From Posidonia oceanica (taxonomy: Eukaryota > Streptophyta > Magnoliopsida > Alismatales > Posidoniaceae): 64,000 nt of DNA. The position numbers and the translations under genes were made by a program. Positions 1 to 64,000 of this stretch are shown here, one piece after another. Location: positions 91,024,001 through 91,088,000 of the forward strand of contig JAZBRS010000020.1 of the NCBI GenBank assembly GCA_037176725.1. The letters run 5' to 3'. Within the stretch, counting starts at the first letter, position 1. The number at the start of each line of letters is the position of its first letter. Below the pieces are notes generated by a model. It searched no databases. It was given only the letters and a program-made list of their open reading frames with translations, and had not been told where the DNA came from.

Positions 1-797
1 TGGCTTTGTTTCTTGTATCGTTTTGCGTACTTGCTTTGTTTTTTGCACTGTTTTGTGTGCCGACTTTCGTTTCTCACACCGTTTTACGTGTTTTACGTTG
101 TTTTCCCTTGCATGTCGACCGCATTGCCTGGTTTTACCGATGTTTTGTTTTATCGCCTACATTTGCATTTAGGGCAGTGATGCTTACTGCTTGGAGTTCT
201 CACGGACCAGGGTTCGCCCGGTTCGGAACACAGACAGCGTTGCTGAGTGCTTAGATAGCACGTTTAATTCCTTGCATGCATTCCATCACTTAGAGCACAC
301 CTTTGAGCATCTAATTAGGCATTCATGGCACTTAGGCATTCAAAGTATGCATTTCCCTGCGTATGCGAGTGTAAGTCTAGAAAGACCGATTCTCAGGCGT
401 GTCGGGGGTGCCTAACACCTTCCCCGCACGTAACAGGAGTCCTTGCTCTTTCTCTTGGCCCACAATGATCATATTGCCCTTATCCTAGGCACGAGTCACA
501 TTATTTGCATCTCATTGCAACTCATTTCGTTTGCATTGCATTGCATTACATCTTTTGCTTGGTTTTGCGTGTTTATTCACGCATTTCCCCGATTTTCCTT
601 GTCTCCCGACTTAATAGACATAGTGGTGACTCTGATTTGTCTTATCTTCTTCTTTTCTTTCCTTTTTTCCCTTTTTTAAGTGTTTTCGAGTTAAGTCTTT
701 CTTCTCGGACACAGCTGCTAATAGTGAACCTGATTCTGATCAATGCACGCGAGCTTTGGCAATGTGCATGGACGATCTGAACATCGAGATTACTACA
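1..797 (+). repeat. Right end of a B-type Ty3/gypsy LTR
   Basis: This stretch matches the last 750 or so bases of the element B LTR (about 51560-52330) in the same order: 30-bp-type repeats around CGTTTTGCGTGC (1-170), the block with GATGCTTACTGCTTGGAG (180-255), the block around GGGGGTGCCTAACACCTTCC (380-475), the motif resembling the start of the primer-binding site (about 613-630), and the terminal ATTACTACA ending near 797. No primer-binding site follows, so it is either the 3' LTR of an element lying left of the window or the 5' LTR of an internally deleted one. The left end is outside the window. Confidence 0.75.
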
Positions 798-1444
798 ATT
801 GCATGTCGTTACGTTCCATCGCATAAACACTATACCTACATTGCATCACATCGCATCGCATTGCATTGCATTACATCACATCCTCATTGCGCTGTCATAC
901 TCCGCATAATCATCACATTAGCTCCCGCATTCCACATCACCTAACATTGCATGCCTTGAACTGATTCCTTGGCCTCGCTTGCTCAACGTGGCATCCTCAG
1001 TATCGCATACTCCCCGCAATTTGCCTGCTCAGCATGACACCTGCGGCAATACACGCCCAGCATCGTCTTCTCAGCATTGCATGCTCAACATCGCATGCAC
1101 AACATCAGCATCATTGTCGCTTAAAGCCGCACAGAGCTTAGCGCACGACATCACATCATCCACATCGACATCGCATACACATGCATCACCCGCATACACT
1201 CCCAGCGGAGTTCAGCGCACATGAGTATTAGCGTAATCATCGCATCAGCATCAGCACTTCATACTAGCGTCTACGTTAGCATCTGCATTAGCATTGCAGT
1301 AACGAGACATTACTTTCGATGTATCTGCCGAATAAGTGACTCACGCCAACAGCAACATTGCTCTCCCACTGGCTTCAGGCAAGGTGTCTTGTCAACCCTG
1401 AGCAGCGGCCTTGGTTCCCTCAACCTCGCTCAGGGAGGGGCATC
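798..1444 (+). repeat. 3' internal remnant of a Tat-type element with polypurine tract
   Basis: The sequence is rich in GCATCGCAT/CAGCAT-like repeats, as is the region just before the 3' LTR of element A (about 40800-41130). It ends with the same block as element A: GTGTCTTGTCAACCCTGAGC, then a purine run (AGGGAGGGG, 1432-1440), then CATC and an LTR start. It therefore looks like the last part of an internal region. No coding sequence is visible. Its direct contact with an LTR end at 797 suggests a large internal deletion or recombination between elements. Confidence 0.65.
1432..1440 (+). other. Polypurine tract (PPT)
   Basis: AGGGAGGGG followed by CATC and the LTR start is identical to the tract before the 3' LTR of element A (41192-41200). 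In LTR retrotransposons this tract primes plus-strand DNA synthesis. Confidence 0.6.
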
Positions 1445-3579
1445 TATAGACACCTCGATTTTGCAATCATGCGTCAGCGAACTTCTCCATAAGAACATGC
1501 AGCTTGGTCGTGGCGAACTTAACCCATTTACCAAACCAGCATCCCATACCAATCCCAAACCAAACCCAAGCCTCACCTAAACCCAAGCCCAAGCCTCAAC
1601 TAAACCCAAGCCCAAGCCAAGTCCATATCAAACCCACACGAATCATTTCAAATTCTCACGTTACATGTCATGCAAACCATTTAAAATCATTTTTTTCTGC
1701 CACGAGAGAGGGGCTGAAACGATCTGAAAATTCTCTGCACTCTCTCGAGCTCCGACCTTTGGCGATCCTCTGGAATTCTCTTAGCATCCCTGACCCTTGC
1801 TGGCTCACGACCTTGCTCTAGTAGCCACCGGGGCACCCTTCTTCTCTGACGGGAAAACAACCCAAGCAGCCACTGCAACACCTCTGACACCCACTACTAA
1901 CACACCTTGCCCGAGCCACCACCTCTCTAGCTTCTCTCTCACGACCCCCTCCTCCATACACAACACAACCACCATACTCTCTTGCCATCCTCTTCAACAC
2001 AACCCAACAACAGCTCCTCTCACAACCTCTCTCCTCAACACAACCCAACAGCCAACACCTCTCTAGTTTCTCTCTCACGACCTCCTCCTCCACACAACAG
2101 CCTCCTCTCTCACAACCCTCTCCATCACAACAACCCACACGACCGAGAGAACCCGACAGCCAGCCCTATCTCCGAGAATGAACCCAACAGTCCAGCCCCT
2201 CCACCTTCTCCACCCGAGCTTCCCAGAGCCCGTGGACGCAAGGGTGAGCAACCACAAGCCATTCCCAAGCACCATCGAGCCTTATCCAACCTCCTCCATC
2301 GTCGACCAAGCCACACATTTCGAAGGAAAAGCCATTGGTGCTGGGAGCCACATACGAACACGGACACAGCACCAACATCGAGGAGCAAGATTAGAGCACC
2401 ATCCCCAGAGGAGACCAGAAGCCGACGGCCGTAGTTAATATCAGAGGTTTGCAAACGAGCATCACGCAGGTATGTCCCTCCCAGTAGTGTAGTCTCTTCC
2501 TACATTGTGTGGCTTGAATGCATGTCTTCATTATAGTTGTTTTCTGTGTCTTTTTGGTTTACCGTTTTGGACTAGTCAACCAAAATTTATCCTGAGACTT
2601 CTTAAAAATTCCCTAGATCAGTCTACCGTTTTGGACCGGTCGACCGAAATTCCCTGACTCAGTTTACCATTTTGGACCGATCGACCGAAATTCCCTTACT
2701 CAGCCTACCATTTTTGTTCGGTCGACCGAACATTCTCTCAGTTTTATGCCTTAATATCGAGCAAAACGGCATACCGTTTAATTCCGGTATACCGATTTTG
2801 TTTCATTTCGCATGCTTTATTCCCACTTGCATGGTTTTCTTGCTTGATCTTAGTTTTGCCACCTTGATCTCAATTCTTCGCATGTATTTGCTAGCATCAT
2901 GTTTTCATGAGTGTTTTGAGGTTTTGTTTGCTTCCATTAGGGCAGCGATGCTTACTATTTGGAGTTCCATTGAATTGAGGCGCGATGATCCAGCAAACAT
3001 CCCTAGTGGATAGTTCCGATGCGATTCTTATATGCGAGTGCCCAATTCAGAACACTGATAGCGCTGCTGAACATTTAGATCACATGGTTTTGTTTTCATC
3101 ATGCATTGACATTTAGGCACACATGCAAGCATACATCATATTTTGTAAGGCATGGCATCCATCACCCTTGGGCGTACATTAATTGGCATTAACTGCCTAC
3201 ATTGCCACACATGCGAGTGATTAAGCCTAGAAAGACCGACTCATCGGGCGCATGGGGGTGCCTAACTCCTTCCCCATGCGTAACAGGAGTCCTTACCCTT
3301 TCTTTGGGCCGTAATAACCATTGTGTCTCATCCAATGGCACGGATCATACATTTTCACAACATTTGCATGCATATCATGCTTTCTTTTCGGTTTTTCTCA
3401 TCTTTCTGATAAAATAGACTAGGTGGCGACCCATTTTTTGTCTTATCCTTCATTTTTTTTCTTTCGGTGTTTTCAAGTCGAGTATCCCTCCTCGGATTCA
3501 CCATTCTGTCGTGACCCTATCGGTATACGCGTTGGCTCCTTCCGATACCATGTACCTGCTCGTCACCATCATGGTCACA
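1445..3579 (+). repeat. LTR of a further Tat-type family (LTR D)
   Basis: It begins TATAGACACC, against TGTAGACACC in element A, so the terminal TG appears mutated to TA. Order along it: AACCCAAGCCC-rich start, GC-rich leader-like stretch (1700-2460) ending in a possible splice donor (CAG|GTATGT near 2468), palindromic tandem repeats (2562-2745), the GATGCTTACT block (2940-3065), the GGGGGTGCCTAACTCC block (3230-3320) and AATAGACTAGGTGGCGACCC (about 3415). The right end is placed at GGTCACA by analogy with the C fragment (14678) and is uncertain. No open reading frame here looks real. Confidence 0.5.
2562..2745 (+). repeat. Short tandem array of palindromic units in LTR D
   Basis: About four degenerate copies of a unit of roughly 40-60 bases share TACCGTTTTGGACCGGTCGA followed by CCGAAATTCC and CTCAG. 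The core TTCGGTCGACCGAA is a perfect 14-base palindrome in the last copy and nearly so in the others (GACCGGTCGACC, GACCGATCGACC, GACTAGTCAACC). Confidence 0.6.
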
Positions 3580-4654
3580 CATACAAAGTGGCTCTCTCTT
3601 TTTCTAACCCAAGGTGTCTGAATTATCTCCTTTTCCTCCCCTCTCCATAAGGTGGAGTGCTCTCCTTTATATAGAAGAGGTGGGCTAGCCGAAATTGGCT
3701 AAACAGGCTCAAATATGGAAGATTAGAGCAATAATGGAGTGATAGGACAAAAATGGCAAAAATTACAACTGTTATTGTGTTGGACGTTGTGTGCTTCAGC
3801 ATCCAACATTGGACAATGCTGATTACCACAGAGTCTAACAACAGGGTTACAACTGTAGGGAATAAATGTAGAATAAATGTTGGAAAATTTCCTTTTCGTG
3901 TTAGACGCTACTTACAAAGTGTCTAACATTGGATGCGAGATAACTTGCGTTCAACGAAAAATGTTCAAACTTTCCAAGATTGTACTACAGGATGTAAGGA
4001 ACATTCTTATAAAAGTTTACAAAGTTTGGAGGTCATTTGAATACTTTGCTACATGGATCTTTATGGGATATCGTTGGGCACTATGATTTTCAATGTCCAA
4101 AATTTGGACATGAATAGGCCCCACGTCCAACGTCCAAATCGGTTGAAACTTTCAAATACTAAAGTTTAGGATGTAAGGAAGCTTACTATAAATTTTCATC
4201 AAATTTGGAAAGTGTATGACTACTTTGCGGTGATGATCTTAGTAGGGTATTCACCAGAAATGTTGGATGTTGTTGACGGTAGCATCTAACATTTGACACT
4301 ACCATAGAGTTTAATGCTTCCATTGTCCAAATAAGACGAAACTTTTCAAGATTGAACTATAAAATGTAAGGAAGCTGTCTGTAATATTTCAACAAATTTG
4401 AAAATCATTTGAGTGCTCTGCTTCAACAATCTTTCCAATGTATCTAGAGATATAAGATGGGTATTTCACAAGATAGATCTGACGAAAATACTCTTATACT
4501 CATGAAGGCTTAGAGAGAGATTTGATAGTACAATCCGATGTGTTCAAGTCTCAAGAGGGGGAGGGGGAAATGAGAGTAGAGTGAACCTAATGGTGGATAT
4601 GAAGGTGATCGAAACCAAAAGTCTTCCATGAGATGCCAAAATAGGGTATCTACA
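3580..4654 (-). repeat. Reverse-oriented LTR fragment with hairpin dimers
   Basis: Read on the minus strand, it starts at 4654 with TGTAGATACCC, resembling the LTR starts of elements A and B. It contains two copies of the GTTGGACGC-type hairpin dimer (3779-3839 and 3900-3955), a decayed one near 4260-4310, and three copies of a unit of about 180 bp (beginning near 3967, 4144 and 4333) sharing GATGTAAGGAA and AATTTGGA. No coding sequence is visible. The left boundary and the target duplication were not found, so it may be truncated. Confidence 0.45.
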
Positions 4655-5211
4655 ATTACTAGTGAGAAGAGAGAAGGGGAGGGGAAAAGCTAGTGATAGG
4701 GGAGAAGGAAGGAAATGGATAAGCCAATGAGAAGGGAGGAGGAAAAGGGAAAGGATATTTCTTTGGATTTAGTTAGCATTAGACACATTGGGATTTAGAT
4801 TTGTTATCAGAGGGTATTTCTATCTAAAAAAAGGGCAAAATCAAACTCCTCCTTCCTTATTAAGGATAAATAAGAATAGTTTATAGGGGTATTTATGTCA
4901 ATAAAATAGCAGAATCAGAACTGTCTCTTTTATAATAAGGATAGATGTGATTAATTACCCAATTTGCTCAAAGAGATCCTATAGTTGCCTGAAGTGGCAA
5001 CTCCAGAAGATGGCAACTTTGTAGGGGCATTTTTGTCAAGAAAATGGAAACTCAAAGGATCCAATAATCGCCTAAAGTGATTCCAATCACCAGAACTGGA
5101 GCAACTCTAGTTGTGGCCGAAATCACTCCGATGATCACAAGAGCAACTCCAATCACTACTTGTGTTACTCTAGCGTTACTCCAGTAGTGATCTGAGTTGC
5201 TCGATGATTGC
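4655..5211. other. Intergenic, purine-rich and degenerate repeat DNA
   Basis: A purine-rich stretch (about 4655-4760, AGAGAAGGGGAGGGG-like) is followed by AT-rich sequence. From about 5030 there are degenerate repeats around GATCACT and AGCAACTCCAATCACT. I see no gene or RNA. Confidence 0.4.
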
Positions 5212-5882
5212 CTAAGTGCTTTTGACAGAGGCTAGACTTGCTTTGACGATCGTCAGAGTAATTCTGGTGATGGCAAGACTTGTCTTGATGGTCGTTGGTG
5301 TGACTATAGTGGTAATCAAATCAACTCTGTTGATCATTGAAACGAGTCTTTGACAACAACATTGATGTATGTTGTTTGTGCTGTTCCATGGAAGGAGAGT
5401 GTTGAAAAGTTGGAGATCGTAAACTAGAGTTAGTGCTGTTGATGGAGACCGGAGTCCAGAGCTAAATTTGTATTCCAAAAATTTGAGAATGAAAAATTTT
5501 TGAGAATGAGAGGATTGATAAGAGTTGAGTAGAAGTTGTGTGAAAAATAAGAAGAGTAAAGAGATATTTATAGAAGAAAGAAGAAGAAAAGAAAAGAAAA
5601 AAAAATAAACGTTGGAAGCCACCGTTCTAAAAATGAACGTTGGTTCATTTTTTATTTTTTATTTTTAAATACCCGACCGGCCCATGCCCACTGTTCCAAC
5701 AGGTCCTTAATAGGCCTAGTTTCGTGGACTGTTTGGGCCCAAACTTTAGGTTCGACACGATCCAAGTCCTGTTTTGGGCCGGCCCAGTCTGGCCCGACTT
5801 TTTGTCGAGTCAGACTTTCCTAGATTAAAACACAGGCTGGATCGAACGGCCTAGGGCCGACTTAGCCTACTTTACGTCTCTA
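5212..5882 (-). mobile_element. Probable 5' terminal region of a hAT-type DNA transposon
   Basis: On the minus strand this begins near 5882 with TAGAGACGTAAAGTAGGC, followed by subterminal sequence dense in GGCCCGGCC-like words (GGGCCGGCCCAGTCTGGCCC on the plus strand near 5777), a pattern seen at the ends of plant hAT elements. About 300 bases inward there is a TATA-like CTATAAATATC (near 5565, minus strand) and then CA/CT-rich leader-like sequence. No transposase is recognisable, so this would be an end fragment. An alternative is an unrelated GC-rich spacer. Confidence 0.35.
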
Positions 5883-5954
5883 ATGAAGACGTTGAGATAA
5901 TTATTAAAATAAAAAGGACATTCAACATATTATTAGACTTAATAAATGTATTTT

Positions 5955-6793
<839 letters not shown>

Positions 6794-7464
6794 TTTATGA
6801 TTCTTGTTTCGGTTTCTCGTTCGTTCTTTCTTTCTTTCTTTCTTTCTTTTCACTTTTTTATTATTGATTATGTGCATAATATGCAATTAGAAGAGGGATT
6901 GTAGTGAACAAACAATGAGATGACTTGGAGAAGCTTTTGGGATGCTCAGTTTCTTCTGAATATCCGTTTTCAATACGCGTATTATTTCCTAATATTAATT
7001 GCATATTGTAATTATGAAAATCTCGTGCGAAGTTGCGGTAGTTAATTATGCTAGCGATTCAGACTTCAAAACGATAAATGAGAAGAATAGAAATTGAAAA
7101 TGTGGAAAAACGAGAATCATCACCTAATGAAAATGCAGAAATTACGGTAAACGAAAGAAAACATTAATGATTTTGAACTAAATAAAGGATAAAGTGGTTA
7201 TTAGAATCAAATATCGGGAAAGGTATTAGATATCTAAGTGTATTCGTAACTTAAGTTTTGAAACTTTTAATTTGGTTATCCGTCGAAAAAGTGAAAAAAT
7301 CTTCAAAATATAGAGAAGTTGATTAAAAAGAAGGTATTCGAACAAAAAATACCTAGTATGTAGTAGAAATTAATTGCATGAAATCAATTTTAGTCAAACA
7401 AAAGTCATTATTCGAGAGAGTTTGGTTTGATGAATAGATCAAGAATTGGAATCTAAAGATGGAC
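6794..7464. other. H3.3 3' flank and AT-rich intergenic DNA
   Basis: It starts with the H3.3 3' untranslated region, including a (TTTC)n microsatellite at about 6824-6850. The rest, to the PIF/Harbinger boundary, is AT-rich without an open frame I would call. No clear polyadenylation signal could be fixed. Confidence 0.5.
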
Positions 7465-7467
7465 ATA

Positions 7468-7490
7468 GGTAATGTTTGGTAAGGATTCTT
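7468..7490 (+). repeat. Left terminal inverted repeat of the PIF/Harbinger element
   Basis: GGTAATGTTTGGTAAGGATTCTT pairs imperfectly with the right end (14550-14572); the shared core is GTTTGGTA followed by GGATTCTT. Confidence 0.65.
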
Positions 7491-8671
7491 ACTTAGAGGT
7501 ATCGTTTTTTGAAATTTTGTTTCTAAAAAAATGATTTTAGAATATGAGATTTTATGATAATAAAATCATATTTGGTAACTGATAAAATGATGATAGTGGT
7601 TTTGAGATGATTTTACATAGAAAATATAAAAATAACGTTAGGTTTTATAAAAGTCCTTAGATCTTTTTTCTCAAAACTAGGGTTTCTTCTCTAATGATTG
7701 ATCTCTTCGAACTTCTCTTTCTTCAAGACAGATCTTTTTTGTCAAACACCCTTCTTTTGCCACTGAACTTCATTGCTGGTGGAGATCTTCTCCATCGCTG
7801 CACCTTGATCTTTGTCGTCGCTGCTGTGAGATTTTCTTCATCACTCTTGTGAGATCTTGACCATGATCTAAGGCTATGAGAACATCGCCATCGCACTTGT
7901 GAGATCTTCTCCGTTCCGTCATCACGAGATCGTCTTCGTTGTCGCGAGTCCTTCAGTAGGATAATGTCATCCGTCGGGTCGTCCTCCAAGGTAACTTCAC
8001 CCCTCCTTCCTTTCGTAGCTAGGGTTTGTGGTTCTTCCAAGTTAGATTTATGCATTGAAATTTATGCCATAGCTCTTCCCTTCCGTGGGTTGTCCTCCAA
8101 GTTAAATTTATGCATTCAAATTTATAACATACTTTAATTAGATTTATGCATTTAAAAAATGGCAAGCTGTTTATCTATAGTATTTTATACTGGTGAACTT
8201 TAACTACGGTGAATTAGGTATTTTTTATGGTATTTTATACCATTAAAAATAATGCTTAGACCAGAAATGGCACAATTTCTTCATGCTAAGTTAAGAGGTA
8301 GTAGAGATGATAAAAAGGAGCCAGATAGTGAGCATGATATACAAGAAAATAAAAGAAAATAAGAATATGATTATTGCTTGATATACAACCATTGCATATT
8401 GAAGAAATGATTTGGTGCAAATTAATATGGCAAACTAATATAACTGTGTGAATGAAGATATTAGTATGCAAACAATATTACTAGTTGGATTGTGTACTTG
8501 AACAGAATGAAGATATCAGTATTGCAAACAATATTACTAGTTGGATTGTGTACTTGACCATTTGCTAAATTAATTGTTTCATATAATGGTCTTTTTTGTT
8601 TAAAAAAGGTAAATTATGATTATGTAAGATGAAATAAGTGACTTTAGTTACATTCGTATTTGTATTTGTAG

Positions 8672-9103
8672 GAAGTTGGATGATTGTAGGATAATTATCG
8701 AGGACATGAAAGAAATACTCACAAGTGAACCCGAGAGGAAGTGTTATTGTGGGAATATCGCATGTTATTGTACATTAGATCCTAATCGTAATCCACCTCT
8801 CGAACAATTTGAATGTATAAGTTTTCTTAAATAACTTACTTTGTTTAGTTTATGTCTACTATTATACTTTAAAGTCACTTGTGTGTATTTTTTATCCAAT
8901 AGGTAACACAACCGTGTTACTTCTTAGAGTTTGATGATAAGGATGGCCAAATCGACATCGACAAGGAATTTGAAGACGATTACTTACGCTACTGTGAGGC
9001 TAACCCCCTCGATGAAGAGAAATTTACCAAGAAGGATTATGAAGAGTTAATTGAGTGTTTTGATTATGTGATTATCTCCGAGTGTGACTATGCAGTTATA
9101 TGA
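8672..9103 (+). pseudogene. Cryptic small gene or remnant inside the PIF element, unknown function
   Basis: Two short stretches have coding character on the strand opposite to the transposase. The first, about 8673-8815, follows an intron-like acceptor (TTTGTAG) and reads as a Cys-rich peptide containing CYCGNIACYC and DPNRNPPLEQF. The second, 8903-9103, follows another acceptor (TTTTTATCCAATAG) and reads 66 acidic residues rich in Asp, Glu and Tyr, including FLEFDDKDGQIDIDKEFEDD, up to a TGA. The obvious donor between them (GTATAAG) would join them out of frame, so either the true donor differs or the gene is damaged. I do not recognise the family and find no start codon upstream. Confidence 0.35.
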
Positions 9104-9599
9104 TTACGTGATTTTTACCATAATTTATTTTAAGAATGCTATTTGTATTTGACAGTGGCAGTTATCCTAATTTCCAAATGTAATTGTAGTCTGTATGAAA
9201 ATTTCGAGTTCTACTAAAAATTTTAAGAATACTTTCTTTTGAAATTTCTTTTGTCCTCTGTGCCACCATGCATTTATTTTGGTTTGTTTTGTTCATGTCA
9301 TTACAATTCTGTGCTACAATTCTTTCCCAATACATATTACTTTCCTAATACATATTCTTTCTCTGGTACATGCATTTGATTTCCTCTGTGCTACAATTCT
9401 TTCCCAATACATATGTATAACCTCCAAAATGGCAGGAATAAGGAGAGTGAGGAAATAGGGCATGAGTTCATGTTATCTGTGGTTCATTTTTCTCTCTCTT
9501 TTGCTTTTTATAGATTAGTTAGAAGAATGGAGATAGCACACCAGCAATAGAATTGAATAAAATCTAGTGAATGGTTGAATATTCAAATCTTGTTCAGGT

Positions 9600-9880
9600 C
9601 GTTGGTGTTTTCCTACCTGGAAGAATGCAGAAACTAGAAGAGAGAGAGAATGCACAAAAACTGGAAACTGGAAGAGAGAGAATATAGTACACCCTATTAT
9701 AGAATGCACAAACTGGAAACTAGAAGATGAATGCAGAAACTGGAAGAGAGAAAGAATATAGTATACCATATTAAAGAATGCACAAACTGGAAACTAGAAG
9801 AAGAATGCAGGAACGGGAAGAGAGAAAGAATATAGTACACCATATTACCAAGCTGCAGAAACTAGAAGAATGCACAATAA
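9600..9880. repeat. Degenerate tandem repeats in the PIF element
   Basis: Repeated copies of GAATGCACAAACTGGAAACT followed by AGAAG and GAGAGAAAGAATATAGTA, at spacings of about 55-65 bases. Open frames across it are by-products of the repeat. Confidence 0.6.
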
Positions 9881-10525
9881 AAAGAGAGCACAGCAACCCA
9901 AAAACTAACACAGACTCATTCTCCAAAGAAATAAGTAACTCAAAGAAACTCAATAAGTAACACAGCAACCATAAACAAACACTTCATACAGATCATAAGA
10001 AACTCAATACACATCAAACAGATTTTCACACTCAAAAAAACTCAAAGCACACTATTCAATCATAAGAAAAAAAAGGTAATACCATCATCACCCACACATC
10101 CATTCTCCAGCATCACAAGAAGGAAGAAAAGGACAATCCAAAAGTCAAATCCATTCTCCTACATCCTGAATATAAAATAAACCTAGATCAATCTTGAGAT
10201 ATTTCTGATATACCAAATAGAACTGCATCCTGAATATACCAAATAGAACTGCATACTCATTCAGATGTTTCTGATATCTTTCTGAATATAAACATTATCA
10301 AACAAAAGCAACATGAATCCTAAAGATATCAAATAAACCTGCTGCAAACACTGCTCAAATAAAAGTTCTGTCACAAGAGTTCTTAAGACCTCAGTCCAAA
10401 GAAGCATTATAAAAACCTACTGCAAAATAGACACCTCAGTCTACAACAATTGTTCTAGTTAAAGCAAATATCTAATAGTTTAGGACCGCAAATATTTACT
10501 TCAGTCTATTATATGTCCAAAGTGC

Positions 10526-11579
10526 TCAACGAGCTCTTTCGTCAGGACTGTCCATGTCCATGAATAGTTCTCGGTTTGCTGGCTTTGTGAAAAGTTGTGA
10601 AACAAGCATAAATTCCACACTGCTTCTCATGATACCTGCTTCCTCCAACAACTCCTTGCACCGACATTGAATACTTTTCCTTTCTTGCTTTGTTGGCCTT
10701 ATTTTCTTCGATATCATATTTGATAAGATTGATAAATTCCTTCTCCAACTCCATTTTCATATTCAGTGAATCATGCAAATCAAACATTCCTATGGACCTG
10801 AGACTCTTTCCACGCTTAGTTGTATTTTCTTGACACTTTCTCTTATTACTTTCGGTTGCAATTGAATTGGGCCCAGGTTCGTCAACACTAACGGGTGTTG
10901 TAGCCACACCTTCTACTTCCTCAGACTCTACTTCTTCTTGTAGGCATGTCGTGCTACCTTCATTTACACTGCTTCCTGAGATAAAGACATATTTACCTGT
11001 TGCAGTATTTCCTTTGAAAAGAAGGTTCAACTTGTCTCTGTGCAACAACACTTGACCATCTCTAAACTTCTCTGCCCCAGGATATCTCTGCACATTAAAA
11101 AAAAAACAGGTGCAATAGCATTATGATGAATAATGAACAAATGCATGCTAAGGTATGACGAATAAATACGAAATTTACAAAATAAGAATTATGAAACTTT
11201 GCAAATAATTTCCACCATCCGTCATCTTGGACTATAGTCTCTCCATCGAAACCAGGTCGTGTCTCATGCTCCAATGCTGTCCAAGCTTGCCAGTCTCAAC
11301 GAATTGAGTCCCAATGATTCTTGAATTGAACATGGGTGTAACGTAAATCGGTTCTTTCTTTGAACTTCCTCATTAAGTTTGCGTATCCCTATGCACCTAA
11401 TGTTGCAGCCTTTTTTGTTCCCATCCCTGATCTCTTCTAGACAAATTGTTAGCCAAGTAGAATGGTTTTGTTCAGACCAAATTGCCTTCACTTCATATCC
11501 CTATCCGTCATCACTTATTGAGTTTTTTCCTTTTGCTTTCTTTTTCTTGACTGTATCATTTAACACTAGATCTATCTAA
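10526..11579 (-). pseudogene. Myb/SANT-like DNA-binding protein of the PIF element (ORF1), broken
   Basis: Autonomous PIF/Harbinger elements carry a second gene with a Myb/SANT-like domain that helps the transposase bind DNA. Here the minus strand reads WSEQNHSTWLTICLEEIRDG near 11460-11400, the tryptophan-anchored first helix of the plant Myb/SANT-like domain. A shifted frame then reads FKNHWDSI, DWQAWTALEHETRPGFDG and DDGWWKLF, the conserved second half. After an apparent intron (acceptor TTTTTTTTTTAATGTGCAG near 11100), a long frame (11093 to 10542) begins RYPGAEKFRDGQ, continues with LFKGNTATGKYVF, then acidic and Lys-rich sequence. A stop near 11500 and at least one frameshift show it is no longer functional. 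It lies downstream of the transposase on the same strand. Confidence 0.6.
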
Positions 11580-11689
11580 ACAAAGAGAAAATAGTTGATT
11601 GAAGTGCAATATCAATAACAGTTAGCAAGAAATAAACTACATAAGAAGTTCAAGACATACAAACCCATTACAGAATAACAAATAAACAT

Positions 11690-11910
11690 TAGAGAAATAA
11701 ACATTATAGAAATAATGGCAAAAGCACGTTCATAATTTCTTGACAAAAGCACATTAGAGAAATAAACATTATAGAAATATTGGCAAAAGCACGTTCATAC
11801 AAAAGCACATTAGAGAAATAAACATTATAGAAATAATGGCAAAAGCACATTCATAATTTCTTAACAGAAGCACATTAGAGAAATAAACATTATAGAAATA
11901 ATGGCAAAAG
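11690..11910. repeat. Tandem repeat in the PIF element
   Basis: About four copies of a unit of 50-65 bases containing AATAAACATTATAGAAATAA and TGGCAAAAGCACATT. No coding capacity. Confidence 0.6.
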
Positions 11911-12319
11911 CTAATACAGTCAAATCCATTACAGAATAACAAATAAACTGCATAATGATTTCGTCACGAATATTATCACGTACGGCTCAAGACCATATAG
12001 AATAATACAAATAATAACATTACAGAATAATACAAGTTCAAGACCATATAGAAGAAAACTATTGGCATCTCTCATTTCTGGCCATCATGATTTCTTCACG
12101 AATATTATCACGTATGACTCCCATTTCACAATCATCAAAAGCAACATAGTCAACATTTCCATTTGCATCTACTGGAACTTGTAAGTCTTGCAGGCCTTGT
12201 GGAGTGAAAAAGGTCCCTAAGACTTCATCCGTCAACCTTTGCTCAATAATGAAATTATGGAGTGCAATTGTTGCAATAACTATTTTAACTTTATCAGGGA
12301 ATGAAAAATTGCTAAACTT

Positions 12320-13465
12320 CTATAGTATGGTCCATCTTTTCTTCAACACTCCAAATGCATGTTCAATTACATTTCGAAGGGAAGAATGCAAACTATTGAA
12401 TATCTCATTGCTTCCTCTCGGTCCAACGCTTTGAAATTCTGGAATATGGTATCTTGTGTTTCTGTAGGGTGCTAGAAATCCTTTTTTGTTTGGATATCCA
12501 GAATCCACAAATAGTATTTATCTGAACTCATAAAAAAAGAAGAAAATTGAACTGTTAGTTTAAAATTGTTGAAGTATGATGGATTCTTAATTTGTTTTAA
12601 ATTATACAATACTAACCATTCGGAGGCATCAGAAACTTATATGCGGGGATATATATTGCATGATTGAGGACCTTACAATCATGTGCAGTTCCTTCCCAAC
12701 CAGCAGAGACATATGTAAAGCGCATATGAAAATCACACACCCGTAGGACATTCTGAGTGTAGGTCTTCCCATCCCGTCCATTTCGAAATGCTATTTGCTC
12801 TTTCTTTTTTACAATTACCTGAATATGGGTCTCATCCAAGGCTCCAATGCAAATCTTGAAAAATGGATAAAATCTACCATTTTCTAGGATATGCTTTAGT
12901 GTTTCAATAAATGCTACTTTTGGACAAATGATTTATATGCCCATGCAAGTACAGCCTCCAAGACCACATGGAAGTATCTACTAATTGTTTCCCTAAAATG
13001 TTGAAGACTATGTTGGACTGATCTATTCCTATGCCCTTGACCAAGTGTTTGTAAGAAGACCCTCAATTGTTCCTCGATGGTAACACTACGAGAGTAAGTT
13101 AACATACCCCTTTCTCTGAATACAGCACATAACTTAAGGAACACCTCAGGCAACATTCGACAATGATCAAAACAGTTTCTAAAATGGGAATTGAACATGT
13201 TATGCACTACTTGATGTCCAGTAATAGGTAAAGTGTGGACTGGATTTCTTAGATTTTGACGTTGGTCGTATTAGTCTATCAATAATCTAAATTGAATATT
13301 CTTTTCATCATTAGTGTTGAAAAGAAATCTATGCTTACGTATCATCATGAATTTCTTCAATAGTTTAAACTATTGTTGTTGTTGTTGTTGTTCTTCTTCT
13401 TCTTCATCCAATAACAAAGAACGAATATCATATTCAAACAAACCATCCAATGTAATGTTTTCCAT
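12320..13465 (-). pseudogene. PIF/Harbinger DDE transposase, broken
   Basis: The protein would cut and join the element ends in the nucleus through a DDE triad. The likely start is the ATG at 13465 (MENITLDGLFEYDIRSLLLD), followed by a Glu run and a Gln run and then an in-frame stop. Further on come FREHGMLTYS-like helix-turn-helix sequence (FRERGMLTYSRSVTIEEQ) and LGQGHRNRSVQHSLQHF, then FYPFFKICIGALDETHI with the first Asp, WEGTAHDCKVL with the second Asp, and [13 protein letters not shown] with the Glu. An intron lies at the usual place before the [15 protein letters not shown] segment (about 12610-12510). Several stops and frameshifts (near 13375, 13280, 12925 and 12500) show it is dead. 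The family is clear from the motifs. Confidence 0.8.
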
Positions 13466-14549
13466 CTTTCAAAACATAACAAAGAGCTAACATTAATAAC
13501 AAAACTAAACAAGAATTACAAAGAAAGACTAATCAAGCATTATAAGAGTACTTCTTCAACTATAATAATATAGAGAACAACTTGACGATATCATATAAAA
13601 TCTAGAATAGCAGGAGATGCCAATATGAAGATAGAAATGTAAAATCCCTAAACAATATGAAGATGCCAATATGAAGACAGAAATGTAACAACTTGATGAT
13701 AATCATAAGGAATAACCCTAAACAATATGTAAGATCCTAATATGTAATAACCTAAACAGAAATAACCAAGTAGAGAACAACTTGACAATATCATATAGAG
13801 AACAACTATTATCCCTTCTTCTTCAGGTAAGCAGAAGATGAACAATAAAATAGAATCTAGAATAGCAAAAATAGATATAAGGAATAATCCTAAACAATAT
13901 GTAAGATCCCAAAATAACCTAAACAAAAATAAGCAAGTAGTGAACAGACTGATATGGAGAGATGTCGCGACTGACAGAGGAGAGACATCGATGGAGATGA
14001 GATCGATCTGTTGCTGTCGTCGCCGATCTGTCGCCGTGAGGGAAGTTTAGAAAAGGAGGACCCATTGTGAGAGCAGTGAGATCAAGCGAGACAAGATCGA
14101 GAGAGGGACCTGCCGTCGCCGCGAAACTTGCCATCACCAATCTGTCACTGCGAGGGAAGTTTGAGAGAGAAGCTGCCGTCACCAATCTGTCACCGCGAGG
14201 GAAGTTTTAGAGAGAAGGAGCTGCCGTCAAGGGAGTAGTGAGAGGTTGTGCAAGAGAAGATTGACGAGAGAGAGAGGGTGATTTTTGGTTTTAGGTCAAT
14301 GGCAGGATTTGTAATTTACATTTGGTTTTTTGGTGATATCTTTGATGTTATAAGGACAATATGGTCCAAAAAGAAAGTGTGGCTTGAGCTTTTTGGCTAA
14401 AGCTCACTCAAGTAAGCTTTTGGGATTCTGGCTTTTGGCTGGAGATTTGTACACAAAAGCAAAAAATGATTCTTGCCAAAAGCTCTCCAAAAATTTGCGT
14501 TTGTTTCGGTTTTTTGGGGAAAAAACAATTCTTGCTAAAAGTTCTGGTC

Positions 14550-14572
14550 AAGAATCCCTACCAAACGCAACC
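14550..14572 (-). repeat. Right terminal inverted repeat of the PIF/Harbinger element
   Basis: Read on the minus strand it starts GGTTGCGTTTGGTAGGGATT, matching the left end with a few substitutions and one shift. ATA follows directly at 14573. Confidence 0.65.
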
Positions 14573-14683
14573 ATAGTACAGATTGTAGCAAAAAAGAGTT
14601 GAGAAACTATTATGAAAATTTAAATGATTGTAGCATCCTACACACTTTGGGTCTCGATTCCCGCCACGCATGGTCACAGGAAC

Positions 14684-14702
14684 TGGTGGCTCCGCTGGGG
14701 AT
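14684..14702 (+). other. Primer-binding site of element C
   Basis: TGGTGGCTCCGCTGGGGAT differs at two positions from the B sequence TGGCGACTCCGCTGGGGAT, which fits the 3' end of plant tRNA-Arg(ACG) as I remember it. Confidence 0.65.
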
Positions 14703-15772
14703 GCTAGACTCCGACTCTCACTTTGGCTTTTCTCGCTTGCATGGCTTTTTTCTTTGTGTTGCCTTGCTTATGCTTGCTCTTTTTAGCACTTATCCATGCC
14801 TTAATTTCTTGCTTGATGCTATACAACATGCCTTTTGTATGGTAGATGTTTTGTTTTACACATATATGCTATGCCACCACACATGCACATACCTTGTCCA
14901 TGCCTTATGATGTGTTGATTGTTCTCTCTTCATCGTCATGTTGGTACAACACAAGCACATGCCATGCTCATGCCTTCTGGATGATGTATGATGATTTCAT
15001 GCCATGCTTGGATGTTTCTTTCCCCTTCCTGTATTTGCCATGCCTAGGGAATTAGAGACGTGTTTGCTTCCCTCTCAGGCTTAATCTAAAAAACTACAAA
15101 GGAGCAAAACAAACAACACCTAGGCAGAACTAGAGATGAATTTGCATCTCTCCCCATTGGCTTAATAAAAAAATGCAAGTAAAAGACACCAAGCATATTC
15201 GCATGAATGATCATATAGGAGCATGCATCTTCTCATCTCTTGAGTCCGCCTACTCAGTCTGAGAAGGACAGTCCAGGTTTTGGCGTTCCATGGCTATTAG
15301 CGTGGGACGAGTAGCTGGCTTGTTCCCCCTTGTCCGGGGTCGTGTTGGTGTTAGTAGAGGGTACAACTCACTGCGTCTATAGGAGTCGAGGCGACCAATA
15401 CACCACCGTTTGCTGCTTGAGCTTTAGCTAGGATTAGAGACGAGACCTTACTTTCTACCCTAAGTCGGAGACCCGTAAACCCATGAAAGAGCGCATATTA
15501 GAGTATTCATTTGCATGTATGCCATTCATACCACCTCAACAACTCTTGCATTCTTCTATCCAGGATTTGAAACCTGTTGTTGTTTTTGCCTATTTACAGG
15601 TAGGTGTGTGAGGTCCACAGTCAGGAGCTCGAGCATCCCTTTCACCGGCAGCCACCCGTGATCTTCCTTTTTGTCCTTTCTGGGCTATCCGCCGCCTTTG
15701 ACGATAGTTTGTCTTAAGTCTTGTGCTTCTACCTTTAGCCACAACCCCATTCGTATCCGCTCGCAATTAGCC

Positions 15773-16784
15773 ATGGCCCAGTAGACCAGCGAGCCCCATC
15801 CTATTGTTGCCTTGGAGGATATCCCAGTTTCAGCTCCTCCTTCTCTCATTGTGACCTCCGTTGTTCCCCCTTTCCTTCACGCATTCCACTTCAAGGTGCA
15901 TGGCGATTCCCTGCCTACTACTCTGGGATGATGGAAGACCTTAGCCGGTCTGGAGCCCATCACCGAGTCCATCACGGTGACCATCACTTAGGCTCTGGAG
16001 ATGTTGTCGATCCCATTTCCTTCTCAGGGCTTTTCTACTTCTAAAACCTAGCTCGCTATGGCTGCTTCTGTCTTAGGATCTGTCTCTTCCAGACGGCCTG
16101 CTTTCGTGCCGCCTTTTGCGTTGGGTCCTTTGCCATTCCCGTCTCTCGACACTTCTGTCGATGGGGCTCTTACCATGCAAGCTCAACATCTGGTCGCTTT
16201 GGCGCAGAAGCAGTGGGGCATGGCCCTCTCTCTTGATCCTGCTTTGGTCGCTTCTTTTCCGACTCCTAGGGTCCCAGTGCAACCCACTCTGCAGGCTCGC
16301 CCTACTACACTTCCACCCTTGCCATCGCGCCAGCACCTCACAACTTCGGCGATGAGGGCATCATCTCTGCCTCCTGTACTGTCACCACACCATGCATAAC
16401 ATGCAACTCCATCACCTAGTGGCCAGTCTCTTGGATTGGCGGGACCATAGCACCCTTTGAGTCCACTGCCTGGAACTGTGCTGGTGCAGCAGCTGCTGCT
16501 CCCACACTCTGCATCTTACACTACACAGCATGTTATCTATCCATCTCCTATGCATCAACAGATACAGGCCTCAATATACATGCCACTACACTCCTCCCCT
16601 TGCAAGGGTACGCTAGCCCTCACGCCATGACACCAGGTGGCGTGACTGTGGATCCGGAGATGCACCCAAGTGCGACCCATACAGCGTACGCACCACTCGC
16701 CTTAGCTGCACCATCATCAACAACAGCGACCTTAGACGCCTTTCTTACCATGATCGATGATCTGGAAAAAGCACTACGCCGAGC
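15773..16784 (+). pseudogene. Gag N-terminal part of element C, truncated
   Basis: It starts with MAQ like the gag of elements A and B (15773) but has a stop in the fourth codon. A later frame (16058-16399) matches the Pro/Ser-rich gag N-terminus, and after a frameshift 16600-16784 matches the segment with VDPEMHPSATHTAYA and LEKALRR. The capsid core, which would follow directly, is missing because LTR E1 lies there. Gag would form the virus-like particle of the element. The piece is non-functional. Confidence 0.7.
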
Positions 16785-18545
16785 GTAGTAACCCGTAAAA
16801 TCGGCATGTCCATGCACGCTGCTAGAGCTCGCGCGCACCGACCGATGAGAGGTCACTGATAGCAGTGGATCCGAGGAGGAACATTTGACTCGAAAAAACA
16901 CCAAAAAAGCAGGGACGAATGCAAAAGGAAAATAAAAGAGAAGGAGTCGCCGCCTAATCTATTAAAACGGAAAGACTAGGAAAACCGTATTTGAAACATG
17001 CAAAGAAAACTTATGCAACCTAAGAAACATGAAAAATCCAATCCAAGTGTATGACACAAAGTCAATGCGGTCTAGAGAAAGGGTAAGGACTCCTGTTACG
17101 CGTGGGGAAGGTGTTAGGCACCCCCGACATGCCTGAGGAATCGGTCTTTCTAAACTAATCCGCTATTGTGTGGCAAATGTTGGCAAATGAATGTCGATTT
17201 ATGTTCACCCTAAGGCAGTATGCAGTATGCAATTATAAACCATGCAAAGCTTAGCAAATCATATTTAAAATGACTAATTAAAGTTTAAAATGCCGCAAAG
17301 AGGTGAAAATAGGTCGAAAAAACAAAACCAAGGCGCAAAACCTGAAAGCCATTGTTAAACTACGTACTTAGATGCTTAAACATGCCCTGGAAGCAATCAA
17401 ATGCAAAAAACGAGGTTTGAGTCGAAGACGGATCAAGGAAACAGAGTGCAATAAATTAAAAGCGTTGGAAGCTGGAAGTACCAACGTCTAACGTAAGACG
17501 TTGAGGCACCCAACGTCCAACGTAGGAAACAAGGAATCTGCAGAACAAGCATACACATTGGATGAAACAAGAATTTAATACCAAATGAAAGCCATAGACA
17601 AAATAGATCAAGCCAGATAATCAGAGCAATAGTAATCGAAGCACAAAAACCAAGAGCAGGCAAGAAATCTTGAAGTCACAGACCCAAGTGTTAAACACTG
17701 GAAACAACTGCATCTAACATAAAACGCAGGTGACCACAACGTCCAACACAGAGAGGCAGATGCATAAAACTGAAAGGAAATTGGGCTCATGGATCATTAA
17801 AAGAGTCTACAAATCATTGAAAGCGGTTGAGAACTCAGCACATACTCAAAAATCAAACCAACATTCCATAAGAAAAGGAGTTCAGATGCATATATTGAAA
17901 GCAAAGCTTAGAGATGCAAAACACTGCAACTACCAGCGTCTTATGTAAGACATGGGAAATGACAACGTCTAACACAGAGGAGGCAGATCCATAAGAAAAC
18001 TAGCATGCAATTTAATAAAAGCATTATGTAAACCTGAAAACAACTGAAAGAGGACCTAGATACTAACAAGCATGTATGGATCAAACAAACATTCAAACTA
18101 AATGACTTAGAACAGCTATAAGGCAAGACAAACACACAGGAGCGTAAAACGCTAAGGAGGCCAGCGTATTACATAAAACGCCGGGATCCTCACGTCCTAC
18201 ACCCAGGCAGATCACCTTGAAGACAGAGAAGGAAATCACATCGGAAAATAACATGATCTAAAATATGGCATCTAGAAGCATGAAGGAAAGCATACACAAC
18301 GTTAAACCATATAGCATACTCATCAAACCACATCAGCAAGAGAAACAGTAAAAGAAAAGGCAGCAGGGGCGTTGGACGCTGCCACAGGGCGCGTCCAATG
18401 TTAGACGCACCAGTTCATGCATCCAATAGATCGGGATACTTCCTGGCAAGAACCAACACTCAAATCGATCAAAAAAGGGAAACTAAATAGCTAGTAAGTA
18501 AGAGCAAGTAAAGATGAGCATAATCATGTGCTTGGTGTCAAAAAT
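16785..18545 (-). repeat. Reverse-oriented LTR E1
   Basis: On the minus strand the right end (16785) matches the element B LTR end (GTGCATGGAC..TTACTAC). Further in are the PBS-like GGAGTCGCCGCCTAATCTATT (about 16946), the conserved block around GGTGTTAGGCACCCCC (17065-17155) and several hairpin dimers of the GTTGGACGC type. The start is placed near TTGACACC (18540) and is uncertain. It interrupts gag of element C. No internal region or coding sequence is attached, so it is a solo or partly deleted LTR. Confidence 0.6.
17464..18427 (-). repeat. Hairpin-dimer repeats in LTR E1
   Basis: Clear copies are at 17464-17521 (58 bp), 17690-17747 (58 bp) and 18371-18427 (57 bp); decayed copies lie near 17916-17973 and 18144-18200. 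Each consists of two stem-loops with GTTGGACGC/GCGTCCAAC-like arms. The spacing is about 230 bp, as in element A. Confidence 0.7.
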
Positions 18546-18840
18546 GGTTGAGTGGATTGCTCCACCCACCTCCTCCCTCTTGCCGCCGGTTTTCATGGCT
18601 TCTTTGGCCATCAGGGAGGCCGGCGAGCCACGACACTCGGCTGTGAGGCTCCGCGAGGGAGAGGGAAGACTTCCCAGACCTTAAGCAAGCCATGGGGTCC
18701 GAGAGGGAGGCTACCACACACTCACTGACCGGCGGCCTCGTGCGGGCGGCGAACCCATCACCGGACTCTAGCGAGCAAGCTAATTGAGCTACGTGAGTGG
18801 TGAAGTGCATGTGGAAAGGATTCTACTACGCTACCTGTCC
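18546..18840. other. GC-rich junction between LTRs E1 and E2
   Basis: This GC-rich stretch resembles the GC-rich leader parts of the other LTRs but I could not assign it firmly to E1 or E2. No gene is visible; open frames here are short and unlike anything known to me. Confidence 0.35.
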
Positions 18841-20699
18841 TTATGACAAAAATCTCGCGGACTGCGATGCCGAATCGGACCGGCAACGGGCACAGAGGAG
18901 GTAGATGTCGTCAAGGATAATGGGTGAAGGAAACAGATGAATAAGACAAAATGGAGTCGCCACCTAGTCTATTGTCGGAAGATGAAGAAAACCGAGGAAA
19001 ACAATGATATGCATGCAATATGATGCTAAATGAATGACTCGTGCCAATGGATGCATACACAATGGTCACTACGGGCCAAAAGAGAGGGTAAGGACTCCTA
19101 TTACGCATGGGGAAGGTGTTAGGCACCCCCATGTGCCCGAGGAGCGGTCTTTCTAGGCTAATCTTGCTCGAATGTGTGGAGTGAATGCTCTGCTATGCCA
19201 TGAATGCTTTAACATGCTTAAATGTATGCTTAAAATGCCATGATGCATGAGGGAAAACAAAACATGCAATCTATGTGCTCAACAGCGTTGTTGGTATCTA
19301 AACCAAGCGTACCACGGTTCCAAAGAAGTCCAAACAGTAAATATCATCACCCTAAATGCAATGCAGGCGAGAAATAAAGCGTCGGATAAAACCATGCAAT
19401 GCGAATAGTGACATGCAAAGGGAAACAAAACAGAAGCAGAAAACCATGCAATACGAGGGTGCTGCAAGCAAAGGGAAACAAAATAGAAGTAGAAAACCAA
19501 GCAATGCAATGGTACGGCAAGCAAAGGGAAACAAAGCAGAGGCGATAAAGCCTAATCTACAAGCTCGAGGAGACAGATCGAGAAAACATTGCATGCAATG
19601 TAAATTACAAGGCAAAACCTACAAACATGCAATAAAGGGGGAATTCAGAATGACATGCAGTGATTCAAAGGGGCATAACTTGATGATCTGATGCCTGATC
19701 TGAGCAAACTCAAATTTGAATGAAAGATCATTCAACAAGTAAGATCCAGGTCATTAGATCATCAAGATCTAACTGTCTGATCAAACATTATTCAGAGAAC
19801 AAGCCAAGGGCATCTGGGATCAAATAGGCAATGAATGTCAAATCTCAGAATGATATGCAATGACTTAAATGGGCATAACTTGATGATCTGATGCCTGATC
19901 TGAGTAAACTTAGATTTGAATGAAAGATAATTCAACAGGGAAGATCCAACGATCTGATCAAAAGTTATTTAGAGATCAAGCCAGATAAGTTAAAGGCTAG
20001 ATGAAACCCAATGATGCAAAAGATGTCAAATTGGGGGTCTAAGTGCAATATACCCCTGTATGTATGTAATGCAGTAAAGTTCTACATGCAATGAGACCAA
20101 TGATGCTGGGAAAAGTGCTAGGGACAACATGCAATGTTATGAAAGTGCAATGCACGCAACAGTGCAAATATAGGACCTAAATGCAGTAAAAAGAAACTAT
20201 TGGACCTGAGTGCAATGCTATGAGAAAGATGCAATGCAATAGTTAAAGTGCAATGAAAACTAATGATGCAACATGGCAAGCAAGCAGAGGCAAAATGCAA
20301 CATCAGTTAAATGAATGCATGCAACAGAAAAAGATAAGGACTCACATGCAATATGGGAAAACTGTAGGGTTTATGTGCAAGGCAGAATAATTATGAATGT
20401 ATGCAACAATTGGATCTACATGCAATATAGAAAACATGCTAGACTTATATGCAATGCAAAAATAAACATGCAAACATGCAATAGTTTAGGATTAGGATTA
20501 ACATGCAATTAAAATAAACCGTTGGATTAAATTACAAAGCAAAATGCACAAGGAAACATGCAACAGTTTAATATTTGGACTAACATGCAAGTAAAATAAA
20601 CTGTTGGATTAAATTACAGAGCAGAATGCACAAGGAAACATGCAACAGTTTAACATTTGGACTAACATGTAATTAAAACAAACTGTAGAATTAAATTGC

Positions 20700-21617
20700 A
20701 ATGCAATATGGTTGCTAAATGAAATTAAATGAAAGATGTAAGCATGCAGGACTTCAATGCAAATAAACACAAGTGCTGGACTAAATGATAATGCAATATA
20801 GTTTGAAAAATAAATTTAAATGAACTGTGGATGCATATAGGACTTAAATGCAAATAAACTAAAGTCCTGGACTAAAATGCAATGCAATATAGCTTAAAAA
20901 AGGCAATTAAATGACTTCTGGATGCATGCAGGACTTAAATGCAATTAAACTAAAGTCCTGGACTAAAATGCAATGCAATATAGTTTGAAAAATGAATTTA
21001 AATAAACTGTGGGTGTATGTAGGACCTAAATGCAAATAAACTAAAGTCCTGGACTAAAATGCAATGCAATATAGTTTGGAAAATGAATTTAAATGAACTA
21101 TGGATGCATGCAGGACCTAAATGCAAATAAACTAAAGTCCTGGACTAAAATGCAATGCAATATAGTTTGAAAAATACAATTAAATGACTTCTGGATGCAT
21201 GTAGGACTTAAATGCAATTAAACTAAAGTCCTAGACTAAAATGCAATGCAATATAGTTTGAAAAATACAATTAAATGACTTTTGGATGCATGTAGGACTT
21301 AAATGCAATTAAACTAAAATCCTGGACTAAAATGCAATGCAATATAGTTTGAAAAATGAAATTAAATGACTTTTGGAATCATGCAAGACTTAAATGCAAA
21401 TAAACATAAGTGCTGGATTAAACGATAATGCAATAAGGTTTAAAAATAAAATTAAATGATTGCTGAGTTGGATGCAAGACTTAAATGCAATTAAACATAA
21501 GTTTGGACTAAAATGCAATGCAATATGATTCTTAAATAAAATTAACTGAAAACTAAATGAATGCAGGACCTAAATGTAAATAAACTAAGATGCTGGATTT
21601 AATTTCAATGTAGTATG
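20700..21617. repeat. 91-bp tandem array in LTR E2
   Basis: About nine or ten copies. The shared segment GTCCTGGACTAAAATGCAAT recurs at about 20869, 20960, 21051, 21142, 21232 and 21323, a constant 91-base period. Each copy also has GGATGCATGCAGGACTTAAA. The outer copies are more divergent. The array is interrupted by element A and ends at about 45830 on the other side. Confidence 0.85.
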
Positions 21618-21622
21618 GTTTC
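21618..21622 (+). other. Target site duplication of element A, left
   Basis: GTTTC directly before TGTAGACACC; the same five bases follow the 3' LTR at 45632-45636. Confidence 0.85.
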
Positions 21623-21843
21623 TGTAGACACCCCATTCTGAGAACTCGGAAGTTGGTTGTTTTCTATTGCAGGCTCGTGAGGACTCTGGAATGGCACCCC
21701 ATCTCTAACCCATTTTTTTCTAGCCCAAACCAAAGCCAAAACATTGCCCAAAGCCCTAGAAGCCTTTACCAAGTTATTTGCAACTTTTACAACACTTCTA
21801 GGCCCAAGCCCAAGCTCATTTGCAGCTTGTGCCACCTGAGTGT

Positions 21844-21930
21844 GTTGGACGCTGGAACAGGCAGCGTCTAACGTTGGATGCGGCCTATGCTAGCGTCCAA
21901 CGTTGGACGCCCTCTAGTCTGGCGTCCAAC
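21844..21930 (+). repeat. Hairpin trimer (87 bp) in the 5' LTR of A
   Basis: Three consecutive 29-base stem-loops with GTTGGACGC and GCGTCCAAC arms and different 10-11 base loops. The joints form GCGTCCAACGTTGGACGC-like palindromes. The 3' LTR copy is at 41425-41511. Confidence 0.85.
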
Positions 21931-22608
21931 GGCCCGAGTGCAACAGCGGCTGCTCCGCCCCCTCTGGCTCACCTCCCGTCCATTCCACTGCCTGTACACC
22001 ACTTACTAGCCATCCCCTCACCACTCCACGCCACCCACTAGCTGCCAAGGCCGCGTGATAGCCTGCCACCAGCCAATTTCGAGCTCCCTCCCGTTTTCCG
22101 CTCTCCTCCGGAGTCACCACTTTGCCAACCTATCCCTGCCACCCCAACGACTTCGGCGACCATCCGCACCTCTAGCACTAACTACCTGACATCCCTTGAA
22201 GACCTCCCACTCTTGCTTTGGCCTGCCGTGCCTGCCAAAATCCCTGCCATCGTTGAACTTGAGCCTCCGAACCCAACAAAACAGCCTCCTTCATGCCATT
22301 GCAGCATTCACCACACCGAGCGGAGAAGAGAATTCCCACATCTGAGAGCAAGAAGGCACTCCCCTCTCCGTCCTCAACGCTTCGCGACCTCCTCTGGCTC
22401 TCCGGGCTGCCCAGACGCCTTCGCCGAAGTTGCTGCTGCAGACACACTCACAACGCCGGCGAATGAGGTGGAGCCACTGTTCCAGGCCACCAAACGGTAA
22501 GCACTTCATCCCCTTGAGTCTTGCATGTTTAGTGTTACGTCCCCATGCATTTTTACAATTTTTTGAGTCTGTTCGGTCGTGATTCACGACCAAGAAGAAG
22601 TTCAGTGT

Positions 22609-24240
22609 GTTGGACGCACCAGCTGGTGCGTCCAACGTTGGACGCGGCATTGGCCGGCGCCCAACGGTCTGCTTTGCCTTGCTCTGGTTTTGATGCTTTT
22701 CATGCTTTTCCTTTGCATGCTCTTCTGCAAGTATATGCTATATGCTTCCTTTAATGCTCTCTGATGTTATGCCATGCTTGTTAGTCCATCCCATGCTTAT
22801 TAGAAGCCTTTTTGCATGCTTAATGATCCATTTGTCTCCTGCCTGCGTTGGACGCTAGCGTGAGCCGCGTCCAACGTTGGACGCTGGTTCACCTAGCGTC
22901 CAACACCTCTGCTTGCTTTACTTTACTGCCATGGCTCCATCATGCATATTTTGAGTATTATTTTGTGATCCATGCCTACTTAGAGATGCCTGGCCCCTAT
23001 GGCAACCATGCTTAGGTTTGCTAGGATTTTTCTAAGTTGTTTACTTCTTTTGCAAAGTTTAAAGCTTTCTTCTCTCATGCATGTTCTCCCTTTCTTGCTT
23101 TCCTTAGCTCAAATGATTGCTATGCATGCTCCTGTTAGTTGCTAACATGCCTTTAAAGTGTTTGCATGCATGTAGGTGGGGTCTGAGCTGAGCTCCCGCT
23201 TTAGAACAGGTGAATCTGCATGTTTGGGTCGTTGGATGCCAGAGCCTTCAGCGTCCAACGTTGGACGTTGCTGGCTCTAGCGTCCAACATCCTGACCTCC
23301 CCATCTTTTGTTTAAAGCTTGCATATTGCCCTGATCTTGCTTGTTTACCTGTCTCCTATGTTCTTATGCATGCTTAGCCTCTCCAGCAACTGTTCTTTAA
23401 CTTCATTGAATTATTCTGGCTATTTTATGCATGTTTTTTGTGTGCTGTGCCTCCCAGAGTGTTGTACGCTGCTGGTGCTGGCGTCCAACATTGGACGCCG
23501 GCCTAGCTTGCGTCCAACACCCTGGTTGTGTCTCTGACTTGGCACAGACCCCAGGTAAGGTCTGATTGCATCTTTTATACTCCTCTTGTTTGCTTGTTTG
23601 CCCTATGCACATCCAGTAGCCCAAATGCATGCTCCCACCCTTTTTATTTTATTTTATTTTTCTTTTAGTTTGCCTTTTGTTTGCTTCCTCTTCTCTCTGT
23701 CTTCTGACCTGTGTTAGACGTCTGCCACTATAGCGTCTAATGTTGGACGCCATGCCTAGCAGCGTCCAACAACCTGTTTGTTCTGACCCTTAATCCTGGC
23801 TTGCCCCTTTGCTCTAATCCCCTCCTAATCCTCTGTTAAGTTAGTCCTGCATCTCATGCACCTCTTGCACTGCATTTCTGCATCTGCATCGCATCCATAT
23901 AGCCTGCATGCATTCATTTTTCTCAAAAGCATGGCTTGGTTGTTGGACGTCCAGATCTCAGCGTCCAACATTGGACGCTGGCAATCTGAGCATCCAACAC
24001 CCTCTGCCCTTCTTTCGTTTTCCTTTTTTTTTCAAAAATCACTTTGATCTTGCCTCTGATTTCTGGGCCTTGTGTTTTGATTTCCCAGCATGTTCTATCT
24101 GGCCTCGGATTTTTTACATTGCATCAAATCCTTGTTTTCCAAGTTTGCATTGCATGTTTTCTGCATTTCGGTTTCTGCCTCTGTAGGACGCGAGCTATTC
24201 CAGCGTCCAACATTGGATGCTGCTGCTAGTCACGTCCAAC
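22609..24240 (+). repeat. Seven hairpin dimers (57-58 bp each) in the 5' LTR of A
   Basis: Dimers lie at 22609-22665, 22847-22904, 23231-23288, 23461-23518, 23713-23770, 23942-23998 and 24183-24240. Each is two 29-base stem-loops head to tail. Most neighbours are 228-252 bases apart. Arms vary slightly, loops vary freely. All recur in the 3' LTR. Confidence 0.85.
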
Positions 24241-24698
24241 ACTTGCTGTAAGCTGCATCCCATTTTAAATGCCGAATCCGTTTCGATCGCCGCCCCTTTG
24301 CATTTCGCTGGTCCTGGTACATTCCCACAGCACCCTTGCATGGTGTCGGGACCCTGTTTTGATTTTGCACCTCGCCCTGCACTTTTTTTCCTCTTTGCAC
24401 CTAGGTCCTTCTCTTTGCTTTCTTGCATGCATTGCACCCCTATCATTGCACCTAGTATCTTAGGACACTTTTGAGCACTCTTAGCTCCCATGCATATGGG
24501 AGGCCCTGTCCTGCACACCCCTAGGACCTCTTTGCACTTAGATCCATTCTTCTCTCTTGTTCTTGGCCCTCCTGCCTTGAAGCCGCATATCTTCTGATCC
24601 GAGCGTCAGATCTTCGCAACTAAGCTACCTGGACAACCCCGGTGGAGCGCACTTCAACGCAGGCCAAGCACTTCTCAGATCAAGCTTCAGATCTCCAA

Positions 24699-24704
24699 GG
24701 TAAA
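24699..24704 (+). promoter_or_regulatory. Possible leader splice donor in the 5' LTR of A
   Basis: ATCTCCAAG|GTAAAT with the cut after 24699. The element B LTR has ATCTCCAG|GTATGT at the same relative place (cut after 50552), and the exon-like sequence before both is conserved. In the 3' LTR of A the GT has become GA (about 44305). Confidence 0.45.
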
Positions 24705-25967
24705 TCCTTCTGAACCATTTCATATCATTTATCGCATTTGCATGCACTATTTTTGCGTCTCGTTTTCCGCGCATATAGATTAGGGCCTCCCCCTGTGCCT
24801 ATCTACTCTGCTTCCTCCTTTCGCGTCTTCTTAGTGTTTTTGGGTTATGTTTCCCCTCGGATTCACTACTGATTGCGGCCTTCTTCCCCCTTTTCCACGA
24901 TCCAATTGCATAGCGAGCTTTGGGCAGCGTGCGAGACACATCGTGGGACGGTGTGGGAAACAGCCACAGGATAGTGGCGATCCCTCCACTTGCTTCCTTT
25001 CCCCTTTACAGGTCTTCACACCACTTGTCTCCCCTTTGCATCCGGGCTGGCAGTCCTAACTGCCCGTTTGACGCCTGTCATGTCGTCTAATCTTCCGCTT
25101 TGCTTGTCATACCCCTGCATTGCGTGGCTTTTTTCATAGTTTTGCTTTTACTTCTGCATCGCTTGTTTTCTCGTTTGGATTTGCTTTCGCCTTTGCTTGT
25201 CGTACCCCTGCATTGCGTGGTTTTTCCGATGTTTTGCTTTTGCAATTGCATTGCTTGTTTTCCGCACGGATTTGCCTTCCCCTTTGCTTGTCATACCCCT
25301 GCATTACGTGGCTTTTCCGATGTTTTATTTTCGCTTGTTTCTCGCGTCGTTTTGCATGTTTGACGTTGTTTTTCCTTGCATGTCGTTCGCATTGCCTGGT
25401 TTTACCACTGTTTCTTTTTATCGCCTGCATTTGCATATAGGACAGTGATGCTTACTGCCTGGAGTTCTCACGAACCAGGGTTCACCCGGTTCGGAACACA
25501 GACAGCGCTGCTGAGCACTTAGATTGCACGTTTAATTCCTTGCACACATTTGAGCATCCAATTAGGCATTCATGGCATTTAGGCATTCGAAGCATGCATT
25601 TCCCCTCAAAAGCGAGCGTAAGCCTAGAAAGACCACTTCTCGAGCGTGTCGGGGGTGCCTAACACTTTCCCTGCGCGTAACAGGAGTCCTTACCCTTTCT
25701 CTGGCCCGCAATGACCCTTTTGCCCTCGTCCTTGGTACGAGATAGCCTCTTTGCATAGCATTTGCATTGAACTGCATCTTCTTGTGTGGTTTTGCATGTT
25801 CTTCATGCATTTCCCCGGTTTTCCTCGTCTCCCGATTGAATAGACTAGGTGGCGACTCCCCTTTCTTTATCTTTCCCCTCTTCACGTCGCTCCATCCGTG
25901 AAAACCTCTCTCTTGCGGGTCCCCCCTCCGGTCCGAGCCTAAAAAGGGAAAAGGCGCATTCACAGGC

Positions 25968-25986
25968 TGGCGACTCCGCTAGGGAT
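25968..25986 (+). other. Primer-binding site of element A
   Basis: TGGCGACTCCGCTAGGGAT, four bases after the LTR end. With one mismatch (A for G) it is complementary to the 3' end of plant tRNA-Arg(ACG) as I remember it, the primer known for Ogre-type elements. Confidence 0.85.
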
Positions 25987-27141
25987 CTAGACTCCGGCTT
26001 TCATTTTTGGTTTTCTCGCCGCTTGCTTTTTGCGCTCTCACTTGCCTTATGCTTTTGCATGCCTTGCTTGCTTACCTGCTCGCTTGTTTATTTACTTGCT
26101 TTATGCCATGATTGCTTGCGCTGCTTTATTTTCCCGCATTACGCGCCTAAATACTTGCTTGGCACACTATGCATGCTTTTTGTGTGATAAGTGTTTTGTT
26201 TTGCACAAATGCTATGTCACTACACATGCACATGCCATGCATAATATGCCTTTTGACATGCTAAGTGTTTCTTTCCACTATCATGTCCACATACACTTAG
26301 CACATAACATGACCATGCTTTTTGAAGTGTTGTGTGTTGATTGCTTGCCATGATTGGGTGTTTTCTTCCCCTTTCGCTTTAGGATTAGGAACAACTAGAG
26401 ACATGTTGCTCCCCTTCCCTTGGCAAATAAAAACAGCAAGTAAAAGTCACATCTAGGATCTACTAGAGACCTCAACACACCTCCACCCCCTGGGTTAATA
26501 AAACACGCAAGATTAAAAAACTTTAATCATTTTGCATAAAGCATCATATAGGACATGCATCTTCTCATCCCCGAGCCTACCTATTAGTTTGAGAAGGACT
26601 GTCCGGTCTCTTGTTCAGCTGCTTTGGCACAGGATGAGTCGATCGGTCTGTCCCCCCTTGTCAGGGGTCGTGTCGGTGTTGCTAGCAGGTACAACCCATG
26701 CTTAGGCAGGGTCAAGGCCACTACTGCACCACTCGTCGTACCTAAGCTTTGGGCTAGGGTCTAGACGGGAGCCTTATTTTCTGACTGAGTCGGTGACCTG
26801 CACACTTGTGAGTCCGAAGTAGACAACCTACTAGGACACACTAGATTGGTGAGAGAGAGCATGCTAGATAGCATACCATCTGCATGATTGCATTCATACC
26901 ACCAACTAAACATTTGCTTTTTCTTTTAGGTTCTAACACCTGTTTGTTTGTTTGCAACAGAGATCAGTGAGCGAGTTCCCTTGTCGGGGCTTGAGTGTTT
27001 CGCTTCACTGACGCCTCTGCTGCGTCTTCTATTCTCGACCCTCCCTTCGAAGAGCTATTCGCCTTTGCGAATATAGCTCCTCCTAGGCGTCTTTCTTCAC
27101 TCTTCCGTCGCAGCCCTGTTCTTACCCGCTCTCGGTCAGCT
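25987..27141 (+). other. Leader (5' untranslated region) of element A
   Basis: No coding sequence is visible except at the 3' end. 26560-26830 is conserved with element B (53360-53640) and element C (15220-15480), including a CCCC-TTGTCA-GGGG stem-loop at 26652-26666. It contains a pyrimidine tract and CAG at 26960, a likely 3' splice site. The frame from 26995 to the gag ATG is open and matches B at peptide level. Confidence 0.6.
26945..26960 (+). promoter_or_regulatory. Possible 3' splice site before gag (element A)
   Basis: TTTGTTTGTTTGCAACAG|AGATCAGTGAG; element B has TGTGTCTTTAACAG|AGTTCAGTAAG at the same place (53773). Both have a pyrimidine-rich run and are conserved in position. Confidence 0.5.
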
Positions 27142-29913
27142 ATGGCCCAGCGCACTCTTGAGCCTTCGCTCACTCCTGTTGTTCCGGAGGGTTCTGTTTC
27201 GGTCCCTCCGACCCTTGTTTCCATTCCTCCTGTGCCTTCGGTGACTCTGGGGTTTCCCCCTCTGTCGCCTAGGGCAGCCCAGCATCCTGTAGGGCAGTGG
27301 CAGACTCACACTACTCGGGACTCGGTCACCGATCTTGTCTTGGTGACCTATGCTCGCACTCCTGAGGCGCCTCCGCCCCCTCCTTCCCTGGGTTTTGTCA
27401 CTTCTGATGCCTACCCTGCTACGACGACTTCCGCCTTAGGATCTTATCCTCCTGGACAGTCTGAGTCCTCCCCATCTGGTCCCTCACCGGCACTGCAATT
27501 CAGTATTCCCACTTATGGGACCCCTGAGGAGCGGTACCAGCGCTTGGCGGAGCTTGCCCAGATCTTTCAAGGCCTGGCTCTGTCTGCTCGCCCTGCTCTG
27601 GCTCCCTCTACACCTGAGGTCCCTCTGCACTCTATTCCTGCTCTCCAGGCATTCCCTGCTGTCCTGCCACCCCGGCCATCACCCCAGCTGCTCACTGCTC
27701 CGGTGATGGGGGCGCAGCCTCCCCCTGCTGCACACACTTCATTCACTGCACAACATGCACCTCCCCCACCTGGTGGCCAGCCCCTCGGGCTGGTTCGAGC
27801 ACAGCACTTCTTTGGCCCGTTGCTTGGCACCGTGCCACTACAGCAGTTGTTGCTCCCACAATCTCCACGATTCACTACACCACATCCTGCATATCCCCAT
27901 CCAGTGCATTAGTAATTCCCTCCCCCTGCATACCTCACACCACCCACAGCACCCACTACACATCTGCATGGATACGCCGGCCATCCCGTTGCTTCACCAG
28001 GCGACGCGATGGTGGATCCAGAGGAGCACCTTGGTGCGACCCATACGGCGTATGCAGTCCCTACCCTTGCTGTCCCATCTCCTTTGGCAGCAACTCTAGG
28101 ATCCAACGACGACAGGTTCGCCGTCTTGGAGAAGGCACTTCGACAAGTGCAGGGTGTGGACTTCCACTCCTACCAATTCTGGGACCTTTGCTACTTTCCA
28201 GAGGCGGTACTCCCACCGAAATTCAAGATCCCGGCATTTGACAAATACAATGGTAGGGGCTGCCCCATCGCCCATTTGAAGGCGTATTGCAGAGACTTGG
28301 CTCAGCTTCAGGTTGATGACAGGTTATTGATCCGCCTGTTTCAAAAGAGTCTGACTGGCCCGGCCCTCAAGTGGTTCACGTCACTTGATATGGCCACCAT
28401 TAAGACTTGGAACGACCTAGGCAGGGCGTTCCTGGAATAGTATTCCTTCAATCTTGACCTGGTCCCTAAGCGCGAGGACCTCGTCGCTCTCAAGCAGAGG
28501 AACAATGAGCCGTTCGGGGAGTACGTCGGCCATTGGCGCGTCCTAGTTGCACAGGTTCGCGATAGGCCCTCTGACGAGGAGTCTATCAAGATTATCATTA
28601 AGGGTGTGCAACCATCCATTGGCGCTCTGCTTGCCATTCAGGCTGTCACTAGTTTTGCATCTCTAATTCGGGTCGGCACACGCGTGGAGAGCACCCTTCG
28701 GAGCGGTAATTTCCCAGCGCTCTCTGTCTTCGCCAAGCAAGCCACATCCCCTAGCGGCGGTGGTAGCAGCAGCAACACTAACAACAACGGCGGCGGCAAC
28801 AACAACAACCCCAGGAGGAGGGATCCCCCGCGGCTTGCAGTTGCTTATGTCGACTCTCCTACTGCTCCTGTTCACATGGTAGCTCCGCCCGGCCCGAATC
28901 AAGTAGTGTATGCACCTACACCTAGTGCACCTCACACACCACAGATCACCACCACCGCCCGACCGGTCTACTCAGCCCCACTGGTTCGGCAAGGACAAAA
29001 CCAAGGGCAAAGACGGCCCCACCCTCAATGCAACTACACTCAGCTGGTAGAGCCGTTGAGCGCTGTTCTTCCCAAGGTCGCGTCACTCCTCACGCTCCTC
29101 GAAATCCGCCCACCACCGAATCCTCTTCCAAGGTGGTATAGGACGGATCACTGCTGCGATTTTCATCGAGTAGTCGGGCACTCGACGAATAATTACTTCA
29201 CTCTGCGGGGAGCCGTGCAGGACCTGATTGACTGGAAGGTCATCACTATCAACACTCAGGAGGCAGCATCTTCTTCCACCCCTCCACCAGCATCCTCCTC
29301 TGCATTAGGAGCAGCTCCTCATAATCCAAGCATCGTCCACCAGCCCCTACCTGAGCATTCTGGCCCAGGAGGCGCGGGGACTTTAGGTGTGCATTCTCTC
29401 TTCCCCGCTGGGCCCGCTGCGTCTGTGGTGGACCCTTCTGATCTGATCCAGGATCTTTCTATGCCTGTCTCTTCTTCTCTTTATCTTGTGGCGCTTGCCA
29501 GCTCCGAGTCGGAGATTCACATGATCCGATTGGACGCCAAGCCGGAGCATGCTGCCGCGAGGCCCGCCATACAACCAGAGGCTCAACCCCCCATCTGCCT
29601 GCAGGCCAGACCCCAGCCAGAACTAGCATAGCCTCCCCAGCTACAACCTTTACCTGCCCGCCAATTGGCTAACCCCTCGGCAACCCCTCTCGAGCTCGCA
29701 GCTCATGCTCCCCTGGTTATCAACCTAACCCGGGATATCCACCGCATTCATTATGACCATGCCGCAGAGATGTGTGCAGATGTCATGCGGTCGCGGAGGG
29801 TGTACAGACTCACCACCCCAGCAACCAAACCTGTAGCCCCAATAGCCAGGTCTAACCCCCTGAACCTGCTCTGCCTGCAAGCCAACCACCAACAAGCCCC
29901 TCCCTGCCTGTGA
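27142..29913 (+). pseudogene. Gag of element A, with stops
   Basis: Gag forms the particle shell. The likely start is ATG 27142 (MAQRTLEPS), matching B. A Pro/Ser-rich N-terminus of about 260 residues is followed by the capsid-like core (28190-28690): FPEAVLPPKFKIP, RGCPIAHLKAYC, LFQKSLTGPALKWFTSLD and the FGEYVGHWRVL segment, typical of plant retrotransposon gag. Stops are at 27910, 27913, 28438 and 29629. The zinc-knuckle-like CDFHRVVGHSTNNY (about 29155) has lost its last Cys, which is present in B as CDFHRSVGHSTDSC. The frame runs to 29913; a frameshift before about 29910 separates it from the protease. The pseudogene status is clear. Confidence 0.85.
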
Positions 29914-32099
29914 GCCAGCCTCCAATGGGCCAATCCCATGATCTTCCTTCTACCGAACCTACCACCAAAACCACCATCCCTACCACCAAAAAAGACCAGC
30001 CTTTAGCTGACATAACGACCCAGGTGAAAAAAGTCATGGCTGACATATCCATCTGGGACCTGATCCATTCTTCTCGCGAACACCGAGAGGCTTTTCTCCG
30101 TGTGTTCCAGGCCACCCATGTGTCCCAAACCATCAAGCCTTCAACTCTGGAGAATATGGTAGGCATGATCGCGGAGCCGCAGGTCATCTCTTTCTCGAGC
30201 GATGAACAGCCCCTGGTGGGGACTAACCATAATCAACCCCTGTTCATCACAGTGCAGTTCAAAAGATTCCGCATTCCCCTCTCGCTGGTCGATAATGGGT
30301 CAGGCCTTAATGTCTGTCCCCTACGCACAGCATTGAAGCTCGGATTCAAGGTCGAGGACATCACGCCTGCCGTGAAGGGAATGACCTCTTTTGACAACAC
30401 GCACCATGATTCTCTGGGGATCCTGGTTATTCCTCTTACCATTGACCTGGTCGAATTCGATGTTGAGTTTTATGTCGTCGACTTAGAGCCTTCTTTTAAT
30501 CTCCTTCTTGGGCACCCTTGGCTGCACAAGCATCAGGTGATCTCCTCGACCCTCCACCGAATGATCAAGTTTCGCTACGACGACGATGTTATCGTTGTAA
30601 TGGCGGAAAACTTTGACAAGGAACCGGTCGAGGCGGCCTCTTCTGTATCCCGGCCAACTGTCCAATTTGATCCTAAGCCGTCGGATACTTTATACCGCGT
30701 TAACCGTTTTGAGCCGGTTAACTTTATTCCTCTTCTTGAGTGTGTCAGCTCTCTGGCCGTTCATTGCAACCCTTCCAGGATGGTCGAGAATGTTTGCCGC
30801 AGGTGGGGCTATGAGAAGGGAATGTCACTTGGGCGTCACAGGAAAGGGATCGTTGAGCCGGTTACTACTGAGGAGCGCGAGAAGTTCCAAGGCCTGGGAT
30901 ATGAATGGCAACCCCGCGACGGTGAGCGCCTGCATTCAGGGAAGCGGAAGCTCATGATCCCTCGGGACCTCACTAACTTCGTTAGTGCAGGTATTCTTGA
31001 CTCGAACACGAGCCCAACTATAGCCCAGCCGGCACCATGCCAGAGCCCCCCACTGCCGACGGAGGAGTGGGTCTGCATAGAGGATTGTTATTCTGATGAA
31101 GACCAACCCGGCACGGTTATCCCAGCACAGTCCAAGGAAGAAGCTCAGATCAGCCCTGCAATCTCCCGGTCAGTCTGCCTAGCCCTCTCTTGTCCTGATA
31201 CAGTGGCAGATTCAGTAAGGTCTATGTCAGAGATGATGGTTCCTTCTTCTGTAGCTTCACTAGTGCCTATGACAGCCATTTCAGCAGCTCCAGGATCAGG
31301 AGTACCTCTGCAGGCACCAGTCACTTGTCCACCCATGGCCGCAGCCGCACCACTACTGAGGTTATCTTTTCCAAGGGTGCAATCAGTCATTTCAGGCGAC
31401 GGCGTGACTCAGCCCGCCTCATCAGTAGCTCCACAAGCAAACCAGGAGGCACCATCAGCCATACCGTCATCAGCTTTAGCAGATCTAATGTTGTGGAAGA
31501 CCTCCGCCGCTACTACAGAGAAACAACCACCATCACACATGGCTGCTGGCGCTTCATCCCTCAGAGCAACCGTCCAGCTGTTGGACCATCAGAAGAGTGC
31601 CTTTGCCTCCCCTCCAGCCGTAGCACTGTCCCTGTCAATGCCCCTGTCAGTGGCATCTCTGACCAGTCTATTTACATCTCTGATCCCTCCAGCGCCGCAA
31701 CCAGTCACACCAAGAGGTCAGCCAGCCAACCAGCTAGTAACAGGGCAGATACCTAGGCCGGTGATATGCTTAGAAGCCAGAGCAGGCCCCGTAGGCGCAG
31801 GAATCGCCAGGCAGGACTCTGAAGAGGTTGCTTGTGCTTATTACGTCGACACACCCTCCGAAGACGAGGAAGGTGCGACTGTAGAAGCCCTAGTGGGTAA
31901 CAAGCTTGAAGACTTGGAATTGCTCTTCCAGGAGCAACTCGCGGTGTTCGCTGAAGACGCCGTCGAGCAGCACGCACTAAAGAAAGGGAAAGCTGTGGCC
32001 ACGGATCCCTCCTTGTCGCAGGACCATTCCCCAATCATGGTCTTAGAAGAAGAACTAGAGGCAGCATCCACTAGACCAAATGAATTAATCACTTCATAG
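29910..32099 (+). pseudogene. Protease and G-patch region of element A
   Basis: After a frameshift this frame encodes a segment with SIWDLIHSSREHREAFLRVF, then a retropepsin-like protease with LVDNGSGLNV as its active-site loop (DNGS in place of the usual DTG/DSG) and LLLGHPWLHKHQ near the end of the fold. About 90 residues later comes MVENVCRRWGYEKGMSLG, then KGIVEP and GLGY, which fits the glycine-pattern G-patch domain. A long Ser/Pro/Ala-rich linker follows to the TAG at 32097, which stands where B has CAA. The protease would process the polyprotein; a G-patch is a nucleic-acid binding module. The frame itself is open over 729 codons. Confidence 0.8.
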
Positions 32100-32303
32100 C
32101 CTGAAGATGGGTCTAGGTGGTTCGTGCAGCGCATGCCCTGCACAAGCGGCACAGCTGGCGACAGTACACAGATTTGTCACCTAGGGAACGGTTGTCCATC
32201 TCCAGCACTCCGCGCAAGCACACCTGAAAACACGGAGCATGAGACAGTACGGATAGCAGCAGTAGCAGACAGTGTAGTCCTAGTATTCTAGATAGTCCTA
32301 GCA

Positions 32304-35300
32304 GTGACAGTAGTGCCAGAGCAGTCAGAACAGACAAAGCAGCCAGATCAGTCAGCGAGACCAGGGGCCACTGAAGCAGGCGTCACCCACAGAGCCCACA
32401 AAAATACCCGGGTGAGTGTGACTATCCTAAGGCGTCATCCGGATCAAGAGGCGGAACCTGTCCACTCCTTCGACATTACAGATCCTACATTTGAGAAGGA
32501 GATCCTCTCAGAACTTATTGCATGTGAGGAGGAGGGGGATCTAGGTGTAGATGAGAATGATGAATCGTCGCCCGAGTTCCAGCCATATGATGATGACCCG
32601 GAAGGGCCCAACCTCCACGTCGAGGAAGAGACGGAGGTTATCAATGTTGGCACAGTTGAAGATGTTAGAGAGGTTCGCATCAGTGCCCTATTGCCGCCCC
32701 AAGCCAGAGCAGAGTTTATCACATTCCTTATGGAATATGCAGATGTCTTCGCTTGGAGCTACAAAGACATGGTCGGCCTTGATGTCAAGATCGTGGTGCA
32801 CAACTTGGCTTTGGATCCAGACGTGAAGCTAGTAAAGCAGAAGCCCCAAAAGTGGCGACCATAATGGCTGCTAAAAATCAAAGAGGAAATCATGAAGTAG
32901 CACAACGTTGGTTTTCTCAAGGTCGTCCTCTATCCAGAGTGGCTTGCAAACATCGTGCCAGTGCCCAAGAAGGACGGCCGAGTCTGGATCTGTATCGACT
33001 ACAGGGACCTGAACAAGGCGAGTCCCAAGGACGATTTCCCATTGCCTCACATCGATGTCCTAGTCGACAACACTACAGGCCACAAGATGCTATCTTTCAT
33101 GGACGGCTTCTCCGGCTACAATCAGATCAGAATGGCAGAAGAAGACATGGAGAAGACTTCATTTATCACCCCCTGGGGAGTCTTCTGCTATCAGGTCATG
33201 CCATTTGGGCTCAAGAATGCTGGAGCAACATACCAGAGGGCGATGACAGCATTATTCCACGACCTCATGCACCAAGAAGTCGAGGTCTACGTGGACGACA
33301 TCATTGCTAAGTCTAGGGAGCCTGAGGATCATCTTATCTGCCTCAAGAAGCTCTTTGATCGCCTGAGGAAGTACAAGCTTTGCCTTAACCCCAGTAAATG
33401 TGTGTTCGAGGTATCATCCGGCAAGCTGTTGGGCTATATCGTCAGCCAGAGGGGGATTGAAGTAGACCCAAGTAAGGCTATAGCCATCATAGACATGCCA
33501 CCCCCCAAGACTGAGAAAGAAGTCAGAGGCCTGCTGGGGCGCCTGCAGTTCATCAGCCCATTCATTACGCAACTTACTCCTATCTGTGAACCAATCTTTA
33601 AGCTCCTGAAGAAGAATGCACGGATCAACTGGAGCGAGGAGTGCCAAGCTGCATTTGACAAGATCAAGCAGCTCCTGATCAAGCCTCTTGTCCTAGTCTC
33701 TCCCATATCAGGGAGGCCTCTGATTCTCTATCTTTCCACCACACAGCATTCCATGGGCGCCATCCTAGGCCAGTATGATGAAACCGGTAGAAAGGAGTGT
33801 GCCATCTACTACCTGAGCAAGAAGTTTATCGATTGCGAAGCTAGGTATAGCACCATAGAGAAGACCTGCCTATCTTTAGTCTGGGCCACACAGAAGCTAA
33901 GGCATTACATGTTGGCGCACCCAGTTCAGCTCTTATGCCGACATGATCCAATCAAGTACCTTTTCCAGAAGCTGGCTATGGTGGGCAGATGCATTAAGTG
34001 GCAGGTGTTATTGTCTTAGTATGACATCACCTTCATCACATAGAAGTCAATGAAGGGGCAAGCCATGGCAGATCATCTGGCCAACTTCCCCTTACCTGAA
34101 TATCAGCCTTTGCAAACACAGTTCCTCGATGAAGACATTCTATTCGCCATGGAAGATTCAGAGCAGAAAAATCCTGAAGACGAATTACAGTGGCATCTGT
34201 ACTTCGATGGCACAGTTAATAGAAAGGGCAGAGGCATCGACGCTGTCCTATCAACGCTGCAGGCAGTTCTAATCCCCTTTGCAAGGAAGATGATATTCCC
34301 TTGCACCAACAATGAACCAGAGTATGAAGCCTGCCTGCTGGGACTGCAAGTCGCGCTTGAGCATGATGTGCGCAAGCTGCATGTGCACGGGGACGCGATG
34401 CTGGTCATCTCCCAGGTTAACGGTGATTGGAAGACTAAGGACCCTAAGCTGGTACCATATCATGAATGCCTGCTGAAGCTGATAGGAGAATTTGAAGATA
34501 TCTGCTTCACTTACATGAGTAGAGCCAAGAACGCCTATGCAGATGCCCTGGCAACCCTTGCATCTTGGCTATCCATACCCGAAGGCTGTGCAGTGGACGT
34601 ATCAGTCTCTCGTGTGGAACAGCCCGCACACTGCATGACTATCGATGAGGCAGATCCAGCAGAGGAGCTTCCCTGGTACCACGACATTAAGTCTTCCTGG
34701 AATCTGGCAACCCCCCACCTGACGCCTCAGCAATAGACAGGAAGACTCTGGCGGATCTGGCATCAAAGTATGTGATAGGGGCGGGACATCTGTACAGAAT
34801 ATCCTACAACCAGATACTCCTACGCTGCATAAACAAGAAGGAGGCTGACACACTAATGCTCCAAGTCCATGCAGGGACCTGCGGCCCTCACATGAATGGT
34901 GTGCTGCTAACAAAGAAGATCATGCTCCAAGGCTACTTCTGGTCAACCATGGAGGCAGACTGCTGCCAATTTGTGTGCAAGTGCCATAGCTGCCAGATCC
35001 ATGTGAACTTCATACACACGCCCCCACAAGAACTGCACAGCATGTCTTCGCCATGGCCCTTCTCCATCTAGGGGATCGACGTCATTGGCGCCATACACCC
35101 ACCAGCTTCCAACGATCATCGCTACATCCTGGTGGCGATCAACTACTTTACTAAGTGGGTGGAAGCGGCCTCCTACAAGACAGTAACTACCGTGGCTACC
35201 GAAAAGTTTATCAGAAACAATATCATAGCCAGTTATGGGGTCCCACATGCGCTCATCTCTGATAACGGCACAAACTTCATCGCCAAGAGGATCGAAGACT

Positions 35301-35914
35301 ACCTACAAGGCTTCCACATCAAGCATCACCGATCCTCGCCTTATCAGCCACAGATGAATGGCATGGTATAGTCTGCCAACAAGAACCTTGTCAAAATCTT
35401 GAAAAAGATGGCAGAGACTCACAAGGACTGGCATGACAAGCTTACATACGCACTCTGGGCATACAGGACATCAGTCCAGACCTCAACAGGGGCCACCTCG
35501 TATTCTCTAGTATACGACATGGAGGCAGTGTTGCCTGTTGAGGTAGAGATCCCCTCACTACGGATCCTACGAGAAGCTGAGCTGGAAGAAGCAGAATGGG
35601 TCGAAGACCGCCGCATCCAGCTAAACTTGATTGATGAGCATAGGTTGCAGGCCATACATCATGCTTAGTGCTACTAGAAGCACTCGGCCAAAGCATACTT
35701 GAAGAAGGTTAGGCCCAGAAGCTTCAATCTAGGGGATATGGTCCTCTGAGCCATCCATCTCCCCAACGGTCGAGGGAAATTCCGGCCCAACTGGCGTGGC
35801 CCCTTCTTAATCAAGCGGATCTTCTCCAGTGGCGCAGTAGTCCTTGAGGACATGGACCAGGTCGAGCAGTCTGAGCCGGTCAATTCATGCTACCTCAAGT
35901 AGTACGACCAGTAG
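32304..35914 (+). pseudogene. Reverse transcriptase - RNase H - second RNase H - integrase of element A, broken
   Basis: Domains in order: linker (32304-32864); reverse transcriptase from KKDGRVWICIDYRDLNKAS (about 32970) with YVDD near 33290; a first RNase H whose usual catalytic Asp is replaced (LYLSTTQHSMG, about 33730); an archaeal-type RNase H with YFDGTVNRKGRG (about 34200); integrase with a zinc finger (34850-35000), a catalytic Asp in GIDVIGAI and a second in ISDNGTNF. Stops lie at 32862, 32898, 34017, 34041, 35069, 35369, 35666, 35678, 35747 and 35900, and a one-base deletion near 34690 shifts the frame. The catalytic Glu of integrase stands where TAG replaces GAG (35369). Against B most stops are CAG or CAA turned into TAG or TAA. 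It cannot make a working polyprotein. Confidence 0.9.
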
Positions 35915-36038
35915 CCTGTCGCCGCCTTGCACACCTTTTCCTTCATACTTCTTGCATTCCTTCTTTCCCATGCATTTTAGGCTTGTTTATTTTTCAGCAA
36001 GAGGTTGTAAATGCATTATGTACATCGCTATCATAGGC

Positions 36039-36055
36039 CCGATGACGAAAATCGG
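36039..36055 (+). other. Stem-loop just after pol in element A
   Basis: CCGAT-GACGAAA-ATCGG. Element B has CCGGT-GATGAAA-ACCGG at the same place (62799-62815), keeping the pairing through a compensatory change. Confidence 0.45.
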
Positions 36056-36114
36056 AGATGCTTGCCTGCTCTGGAAGGAGTACCCTCTACCTCACTTGAC
36101 ACTGCTTGGATGTC

Positions 36115-37587
36115 CTAACCAGTGAGGGAGCCACCATCCAAGGAGGACAGACGAAATGTCTAAACTCTTCCAAGACCTACACCTCAAGAGGGAGAAAACA
36201 ATCCTAGGGTGTGAGAGAGTGTGAGCAAGACCCACATGCCTTAGCCTAGCCCTCACAGAAAACTAGAAGGTGGAGACAGGAGTTAGCCTTGGAGATAGAG
36301 GTGTGTAGTACGACCTCATCCCTCCAATTTGCCTTGGGGAGGATCCACATCCACGCCTACAAACCCACAAGCTATGCAAAGCCTAGCCCCTTTTGCCTCA
36401 AAACCAGGTGCTCATTACCTCTGAGTTAGGGGCGGCGGAAGCCTGTAAAAAAAAAAAGAAGCAGCAAAAAAAGAAAGGGAACAAGAAAGAAAAGACAAAA
36501 ACAAAAAAAAAAGCAATAGTAAGCAAAACAAAAAAAAAAGAGGGGCAAAAGCAAAAGCCGGCCCCAGAAACAAAGGCAAGCAGTGTGATTCCGCTCCTTT
36601 CCCTGTCTTAGAGAGGAACCAGATTTGTGCCTGGGAAGTACATAGATCCTATGGGGCCTAACCACGCATCCCAGCCATTACCAGATGCCCAACATCCCCC
36701 CCCAGGCCAAGGATAGAGAAAATACTACACACCTACGTGGGAGCAAAAAAAAAGACAAGAAAAAAATGAAAAGAGTAGGTGTAGCTCCTTGAGAGTTTGG
36801 CATGGAGCCCATCCTCACTACACCACCATCCAAGCACCCATAACACCCTTTCCACAGTGCCACCAACAGTTAAGAATCCGAGTAGAGTCTGGTGAGTCAG
36901 AGACCGCTCCTTCCTTTGCAGCAGGCATCAAGCACTCTGTATGCTGAGGGCGATAGATTTAGCATAGAGCATGCATGCATCTATTCACTATCAAATCATC
37001 CCCACCCCCTTTCCTCCCACTCTGCAAGGCTCAGCTCAACACTGGGATAGTACTTCTGCCAAGGCAGGTTGACTGCCTCCAAGCCTCAGATCAACCAATC
37101 ATTGCCAGTCCAGCAGCTCAGCGAAAGCATCAGCAGCCAGAGACAGAGCGATCACTCCAGAAGCAGCAGGACAACCTTGGCACCCCCTGGCCCCCCCTCT
37201 TGGCCGTCGGGTCTGCGCAATCAGGCACCACCCCTAATCCCTGTGCGATTTCACTTCGGACGGACAAAGTCTCTTTTCCGCTTGTCCCCTTGCTCTGTAC
37301 AGAACAAGGAGAAGCGCGCCTCCTTTGTGACTTCGTTCCAGGCAAAACGAAGCCCCCTTCCTTTGTCTCCTCGCTCCGCACAGACGAGGACAAGGGTGCC
37401 CCTCATGCGGCTCCGCCTTGTACAGGCGATACCCCTTTTGCTTAGCTGAATGTGCTTGAATTCTGTGGTCTGATTGCTAGCTGTAGCATTTGAATTGCTT
37501 TATCAACTTTATATGCACATCTGCTTCTCTGTCTGCCAGTGTTTCATGCCTGTACATGTTCCAGATTGATGAAACAGTTTTGGCTAT
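36115..37587 (+). other. Spacer between pol and the mobile domain ORF in element A
   Basis: It has two purine/A-rich tracts (36446-36560 and 36746-36780) with conserved flanks in B (63098-63260 and 63373-63398). CTCCTTGAGAGTTTGGCATG (36784) and a GGTGAGTCAGAGACCGCTCC-like segment are also conserved. A group of short stem-loops lies at 37288-37428. Apparent basic and Pro/Ser-rich open frames here are not conserved in B and I do not accept them as genes. Confidence 0.5.
37288..37428 (+). repeat. Group of four stem-loops upstream of the mobile domain ORF
   Basis: CCTTG..CAAGG (37288-37309), CTTCGTT..AACGAAG (37331-37352), CCTCG..CGAGG (37370-37389) and CGCCT..AGGCG (37414-37428). Stems differ, loops are alike (CTCTGTACAGAA, CTCCGCACAGA, TGTAC). 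Confidence 0.55.
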
Positions 37588-37588
37588 A
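37570..37588 (+). promoter_or_regulatory. Possible 3' splice site before the PMD ORF (element A)
   Basis: CAGTTTTGGCTATAG|GTACTTGAAG, with CAGTCTTGGTAACAG|GTATCTGAAG at the same place in element B. It would allow the ORF to be expressed from a spliced RNA. Confidence 0.4.
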
Positions 37589-37632
37589 GGTACTTGAAGA
37601 TTTCGCACCAACTGTCTGCATCCTCGCCTGTC

Positions 37633-38835
37633 ATGGGTTTCCTCACCTTGCTGACCCCAACGCACTGCTCTGAGACCCTCCGAGGATGGATTGCCATGCT
37701 CACCGAAGCTGACCGTGAAAAGCTGAGTCTGTGGGGCATCCCACCCAGACTTCTGAAAGCTGCTGATGTGGAGGTCAGCCGACACCTTTTGTGTGCTGCT
37801 GCAAGGTTCTGGAAACCGGCACACCATGTTTTTCGCTTCGGAAGGATGGAGTTGACACTTACCCTAGAAGAAGTGCACCGAATCTGCAGCTTCTCCACGC
37901 TCATGGGACCTGCTGTGTTCATGGGGCGTTCTGGCTATGTCACCATCCTGAGGCAACTTACGGGGCTCTTTGCACAAATCTGCGAGAAGAGATTGGTCTA
38001 CGTTGACAGACCCGCACCTGTCCTCCGCCTGAACTATTTTGAAGAAGTCTCCAAGAAGCGCGCTGAACTAGGAGATGAATTGTGGCTTTGCGGCTTTGTC
38101 ACCCGTTTCCTGGGCGAGTTGATTTTTAGTCATGGCCAGATGACTGTAGCTATTGAAGTTGCGGAAATCGCCCTTGCTGTCGTGACCTACCAAATCGACC
38201 TGGCACCTATCGTCTTGGCTGAGACGTACCGCAGACTGGACCGCATTTCACACTGCTGCCGCCACTTTCATGGCTGCGGGGCCCTGGTACAAGTGTGGTT
38301 AGCCGGACATCTGGAGGTAGACATCCTGCGCCTCTAGAAGCATGCATTTGAGACTTACTGCAGCAGTGGCCATGCCAAGACCATCAAAACTGTCTGCGAA
38401 GAGTATGAAAGGATGGAACAGCTGACTGATGATACAGTAACTTGGCGTATCATCCCATCTACAGCAGAGCCGTTCATCGTCTTCTTCGACGCCCGCGACA
38501 TGTGCCTGGTCGTCCTGCCAGGATTCACTAAAGGCATGGAGTATCACCCCATCCGGGTTATGCGGCACTTTGGTCTCTACCAAGTGGCATTTGTTGACAG
38601 CATTGCGCCAAAACTAGTCCGGCCCTATCCCTTCAGCACAGTTGCACCCACAACGGAGTTAGTAGACCTCCTGCGCCATGGCATAAAGTCCACAGACATT
38701 GCAGCAGCAAGGGGCTCAGGATGTACTCCTGAGTATCTAACTGAAGTGCAGGGGCTCTGGCCCATCAACGAGATCCTGCCTGGCGCACCTCTCTACCTTG
38801 ACACTAGGAAGTCGAAGAAGGCCCGTACTAACTAG
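37633..38835 (+). pseudogene. Plant mobile domain (PMD)-like protein carried by element A, one in-frame stop
   Basis: The frame starts at ATG 37633 (MGFLTLLTPTHCSE), the same start as in element B (63954), and runs 400 codons to TAG 38833 with a single TAG at 38335. The first half contains LLCAAARFWKPAHHVF and MELTLTLEEVHRICSF; the second contains MEYHPIRVMRHFGLYQ. These match the tryptophan/TLEDV and HP-RV-R-FG patterns of the plant mobile domain (aminotransferase-like, also related to DUF7745 proteins). PMD proteins occur in plants both as host genes (MAIN/MAIL type) and within transposable elements; their molecular activity is not settled. A possible splice acceptor (TTTTGGCTATAG|GTACTTGAAG, 37588) precedes it. 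It is far less damaged than gag-pol in the same element. Confidence 0.7.
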
Positions 38836-39186
38836 GGCATCCGCATCTGCTTATCCCTTTTTGAGTCTTGCTGTACTCTGTTCTGCCTGTTATGGGTGTG
38901 TAATCAAGACTTTGTTAATGCAAGGGTTTTCGTACCATGTGCTTGTATGTTTGGTTTGGCTTCCATAACGGTGCATACATGGTCTTACAATCATATCTTC
39001 AACATATTCCTCCAGTCCCTCGGAGCCATGAGAAGGACACTATCATAACCTACAAGCTCAGAAGCAACTATCAACACTCTTAACGCCAAGGGAAGCTATA
39101 GGAGGACCCTGCATTACACTTGGATGCTAGAATCTCTGCAGACCAGCACCGTCAACATGGGCAAAAGCCGTCGAGCGCTCTCGGCT

Positions 39187-39429
39187 GGGTATCCGCCAGG
39201 CTGATACCCCTAACTATCCGACAATGAGTCCGTCAACTCATCACCGGGCTGTTACCCCTAACTATCCGGCGATGAGTCCGTCAACTCACCCCCGGCTTGG
39301 TAGCCCTAACTACTCGTTTGACAAGCACGTCAGCTTAGTCTATCGCTTTTTCGATACCACGGGCGCTTCGGCTGTCCCCTGGTATCCTCCCTAATACCAA
39401 GGGCATCTTTTTCCGCTGCCCCATGGTAT
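39187..39429 (+). repeat. Upstream hairpin bracket of the 3' array
   Basis: GGGTATC..GATACCC (39187-39209), AATGAGT-CCGTCA-ACTCATC (39223-39242), GATGAGT-CCGTCA-ACTCACC (39271-39290), then a larger pair: GATACCACGGG..CCCCTGGTATC (39353-39386) and ATACCA.GGGC..GCCC..TGGTAT (39394-39429). Confidence 0.7.
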
Positions 39430-39524
39430 CACATCTCTAGCTGCACCTAGGCTGGCATGCCTAACTGCCGCGGGCCCATCCGTTTCTTTGCTTCGCTTTC
39501 AGATCTTGGTGCCCCTGTTCCCTT

Positions 39525-40395
39525 GCGGTCGGTAAGTCCAAAACTTATCACCTTTCCCTTGCGGTCGGTAAGTCCGAAACTTATCACCTTTCCTCTTGTG
39601 GTTGGTAAGTCCGAAACTTATCACATTCCAATTCTCTTGCGGTCGATATGTTCGAAACTTATCATTCCCGTTTGCGATCGATAAGTCCGAAACTTATCAC
39701 ATTCCAATCCTTTGCGGTCGATAAGTCCGAAACTTATCAGCAACCCGTTTGCGGTCGATAAGTCCGAAACTTATCACATTTTAACCCTTTGCGGCCGATA
39801 GGTCCGAAACCTATCATCTATCAGCAACCTTTGCGGTCGATGGGTCCGAAACCTATCCCTTGCGGTCGATAAGCCTGAAGCTTATCATAACAACCTTTGC
39901 GGTCGATGGGTCCGAAACCTATCCTTTTTGGTCGATAAGTCCGAAACTTATCATCCATCATTTGCAGTCGATGGGTCCGAGGTCCGAAACCTATCCTTTT
40001 TGGTCGATAAGTTCGAAACTTATCATCCATCCTTTGCAGTCGATGGGTCCGAAACCTATCACTCATCATATCACCTTTTGCGGTCGATGGGTCCGAAACC
40101 TATCATTTATCACATCATGGCACCTTTGTGGCCGATAAGTCCGAAACTTATCCGATCCTGGTTGATAAGCCTGAAAGCTTATCATACCAATCTATCGCTT
40201 CCGGTTGATAGGACCGTAAACTATCACTTCCAGCCGATAAGTCTGAAACTTATCCGGTTTCTGGTTGATAAGATTGCAAACTTATCACACCAATCCTTCC
40301 TTGCGGTTGATGAGTTCGAAACCTATCACTCATCATCAGTCCGTCCTTTGCGGTCGATGGGTCCGAAACCTATCATCTGTCGTGTGTCCTCTTTT
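39525..40395 (+). repeat. Array of 23 short stem-loops with co-varying stems
   Basis: The typical unit is GCGGTC followed by GATAAGTCCGAAACTTATC: a 7-bp stem with a CCGAA loop. Units are 27-46 bases apart. Stem versions include GATAAGT/ACTTATC, GATAGGT/ACCTATC, GATGGGT/ACCTATC and GATAAGC/GCTTATC, so paired positions change together. The loop is nearly constant. One unit (39965) has an internal 8-base duplication. Confidence 0.9.
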
Positions 40396-40583
40396 CTTGC
40401 TTGCTTTCTCAACAGAAAAGATGCCCCCTTTTTTCATTCGCACGACAATTTTGGCCCTTCTATTCCGCGCCACTCTAGTTGTCTGCTTGCTTCCTCGGAC
40501 GAGGGCAAGGTATCTTCCTTTCTTCGAGCTAGCAGCCCAAACTGCTCGGTTGACACCCGTCATAACTGTCCAACCCTTCTTTC

Positions 40584-40816
40584 GATGCCATGGGCGCTTC
40601 GACTGTCCCCTGGTATCATCCTTGATACCAGGGCAATCTTATTTTGTCGCCCTCGGTATCTTCGCTGGGCTGGCAGCCCAAACTGCTCGGATGACACCCG
40701 TCACCCTGTCTAGCGTCCTTTTCCTTGGGCCGATAACCCAAACTATCCGGTGATGAGTCCGTCAACTCCTTGGGCCGACAACCCGAACTGTCTGGCAATG
40801 AGTCCGTCAACTCATT
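40584..40816 (+). repeat. Downstream hairpin bracket of the 3' array
   Basis: The same two types as upstream: GATGCCATGGG..CCCCTGGTATC (40584-40617) and GATACC.GGGC..GCCC..GGTATC (40624-40660), then GAGT-CCGTCA-ACTC (40754-40768, weak) and AATGAGT-CCGTCA-ACTCATT (40797-40816). Confidence 0.7.
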
Positions 40817-41191
40817 ACCCATCGCATCAGCATTGCACATTAAATAATGGTGCCAGCATCTCATGCTAGGTAGCAGCATCAGCATCATGCACACAATCAT
40901 TGCATGCCTTCCCCGGCAGGCTCGCATCTCATGTCATGCTAGCACGCATCGCCCGCATCTCCCCCACGGAGCTCAGCACGGCAGGCACTAGCACAGGTTA
41001 TATTAGCAGCAGCATCGCATCATCGTTGCATGGCATTGCATCTGCATTCGCATCTGCATTTTGGCGACGGGTCATGATTTCTGGCGCATCCGTCGGAATA
41101 ATAACCCACGCCCACATACTTCACGCTCGCTGGTTTAGGGGGGTGTCTTGTCAACCCTGAGCGGTGGCCTCGGTCCCCCTTGACCTCACTC

Positions 41192-41200
41192 AGGGAGGGG
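41192..41200 (+). other. Polypurine tract of element A
   Basis: AGGGAGGGG, then CATC and the 3' LTR start at 41205. It primes plus-strand synthesis. Confidence 0.85.
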
Positions 41201-41204
41201 CATC

Positions 41205-44200
41205 TGTAGACACCCCATTCTGAGAACCCGGAAGTTGGTTGTTTTCTCCTGCAGGCTCGTGTGGACTCTGGAATGGCACCCCTTTTCTAACCCATTTTTT
41301 TCTAGCCCAAACCAAACCAAAACATTGGCCAAAGCCCTAGAAGCCTTTTCCAAGTTATTTGCAACTTTTACAACACTTCTAGGCCCAAGCCCAAGCCCAT
41401 TTGCAGCTTGTGCCACTTGAGTGTGTTGGACGCTGGAACAGGCAGCGTCCAACGTTGGACGCGGCCTGTGCTAGCATCCAACGTTGGACGCCCTCTAGTC
41501 TGGCGTCCAACGGCCCGAGTGCAGCAGTGGCTGCTCCGCCCCCCATGGCTCACCTTCCGTCCATTCCACCGCTCATACACCACTTACTAGCCATCCCTTC
41601 ACCACTCCATGCCACCCACTAGCCGCCAAGGCCGCGTGACAGCCTGCCACTAGCCAATTTCGAGCTCTCGCCCATTTTCCTCTCTCCTCCAGAGTCACCA
41701 CTTTGCCAGCCTATCCTTGCCACCCTGACGACTTCAGCGACCATGCGCACCTCCAGCACTAACTACCTGACATCCCTCGAAGACCTCCCACTCTTGCTTT
41801 GGCCTGCCGTGCCTGCCACCGCCAGCCATTGCCTGCCAAAATCCCTGCCACCGTTGAACTTGAGCCTCCGAACCCAACGAAACAGCCTCATTCATCCCGT
41901 TGCAGCATTCACCACACCAAGCGGAGAAGAGAATTCCCACATTCGAGAGCAAGAAGGCACTCCCCTCTCCGTCCTCGACGCTTCGTGACCTCCTCCGGTG
42001 CTCCGGGCTGCCCAGACGCCTTCGCCGAAGTTGCTGCTGCAGACACACTCACAACGCCGGCGAACGAGGTGGAGCCACTATTCCAGGCCACCAAACGGTA
42101 AGCACTTCATCCCCTTGAGTCTTGCATGTTTAGTGTTACGTCCCCATGCATTTTTACAATTTTTTGAGTCCTTTTGGTCGTGATTCACGACCAAGAAGAA
42201 GTTCAGTGTGTTGGACGCACCAGCTGGTGCGTCCAACGTTGGACGCGGCATAGGCCGGTGTCCAACGGTCTGCTTTGCCTTGCTCTGGTTTTGATGCTTT
42301 TCATGCTTTTCCTTTGCATGCTCTTCTACAAGTATATGCCATATGCTTCCTTTAATGCTCTCTGATGTTATGCCATGCTTGCTAGTCCATCCCATGCTTA
42401 TTAGAAGCCTTTTTGCATGCTTAATGATCCATTTGTCTCCTGCCTGCGTTGGACGCTAGCGTGAGCCGCGTCCAACGTTGGACGCTGGTTCACCTAGCGT
42501 CCAACACCTCTGCTTGCTTTACTTTGCTGCCATGGCTCCATCATGCATATTTTGAGTATTATTTTGTGATCCATGCCTACTTAGAGATGCCTGGACCCTA
42601 AGGCAACCATGCTTAGGTTTGCTAGGATTTTTCTAAGTTGTTTACTTCTTTTGCAAAGTTTAAAGCTTTCTTCTCTCATGCATGTTCTCCCTTTCTTGCT
42701 TTCCTTAGCTCAAATGATTGCTATGCATGCTCCTGTTAGTTGCTTACATGCCTTTAAAGTGTTTGCATGCATGTAGGTGGGGTCTGAGCTGAGCTCGCCC
42801 TTTAGAACAGGTGAATCTGCATGTTTGGGTCGTTGGATGCCAGAGCCTTCAGCGTCCAACGTTGGACGCTGCTGGCTCTAGCATCCAACGTCCTGATCTC
42901 CCCATCTTTTGTTTAAAGCTTGCATATTGCCCTGATCTTGCTTGTTTACTTGTCTCCTGTGTTCTTATGCATGCTTAGCCTCTCCAGCAACTGTTCTTTA
43001 ACTTCTTTGAATTATTCTGGCTATTTTAAGCATGTTTTTTGTGTGCTGTGCCTCCCAGAGTGTTGTACGCTGCTGGTGCTGGCGTCCAACATTGGACGCC
43101 GGCCTAGCTCACGTCCAACACCTTGGTTGTGTCTCTGACCTAGCACAGACCCCAGGTAAGGTCTGATTGCATCTTTTATACTCCTCTTGTTTGCTTGTTT
43201 GCCCTATGCACATCCAGTAGCCCAAATGCATGCTCCCACCCTTTTTATTTTATTTTATTTTTCTTTTAGTTTGCCTTTTGTTTGCTTCCTCTTCTCTCTG
43301 TCTTCTGACCTGTGTTAGATGTCTGCCACTATGGCGTCTAATGTTGGACGCCATGCCTAGCAGCGTCCAACAACCTGTTTGTTCTGACCCTTAATCCTGG
43401 CTTGCCCCTTTGCTCTAATCCCCTCCTAATCCTTTGTTAAGTTAGTCCTGCATCTCATGCACCTCTTGCACTGCATTTCTGCATCTGCATCGCATCCATA
43501 TAGCCTGCATGCATTCATTTTTCTCAAAAGCATGGCTTGGTTGTTGGACGACCAGATCTCAGCGTCCAACATTGGACGCTGGCAATCTGAGCGTCCAACA
43601 CCCTCTGCCCTTCTTTCTTTTTCCTTTTTTTTTTTTCAAAAATCACTTTGATCTTGCCTCTGATTTCTGGGCCTTGTGTTTTGATTTCCCAGCATGTTCT
43701 ATCTAGCCTTGGATTTTTTACATTGCATCAAATCCTTGTTTTCCAAGTTTGCATTGCATGTTTTCTGCATTTCGGTTTCTGCCTGTGTAGGACATGAGCT
43801 ATTCCAGCGTCCAACATTGGACGCTGCTGCTAGTCGCGTCCAACACTTGCTGTAAGCTGCATCCCATTTTAAATGCCGAATCCATTTCGATCACTGCCCC
43901 TTTGCATTTCGCTGGTCCTGGTACATGCCCACAGCACCCTTGCATGTTGTCGGGACCTTGTTTTGATTTTGCACCTTGCCTTGCACTTTTTTTCCTCTTT
44001 GCACCTAGGTACTTCTCTTTGCATTCTTGCATGCATTGCACCCCTATCATTGCACCTAGTATCTTAGGACACTTTTGAGCACTCTTAGCTCCAATGCATA
44101 TGGGAGGCCCCGTCCTGCACACTCCTAGGACCTCTTTGCACTTAGATCCATTCTTCTCCCTTGTTCTTGGCCCTCTTGCCTTGAAGCCTGCATATCTTCC

Positions 44201-45631
44201 GATCCAACCGTCAGATCTTCGCAACCAAGCTACCTGGACAACCACAGTGGAGCGCACTTCAATGCAGGCCAAGCATTTCTCAGATCAGGCTTCAGATCTC
44301 CAAGGAAAATTCTTCTGAACCATTGCATATCATTTATCGCATTTGCATGCACTATTTTTGCGTCTCGTTTTCCGCACATATAGATTAGGGCCTCCCCCTT
44401 TGCCTATCTACTCAGCTTCCTCCTTTCGTGTCTTCTTAGTGTTTTTGGTTGAGTTTCCCCTCAGATTCACTACTGTTTGCGGCCTTCTTCCCCCTTTTCC
44501 ACGATCCAATTGCATAGCGAGCTTTGGGCAGCGTGCGAGACACATCGTGGGACGGTGTGGGAAACAGCCACAGAATAGTGGTGATCCCTCCATTTGCTTC
44601 CTTTCCCCTTTACAGGTCTTCACACCTGCATTGTGTGGTTCTTCCGGTGTTTGTTCTTGCACTCACACCGCTTGTCTCCCCTTTGCTTCCGGGCTGGTAG
44701 CCCTAACTGCCCGTTTGACGCCCGTCATGTCGTCTAATCTTCCGCTTTGCTTGTCATACCCCTGCATTGCCAGCTTTTTTCATGGTTTTGCTTTTACTTC
44801 TGCATCGCTTGTTTTCTCGTCCGGATTTGCTTTCGCCTTTGCTTGTCGTACCCCTGCATTGCGTGGTTTTTTCGATGTTTTGCTATTGCAATTGCATTGC
44901 TTGTTTTCTGCCCGGATTTGCCTTCTCCTTTGCTTGTCATACCCCTGCATTGCGTGGCTTTTCCGATGTTTTATTTTCGCTTGTTTCTCGCATCGTTTTG
45001 CGTGTTTGACGTTGTTTTCCCTTGCATGTCGTTCGCATTGCCTGGTTTTACCACCGTTTCGTTTTATCGCCTGCATTTGCATATAGGGCAGTGATGCTTA
45101 CTGCCTGGAGTTCTCACGAACTAGGGTTCACCCGGTTCGGAACACAGAAAGTGCTGCTGAGCACTTAGATTGCACGTTTAATTCCTTGCACACATTCCAA
45201 CCCTTAGAGCACACATTTGAGCATCCAATTAGGCATTCATGGCATTTAGGCATTCGAAGCATGCATTTCCTCTCAAAAGCGAGCGTAAGCCTAGAAAGAC
45301 CACTTCTCGGGCGCGTCGGGGGTGCCTAACACCTTCCCCGCGTGTAACAGGAGTCCTTACCCTTTCTCTGGCCCGCAATGACCCTTTTGCCCTCGTCCTT
45401 GGTACGAGATAGCCTCTTTGCATAGCATTTGCATTGAACTGCATCTTCTTGTGTGGTTTTGCATGTTCTTCATGCATTTCCTTGGTTTTCCTCGTCTCCC
45501 GATTGAATAGACTAGGTGGCGACTCCCTTTTCTTTATCTTTCCCCTCTTCGCGTCGCTCCATCCGTGAAAACCTCTCTCTTGCGGGTCCCCCCTCCAGTC
45601 CGAGCCTAAAAAGAGAAAAGGCGCATTCACA
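41205..45631 (+). repeat. 3' LTR of element A
   Basis: It runs from TGTAGACACC to GCGCATTCACA and is followed by GTTTC (45632-45636). It contains the same modules as the 5' LTR, with the hairpin trimer at 41425-41511 and seven dimers between 42210 and about 43853. It has three segments (near 41816, 44628 and 45190) missing in the 5' LTR. The conserved leader donor reads AAGGAAAA here instead of AAGGTAAA (about 44303). Confidence 0.92.
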
Positions 45632-46498
45632 GTTTCTAAATGAAATTAAATGAAAACTAAATGAATGTAGGACCTATATGCAAATAAACTAAATGCTGGA
45701 CTTAACATTAATGCAGTATAGTTTTTAAATGGAATTAAATGAAATATAAATGAATGCTCGACCTAAATGAAAATAAACTAAAATGCCGGACCTAATTTCA
45801 ATGCAGTAAGATTTTTAAATCAAAAGCTGAAATCGATTAATGCAACTGTGATCCGGCGGCCAGCAGAGGAAGAAGGAGGTGGGTGGCTAGCTGGGGCCGC
45901 CTCCGGTCCTAGCGACGGCGCGGCTGGCTTCGAGGAGGTCCGGTGGTGGTTCGGGTGAGCTCTAGAGGCGGCGGCGGCTACTGGTGCGGCGGAGCGATGT
46001 TTTCTTCTGGTAGTCGTCGTTGGAGAAGAAGGAGAAAGCCGACGAGAGTGGGAATGGTGCTGGACAACTCAAAACGCCCAAGAAAAGGGCCGAGAAGCAA
46101 GAGGGGAGCAGGCGAAGCTTGGGGAGGTGTCAGCTACCTGAGGGCATGCGCGGATGGGTCTGTTGACCTCAGGGGGCTTCTGTCAGCAACGTTGCAGGCA
46201 GAGGAGGAGCTGGAGGCGGCGGCGGCAACGCGCAAGTGGCGTCCAGGCGAGTTCGTGGAGGTCAGAGGATGCTTCGGGAGGTATCAAATCTCTCCACTCA
46301 CTTCCAATTCTCTCTTTTGCCAAAATGGGTGCCTCTCTGATTTTTTCTCTCTGGAAACTCTCTAAACTCCTCTGAACTCTCAATTCTCTCTCGTTTTGAT
46401 TGGCTTTTGTTGTGGTGATGAGGTTCGTGGTCTGTGTGGGGTGGTTTGCAGTTGTGGGTCATGCTGGAGGTTGGTGTGTGAGTTGCAGTATTGGGTGT
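45632..46498 (-). repeat. LTR E2, continued
   Basis: After the duplicated GTTTC the 91-bp-type repeats resume (to about 45830), followed by GC-rich sequence (45850-46280) like the GC-rich part of the other LTRs. Element B is inserted at 46499, splitting E2 a second time. A reading frame here (45943-46365) has low-complexity composition and is not convincing. Confidence 0.55.
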
Positions 46499-49400
46499 TG
46501 TTGACACCCCATTTTGACAGGCTGGATCGTTTGGAGCCTTCCGGTGGCTGCTGGACCCGAATCTAGACCCAAATCCACACCTCCCTCTCCTTCTTTCCCC
46601 TCAAAGCAAGCCCAAACTCAACCTAGGATTACCCCCCTTTTCCGAATCTGAAAACCAACCAAAATCCATAGGAAAACTCACCCCTGATGACTTAGCAAGC
46701 CCACCAAAAGCCTGCAAAATTTCAAACCAGAACCCCTCCCAAAAACCCTAGGAAACTTAGGCAAAACTACCCTTTTTCTACACCTCAAAACCCCTCCAAA
46801 CTTCCTCAAAACGAAACCAAAACTTTGGAGCCAAAACTAGAAACCCTAGACCCCACACCCGCCAAATTTCACCCCTTTCCGAGACCTCTAAGACCCCCTT
46901 TTGGCCAAATTATCGTTTTCTCTTTCGGGATTATCGTTTTCTCTCTCCTCTCTCTCTCCTGATTATCGTCTCTCTTTTCATCCCCTTCTTGCCCTTTTTC
47001 TGGCCTGGCTGTGGGCCCCCTTTGTACTCCTATCCCTTCTCTATCTTATTCCTATTTTTATTTTATTTTTAACATTTTCCCTGAATTTTAAAAATCTTTT
47101 CCCTCAAACCTATCTCTTTCCCCTTTTATTCTCTTTTTTTCCTTTTCTTCTTCTTTTTCTTTTCCTTCTTCTTTCTTTTGCAAAAATCCATGAAAATCCT
47201 TAAAAATCTGTAAAACCCCAAAACATAAAAGAAACAAATCAGAATTCCAAGAAAAGCAACTAAAAAAACATTAAACAAGTAATTAAAAACTCAAACTTAA
47301 CTAAATCAAGCTAAAAAGAAAACCAAGCATGCAAACTAAAAAATGCAAAACAAACTAAAAGAAAATAATGTAAAATCAAGTAAAAAACTGAAATAAAGTC
47401 AGAACCTACCAAAAGTAAAAACCCCACTAAAAAATTAAAAAAACAAACCCTAAAGAGAAGAATTAAAAATCAAACACCAAAACAAGTGATTAAAGGAGGC
47501 AAAAGACCTAACCTAATAAGCATAAGAAAAACAACATAAAAACTTAATTAAAAAGGAAAAGGAAAATACACTTGAAAGACTTAAAAACACTTAATCAAAC
47601 CAGAAAAATCCAACTAAAAAACATCAAGAAGAATTAACAAATAAAAATCAAAAACATGGTTCAAAAGACTTAAGGAAGAAAAACATAAAAGACCAGAACT
47701 AAAAAGCCCAAAACCCTTTTTAATTAATATGAAAATAAATCCTAAAAATCCTAATTAACATCCTAAAATACTTAACAAGAAAACACAATTTTAAAAAACA
47801 ATTTAAAAAGATTTAACCAACACTTAATCAAGTGGAAAATGAATTAACAACAAAGGAAAGCCCAAGAACCCTAATCAAGCCTAAAACACACTAATTAACC
47901 TAAAAACAGTTATTAAAAAAATCAATTAAACACCTAACCTACAACCCAATTCATCTAATATTTTCGTTTATTTTTATCTTATTTTTTCCTATTTTATTCC
48001 CCTCCTTCTTTCCCTCTTTCTTTCTTTCTTCCCTTTTATTTTTTCCTTTCTTCCTTACTGGGCTCATCAGCCCGTTTCCCTTTTATTTTTCTTTTTCTTT
48101 TCAAACGCCAGCCCAGCCCACAACAACAGTCCACCTTCTTCCTCCTTCCTCTCCCGCGTGCCAGCTGCTACAGTATCCGTCGGCCTGCAGCTCTGCCTGG
48201 CCTGCCACCTCCTGCTCGAGCCGGACTGGCGCGCCGAATCCCGTCCGTGCCCCTGCCATCGCCTCTCCGCAGCATTCAATGGCCTCGGACCTGCAAAGCC
48301 AAGAGAGGAAGTCGTCAGAATTCAGAGCAGAAAGGAGGAGAAATCAGGCCTGAATCAGGAAGAAGAGAGGGGAGAAAAGATTGAGATTTGATTCCGGAGA
48401 GACCGGAGCTTTCCAGAGTGATCCCCAGCAAGCGAGAGCCCCCTTTCTCCCTCAGAAATCCACCAAAAACGCAGAACTTCGACCTCTTCCTTCCGCAGCA
48501 AACCCAGACCCAAAACACTCCGAGAATCCTTCAGGATTGGCCGCCCAATCTCACCCAAACCTCCTGCAACTCCTCCCTTCCTTCCCCCGTCGAAAACAAC
48601 CCACATTTCCCCCGAGACACCCTGAAATCCAACCAGAACCCAACATCTCTTCCTCCAAAAATTCCCTCCTTCTCAGTCCCTGAAACTTGTCCAAACTCCT
48701 CCGAGCCACTCGCCTGAACCACATCTTCTCAGGCCACCCATCCCTCAGCCGAATAGCACACCACACCTCCGACTGTCCACAACAAACACCTGTGCTGATT
48801 TCTTCCCGAAACTCGACCCACCAGCAACCTCTCAACACAGCGTCCCTCAGGCTAATCTAAGCCCTTCCACACCCTCACCGGACCTTCAGCAGTCCACCGG
48901 AAGCTGCCACTCGAGCCAGAGGGCGACAGACGGCTCTCCCCACCTCAGGCAACGCCACCTGCACCCATTTCAGCCGCTTGCTCCTCCGATCGCCGAACCT
49001 CCGCTCCAGGTACTCAGAAAGCTCCGGAGGATCGCGTGGAGCTGATCCCAATGCCCGCGAGCCGCCGCTGACGTCCGCACACTCCGGACGCCCACCTCCG
49101 GCAACTGCAGAATCCTCCTAGGTCGGGAGGACACCTCGGCTGCCCAAACAGGTAACCACTAACCTCCTTGGCTCCCTCTCCCTCCTCTAATGCTTCTCCG
49201 CCAGTCAGAGCCAGCCCTCCGGCCCTCCTGCTCCAGCGGCGTCTCACCGGTCAGTCCTTCGTCTCCGGCGCCGGCCACCTGTCTTCCGGACGTCCCAGCC
49301 ACTGGAACGTTGCTCCGACACCCTCCAGGGCTTCGCACGGTCGCCGGCAGTCCCCTCCGCCCTCCCGTGCATCTGCGAGCGCCCTGGGTTGGCGGTGCTG

Positions 49401-50547
49401 AGCTCCGGCGGTCTCTGCTACAGTACCTCCCCACCATCGGCAGTTCACTGTAGCATTATTTTCTCAGTTATATAGTTTTAATGCGAATATTACATTTCTA
49501 CCTTAAGTTTTCTTATTTTTGCGTTCTGGTCCTTAGCTTATTTAAGATGCTTAGTTTCTGATTTAATATCTTGCTAAATTGCTCATTTTATTCCTATTTT
49601 TCAGTATTTCCATTTTGGTCCATTTACTGTGCTTTCTAGTTATAAAAAGTTTGAGTTTAGCCCTTCTGTTTTTTATTTTAGCATCTGAATCCTACAGTAG
49701 ATTATTTAATTTTAATGCATGAACTTTGCCTTATTATATTGCATTTCAGATCCCTGTTTTATGTCATTTTTGCATCTTAGTCCACTGCACTGTAGGAACT
49801 TAGCTTTTATTTTCTCATTTTGCATACTGCATTGCATTTTTCACCTTCTGGCTTTGCATATTTGCATTTAGGTCCATTTTAAATGGACAGTAACCATTTG
49901 GCATGCATTTTGGCTTATTACATTGCATTTTTACCGCTGATTTTTCCAAGTATTGCATTTCAGTCCCCAGATCATGATTCCAGAGCATGTTTTCCATATA
50001 AAATTGCATTTTCAGACCCTGCATGATTTAAAAATCACACATAGACCCTTGCATCCTTTGGAAACCATGTAAAAAGGCTGTTTTGCCCCTAAGTTGCATT
50101 TTAACTCCTATGCTTGCAAAAATTGCATGTAAGCCCTCCACTTGCATTCCCGGACTCCCCAAAACCCCCGTTTTCTGGAAAATTTGCATTTTAGCTCCTT
50201 TCTTTCTTCAAAAATGCTTTTGAACTCCTGTTCTTTCCAAATTGCTTTTCCTTATTTTTTTTTCGCCTTTTGCATGCATTCTGCATTCATTTAATCTTGC
50301 ATTTAAGCATCCCCCTTGCATACACTAGGCACTTTTAACTCCCCTTCACTTGGGAGGACCTTCAGAACACCCCTAGGACCTCCTGAACACTTAGATCTGT
50401 TCTTCTCTCCTGTTCTGGCCCTTCTGCTCCAAAGCTGCGATATCTTTCAATCCGACCGTTGGATCTCCTCGAGTAAGCTGCCCAGGCGACCGCAGCGAAG
50501 CGCTCTTCAGCACGGACCAAGCAGATCTCCGATCAGACTCCCGGATC

Positions 50548-50558
50548 TCCAGGTATGT
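50548..50558 (+). promoter_or_regulatory. Possible leader splice donor in the element B LTR
   Basis: ATCTCCAG|GTATGT, cut after 50552, at the same relative place as in element A. The intron to 53773 would remove the tandem array, the LTR end, the primer-binding sites and the leader. Confidence 0.45.
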
Positions 50559-50599
50559 CCTCCTGAACCCCTACACTGCATTCATTTGCATGCCATTTG

Positions 50600-51480
50600 C
50601 TCCATTTTGCGTGCTTTCAAGTTTTCTCGCTCCGTTTTGCGTGCAGTCTTGTTTTCTCGCACTGTTTTACGTGCCGCTTCTTTGTCTTGCACCGTTTTAC
50701 GTGCCCTTTAGTTTTTTTGCCTCGTTTTGCGTGCAGTCTTGTTTTCTCGCACCGTTTTGCGTGCCGCTTCTTTGTCTTGCACCGTTTTGCGTGCCCTTTA
50801 GTTTTTTCGCCTCGTTTTGCATGCAGTCTTGTTTTCTCGCACCGTTTTACATGCCGCTTCTTTGTCTTGCACCGTTTTGCGTGCCCTTTAGTTTCCTCGC
50901 CTCGTTTTGCGTGCAGTCTTGTTTTCTCGTACCGTTTTGCGCGCCCTTTAGTTTTCTCGCTCCGTTTTGCGTGCTTTCAAGTTTCCTCGCTCTGTTTTGC
51001 GTGCCCTTTAGTTTTTTTCGCCTCGTTTTGCATGCAGTATTGTTTTCTCGCTCCATTTTGCGTGCCGCTTCTTTGTCTTGCTCCGTTTTGCGTGCAGTCT
51101 TGTTTTCTCGCTCCGTTTTGCGTGCCGCTTCTTTGTCTTGCACTGTTTTGCGTGCCCTTTAGTTTTCTCGCCCCGTTCTGCGTGCCGCTTCTTTGTCTTG
51201 CATCGTTTTGCGTGCCGCTTCTTTGTCTTGCTCTGTTTTGCGTGCCGCTTCTTTGTCTTGCACCGTTTTGCGTGCCTTTAGTTTCCTTGCCTCGTTTTGC
51301 GTGCAGTCTTGTTTTCTCGCACCGTTTTGCGCGCCCTTTAGTTTTCTCGCTCCGTTTTGCGTGCTTTCAAGTTTCCTCGCTCTGTTTTGTGTGCCGCTTC
51401 TTTGTCTTGCCTCGTTTTGCGTGCAGTCTTGTTTTCTTGCACTGTTTTGCGTGCCCTTTCGTTTTCTCGTCTCGTCTTGC
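50600..51480 (+). repeat. 30-bp tandem array in the element B LTR
   Basis: About 29 copies of a 30-base unit with CTCGCACCGTTTTGCGTGC and three alternating tails (AGTCTTGTTTT, CGCTTCTTTGT, CCTTTAGTTTT). Because 30 is a multiple of three, a long open frame runs through it; it is a repeat by-product. Fragments of the same array occur at 1-100. Confidence 0.9.
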
Positions 51481-52331
51481 GTGCCCTTGTTTTTCTTGCC
51501 TGGTTTTGCGCCCTTCTTTCGTTTTCCACACCGTCTTGCGTCCTTGTTCCGTTCCTTGCATCATTTCGCATGTCAACCTTGTTTTCGCATCTTTTCGCAT
51601 TCTTGTTTCGTTCCTCGCACTGTTTTACGCTGTTCCCTCTTGCATGTCGCTTGCATTGCCTGTTTTCCCCGTTGTTTTGTTTTATCGCCCGCATTTGCAT
51701 ATAGGGCAGTGATGCTTATTGTCCGGAGTTCCCACGAGCCAGGTTCCGCCCGGTTCGGAACACAGACAGCGTTGCTGAGTGCTTAGATTGCACGTTTACT
51801 TTCTTGCATTGTCTTTCATCACTTAGAGCACACCTTTGAGCATTTAGACAGGCATTCATTGGCACTTAGGCATCTAAAGTCTGCATTTCCCTGCATATGC
51901 GAGCGTAAGCCTAGAAAGACCGATTCTTGAGCGTGTCGGGGGTGCCTAACACCTTCCCCGCGCGTAACGGGAGTCCTTACCCTCTCTTGGCCCGCAATGA
52001 CCATATTGCCCTTGTCCTAGGCACGAGTCACATCATTTGCATTCATTTGTATCTCATTTCTTTTGCATTGCCCTGTATTGCATCTTTTGCTTGGTTTTGC
52101 GCTATTATTCACGCATTTCCCTGGTTTTCCTCGTCTTCCGATTTAATAGACTTGGTGGCGACTCCAATTTTGTCTTATCTTCTTCTTTTCTTTCCCTTTT
52201 TCCCTCTTTTAAATGTTTTCGAGTTAGGTCTTCCTTCTCATACATAGCCGCTAATAGTGAGCCTGATTCCGATCGGTGCACGCGAGCTTTGGCAACGTGC
52301 ATGGACGATCCGAACACTGGGATTACTACAG

Positions 52332-52745
52332 TGGCGACTCCGCTGGGGAGACTAGACTCCGGCTTTCGCTTTCGCTTTCGCTCGCTTGGGATTTGCTTTC
52401 TTTGTTTGCCTTTGTGCCTTTTGCCTTGCTTTTGCTTGTTTGCTCGCCTGTCCGCTTTGCCCAGCGAAGTCGACAGTGGCGACTCCGCTGGGGATACTAG
52501 ACTCCGGCTTTCGCCTCCGCTTTCGCTCGCTTGGGATTTGCTTTCTTTGTTTGCCTTTGGGCCTTTTGCCTTGCTTTTGCTTGTTTGCTCGCCTGTCCGC
52601 TTTGCCCAGCGAAGTCGACAGTGGCGACTCCGCTGGGGATACTAGACTCCAGCTTTCGCTTTCGCTTTCGCTCGCTTGGGATTTGCTTTCTTTGTTTGCC
52701 TTTGTGTTTCCTTTGTCTGTTTTGCTCGTTTTCCTGTGCAAACTC
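52332..52745 (+). repeat. Three tandem copies of the primer-binding site region (145 bp)
   Basis: TGGCGACTCCGCTGGGGA begins at 52332, 52477 and 52622, exactly 145 bases apart. Each is followed by CTAGACTCCGGCTTTCGC-like sequence and GGGATTTGCTTTCTTTGTTT. Copies 2 and 3 have GGGGAT, one base more matching to tRNA-Arg(ACG) as remembered; copy 1 has GGGGAG. Each is preceded by ACAG. Confidence 0.9.
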
Positions 52746-53953
52746 CTAGCAAGTCGCCTCGTGGTTACTTCGCTTAGGTTTTGCACCCCCTTTCGGCTGC
52801 TTTCGCCTTAGTTTTGCTGTGCCTTGCTCTGCTTTGTCTAACTTGCTTGTTTGCTTGCCTTCTTCCTTCCCCCTGTCCTTATTTGCTTTGCAGCCTACCC
52901 GTCTCTACTTTATTTTCCTTGCCTGCTTATTATCGCTTTATTTCCCGCATAACACATGTCTACATACTTGTTTGGCAATAATACATGCTTTTTGAATGAT
53001 GAATGCTTCCTTTTACACACCTGCTATGTCACTACGCACGGACATACCTTGCATACATGCCTTTTGACTTGACGAATGTTTTTTCTTCACCATTATGCTC
53101 ACAAACACTTGCACATGCCATGCACATGCCTTTTGTTTTGTTGTATGTTGATTGCTTGCCATGATTGATTGATTTTCTTCCCTTTCGCACAATGCCATGC
53201 CTAGGATAGTAGAGACTGATTGCTTTTTCTGTGGTTAATTAAAAACGGCAAGTAAAAATAAGATCTAAGGTAACTAGAGCCATCAACACACTTCCACCCT
53301 CTTGGAGTTAATAAAATACGCAAGATAAAAACTCTAATCATTCGCATGAAGCATCATATAGGGCATGCATCTTCTCATCTGAGTCCACCTATCAGTTTGC
53401 GAAGGATGGTCCCGGCCTCTCACCCCGATGCTTTGGCATGGTGTGAGTCAGTCGGTCTGTCCCCCCTTGTCAGGGGTCGTGTCGGTGTTAGTGGAGGGTA
53501 CCACCCACGCTTTGGCGGGGTAGAGGCCACCAACGCACCACCCTGTCATTACCTGAGCTTTGGGCCGGGAGTTAGACAGGGAGCCTACTTTTCTGACTCG
53601 AGTCGGTGACCCGTACACTTGTGGATATCCGGAGTAGACTACCTATCAGGAAACACTAGATTGGTGAGAGAGGGAGCATGCTAGAAAGCATACATGTCAT
53701 CCATGCCATAACTTAGTGCATTTTGCATCTCTTTTTTTTCTCTAACCCTAGTTTTCTGTTGTGTCTTTAACAGAGTTCAGTAAGCGATCTCCTTAGCTGG
53801 AGCTCGGGTCTCTCCTTTGCTGACATCTCTGCTGAGACACCTGCGCTCGACCATCCTTTTTCTGAGCTACTCGTCTTTGCGAGCATAGCTCCTCGTAGAG
53901 CCCGTCCCCTTTTCCCTCGTCGCAGCCCCGTTTTGACTCGCTCTCGGTCAGCA
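52746..53953 (+). other. Leader of element B
   Basis: It is homologous to the leaders of A and C, with the CCCC-TTGTCA-GGGG stem-loop near 53462-53476 and a 3' splice site at 53773. From there the frame is open to the gag ATG and conserved with A at peptide level (FASIAP, SPVLTRSRSAMAQR). No other coding sequence is seen. Confidence 0.6.
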
Positions 53954-56601
53954 ATGGCCCAGCGCACCGTCGAGACCCCCCTCACCCTTGCCTTGGAGGT
54001 GGTTCCCGCTCCGGCCCCTCCGGCTCCCGTTTCTAACCCCTCTGTGCCCTCTGTGACGCCAGGCTTTTCCCCTCTGTCGTCTGGGGCACCCCAGTTTGCT
54101 GTGGGACAGTGGCAGACGCTCGCTCCTCCTGATCCGGTCGCCGAGTCCATCTTGATGGCCACTTCACGTGTTCTGGAGGCACCACTGACCCCACTTTCTC
54201 AGGGTTTTGTCACTTTTGACCCCCCTTCTGCTGCGGCGACTCTCGCCCTAGGATTCCAGTCTCCCGGACAGTCCGGATCTCTTGGTTCTGGTTCCTCGCC
54301 GGCACTGCAATTCAGTGTTCCCACTGACAGGACACCTGAAGAGCAGTACCAGCAACTGATGGACACTATCCAGCGGCTGCAGGGTATAGCTCTATCAGTC
54401 CGCCCTCCTTCCCCTCCTATTGTTCCTGAGGTTCCTGTGCGGTCTGCTCTCGCACATCTTGCATTGCACTCTGCACTTCCGCCTAGACCATCGTCCCAAC
54501 TGCTCACGGTTCCGACGATGGGGGCACGTATTCCGCCTCTTGCATCTGCACCACACCTCACACAGCATGCACCTCCGCCACCTGGTGGCCAGTCGTTCGG
54601 ACTGGTGGGAGCACAGTATCTCGCAGGCCCGTCCCCCGGCGTCGCCCCGGTGCGGCCGCTGATGCTCCAGCATCCTGCACCCACCGCACAGCATACCGTT
54701 TATCCTCCCCCTTTGCATCAGGCTCAGACTTCCACATGCATCCCCCTTGCACTCCACCACAGCACGGGTATGCCGGCCATCACTTTGCGTCACCAGGCGA
54801 TGCGATGGTGGATCCGGAGGAGCACCTCGGTGCGACCCAATCGGCATACGTGGTCCCTGCCCCCACTGCCCCATCTCCTGTAGCAGCTACTCCAGACCCC
54901 ATCAACAACAGGATGGATGTTCTGGAGAAGGCACTGCGTCTAGTGCAGGGCACGGACAACCAGACCTACCAATTCCGAGACCTCTGCTGTTTCCCAGAGG
55001 CGGTACTCCCCCCGAAGTTCAAAATACCGGACTTCGAGAAGTATGATGGTAGGGGCTGCCCCATAGCCCATCTGAAGGCGTACTGCGGTGATCTCGCCCA
55101 ACTCCAGGCGGACGAGAGGTTGCTGATCCGCCTGTTCCAAAAGAGTTTGTCTGGTCCGGCCCTCAAGTGGTTCACCTCGCTTGACATGGCTACGATCAAG
55201 ACTTGGAACGACCTAAGCCAGGTGTTCTTGGAACAATACTCCTTCAACCTCGATCTGGTCCCAAAGCACGCGGACTTGATCGCAACCAAGCCGAATCCGG
55301 GCGAGCCGTTCGGGGAGTACGTCGGCCGCTGGCGTGCCCTTGCCTCGCAAGTTCGAGATAGGCCCTCCGACGAGGAGTCTATCGAGATCATCATAAAAGG
55401 GGCACAGTCGTCCACCGGAGCTTTGCTTAGCATCCAACCCGTCACAACCTTCACTGCTTTGATCCGAGCTGGCACTCGCGTAGAGAGTTCGTTGCGGAGC
55501 GGCAACTTCCCCGCACTCTCTGTGCTTGCCAGGTAGGCCCCCGCCAGCAACGACGGTAGTAGCAGCAGCGCCATCAACAACAACAGCAGTCTCAACAACA
55601 ATCGTCCCAAGAGGAAGGATCCGCCGAAGCCCGTTGTTGCGTACGTCGACTCCCCTGCTGCGCCCGTCCGTCTGGCGTCCCGGCCTGCCCCTCCTCAGAT
55701 CTATTACGCACCTGCACCTAGGGCACACCCTACACCACAAATCACTACCACCGCTCGACCGGTCTATCCTGCTGCACCGGTTCAGCAAGGACAATTCCAG
55801 AGGCCGAGACGGCCACCCATGGAGAAGCGGAAGTTCACCCCACTGGTGGAACCGCTCACTACCGTCCTCCCGAAGGTTGCATCGCTCCTGAGATTTCCGG
55901 AGGTTCGTCCGCCACCAAACCCACTACCGCATTGGTTTAAGGCGAACCTTTTCTGCGACTTTCATCGAAGCGTCGGGCATTCGACTGATAGTTGTTTCAC
56001 TCTCCGGAATGCTATCCAGGACTTGATCGAATCGGGAACGATTGTGATCGACACGCACGAGGCATCCACTTCTGCACCATCTCATGCACCTGCATCAGCA
56101 TCTACCCCAGCTAATGTTGTCCGCCGACCCCTGCCGGAGCACTCCTATTCAGGAGGCGCAGGGACCTCAGGAATTCACTCCTTGTTTCCTTCTGGGTCTC
56201 CCACATCTGTGGTAGATCCTTCCGAGCTTATCCATGATGTTTCTACTCCCTTTCCAGTCTCTCTCTATCTTGCAGCTATCACCGGTTCTGAGTCGGGCAT
56301 TCACATGATCCGACCGTGCGCCAGGCCGGAGCGTTCTCCTGCATCAGCCGCCATGCTTTCCCGGGCCCAAGCCCCAATACATCTCCTAGCCAGACCTCAG
56401 CCAAAGTTTCCCCTACACCTACTAGCAAAACCTCAGTCCCCACCTAGCTTGCCTTCCCAACTACCCTCCTACCCATGCCCTCCTCAGCCTGTAGCCCCTC
56501 TCGTGCTCGCCGCACGCGCTCCCGTGGTTATTAACCTAACCCGGGATACCCATCGCGTACCTTACAGCTACGCCACAGAAATGTGTGCGGAAGTGACGTG
56601 A
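53954..56601 (+). pseudogene. Gag of element B, with two stops and one frameshift
   Basis: It starts at ATG 53954 (MAQRTVETP), the same start as in element A. A Pro/Ser-rich N-terminus runs to about 54730; a one-base shift between about 54660 and 54790 then moves to the frame used by the rest of the element. The capsid-like core (54980-55500) has FPEAVLPPKFKIP, RGCPIAHLKAYC and ALKWFTSLDMATIKTW. A TAG at 55534 replaces CAA of element A. The zinc-knuckle CDFHRSVGHSTDSC (55954-55995) keeps the C-H-H-C pattern. A TGA at 56599 stands for CGG in A. Gag would package the RNA. Apart from these lesions it is well conserved. Confidence 0.85.
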
Positions 56602-58593
56602 TCGGGGAGGGTCTACAGACCTCCGGCACCAGTGACCAGACCTAGCCACCCAGAACCTGCAATACCATTGCCTTTAGTCCAGCCTACAGTCCCACTACCT
56701 TCAGGCCAGCCTCTTGAATCCACCATAGCTGAACCTGTCCCTACAACTGCACCACCTGCTACCAAGAAATGCCAGCCTAAAGCCGACATCACATCCCAGC
56801 TCAAAAAGGTTAAGGCCGACATATCCATCTGGGACCTAATACACACTTCGGCCGAGCACCGCGAGGCTTTCCTTCGCGTGTTCCAAGCTGCCCGTGTGTC
56901 CCAAGCCATAGAACCTGCCGCCTTGGAAAGCATGGTCGGGATGATCGCGGAGCCCCAGGTCATCACTTTCACGAGTGATGAGCTGCCTCCGGCGGGGATT
57001 AATCACAATCAACCCTTGTTCGTCATGGTACAATTCAAGAACTTTCGCATTCCCCTTGCACTGGTCGATAATGGGTCAGGCCTTAACGTCTGTCCCTTGC
57101 GAACAGCAACCAAGCTCGGATTCAAGGCCGAGGACATTACTCCAGCTGTAAAGGGAATGACAGCTTTTGATAACACTCACCATGACGCTCTAGGGATTTT
57201 GATTATTCCTCTTACCATTGGCCCGGTCACATTCGATGTGGAATTCTACGTCGTCGACTTGGAACCTAACTTCAACTTTCTGCTTGGGCGCCCTTGGCTC
57301 CACAAGCATCAGGTTATCCCCTCGACCCTCCATCGCATGATCAAGTTCCACCGAGGCGACGATGTTATCGTTGTCATGGCGGAGAATTTTGAGAAGGAGC
57401 GGATCGAGGCGATTTCCTCTATCTCTTCGCGGACTGTCCCCTTTGATCCTGATCTCTTGAACGCCTTGTATCGCGTTAATCGGTGCGAGCCGGTTAACTT
57501 TTTACCAGATCTTGAGCGTGTCAACTCCTTGGCCGTTCACAACAACCCCTTTCAGATGGTCGAGAACGTTTGTCATAGATGGGGCTACGTCAAAGGGACA
57601 CCGCTCGGGCGACATGGCCAAGGAATCGCCGAACCAATCATGGCGGAAGAACGAAGAGACAACGAGGGTCTAGGTTACGACCCTCACTCCGATAAAGGCA
57701 AGCGCCCGCAAGCAAAGAATCAGAGAATGGTCATACCTCGGAGCTTGGCCAATTTCACGAGTGCAGGTATCCTGGACTCAGGTGCAGTTCAAGCCGTAGT
57801 GCAGTCAGAGCCGTGTCAAAGCCCTTCGCCACTGGAGGAGGACTGGGTCTGCGTTGAGGACTACTACTCGGACGAGGAACAGTCGGGCACGACGGGGGTA
57901 GTTCAGACTTGTAATGGAAGCCAGCCAAGCCCAACAGCACCTCGATCAGTTTGTTCAGTCCTTCCGACCGAGGATCATGAAGCAGCAGACTTGACAGAAC
58001 CCTTGGCAGATTTGGCAGTCTTTGATTCTCCTGCAGTCATGTCAGCAATACCAGCACCAATTCAAGCACAGTCAGTCAGTTCGCATGCAACCGTTGTCGC
58101 ATCAGTGCAACTACCACCTTCGCAGAAAGGTCAATCGCTGAGTTCAGTCAGCAGCACAGCTCAGCCCTTTTCAGAGGCTGCACCACAGGCAATACAGCCA
58201 GCTCAATCAGTCATGCACCCCCTTGCCGCAGACCGGCAACTTTCATGGCCAGATCCTATGGTATCGGAGGCCGAGCTCTCGTCGTCATCACCAGTCATGG
58301 AGAACCAGTTGAGCATCGCGGTCTCCCGGCCCTCGGGCCTTCAAGAGAGCACCTCTGCCCATCCTCTGACAGCAGCAGTCACTCTGGCAGCATATCCATC
58401 TGCAATCCCTCTGACTAGACCATCTGGGTCTCCCTTGCCGGGACAGTCGCAATCAGGCACGCCCGTGAGTCAGAAGATACAAGTACCAGAGACAGTAATC
58501 CATCTCGCAGCCGAGCCAGTGCCTCAGGCCCTCGGCGCCTACTATGTCGATTCACCTCCAGATGAGGAAGAAGAAGGGGCGATAGAAGCCTAG
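56602..58593 (+). CDS. Protease and G-patch part of the element B polyprotein
   Basis: This open segment lies between TGA 56599 and TAG 58591. From 56632 it encodes a region with SIWDLIHTSAEHREAFLRVF, then a retropepsin-like aspartic protease with LVDNGSGLNV (Asp near residue 146) and FLLGRPWLHKH (about residue 216). A G-patch-like domain follows at about residues 309-349: MVENVCHRWGYVKGTPLG, GQGIAEP, GLGY. A Ser/Pro/Ala-rich linker of about 270 residues ends at the TAG. It would mature the polyprotein; the G-patch probably binds nucleic acid. The stop at 58591 could be a lesion or a true boundary, since Ogre elements separate gag-pro from pol; element A lacks a stop exactly here. Confidence 0.8.
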   Translation, partial: SGRVYRPPAPVTRPSHPEPAIPLPLVQPTVPLPSGQPLESTIAEPVPTTAPPATKKCQPKADITSQLKKVKADISIWDLIHTSAEHREAFLRVFQAARVSQAIEPAALESMVGMIAEPQVITFTSDELPPAGINHNQPLFVMVQFKNFRIPLALVDNGSGLNVCPLRTATKLGFKAEDITPAVKGMTAFDNTHHDALGILIIPLTIGPVTFDVEFYVVDLEPNFNFLLGRPWLHKHQVIPSTLHRMIKFHRGDDVIVVMAENFEKERIEAISSISSRTVPFDPDLLNALYRVNRCEPVNFLPDLERVNSLAVHNNPFQMVENVCHRWGYVKGTPLGRHGQGIAEPIMAEERRDNEGLGYDPHSDKGKRPQAKNQRMVIPRSLANFTSAGILDSGAVQAVVQSEPCQSPSPLEEDWVCVEDYYSDEEQSGTTGVVQTCNGSQPSPTAPRSVCSVLPTEDHEAADLTEPLADLAVFDSPAVMSAIPAPIQAQSVSSHATVVASVQLPPSQKGQSLSSVSSTAQPFSEAAPQAIQPAQSVMHPLAADRQLSWPDPMVSEAELSSSSPVMENQLSIAVSRPSGLQESTSAHPLTAAVTLAAYPSAIPLTRPSGSPLPGQSQSGTPVSQKIQVPETVIHLAAEPVPQALGAYYVDSPPDEEEEGAIEA

Positions 58594-61500
58594 GTCGACT
58601 CATGGATGTCTGATTTGGAGCTACTTTACCAGGAACAGCTCGAATCCTTAGTAGAAGACCTGGCACGACACCAAGCCGCAGAAAGGAAAGGAAAAGCCGT
58701 GGTTATGGATCCTCCTCTGCGAGAGGACTCCACCTCCATCATGGTCCTAGGAGAAAGCTCAGTGGTGTCGGATTCTCTCAGACCCGACGAGCTCATTACC
58801 CTTCAAACCGAGGGTGGGTCTAGTTGGCTTGTACAGCATATGCCTTCCATAAGTACATTAGCAGATTCAGAAGAAGAGACACCGACGGGCTGCACAGCAG
58901 CAGTAACAGAGCAGAGGGCGGAATCAGTGACAGAATTGTCAGAGGTTTCAGCGACAGAGTCATCAGCAGCATCAGTCGCAGGGTCAGCAGGGCCTTCAGC
59001 AGTGTCAGCAGAACATGCAGCAATGTCATCAGCAGCAGAGCAGACAGGGGAAGCCATCAGAACAGAGGTCGCACGCCGAAGATACAGAAACACTCGGGTA
59101 GGCGTGACCATCCTGAGGCGTCACCAGGGCCAAGAAGCAGAACTTCTACACTCCTTCGATGTGACAAACCCCACTTTCGAAAAGGAGATTCTCTCGGAAC
59201 TTGTTGCGTATGGAGAGGAAGATAATACAGGCGAAGATGAGAATGATGACCCATCGCCTGAGTTCCGGCCCTATGACGACGACCCAGAAGGTCCCAATCT
59301 GCATGTTGAGGAAGAAACAGAGACTATTAACCTCGGCACAGCCGAAGAAACCAAAGAAGTTCGCATCAGTGCCCTGCTATCACCACAAGTCAGGATAGAG
59401 TTCATCGCATTCCTGAGGGAGTATGCGGATGTCTTCGCCTGGACTTATGAAGACATGGTCGGCCTGGATGTCGAAATAGTGGTCCATAACTTGCCCTTGA
59501 AGCCAGATGCCAAGCCAGTAAAGCAGAAACTGAGAAGATGGCGACCACAGTGGCTGCTCATGATCAAGGAAGAAATAATGAAGCAGCTTGATGTTAACTT
59601 TTTAAAGGTCGTCCTTTACCTTGAATGGCTTGCGAACATCGTGCCAGTGCCCAAGAAGGACGGCCGGATCCGGATATGTATCGACTACAGGGACCTGAAC
59701 AAGGCGAGTCCCAAGGACGACTTCCCATTACCTCACATTGACGTCCTAGTCGACAATACCGCGGGCCACAAGATGCTATCCTTTATGGACGGCTTCTCCG
59801 GCTATAATCAGATCAGGATGGCAGAAGAAGACATGGAAAAGACTTCATTCATCACCCCCTGGGGGATCTTCTGTTATCAGGTTATGCCGTTTGGGTTGAA
59901 GAACGCCGGCGCAACTTATCAGAGAGCCATGACCACACTTTTCCACGACCTCATGCACCAAGAAGTGGAGGTCTATGTAGACGACATGATCGCAAAGACC
60001 AAAGAGCCTGAGGATCACCTTGCTTGCCTAAAGAAGCTCTTTGACCGCCTGAGGAAATACCGACTGAGGCTTAACCCCAATAAGTGCGTATTTGGGGTTT
60101 CATCTGGCAAACTGCTCGGCTACATTGTTAGCCAAAGGGGGATTGAAGTGGACCCGATGAAAGCTAAAGCCATTGTGGAGATGCCACCCCCTAGAACCGA
60201 GAAGGAGGTTCGAGGCCTACTTGGGCGTTTACAGTACATCAGCCGCTTCATTGCACAGCTTACGCCCATCTGCGAGCCCATCTTCAAACTCCTGAGGAAG
60301 AATGCGCAAATCGACTGGAATGAAGAATGTCAAGCCGCATTTGAGAAGATCAAGCAGCTGCTGGTCAAACCCCCTGTCTTGGTCCCTCCCACACCAGGAA
60401 GACCTCTGCTCCTCTATCTCTCAACCACACAGCATTCCATGGGTGCCGTCCTGGGCCAACACGACGAATCTGGCAGGAAGGAGCGCGCCATCTACTACCT
60501 GAGCAAAAAGTTCAATGAATGTGAAGCCAGGTACAGCATGATGGAGAAAACCTGTTTATCCCTTGTCTGGGCCGCACAGAAACTGAGACACTATATGATG
60601 GCGTACCCAGTTCAGCTTTTGTGCCGTCATGATCCCATCAAGTTCCTCTTCCAAAAGCCGGCTCTGGTGGGCAGATGTGTCAAGTGGCAGGTGTTGTTGT
60701 CCCAATATGACATCACTTTTGTCACACAGAGATCTATGAAGGGCCAGGCTATGGCGGATCACCTCGCGGATTTCCCTCTGCTTGAATATCAACCCCTCCA
60801 GACGCAGTTCCCTGACAAGGACATTCTTTTTGCGACGGAGGACTCAGAAGAGAAAGACCCTGAAGAGCAAGAGCAGTGGCGGCTGTACTTCGACGGCGCC
60901 GTCAATAAGAAGGGTCGGGGCATAGGCGTAGTGCTGACCACACCTCATGGACAGATGATTCCTTTTGCGAGGAAGCTGATTTTCGCATGCACGAACAATG
61001 AAGCAGAATACGAAGCATGCATCCTGGGTTTGAAAGTCGCCCTCGAGCACAAAGCACAGAAGTTGCACGTGCACGGTGATGCCATGTTGGTGATCTCTCA
61101 GGTGAATGGTGACTGGAAGACAAAAGACCCCAAGCTCGTGCCATATCACGAATGTCTGCTGAGGCTGATAGAAGAATTCAAGAGCATTGATTTCACATAC
61201 ATGAACAGGGCAAAGAATGCGTATGCAGATGCATTAGCGACCTTGGCTTCTTGGCTCAGCATACCAGAGAACAGCATGGTGGATGTGTCAGTCACCTGCA
61301 TAGAGGAGCCTGCCCATTGCATGAATATAGAGGAAGCAGATCCGACAGCGGAGCAGCCATGGTATCATGATATCAAAGCATTCTTGGAGTCCGGCAGCCT
61401 CCCACCTGGCACCACTGCAGAAGATAAGAGAACTTTGGCACGTCTGGCATCAAAGTATGTACTGGGGGCTGGGCAGTTATACAGAAGATCGTACAATCGG

Positions 61501-62601
61501 ATGCTATTACGCTGCCTGGACAAACCAGAGGCTGATACCTTAATGCTTCAAGTGCATGCCGGGACCTGTGGCCCGCACATGAACGGTGTCCTTTTAGCTA
61601 AGAAGATCATGCTCCAAGGATATTTCTGGCAAACCATGGAAGCGGACCGTTGCCGTTTCGTGCGTAAATGCCACAACTGTCAGATCCATGGCAATTTCAT
61701 CAAGGCCCCCCCTCATCAGCTACACAACATGTCCTCGCCATGGCCTTTCTCCACCTGGGGGATCGACGTCATTGGCGCAATACACCCTGCTGCTTCAAAC
61801 GGCCATCGCTTCATCATGGTGGCAATAGACTACTTCACTAAGTGGGTGGAAGCAGCTTCTTACAGGACAGTCACCGCAGTGGCGACTGAAAAGTTCATCA
61901 GGAACAACATCGTTGCCCGGTACGGGGTCCCTCACTCCATCATCTCTGATAATGGCACGAACTTCATCGCCGAAAGAACTGAGGAGTTCCTACAGAGTTT
62001 CAAGATCAAGCATCATCGCTCCTCACCATACCGGCCTCAGATGAATGGAGCAGTGGAGTCTGCCAACAAGAACATCATCAAGATCATGAAGAAGATGGCA
62101 GAAACCCACAAGGATTGGCACGACAAGCTCCCGTACGCACTCTGGGCGTACAGGACATCAATCCGGACCTCGACAGGGGCCACCCCGTACTCGCTGGTGT
62201 ACGGCATGGAAGCGGTATTGCCTGTTGAAGTGGAGATCCCCTCACTGCGGATCTTGCGAGAAGCTGAGTTGGAAGAGGCAGAATGGGTCGAAGACCGCTG
62301 CGTCCAACTGAACCTGATTGATGAGCACAGACTACAAGCCATGCACAACGCCCATTGTTATCAGAAGCGAATGGCTAGAGCATTCTTGAAGAAAGTCCGG
62401 CCCAGAAGCTTCCAGCCCGGAGATCTAGTTCTGCGTGCCATTCATCTATCGGACGGTCGAGGCAAATTCCAACCTAACTGGCGCGGACCCTTTGTAGTTA
62501 AGCAGATCTTCTCAGGCGGCGCAGTAACTCTTGAGGACATGGACCAGGTCGAGCAGTCCGAGCCGGTCAACATGTGCTACCTCAAGAAGTACTATCAGTA
62601 G
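58594..62601 (+). CDS. Reverse transcriptase - RNase H - archaeal-type RNase H - integrase, intact frame (element B)
   Basis: This is a 1331-codon frame from ATG 58606. About 300 residues of acidic linker precede the reverse transcriptase: KKDGRIRICIDYRDLNKAS near residue 350, YVDD at 457-460. The first RNase H has LYLSTTQHSMG, lacking the usual catalytic Asp. The second, archaeal-type RNase H has Asp763 (YFDGAV), Glu801 (NEAEYEA), Asp825 (VHGDAM) and Asp875 (YADALA), so it should supply the activity, as known for Tat elements. Integrase has a zinc finger (His984, His991, Cys1022, Cys1025), the triad Asp1054, Asp1115, Glu1151 with 35 residues between the last two, and a GPF motif (WRGPFVVKQI) near the C-terminus. 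No chromodomain is seen. It would copy the RNA to DNA and insert it. The protein looks catalytically complete. Confidence 0.92.
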   Translation, partial: VDSWMSDLELLYQEQLESLVEDLARHQAAERKGKAVVMDPPLREDSTSIMVLGESSVVSDSLRPDELITLQTEGGSSWLVQHMPSISTLADSEEETPTGCTAAVTEQRAESVTELSEVSATESSAASVAGSAGPSAVSAEHAAMSSAAEQTGEAIRTEVARRRYRNTRVGVTILRRHQGQEAELLHSFDVTNPTFEKEILSELVAYGEEDNTGEDENDDPSPEFRPYDDDPEGPNLHVEEETETINLGTAEETKEVRISALLSPQVRIEFIAFLREYADVFAWTYEDMVGLDVEIVVHNLPLKPDAKPVKQKLRRWRPQWLLMIKEEIMKQLDVNFLKVVLYLEWLANIVPVPKKDGRIRICIDYRDLNKASPKDDFPLPHIDVLVDNTAGHKMLSFMDGFSGYNQIRMAEEDMEKTSFITPWGIFCYQVMPFGLKNAGATYQRAMTTLFHDLMHQEVEVYVDDMIAKTKEPEDHLACLKKLFDRLRKYRLRLNPNKCVFGVSSGKLLGYIVSQRGIEVDPMKAKAIVEMPPPRTEKEVRGLLGRLQYISRFIAQLTPICEPIFKLLRKNAQIDWNEECQAAFEKIKQLLVKPPVLVPPTPGRPLLLYLSTTQHSMGAVLGQHDESGRKERAIYYLSKKFNECEARYSMMEKTCLSLVWAAQKLRHYMMAYPVQLLCRHDPIKFLFQKPALVGRCVKWQVLLSQYDITFVTQRSMKGQAMADHLADFPLLEYQPLQTQFPDKDILFATEDSEEKDPEEQEQWRLYFDGAVNKKGRGIGVVLTTPHGQMIPFARKLIFACTNNEAEYEACILGLKVALEHKAQKLHVHGDAMLVISQVNGDWKTKDPKLVPYHECLLRLIEEFKSIDFTYMNRAKNAYADALATLASWLSIPENSMVDVSVTCIEEPAHCMNIEEADPTAEQPWYHDIKAFLESGSLPPGTTAEDKRTLARLASKYVLGAGQLYRRSYNRMLLRCLDKPEADTLMLQVHAGTCGPHMNGVLLAKKIMLQGYFWQTMEADRCRFVRKCHNCQIHGNFIKAPPHQLHNMSSPWPFSTWGIDVIGAIHPAASNGHRFIMVAIDYFTKWVEAASYRTVTAVATEKFIRNNIVARYGVPHSIISDNGTNFIAERTEEFLQSFKIKHHRSSPYRPQMNGAVESANKNIIKIMKKMAETHKDWHDKLPYALWAYRTSIRTSTGATPYSLVYGMEAVLPVEVEIPSLRILREAELEEAEWVEDRCVQLNLIDEHRLQAMHNAHCYQKRMARAFLKKVRPRSFQPGDLVLRAIHLSDGRGKFQPNWRGPFVVKQIFSGGAVTLEDMDQVEQSEPVNMCYLKKYYQ

Positions 62602-63953
62602 CTGGGAGTAGCCATTGCGGATTCTTCCTCCCATTTGTCATGTTCTCGCCATTTGCATATCTTTGTATCTCTTTTCGCCCTATCTCCTCCGTACTTCACT
62701 TCATCCACTCTCTTGCATTTCCTGACATCGCAACACTCCCATGCATCCCTCCGCTCATCCCATTCGCATCTCTTATAAAATCATACATTGCATTCTGCCC
62801 GGTGATGAAAACCGGAGGTGCTTGCCTGCTGCGAAAGGAGTCTCCCGACCTCACCCGATGCTACTTAGATGTCTTGACTAGTGAGGGAGCCACCACTCAA
62901 TGAGAGCGGGCGAAATGCCCAAACCCCTAAGGACTTACGCCCTTTAGAAGAGTGCTAGGTGTTAGTCAGAAAGCAGTACATATCCCAGCCTAGATGTGCG
63001 GAAAAAGTGAGAGAAAGCGAGAGCCAAAAGTCTGTACCGGAAAGACCCTAACGCCCATCTCCCCTAAGGGAGGGGACAGCGGAAACCTGCAAACCCAAAA
63101 AAAAAAGAAAGGAAAATGAAAAAGAAAAAAAAGGAACGAAAAAAAAAGAAAAAAAAAACAAAAGGAGAATGATAGAAAAGAAAAGGGAGAGGGGGGGAAA
63201 GGCCCAATTCCCGCAAAAAAAAAAGGGGGAAAGAAAAAAAAAAAAGAAGAAGAAGAGAATAAAGGCAGGCCGCGTAACCCCGCACCTCTCACCTACCCTA
63301 GAAAAGAGTCAAAGCCCGGGTCGAGTCCTCCTTGCTTCCAAAATAGGAATGAGGAGAGCTCTGCACACCGACATTAAAAAAAAGAGAAGAAAGAGGTAGG
63401 AATGAGTGTAAGTCCTTGAGAGTTTGACATTGAGCCCGTCTTCTCTACACCACCACCAAACATCACCAACATCCTTCCTCGAGTGCCACCAACAAGTTAG
63501 GAGTCTGAGTAGAGTCCGGTGAGTTAAGGACCGCTCCCTTTCCATATAGCAGGCACCAAAGCACCCCGATACTGAGGGCAAACTACACCAAATCACACGC
63601 ATCTGCATTTTCCAGTCATCTCCACCCTCTTTGATCATCCCACTCCGCAAAGGCTTACTCCAGCGCTGAGACAGTACCTCTACTTAGCATGCGTTGGCAC
63701 CGTCAGGTTGCGACAACCCGGGGTTCCCGACAGTCCCCGCCACATCAACAGAATGCCCTTATGCTTATACATGTTCAATTGCCATAGTCTGAATGTTTAC
63801 TGCTAAATGTGTTGCACCTATTTCTACCAGTTTCAGAATCTGCTTTCTTATGATGGTTTTGTGCCTATATGAGCTCTGATAATTCACAGTCTTGGTAACA
63901 GGTATCTGAAGACTCTTGTAACAGCCGTCTGCCCACATCCTGCAATTTGTGCA
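62602..63953 (+). other. Spacer between pol and the PMD ORF in element B
   Basis: It contains a stem-loop at 62799-62815, GTGAGGGAGCCACCA (62881), purine-rich tracts (63098-63260, 63373-63398), GTCCTTGAGAGTTTGACATT (63412) and a possible 3' splice site CAGTCTTGGTAACAG (63887-63901). All have counterparts in element A. Lys/Arg-rich open frames over the purine tracts are not real genes. Confidence 0.6.
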
Positions 63954-64000
63954 ATGGGTTTCCCCACCTTGGTAACCCCCACACACTGCTCCGAGATCCT
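63954..64000 (+). CDS. Start of a plant mobile domain (PMD)-like ORF, element B (cut by window end)
   Basis: The last 47 bases read MGFPTLVTPTHCSEI, matching the start of the PMD-like ORF of element A (MGFLTLLTPTHCSET). The preceding possible splice acceptor is also conserved. This confirms that the ORF belongs to the element family and fixes its start codon. The rest lies outside the window. Confidence 0.7.
   Translation, partial: MGFPTLVTPTHCSEI

Follow-up and report, generated by a model that had tools for sequence, protein, structure and literature searches.

Tandem units with a pseudoknot layout in the 3' UTR of Ogre-type retrotransposons of Posidonia oceanica: a candidate repeated RNA-structure domain

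The 3' untranslated region (3' UTR) of Ogre-type retrotransposons in Posidonia oceanica contains tandem arrays of short units, which are laid out as two crossing helices, termed S1 and S2, and which change at matched positions between unit classes. We assign a probability of roughly 0.6 to the reading that this region is a repeated RNA-structure domain, i.e., a platform on the element RNA that would serve a post-transcriptional function. The direct basis of this reading comprises the units and their position, the covariation of S2 in unit classes A and C, the covariation of S1 between classes and within some of them, and the small number of unpaired stem types that are shared among loci; from these observations we infer that the two helices would form together, that selection would act on the sense RNA of an active element, and which role the domain may play. 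The initial annotation had described a single array of stem-loops in a stretch of 64,000 nucleotides (the window, i.e., the whole stretch of DNA analysed, C19:91024001-91088000). That observation holds and is larger than first noted. In the window's own genome (2.96 Gb, 80 contigs scanned) an exact class A 19-mer has 45,904 matches (reversed control, 0), and the patterns of classes F, C and G have 178,308, 159,769 and 30,019 matches, respectively. The four unit patterns together thus yield at least 414,000 matches, and this genome-wide abundance strengthens the case beyond a single array.

The host of the array is an approximately 24-kb Ogre-type (Ty3/gypsy Tat) long terminal repeat (LTR) retrotransposon, the features of which are collected in Table 1. 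According to PMC6317226, the Ogre subclade is marked by an aRH domain between RH and INT and by a plant mobile domain (PMD) in an extra ORF (57% of Ogre). Both marks are found here: in a second Ogre-type element, RVT_3 lies after RT_RNaseH and before rve, and in the first element RVT_3 follows RT-RH and a PMD is recognized by Pfam. Domain content supports placing the host element in the Tat group, here as Ogre-type, and the second RNase H-like domain together with the PMD ORF agrees with the Tat-type host that had been named from the letters. The integrase part of the first element is present as DNA (32398-35915 against 59084-62602, 78% match). The second element shows the order RT, RH, RVT_3, integrase, its RT-to-integrase frame is open over 1335 aa, and its 3' LTR (L031:3789-9513) is 95.8% identical to 46499-52331. 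By eye, the frame beyond the in-frame TAG at 38335, which ends the PMD ORF of the first element, is open to about 38838, and therefore, the PMD product is either broken or read differently. Placement of the array in the 3' UTR is likewise correct, since it sits between the PMD ORF and the 3' LTR, i.e., in the place known for tandem arrays of Tat/Ogre elements, and ends approximately 0.8 kb before the LTR. Of 31 loci scanned, 19 show an LTR-start motif 0.3-1.6 kb behind the last A-type match, and 12 gave no such motif. Both LTRs of the first element also harbour copies of a short tandem palindromic unit (21859-21931 and 41444-41512; GCGTCCAACGTTGGACGC in the 3' LTR).

Table 1. Features of the two Ogre-type elements and of the structured units in the window
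Feature	Position	Strand	Details
5' LTR, host element	21621-25965	+	94.1% identity to 41203-45632, 4433 aligned columns
G-patch ORF, upstream of RT	29856-32096	+	Pfam PF01585
Reverse transcriptase and RNase H	32901-34016	+	PF00078, PF17919, PF17917
Second RNase H-like domain after RT-RH, a Tat mark	34044-34733	+	PF13456 RVT_3
PMD ORF	37573-38334	+	PF10536, E 9.7e-12; in-frame TAG ends ORF
Class C units upstream of array	39203-39218, 39246-39266, 39299-39314	+	One T.T mismatch in S2 of 39246-39266
Class B hairpins	between class C units of 39203-39314	+	GATGAGT-CCGTCA-ACTCATC type
Class C unit	39449-39469	+	AGGC-T-GGCA-T-GCCT-AAC-TGCC
Main array	39531-40374	+	23 units by S2 stem, mostly class A CGG-TC-GATAAGT-CCG-AA-ACTTATC
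Class F unit inside main array	40202-40226	+	
Class A unit with both S1 sides changed	40231-40254	+	CAG/CTG for CGG/CCG
Class C units downstream of array, stems	40531-40546, 40672-40687, 40732-40747, 40777-40792	+	
11-bp hairpin from two adjoining class D units	40608-40633	+	GATACCA..TGGTATC type
Purine-rich tract GGGAGGGGCATC, probable polypurine tract	41193-41204	+	By sequence; directly before 3' LTR
3' LTR, host element	~41205-45632	+	Starts TGTAGACACC; LTR alignment
Second Ogre-type element	46499-64000, then L031:1-9513		First LTR 46499-52331

The count of 23 units in the main array is borne out: GATRRGTCCGAAACYTATC with at most three mismatches matches 21 times in the whole window, always within the array and on the + strand (0.07 expected from 100 shuffles), and two diverged units at 40164 and 40267 complete the number. 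The stem types GATAAGT/ACTTATC, GATAGGT/ACCTATC, GATGGGT/ACCTATC and GATAAGC/GCTTATC, which had been listed at the outset, are all present. By coordinates, the start-to-start spacing is 29-48 instead of the 27-46 bases first given, and the description of the CCGAA loop as almost constant was too strong, since exact CCGAA occurs in only 13 of the 23 units. S2 is well kept: of its 161 cells, 156 hold a standard pair, which is G.T in 10 cases, and five are unpaired, in the units at 39645, 40207, 40267 and 40309. Perfect-stem hairpins of at least 7 bp number 14 in 39501-40400 (shuffle mean 0.79, largest 5 in 200 shuffles). Against a tree-based null restricted to the 23 units, the scarcity of broken cells has P 0.001-0.03, and the cells altered on both sides P 0.0004-0.003; changes on both sides are confined to two of the seven pairs, for which P is 0.10-0.23. 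The covariation from these 23 units alone is suggestive, i.e., modest and not decisive.

The initial reading of the units as plain hairpins looks incomplete. Its core stands, since the stems keep pairing while their letters change, but the units show the layout of an H-type pseudoknot, and a second, crossing helix covaries across classes. In class A an upstream CGG is complementary to the loop CCG, and in class C the triplet before S2 (GGG, AGG, TGG or CGG) matches the loop triplet (CCC, CCT, CCA or CCG, respectively). The resulting helix S1 and the stem S2 cross, which gives the H-type layout. Across classes both helices covary, with G-C, A-T, T-A and C-G all represented at the outer pair of S1. 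Covariation of S1 and S2 is seen across classes by permutation, by slid columns and by counts of genome matches; it is absent for S1 within class A and finds no support with trees built from all columns. Pseudoknot-shaped motifs number 23 per strand in the 3' UTR of the window (5.6 in the shuffled 3' UTR, largest 15 in 100 shuffles), a density of approximately 9.7/kb, as compared with 1.8-3.7 elsewhere in the window.

The array represents one of several unit classes that share a single 3' UTR, and the class amplified differs in other elements. In the window's element, class C units lie on both sides of the class A array. The 3' UTR of the second element (L031:1250-3788) contains a few class A units, while class C units (TAGG-CT-GATA-N-CCTA-AAC-TATC) occupy approximately 1 kb, interspersed with class F units (CGGT-T-GATAG-G-ACCG-TAAA-CTATC), and a third element (L033) carries four copies of a C+B unit. 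One unit design thus recurs in three elements, each of which amplifies another class. Longer hairpins of the GATACCA..TGGTATC type are found on both flanks of the array (39353-39433, 40583-40660) and recur in the other two elements (L031:1513-1590, L033:4630-4715), by eye with matched changes such as ATACTA/TAGTAT; a loose pattern of this type has matches in 23 of 42 loci, none of them in the window's own copy. Another locus (L022:3450-4150) contains an array of class E units with 81-nt spacing, GATAAG-GCTTGCA-CTTATC and GATAGG-GCTTGCA-CCTATC, the S2-like stem of which changes as a matched pair and is without an obvious second helix. Array length ranges from 1 to 65 units in 15 arrays. Two copies (L027 and L029) comprise 64 and 65 class A units, far above the window's count, and are candidates for expansion into satellite DNA.

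The sampled loci were not drawn at random: 14 are the first exact class A places on one contig (L017-L030 on C1), 14 are copies with the window's 17-nt flank (L037-L050; in the stretch of up to 420 nt that precedes the array, 81-93% identical to the window), and 11 are the first class F places (L051-L061). In addition, 40 kb beside the window were read. For all 85 distinct class C units of 42 loci, the pseudoknot model, in which two of the three S1 pairs (and thus two of seven pairs) are fixed as G-C by the anchor, leaves 92.4% of the cells paired (slid columns, 22-47%). Two-sided cells number 75 against 31.1 +/- 4.6, and the covariation score is 0.378 against 0.218 +/- 0.013, with 0 of 200 shuffles as high. 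A chosen set of 44 class C units gives 94.5% paired cells and 0 of 500 shuffles as high; since it comprises 43 of 74 distinct units plus one from L054 and omits 31, decayed ones among them, this count is biased in favour of the pseudoknot model. With the anchor CC..AAC in 31 loci, S2 scores 2.814 in 763 distinct sense units (permuted, 2.190 +/- 0.023) and S1 scores 1.852 (permuted, 1.740 +/- 0.013). The 183 distinct antisense units at this anchor show no S2 signal (1.907 vs. 1.925 permuted) and an S1 score of 1.612 (1.576 +/- 0.029). A pooled anchor N-GG..CC-N' matches 554 times in sense and seven times in antisense in 42 loci; among the 208 distinct matches, N and N' form a Watson-Crick pair in 140, as compared with 60.8 +/- 6.3 after permutation (largest 83 in 5000 permutations). 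Of the 47 T-A cells in this set, no fewer than 11 come from a single sequence that is not a unit and lies beyond the arrays (TGGTTTGGCTTCCATAAC and close variants).

Genome matches bear on the outer S1 pair directly, and the first 100 places of each pattern were counted by hand. Class C (first 100 of 159,769; the pattern excludes G at this position) yields A-T in 64, T-A in 13, C-G in four, T.G in six and a mismatch in 13, and by coordinate grouping these places cluster, the A-T form coming from approximately eight arrays and the T-A form from approximately nine. Class G (first 100 of 30,019) yields T-A in 77, C-G in 17, T.G in three and C/A in three, and class F (first 100 of 178,308) G-C in 72, A-T in 22, G.T in two and A/C in four. 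Watson-Crick pairs accordingly make up 81, 94 and 94 of the first 100 places in classes C, G and F, with Fisher P < 1e-12 for F and G, a value that ignores relatedness. CpG decay is no explanation for the change from AGG/CCT to TGG/CCA, which requires two transversions. In class A (684 units, 30 loci) S1 shows no covariation (P 0.39, 0.12, 0.86), CAG is found with CTG eight times where approximately seven are expected, and many S1 changes look like CpG decay. In class C alone (74 units), pair 2-14 of S1 is weakly supported, its value being reached by 53 of 2000 permutations. Pairs 1-15 and 5-11 lack support (352 and 110 of 2000). In class F alone (53 distinct units), S1 pair 2 is weak, with 45 against 41.2 permuted (largest 46).

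Permutation, slid-column and Fisher controls ignore relatedness, and the initial annotation had named covariation no greater than phylogeny would produce as an outcome that would refute it. Here, the outcome is divided: the between-class comparison and the permutation and slid-column controls speak for covariation, but within classes few double changes persist once all columns enter the trees. For class A (684 units, 30 loci), trees built without the tested pair give 4, 16, 22 and 9 double changes at pairs 2, 4, 5 and 7 (null, 0.4, 1.3, 1.6 and 0.5). With all-column trees no more than 0-1 double changes per pair are left inside a class, and values for single pairs range from 0.02 to 0.63, so that independent events are few. 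As units of 22-28 nt yield poor trees, neither count is to be taken at face value. The case therefore rests on the comparison between classes, on the permutation and slid-column controls and on how private stem types differ from shared ones. A unit of two helices, the letters of which change in step between classes, is well supported by controls blind to relatedness and weakly by those that attempt to correct for it.

The contrast between private and shared stem types is seen in both classes examined. Among class A types, 7 of 63 that are private to one locus are fully paired, as compared with 8 of 21 found in two loci and 9 of 13 found in three or more; for S2 of class C the corresponding fractions are 3/10, 4/6 and 6/8. 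The class A finder (at most five mismatches) also includes class F units (GATAGGA/AACTATC, 14 units, 13 loci), which adds unpaired cells to the tree and stem-type counts of class A. The contrast would fit unpaired forms that arose by decay after insertion and did not spread; it is not a clean test, because types many steps away from the commonest one are rarer for other reasons too. Some mismatched types are shared, namely AATAAGT/ACTTATC (a CpG site) in 11 loci and GGCA/TACT and AATA/TATC in five each, and G.T types are shared widely, with GATGGGT/ACCTATC in 18 loci, GGTA/TACT in 15 and GGCA/TGCT in 14.

Selection on the sense strand is likely, not proved. Among class A types found in at least two loci, those with G.U only and those with A.C stand at 12 to 9, and among private types at 6 to 28 (Fisher P 0.0035). 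Summed over class A pairs there are 71 wobble and 66 A.C events, and single-step wobble and A.C types occur in 34 and 15 loci, respectively (pairwise P 0.33). The comparison of G.U with A.C was hence discarded as a strand test: events show no bias, the pairwise result is not significant, and only the private/shared contrast leans towards sense. In each of 11 class F loci, pseudoknot-shaped motifs are more frequent in sense than in antisense (sum 247 vs. 154). The whole array, the folding of which had been proposed as a check, has a more favourable fold than 20 shuffles on either strand (z of -7.35 in sense and -4.63 in antisense). Three tandem repeats of the window that served as controls lie at z +0.8 to -2.2. 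A strong z does not single out the array, since a stretch of the 3' LTR (43001-43400) reaches -9.25 in sense and -5.27 in antisense. Nested folding was also rejected as a strand test, because its strand preference is inconsistent over all arrays: in 400-nt pieces the outcome varies by array and the better strand switches, and five class C/F stretches give sense z of +0.12, -2.47, -1.24, +0.20 and -0.99. Nested folding of single units, which by its nature scores no pseudoknots, settles on the S1 hairpin for classes C and F but on the S2 hairpin for A and B; in this folding model the two hairpins could be alternatives. That S1 and S2 form at the same time, as a pseudoknot, is likely.

Searches for known identities gave few leads. 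Rfam at the gathering score has no match in the whole window, and in 38840-41202 it returns six weak matches (E 1.9-8.5), none of them to the tobamovirus pseudoknot domain. The letters TGATGAGTCCGT and CGAAAC, as we take it, resemble a hammerhead core; a hammerhead ribozyme or retrozyme was rejected, as Rfam finds no hammerhead in the window at the gathering score or in 38840-41202 at E up to 10. A coding role of the array was also set aside, given that an overlapping open frame of 303 aa has no Pfam match and that the variable spacing shifts the frame from unit to unit. A protein search with the translated array, a query that contains pieces of P0074 itself, retrieved P0074-P0077 on short public contigs (E 6.9e-68, 9.2e-10, 3.8e-9 and 0.06); by eye, translated units are present in all four, and the upstream flank is common to P0074 and P0076. 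The 19-nt pattern occurs at one place in viral contigs and at seven single places in prokaryote contigs, which we take as chance. Viral contigs queried with RT and PMD gave no relatives, there was no plasmid match, and the window contains no tRNA gene-like sequence.

Taken as an RNA, each unit would combine two helices that cross, S1 of 3-4 bp and S2 of 4-7 bp, with a connector L1 of 1-2 nt (3 nt in the copy L018) and a connector L3 of 2-4 nt, mostly A-rich, and would thus adopt a compact H-type pseudoknot layout in the sense RNA. A multivalent post-transcriptional platform is the most likely role, favoured because the domain lies near the common 3' end of the transcripts: the array could recruit a host (or element) RNA-binding factor, repetition would provide avidity, and the factor may aid export, stability or translation of a very long RNA. 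Re-amplification of a founder unit by slippage or template switching would leave families that differ in the class amplified. The closest rival, which we rate as improbable though ahead of the other alternatives, dispenses with the pseudoknot and has plain S2 hairpins, or a switch between S1 and S2 hairpins, bound via the CCGAA-type loop. S2 is the longer and better supported helix in class A, where S1 shows no covariation, nested folding of single units chooses one helix or the other, and the class E units carry an S2-like stem without an obvious S1. Covariation of S1 across classes and inside C, F and G (among the first 100 genome places of each) argues against this reading, as do loop lengths that would lie within the needs of an H-type pseudoknot.

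Rather unlikely, too, is a mutational origin without function, by which interrupted palindromes would cause DNA polymerase or reverse transcriptase to pause and switch templates, a process that multiplies units and restores the complementarity of their arms. Array lengths of 1-65 units, together with the scarcity of independent double changes at any one pair inside a class, are what such a process could leave behind. Repair of a single palindrome is not expected to produce two crossing helices in a similar layout in several classes; template copying should yield perfect pairs, yet G.T pairs are common and shared; and stem types that are shared are mostly paired, while private ones are mostly unpaired. 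Retroviral packaging signals are structured RNAs, and self-complementary units repeated on the genomic RNA might bind the element's Gag/nucleocapsid or pair two RNAs, thereby loading genomic RNA. We regard this packaging or dimerisation signal as similarly improbable, since a 3' position is presumably also present in spliced or subgenomic transcripts and so would not mark full-length RNA. Least probable, at long odds, is a structure at the DNA level, i.e., cruciforms or protein-binding palindromes in chromatin: the S2 arms are near-perfect inverted repeats, the LTRs of the same element also contain palindromes, and events lack a clear strand bias, but a single cruciform cannot satisfy the interleaved S1 and S2, and the shared G.T pairs are wobble pairs in the sense strand only. 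We retain the RNA platform as the preferred reading. If the repeats are selected RNA structures, this could explain their retention in the elements and the feeding of satellite DNA, and the question of array function becomes directly testable; the genome would moreover supply pseudoknot variants in very large numbers, a natural collection for studies of RNA folding.

Tandem repeats before the 3' LTR of Tat elements are known, and the initial statement that no such array had been described in Ogre/Tat elements requires qualification to this extent; for structured, covarying units it stands within the open-licence literature, in which neither a report of such units nor the unit letters were found. 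For the 3' UTR of Tat/Ogre elements, Vondrak et al. (PMC7004042, citing Macas et al. 2009) describe tandem repeats that are hypervariable; these resemble the present arrays in the element group, in their place between coding region and 3' LTR, in tandem units variable in sequence and length, and as a source of satellites. They are treated there as sequence repeats, and the words “palindrom” and “secondary structure” are absent from that paper, whereas the units described here covary and follow a design of two helices. In Retand elements, which are closely related to Ogre, the region between pol and 3' LTR is long and contains tandem arrays in about half of the elements, again the place occupied here, and the origin and function of these arrays are called unknown (Vicient, PMC11963269). 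That text is without the words “hairpin”, “stem” and “secondary structure”, and the extra ORF of Retand, the antisense TRP28, differs from the sense PMD ORF found here.

Structured RNAs in LTR elements are represented by the MusD transport element (MTE), which contains a pseudoknot and a kissing loop (PMC5767303), and by the gammaretroviral PTE (PMC12786077), both of which serve nuclear export. These are single complex structures of animal elements, in contrast to the repeated small units of a plant element, for which an export role is putative. The upstream pseudoknot domain (UPD) of TMV likewise consists of consecutive pseudoknots, here predicted ones, in the 3' UTR of a plant RNA; according to PMC4683447, replication needs its structure and not its sequence, and the UPD can replace a poly(A) tail. 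Whereas the TMV domain comprises three pseudoknots adjoining a tRNA-like end, the retrotransposon arrays comprise 1-65 tandem units, with no Rfam match at the gathering score in the window. We would give even odds to the more specific proposal that the tandem mini-pseudoknots work as a 3' domain in the manner of the pseudoknot stalk of plant viruses, and that families re-amplified different founder units to a total of at least 414,000, perhaps the most numerous pseudoknot in any genome.
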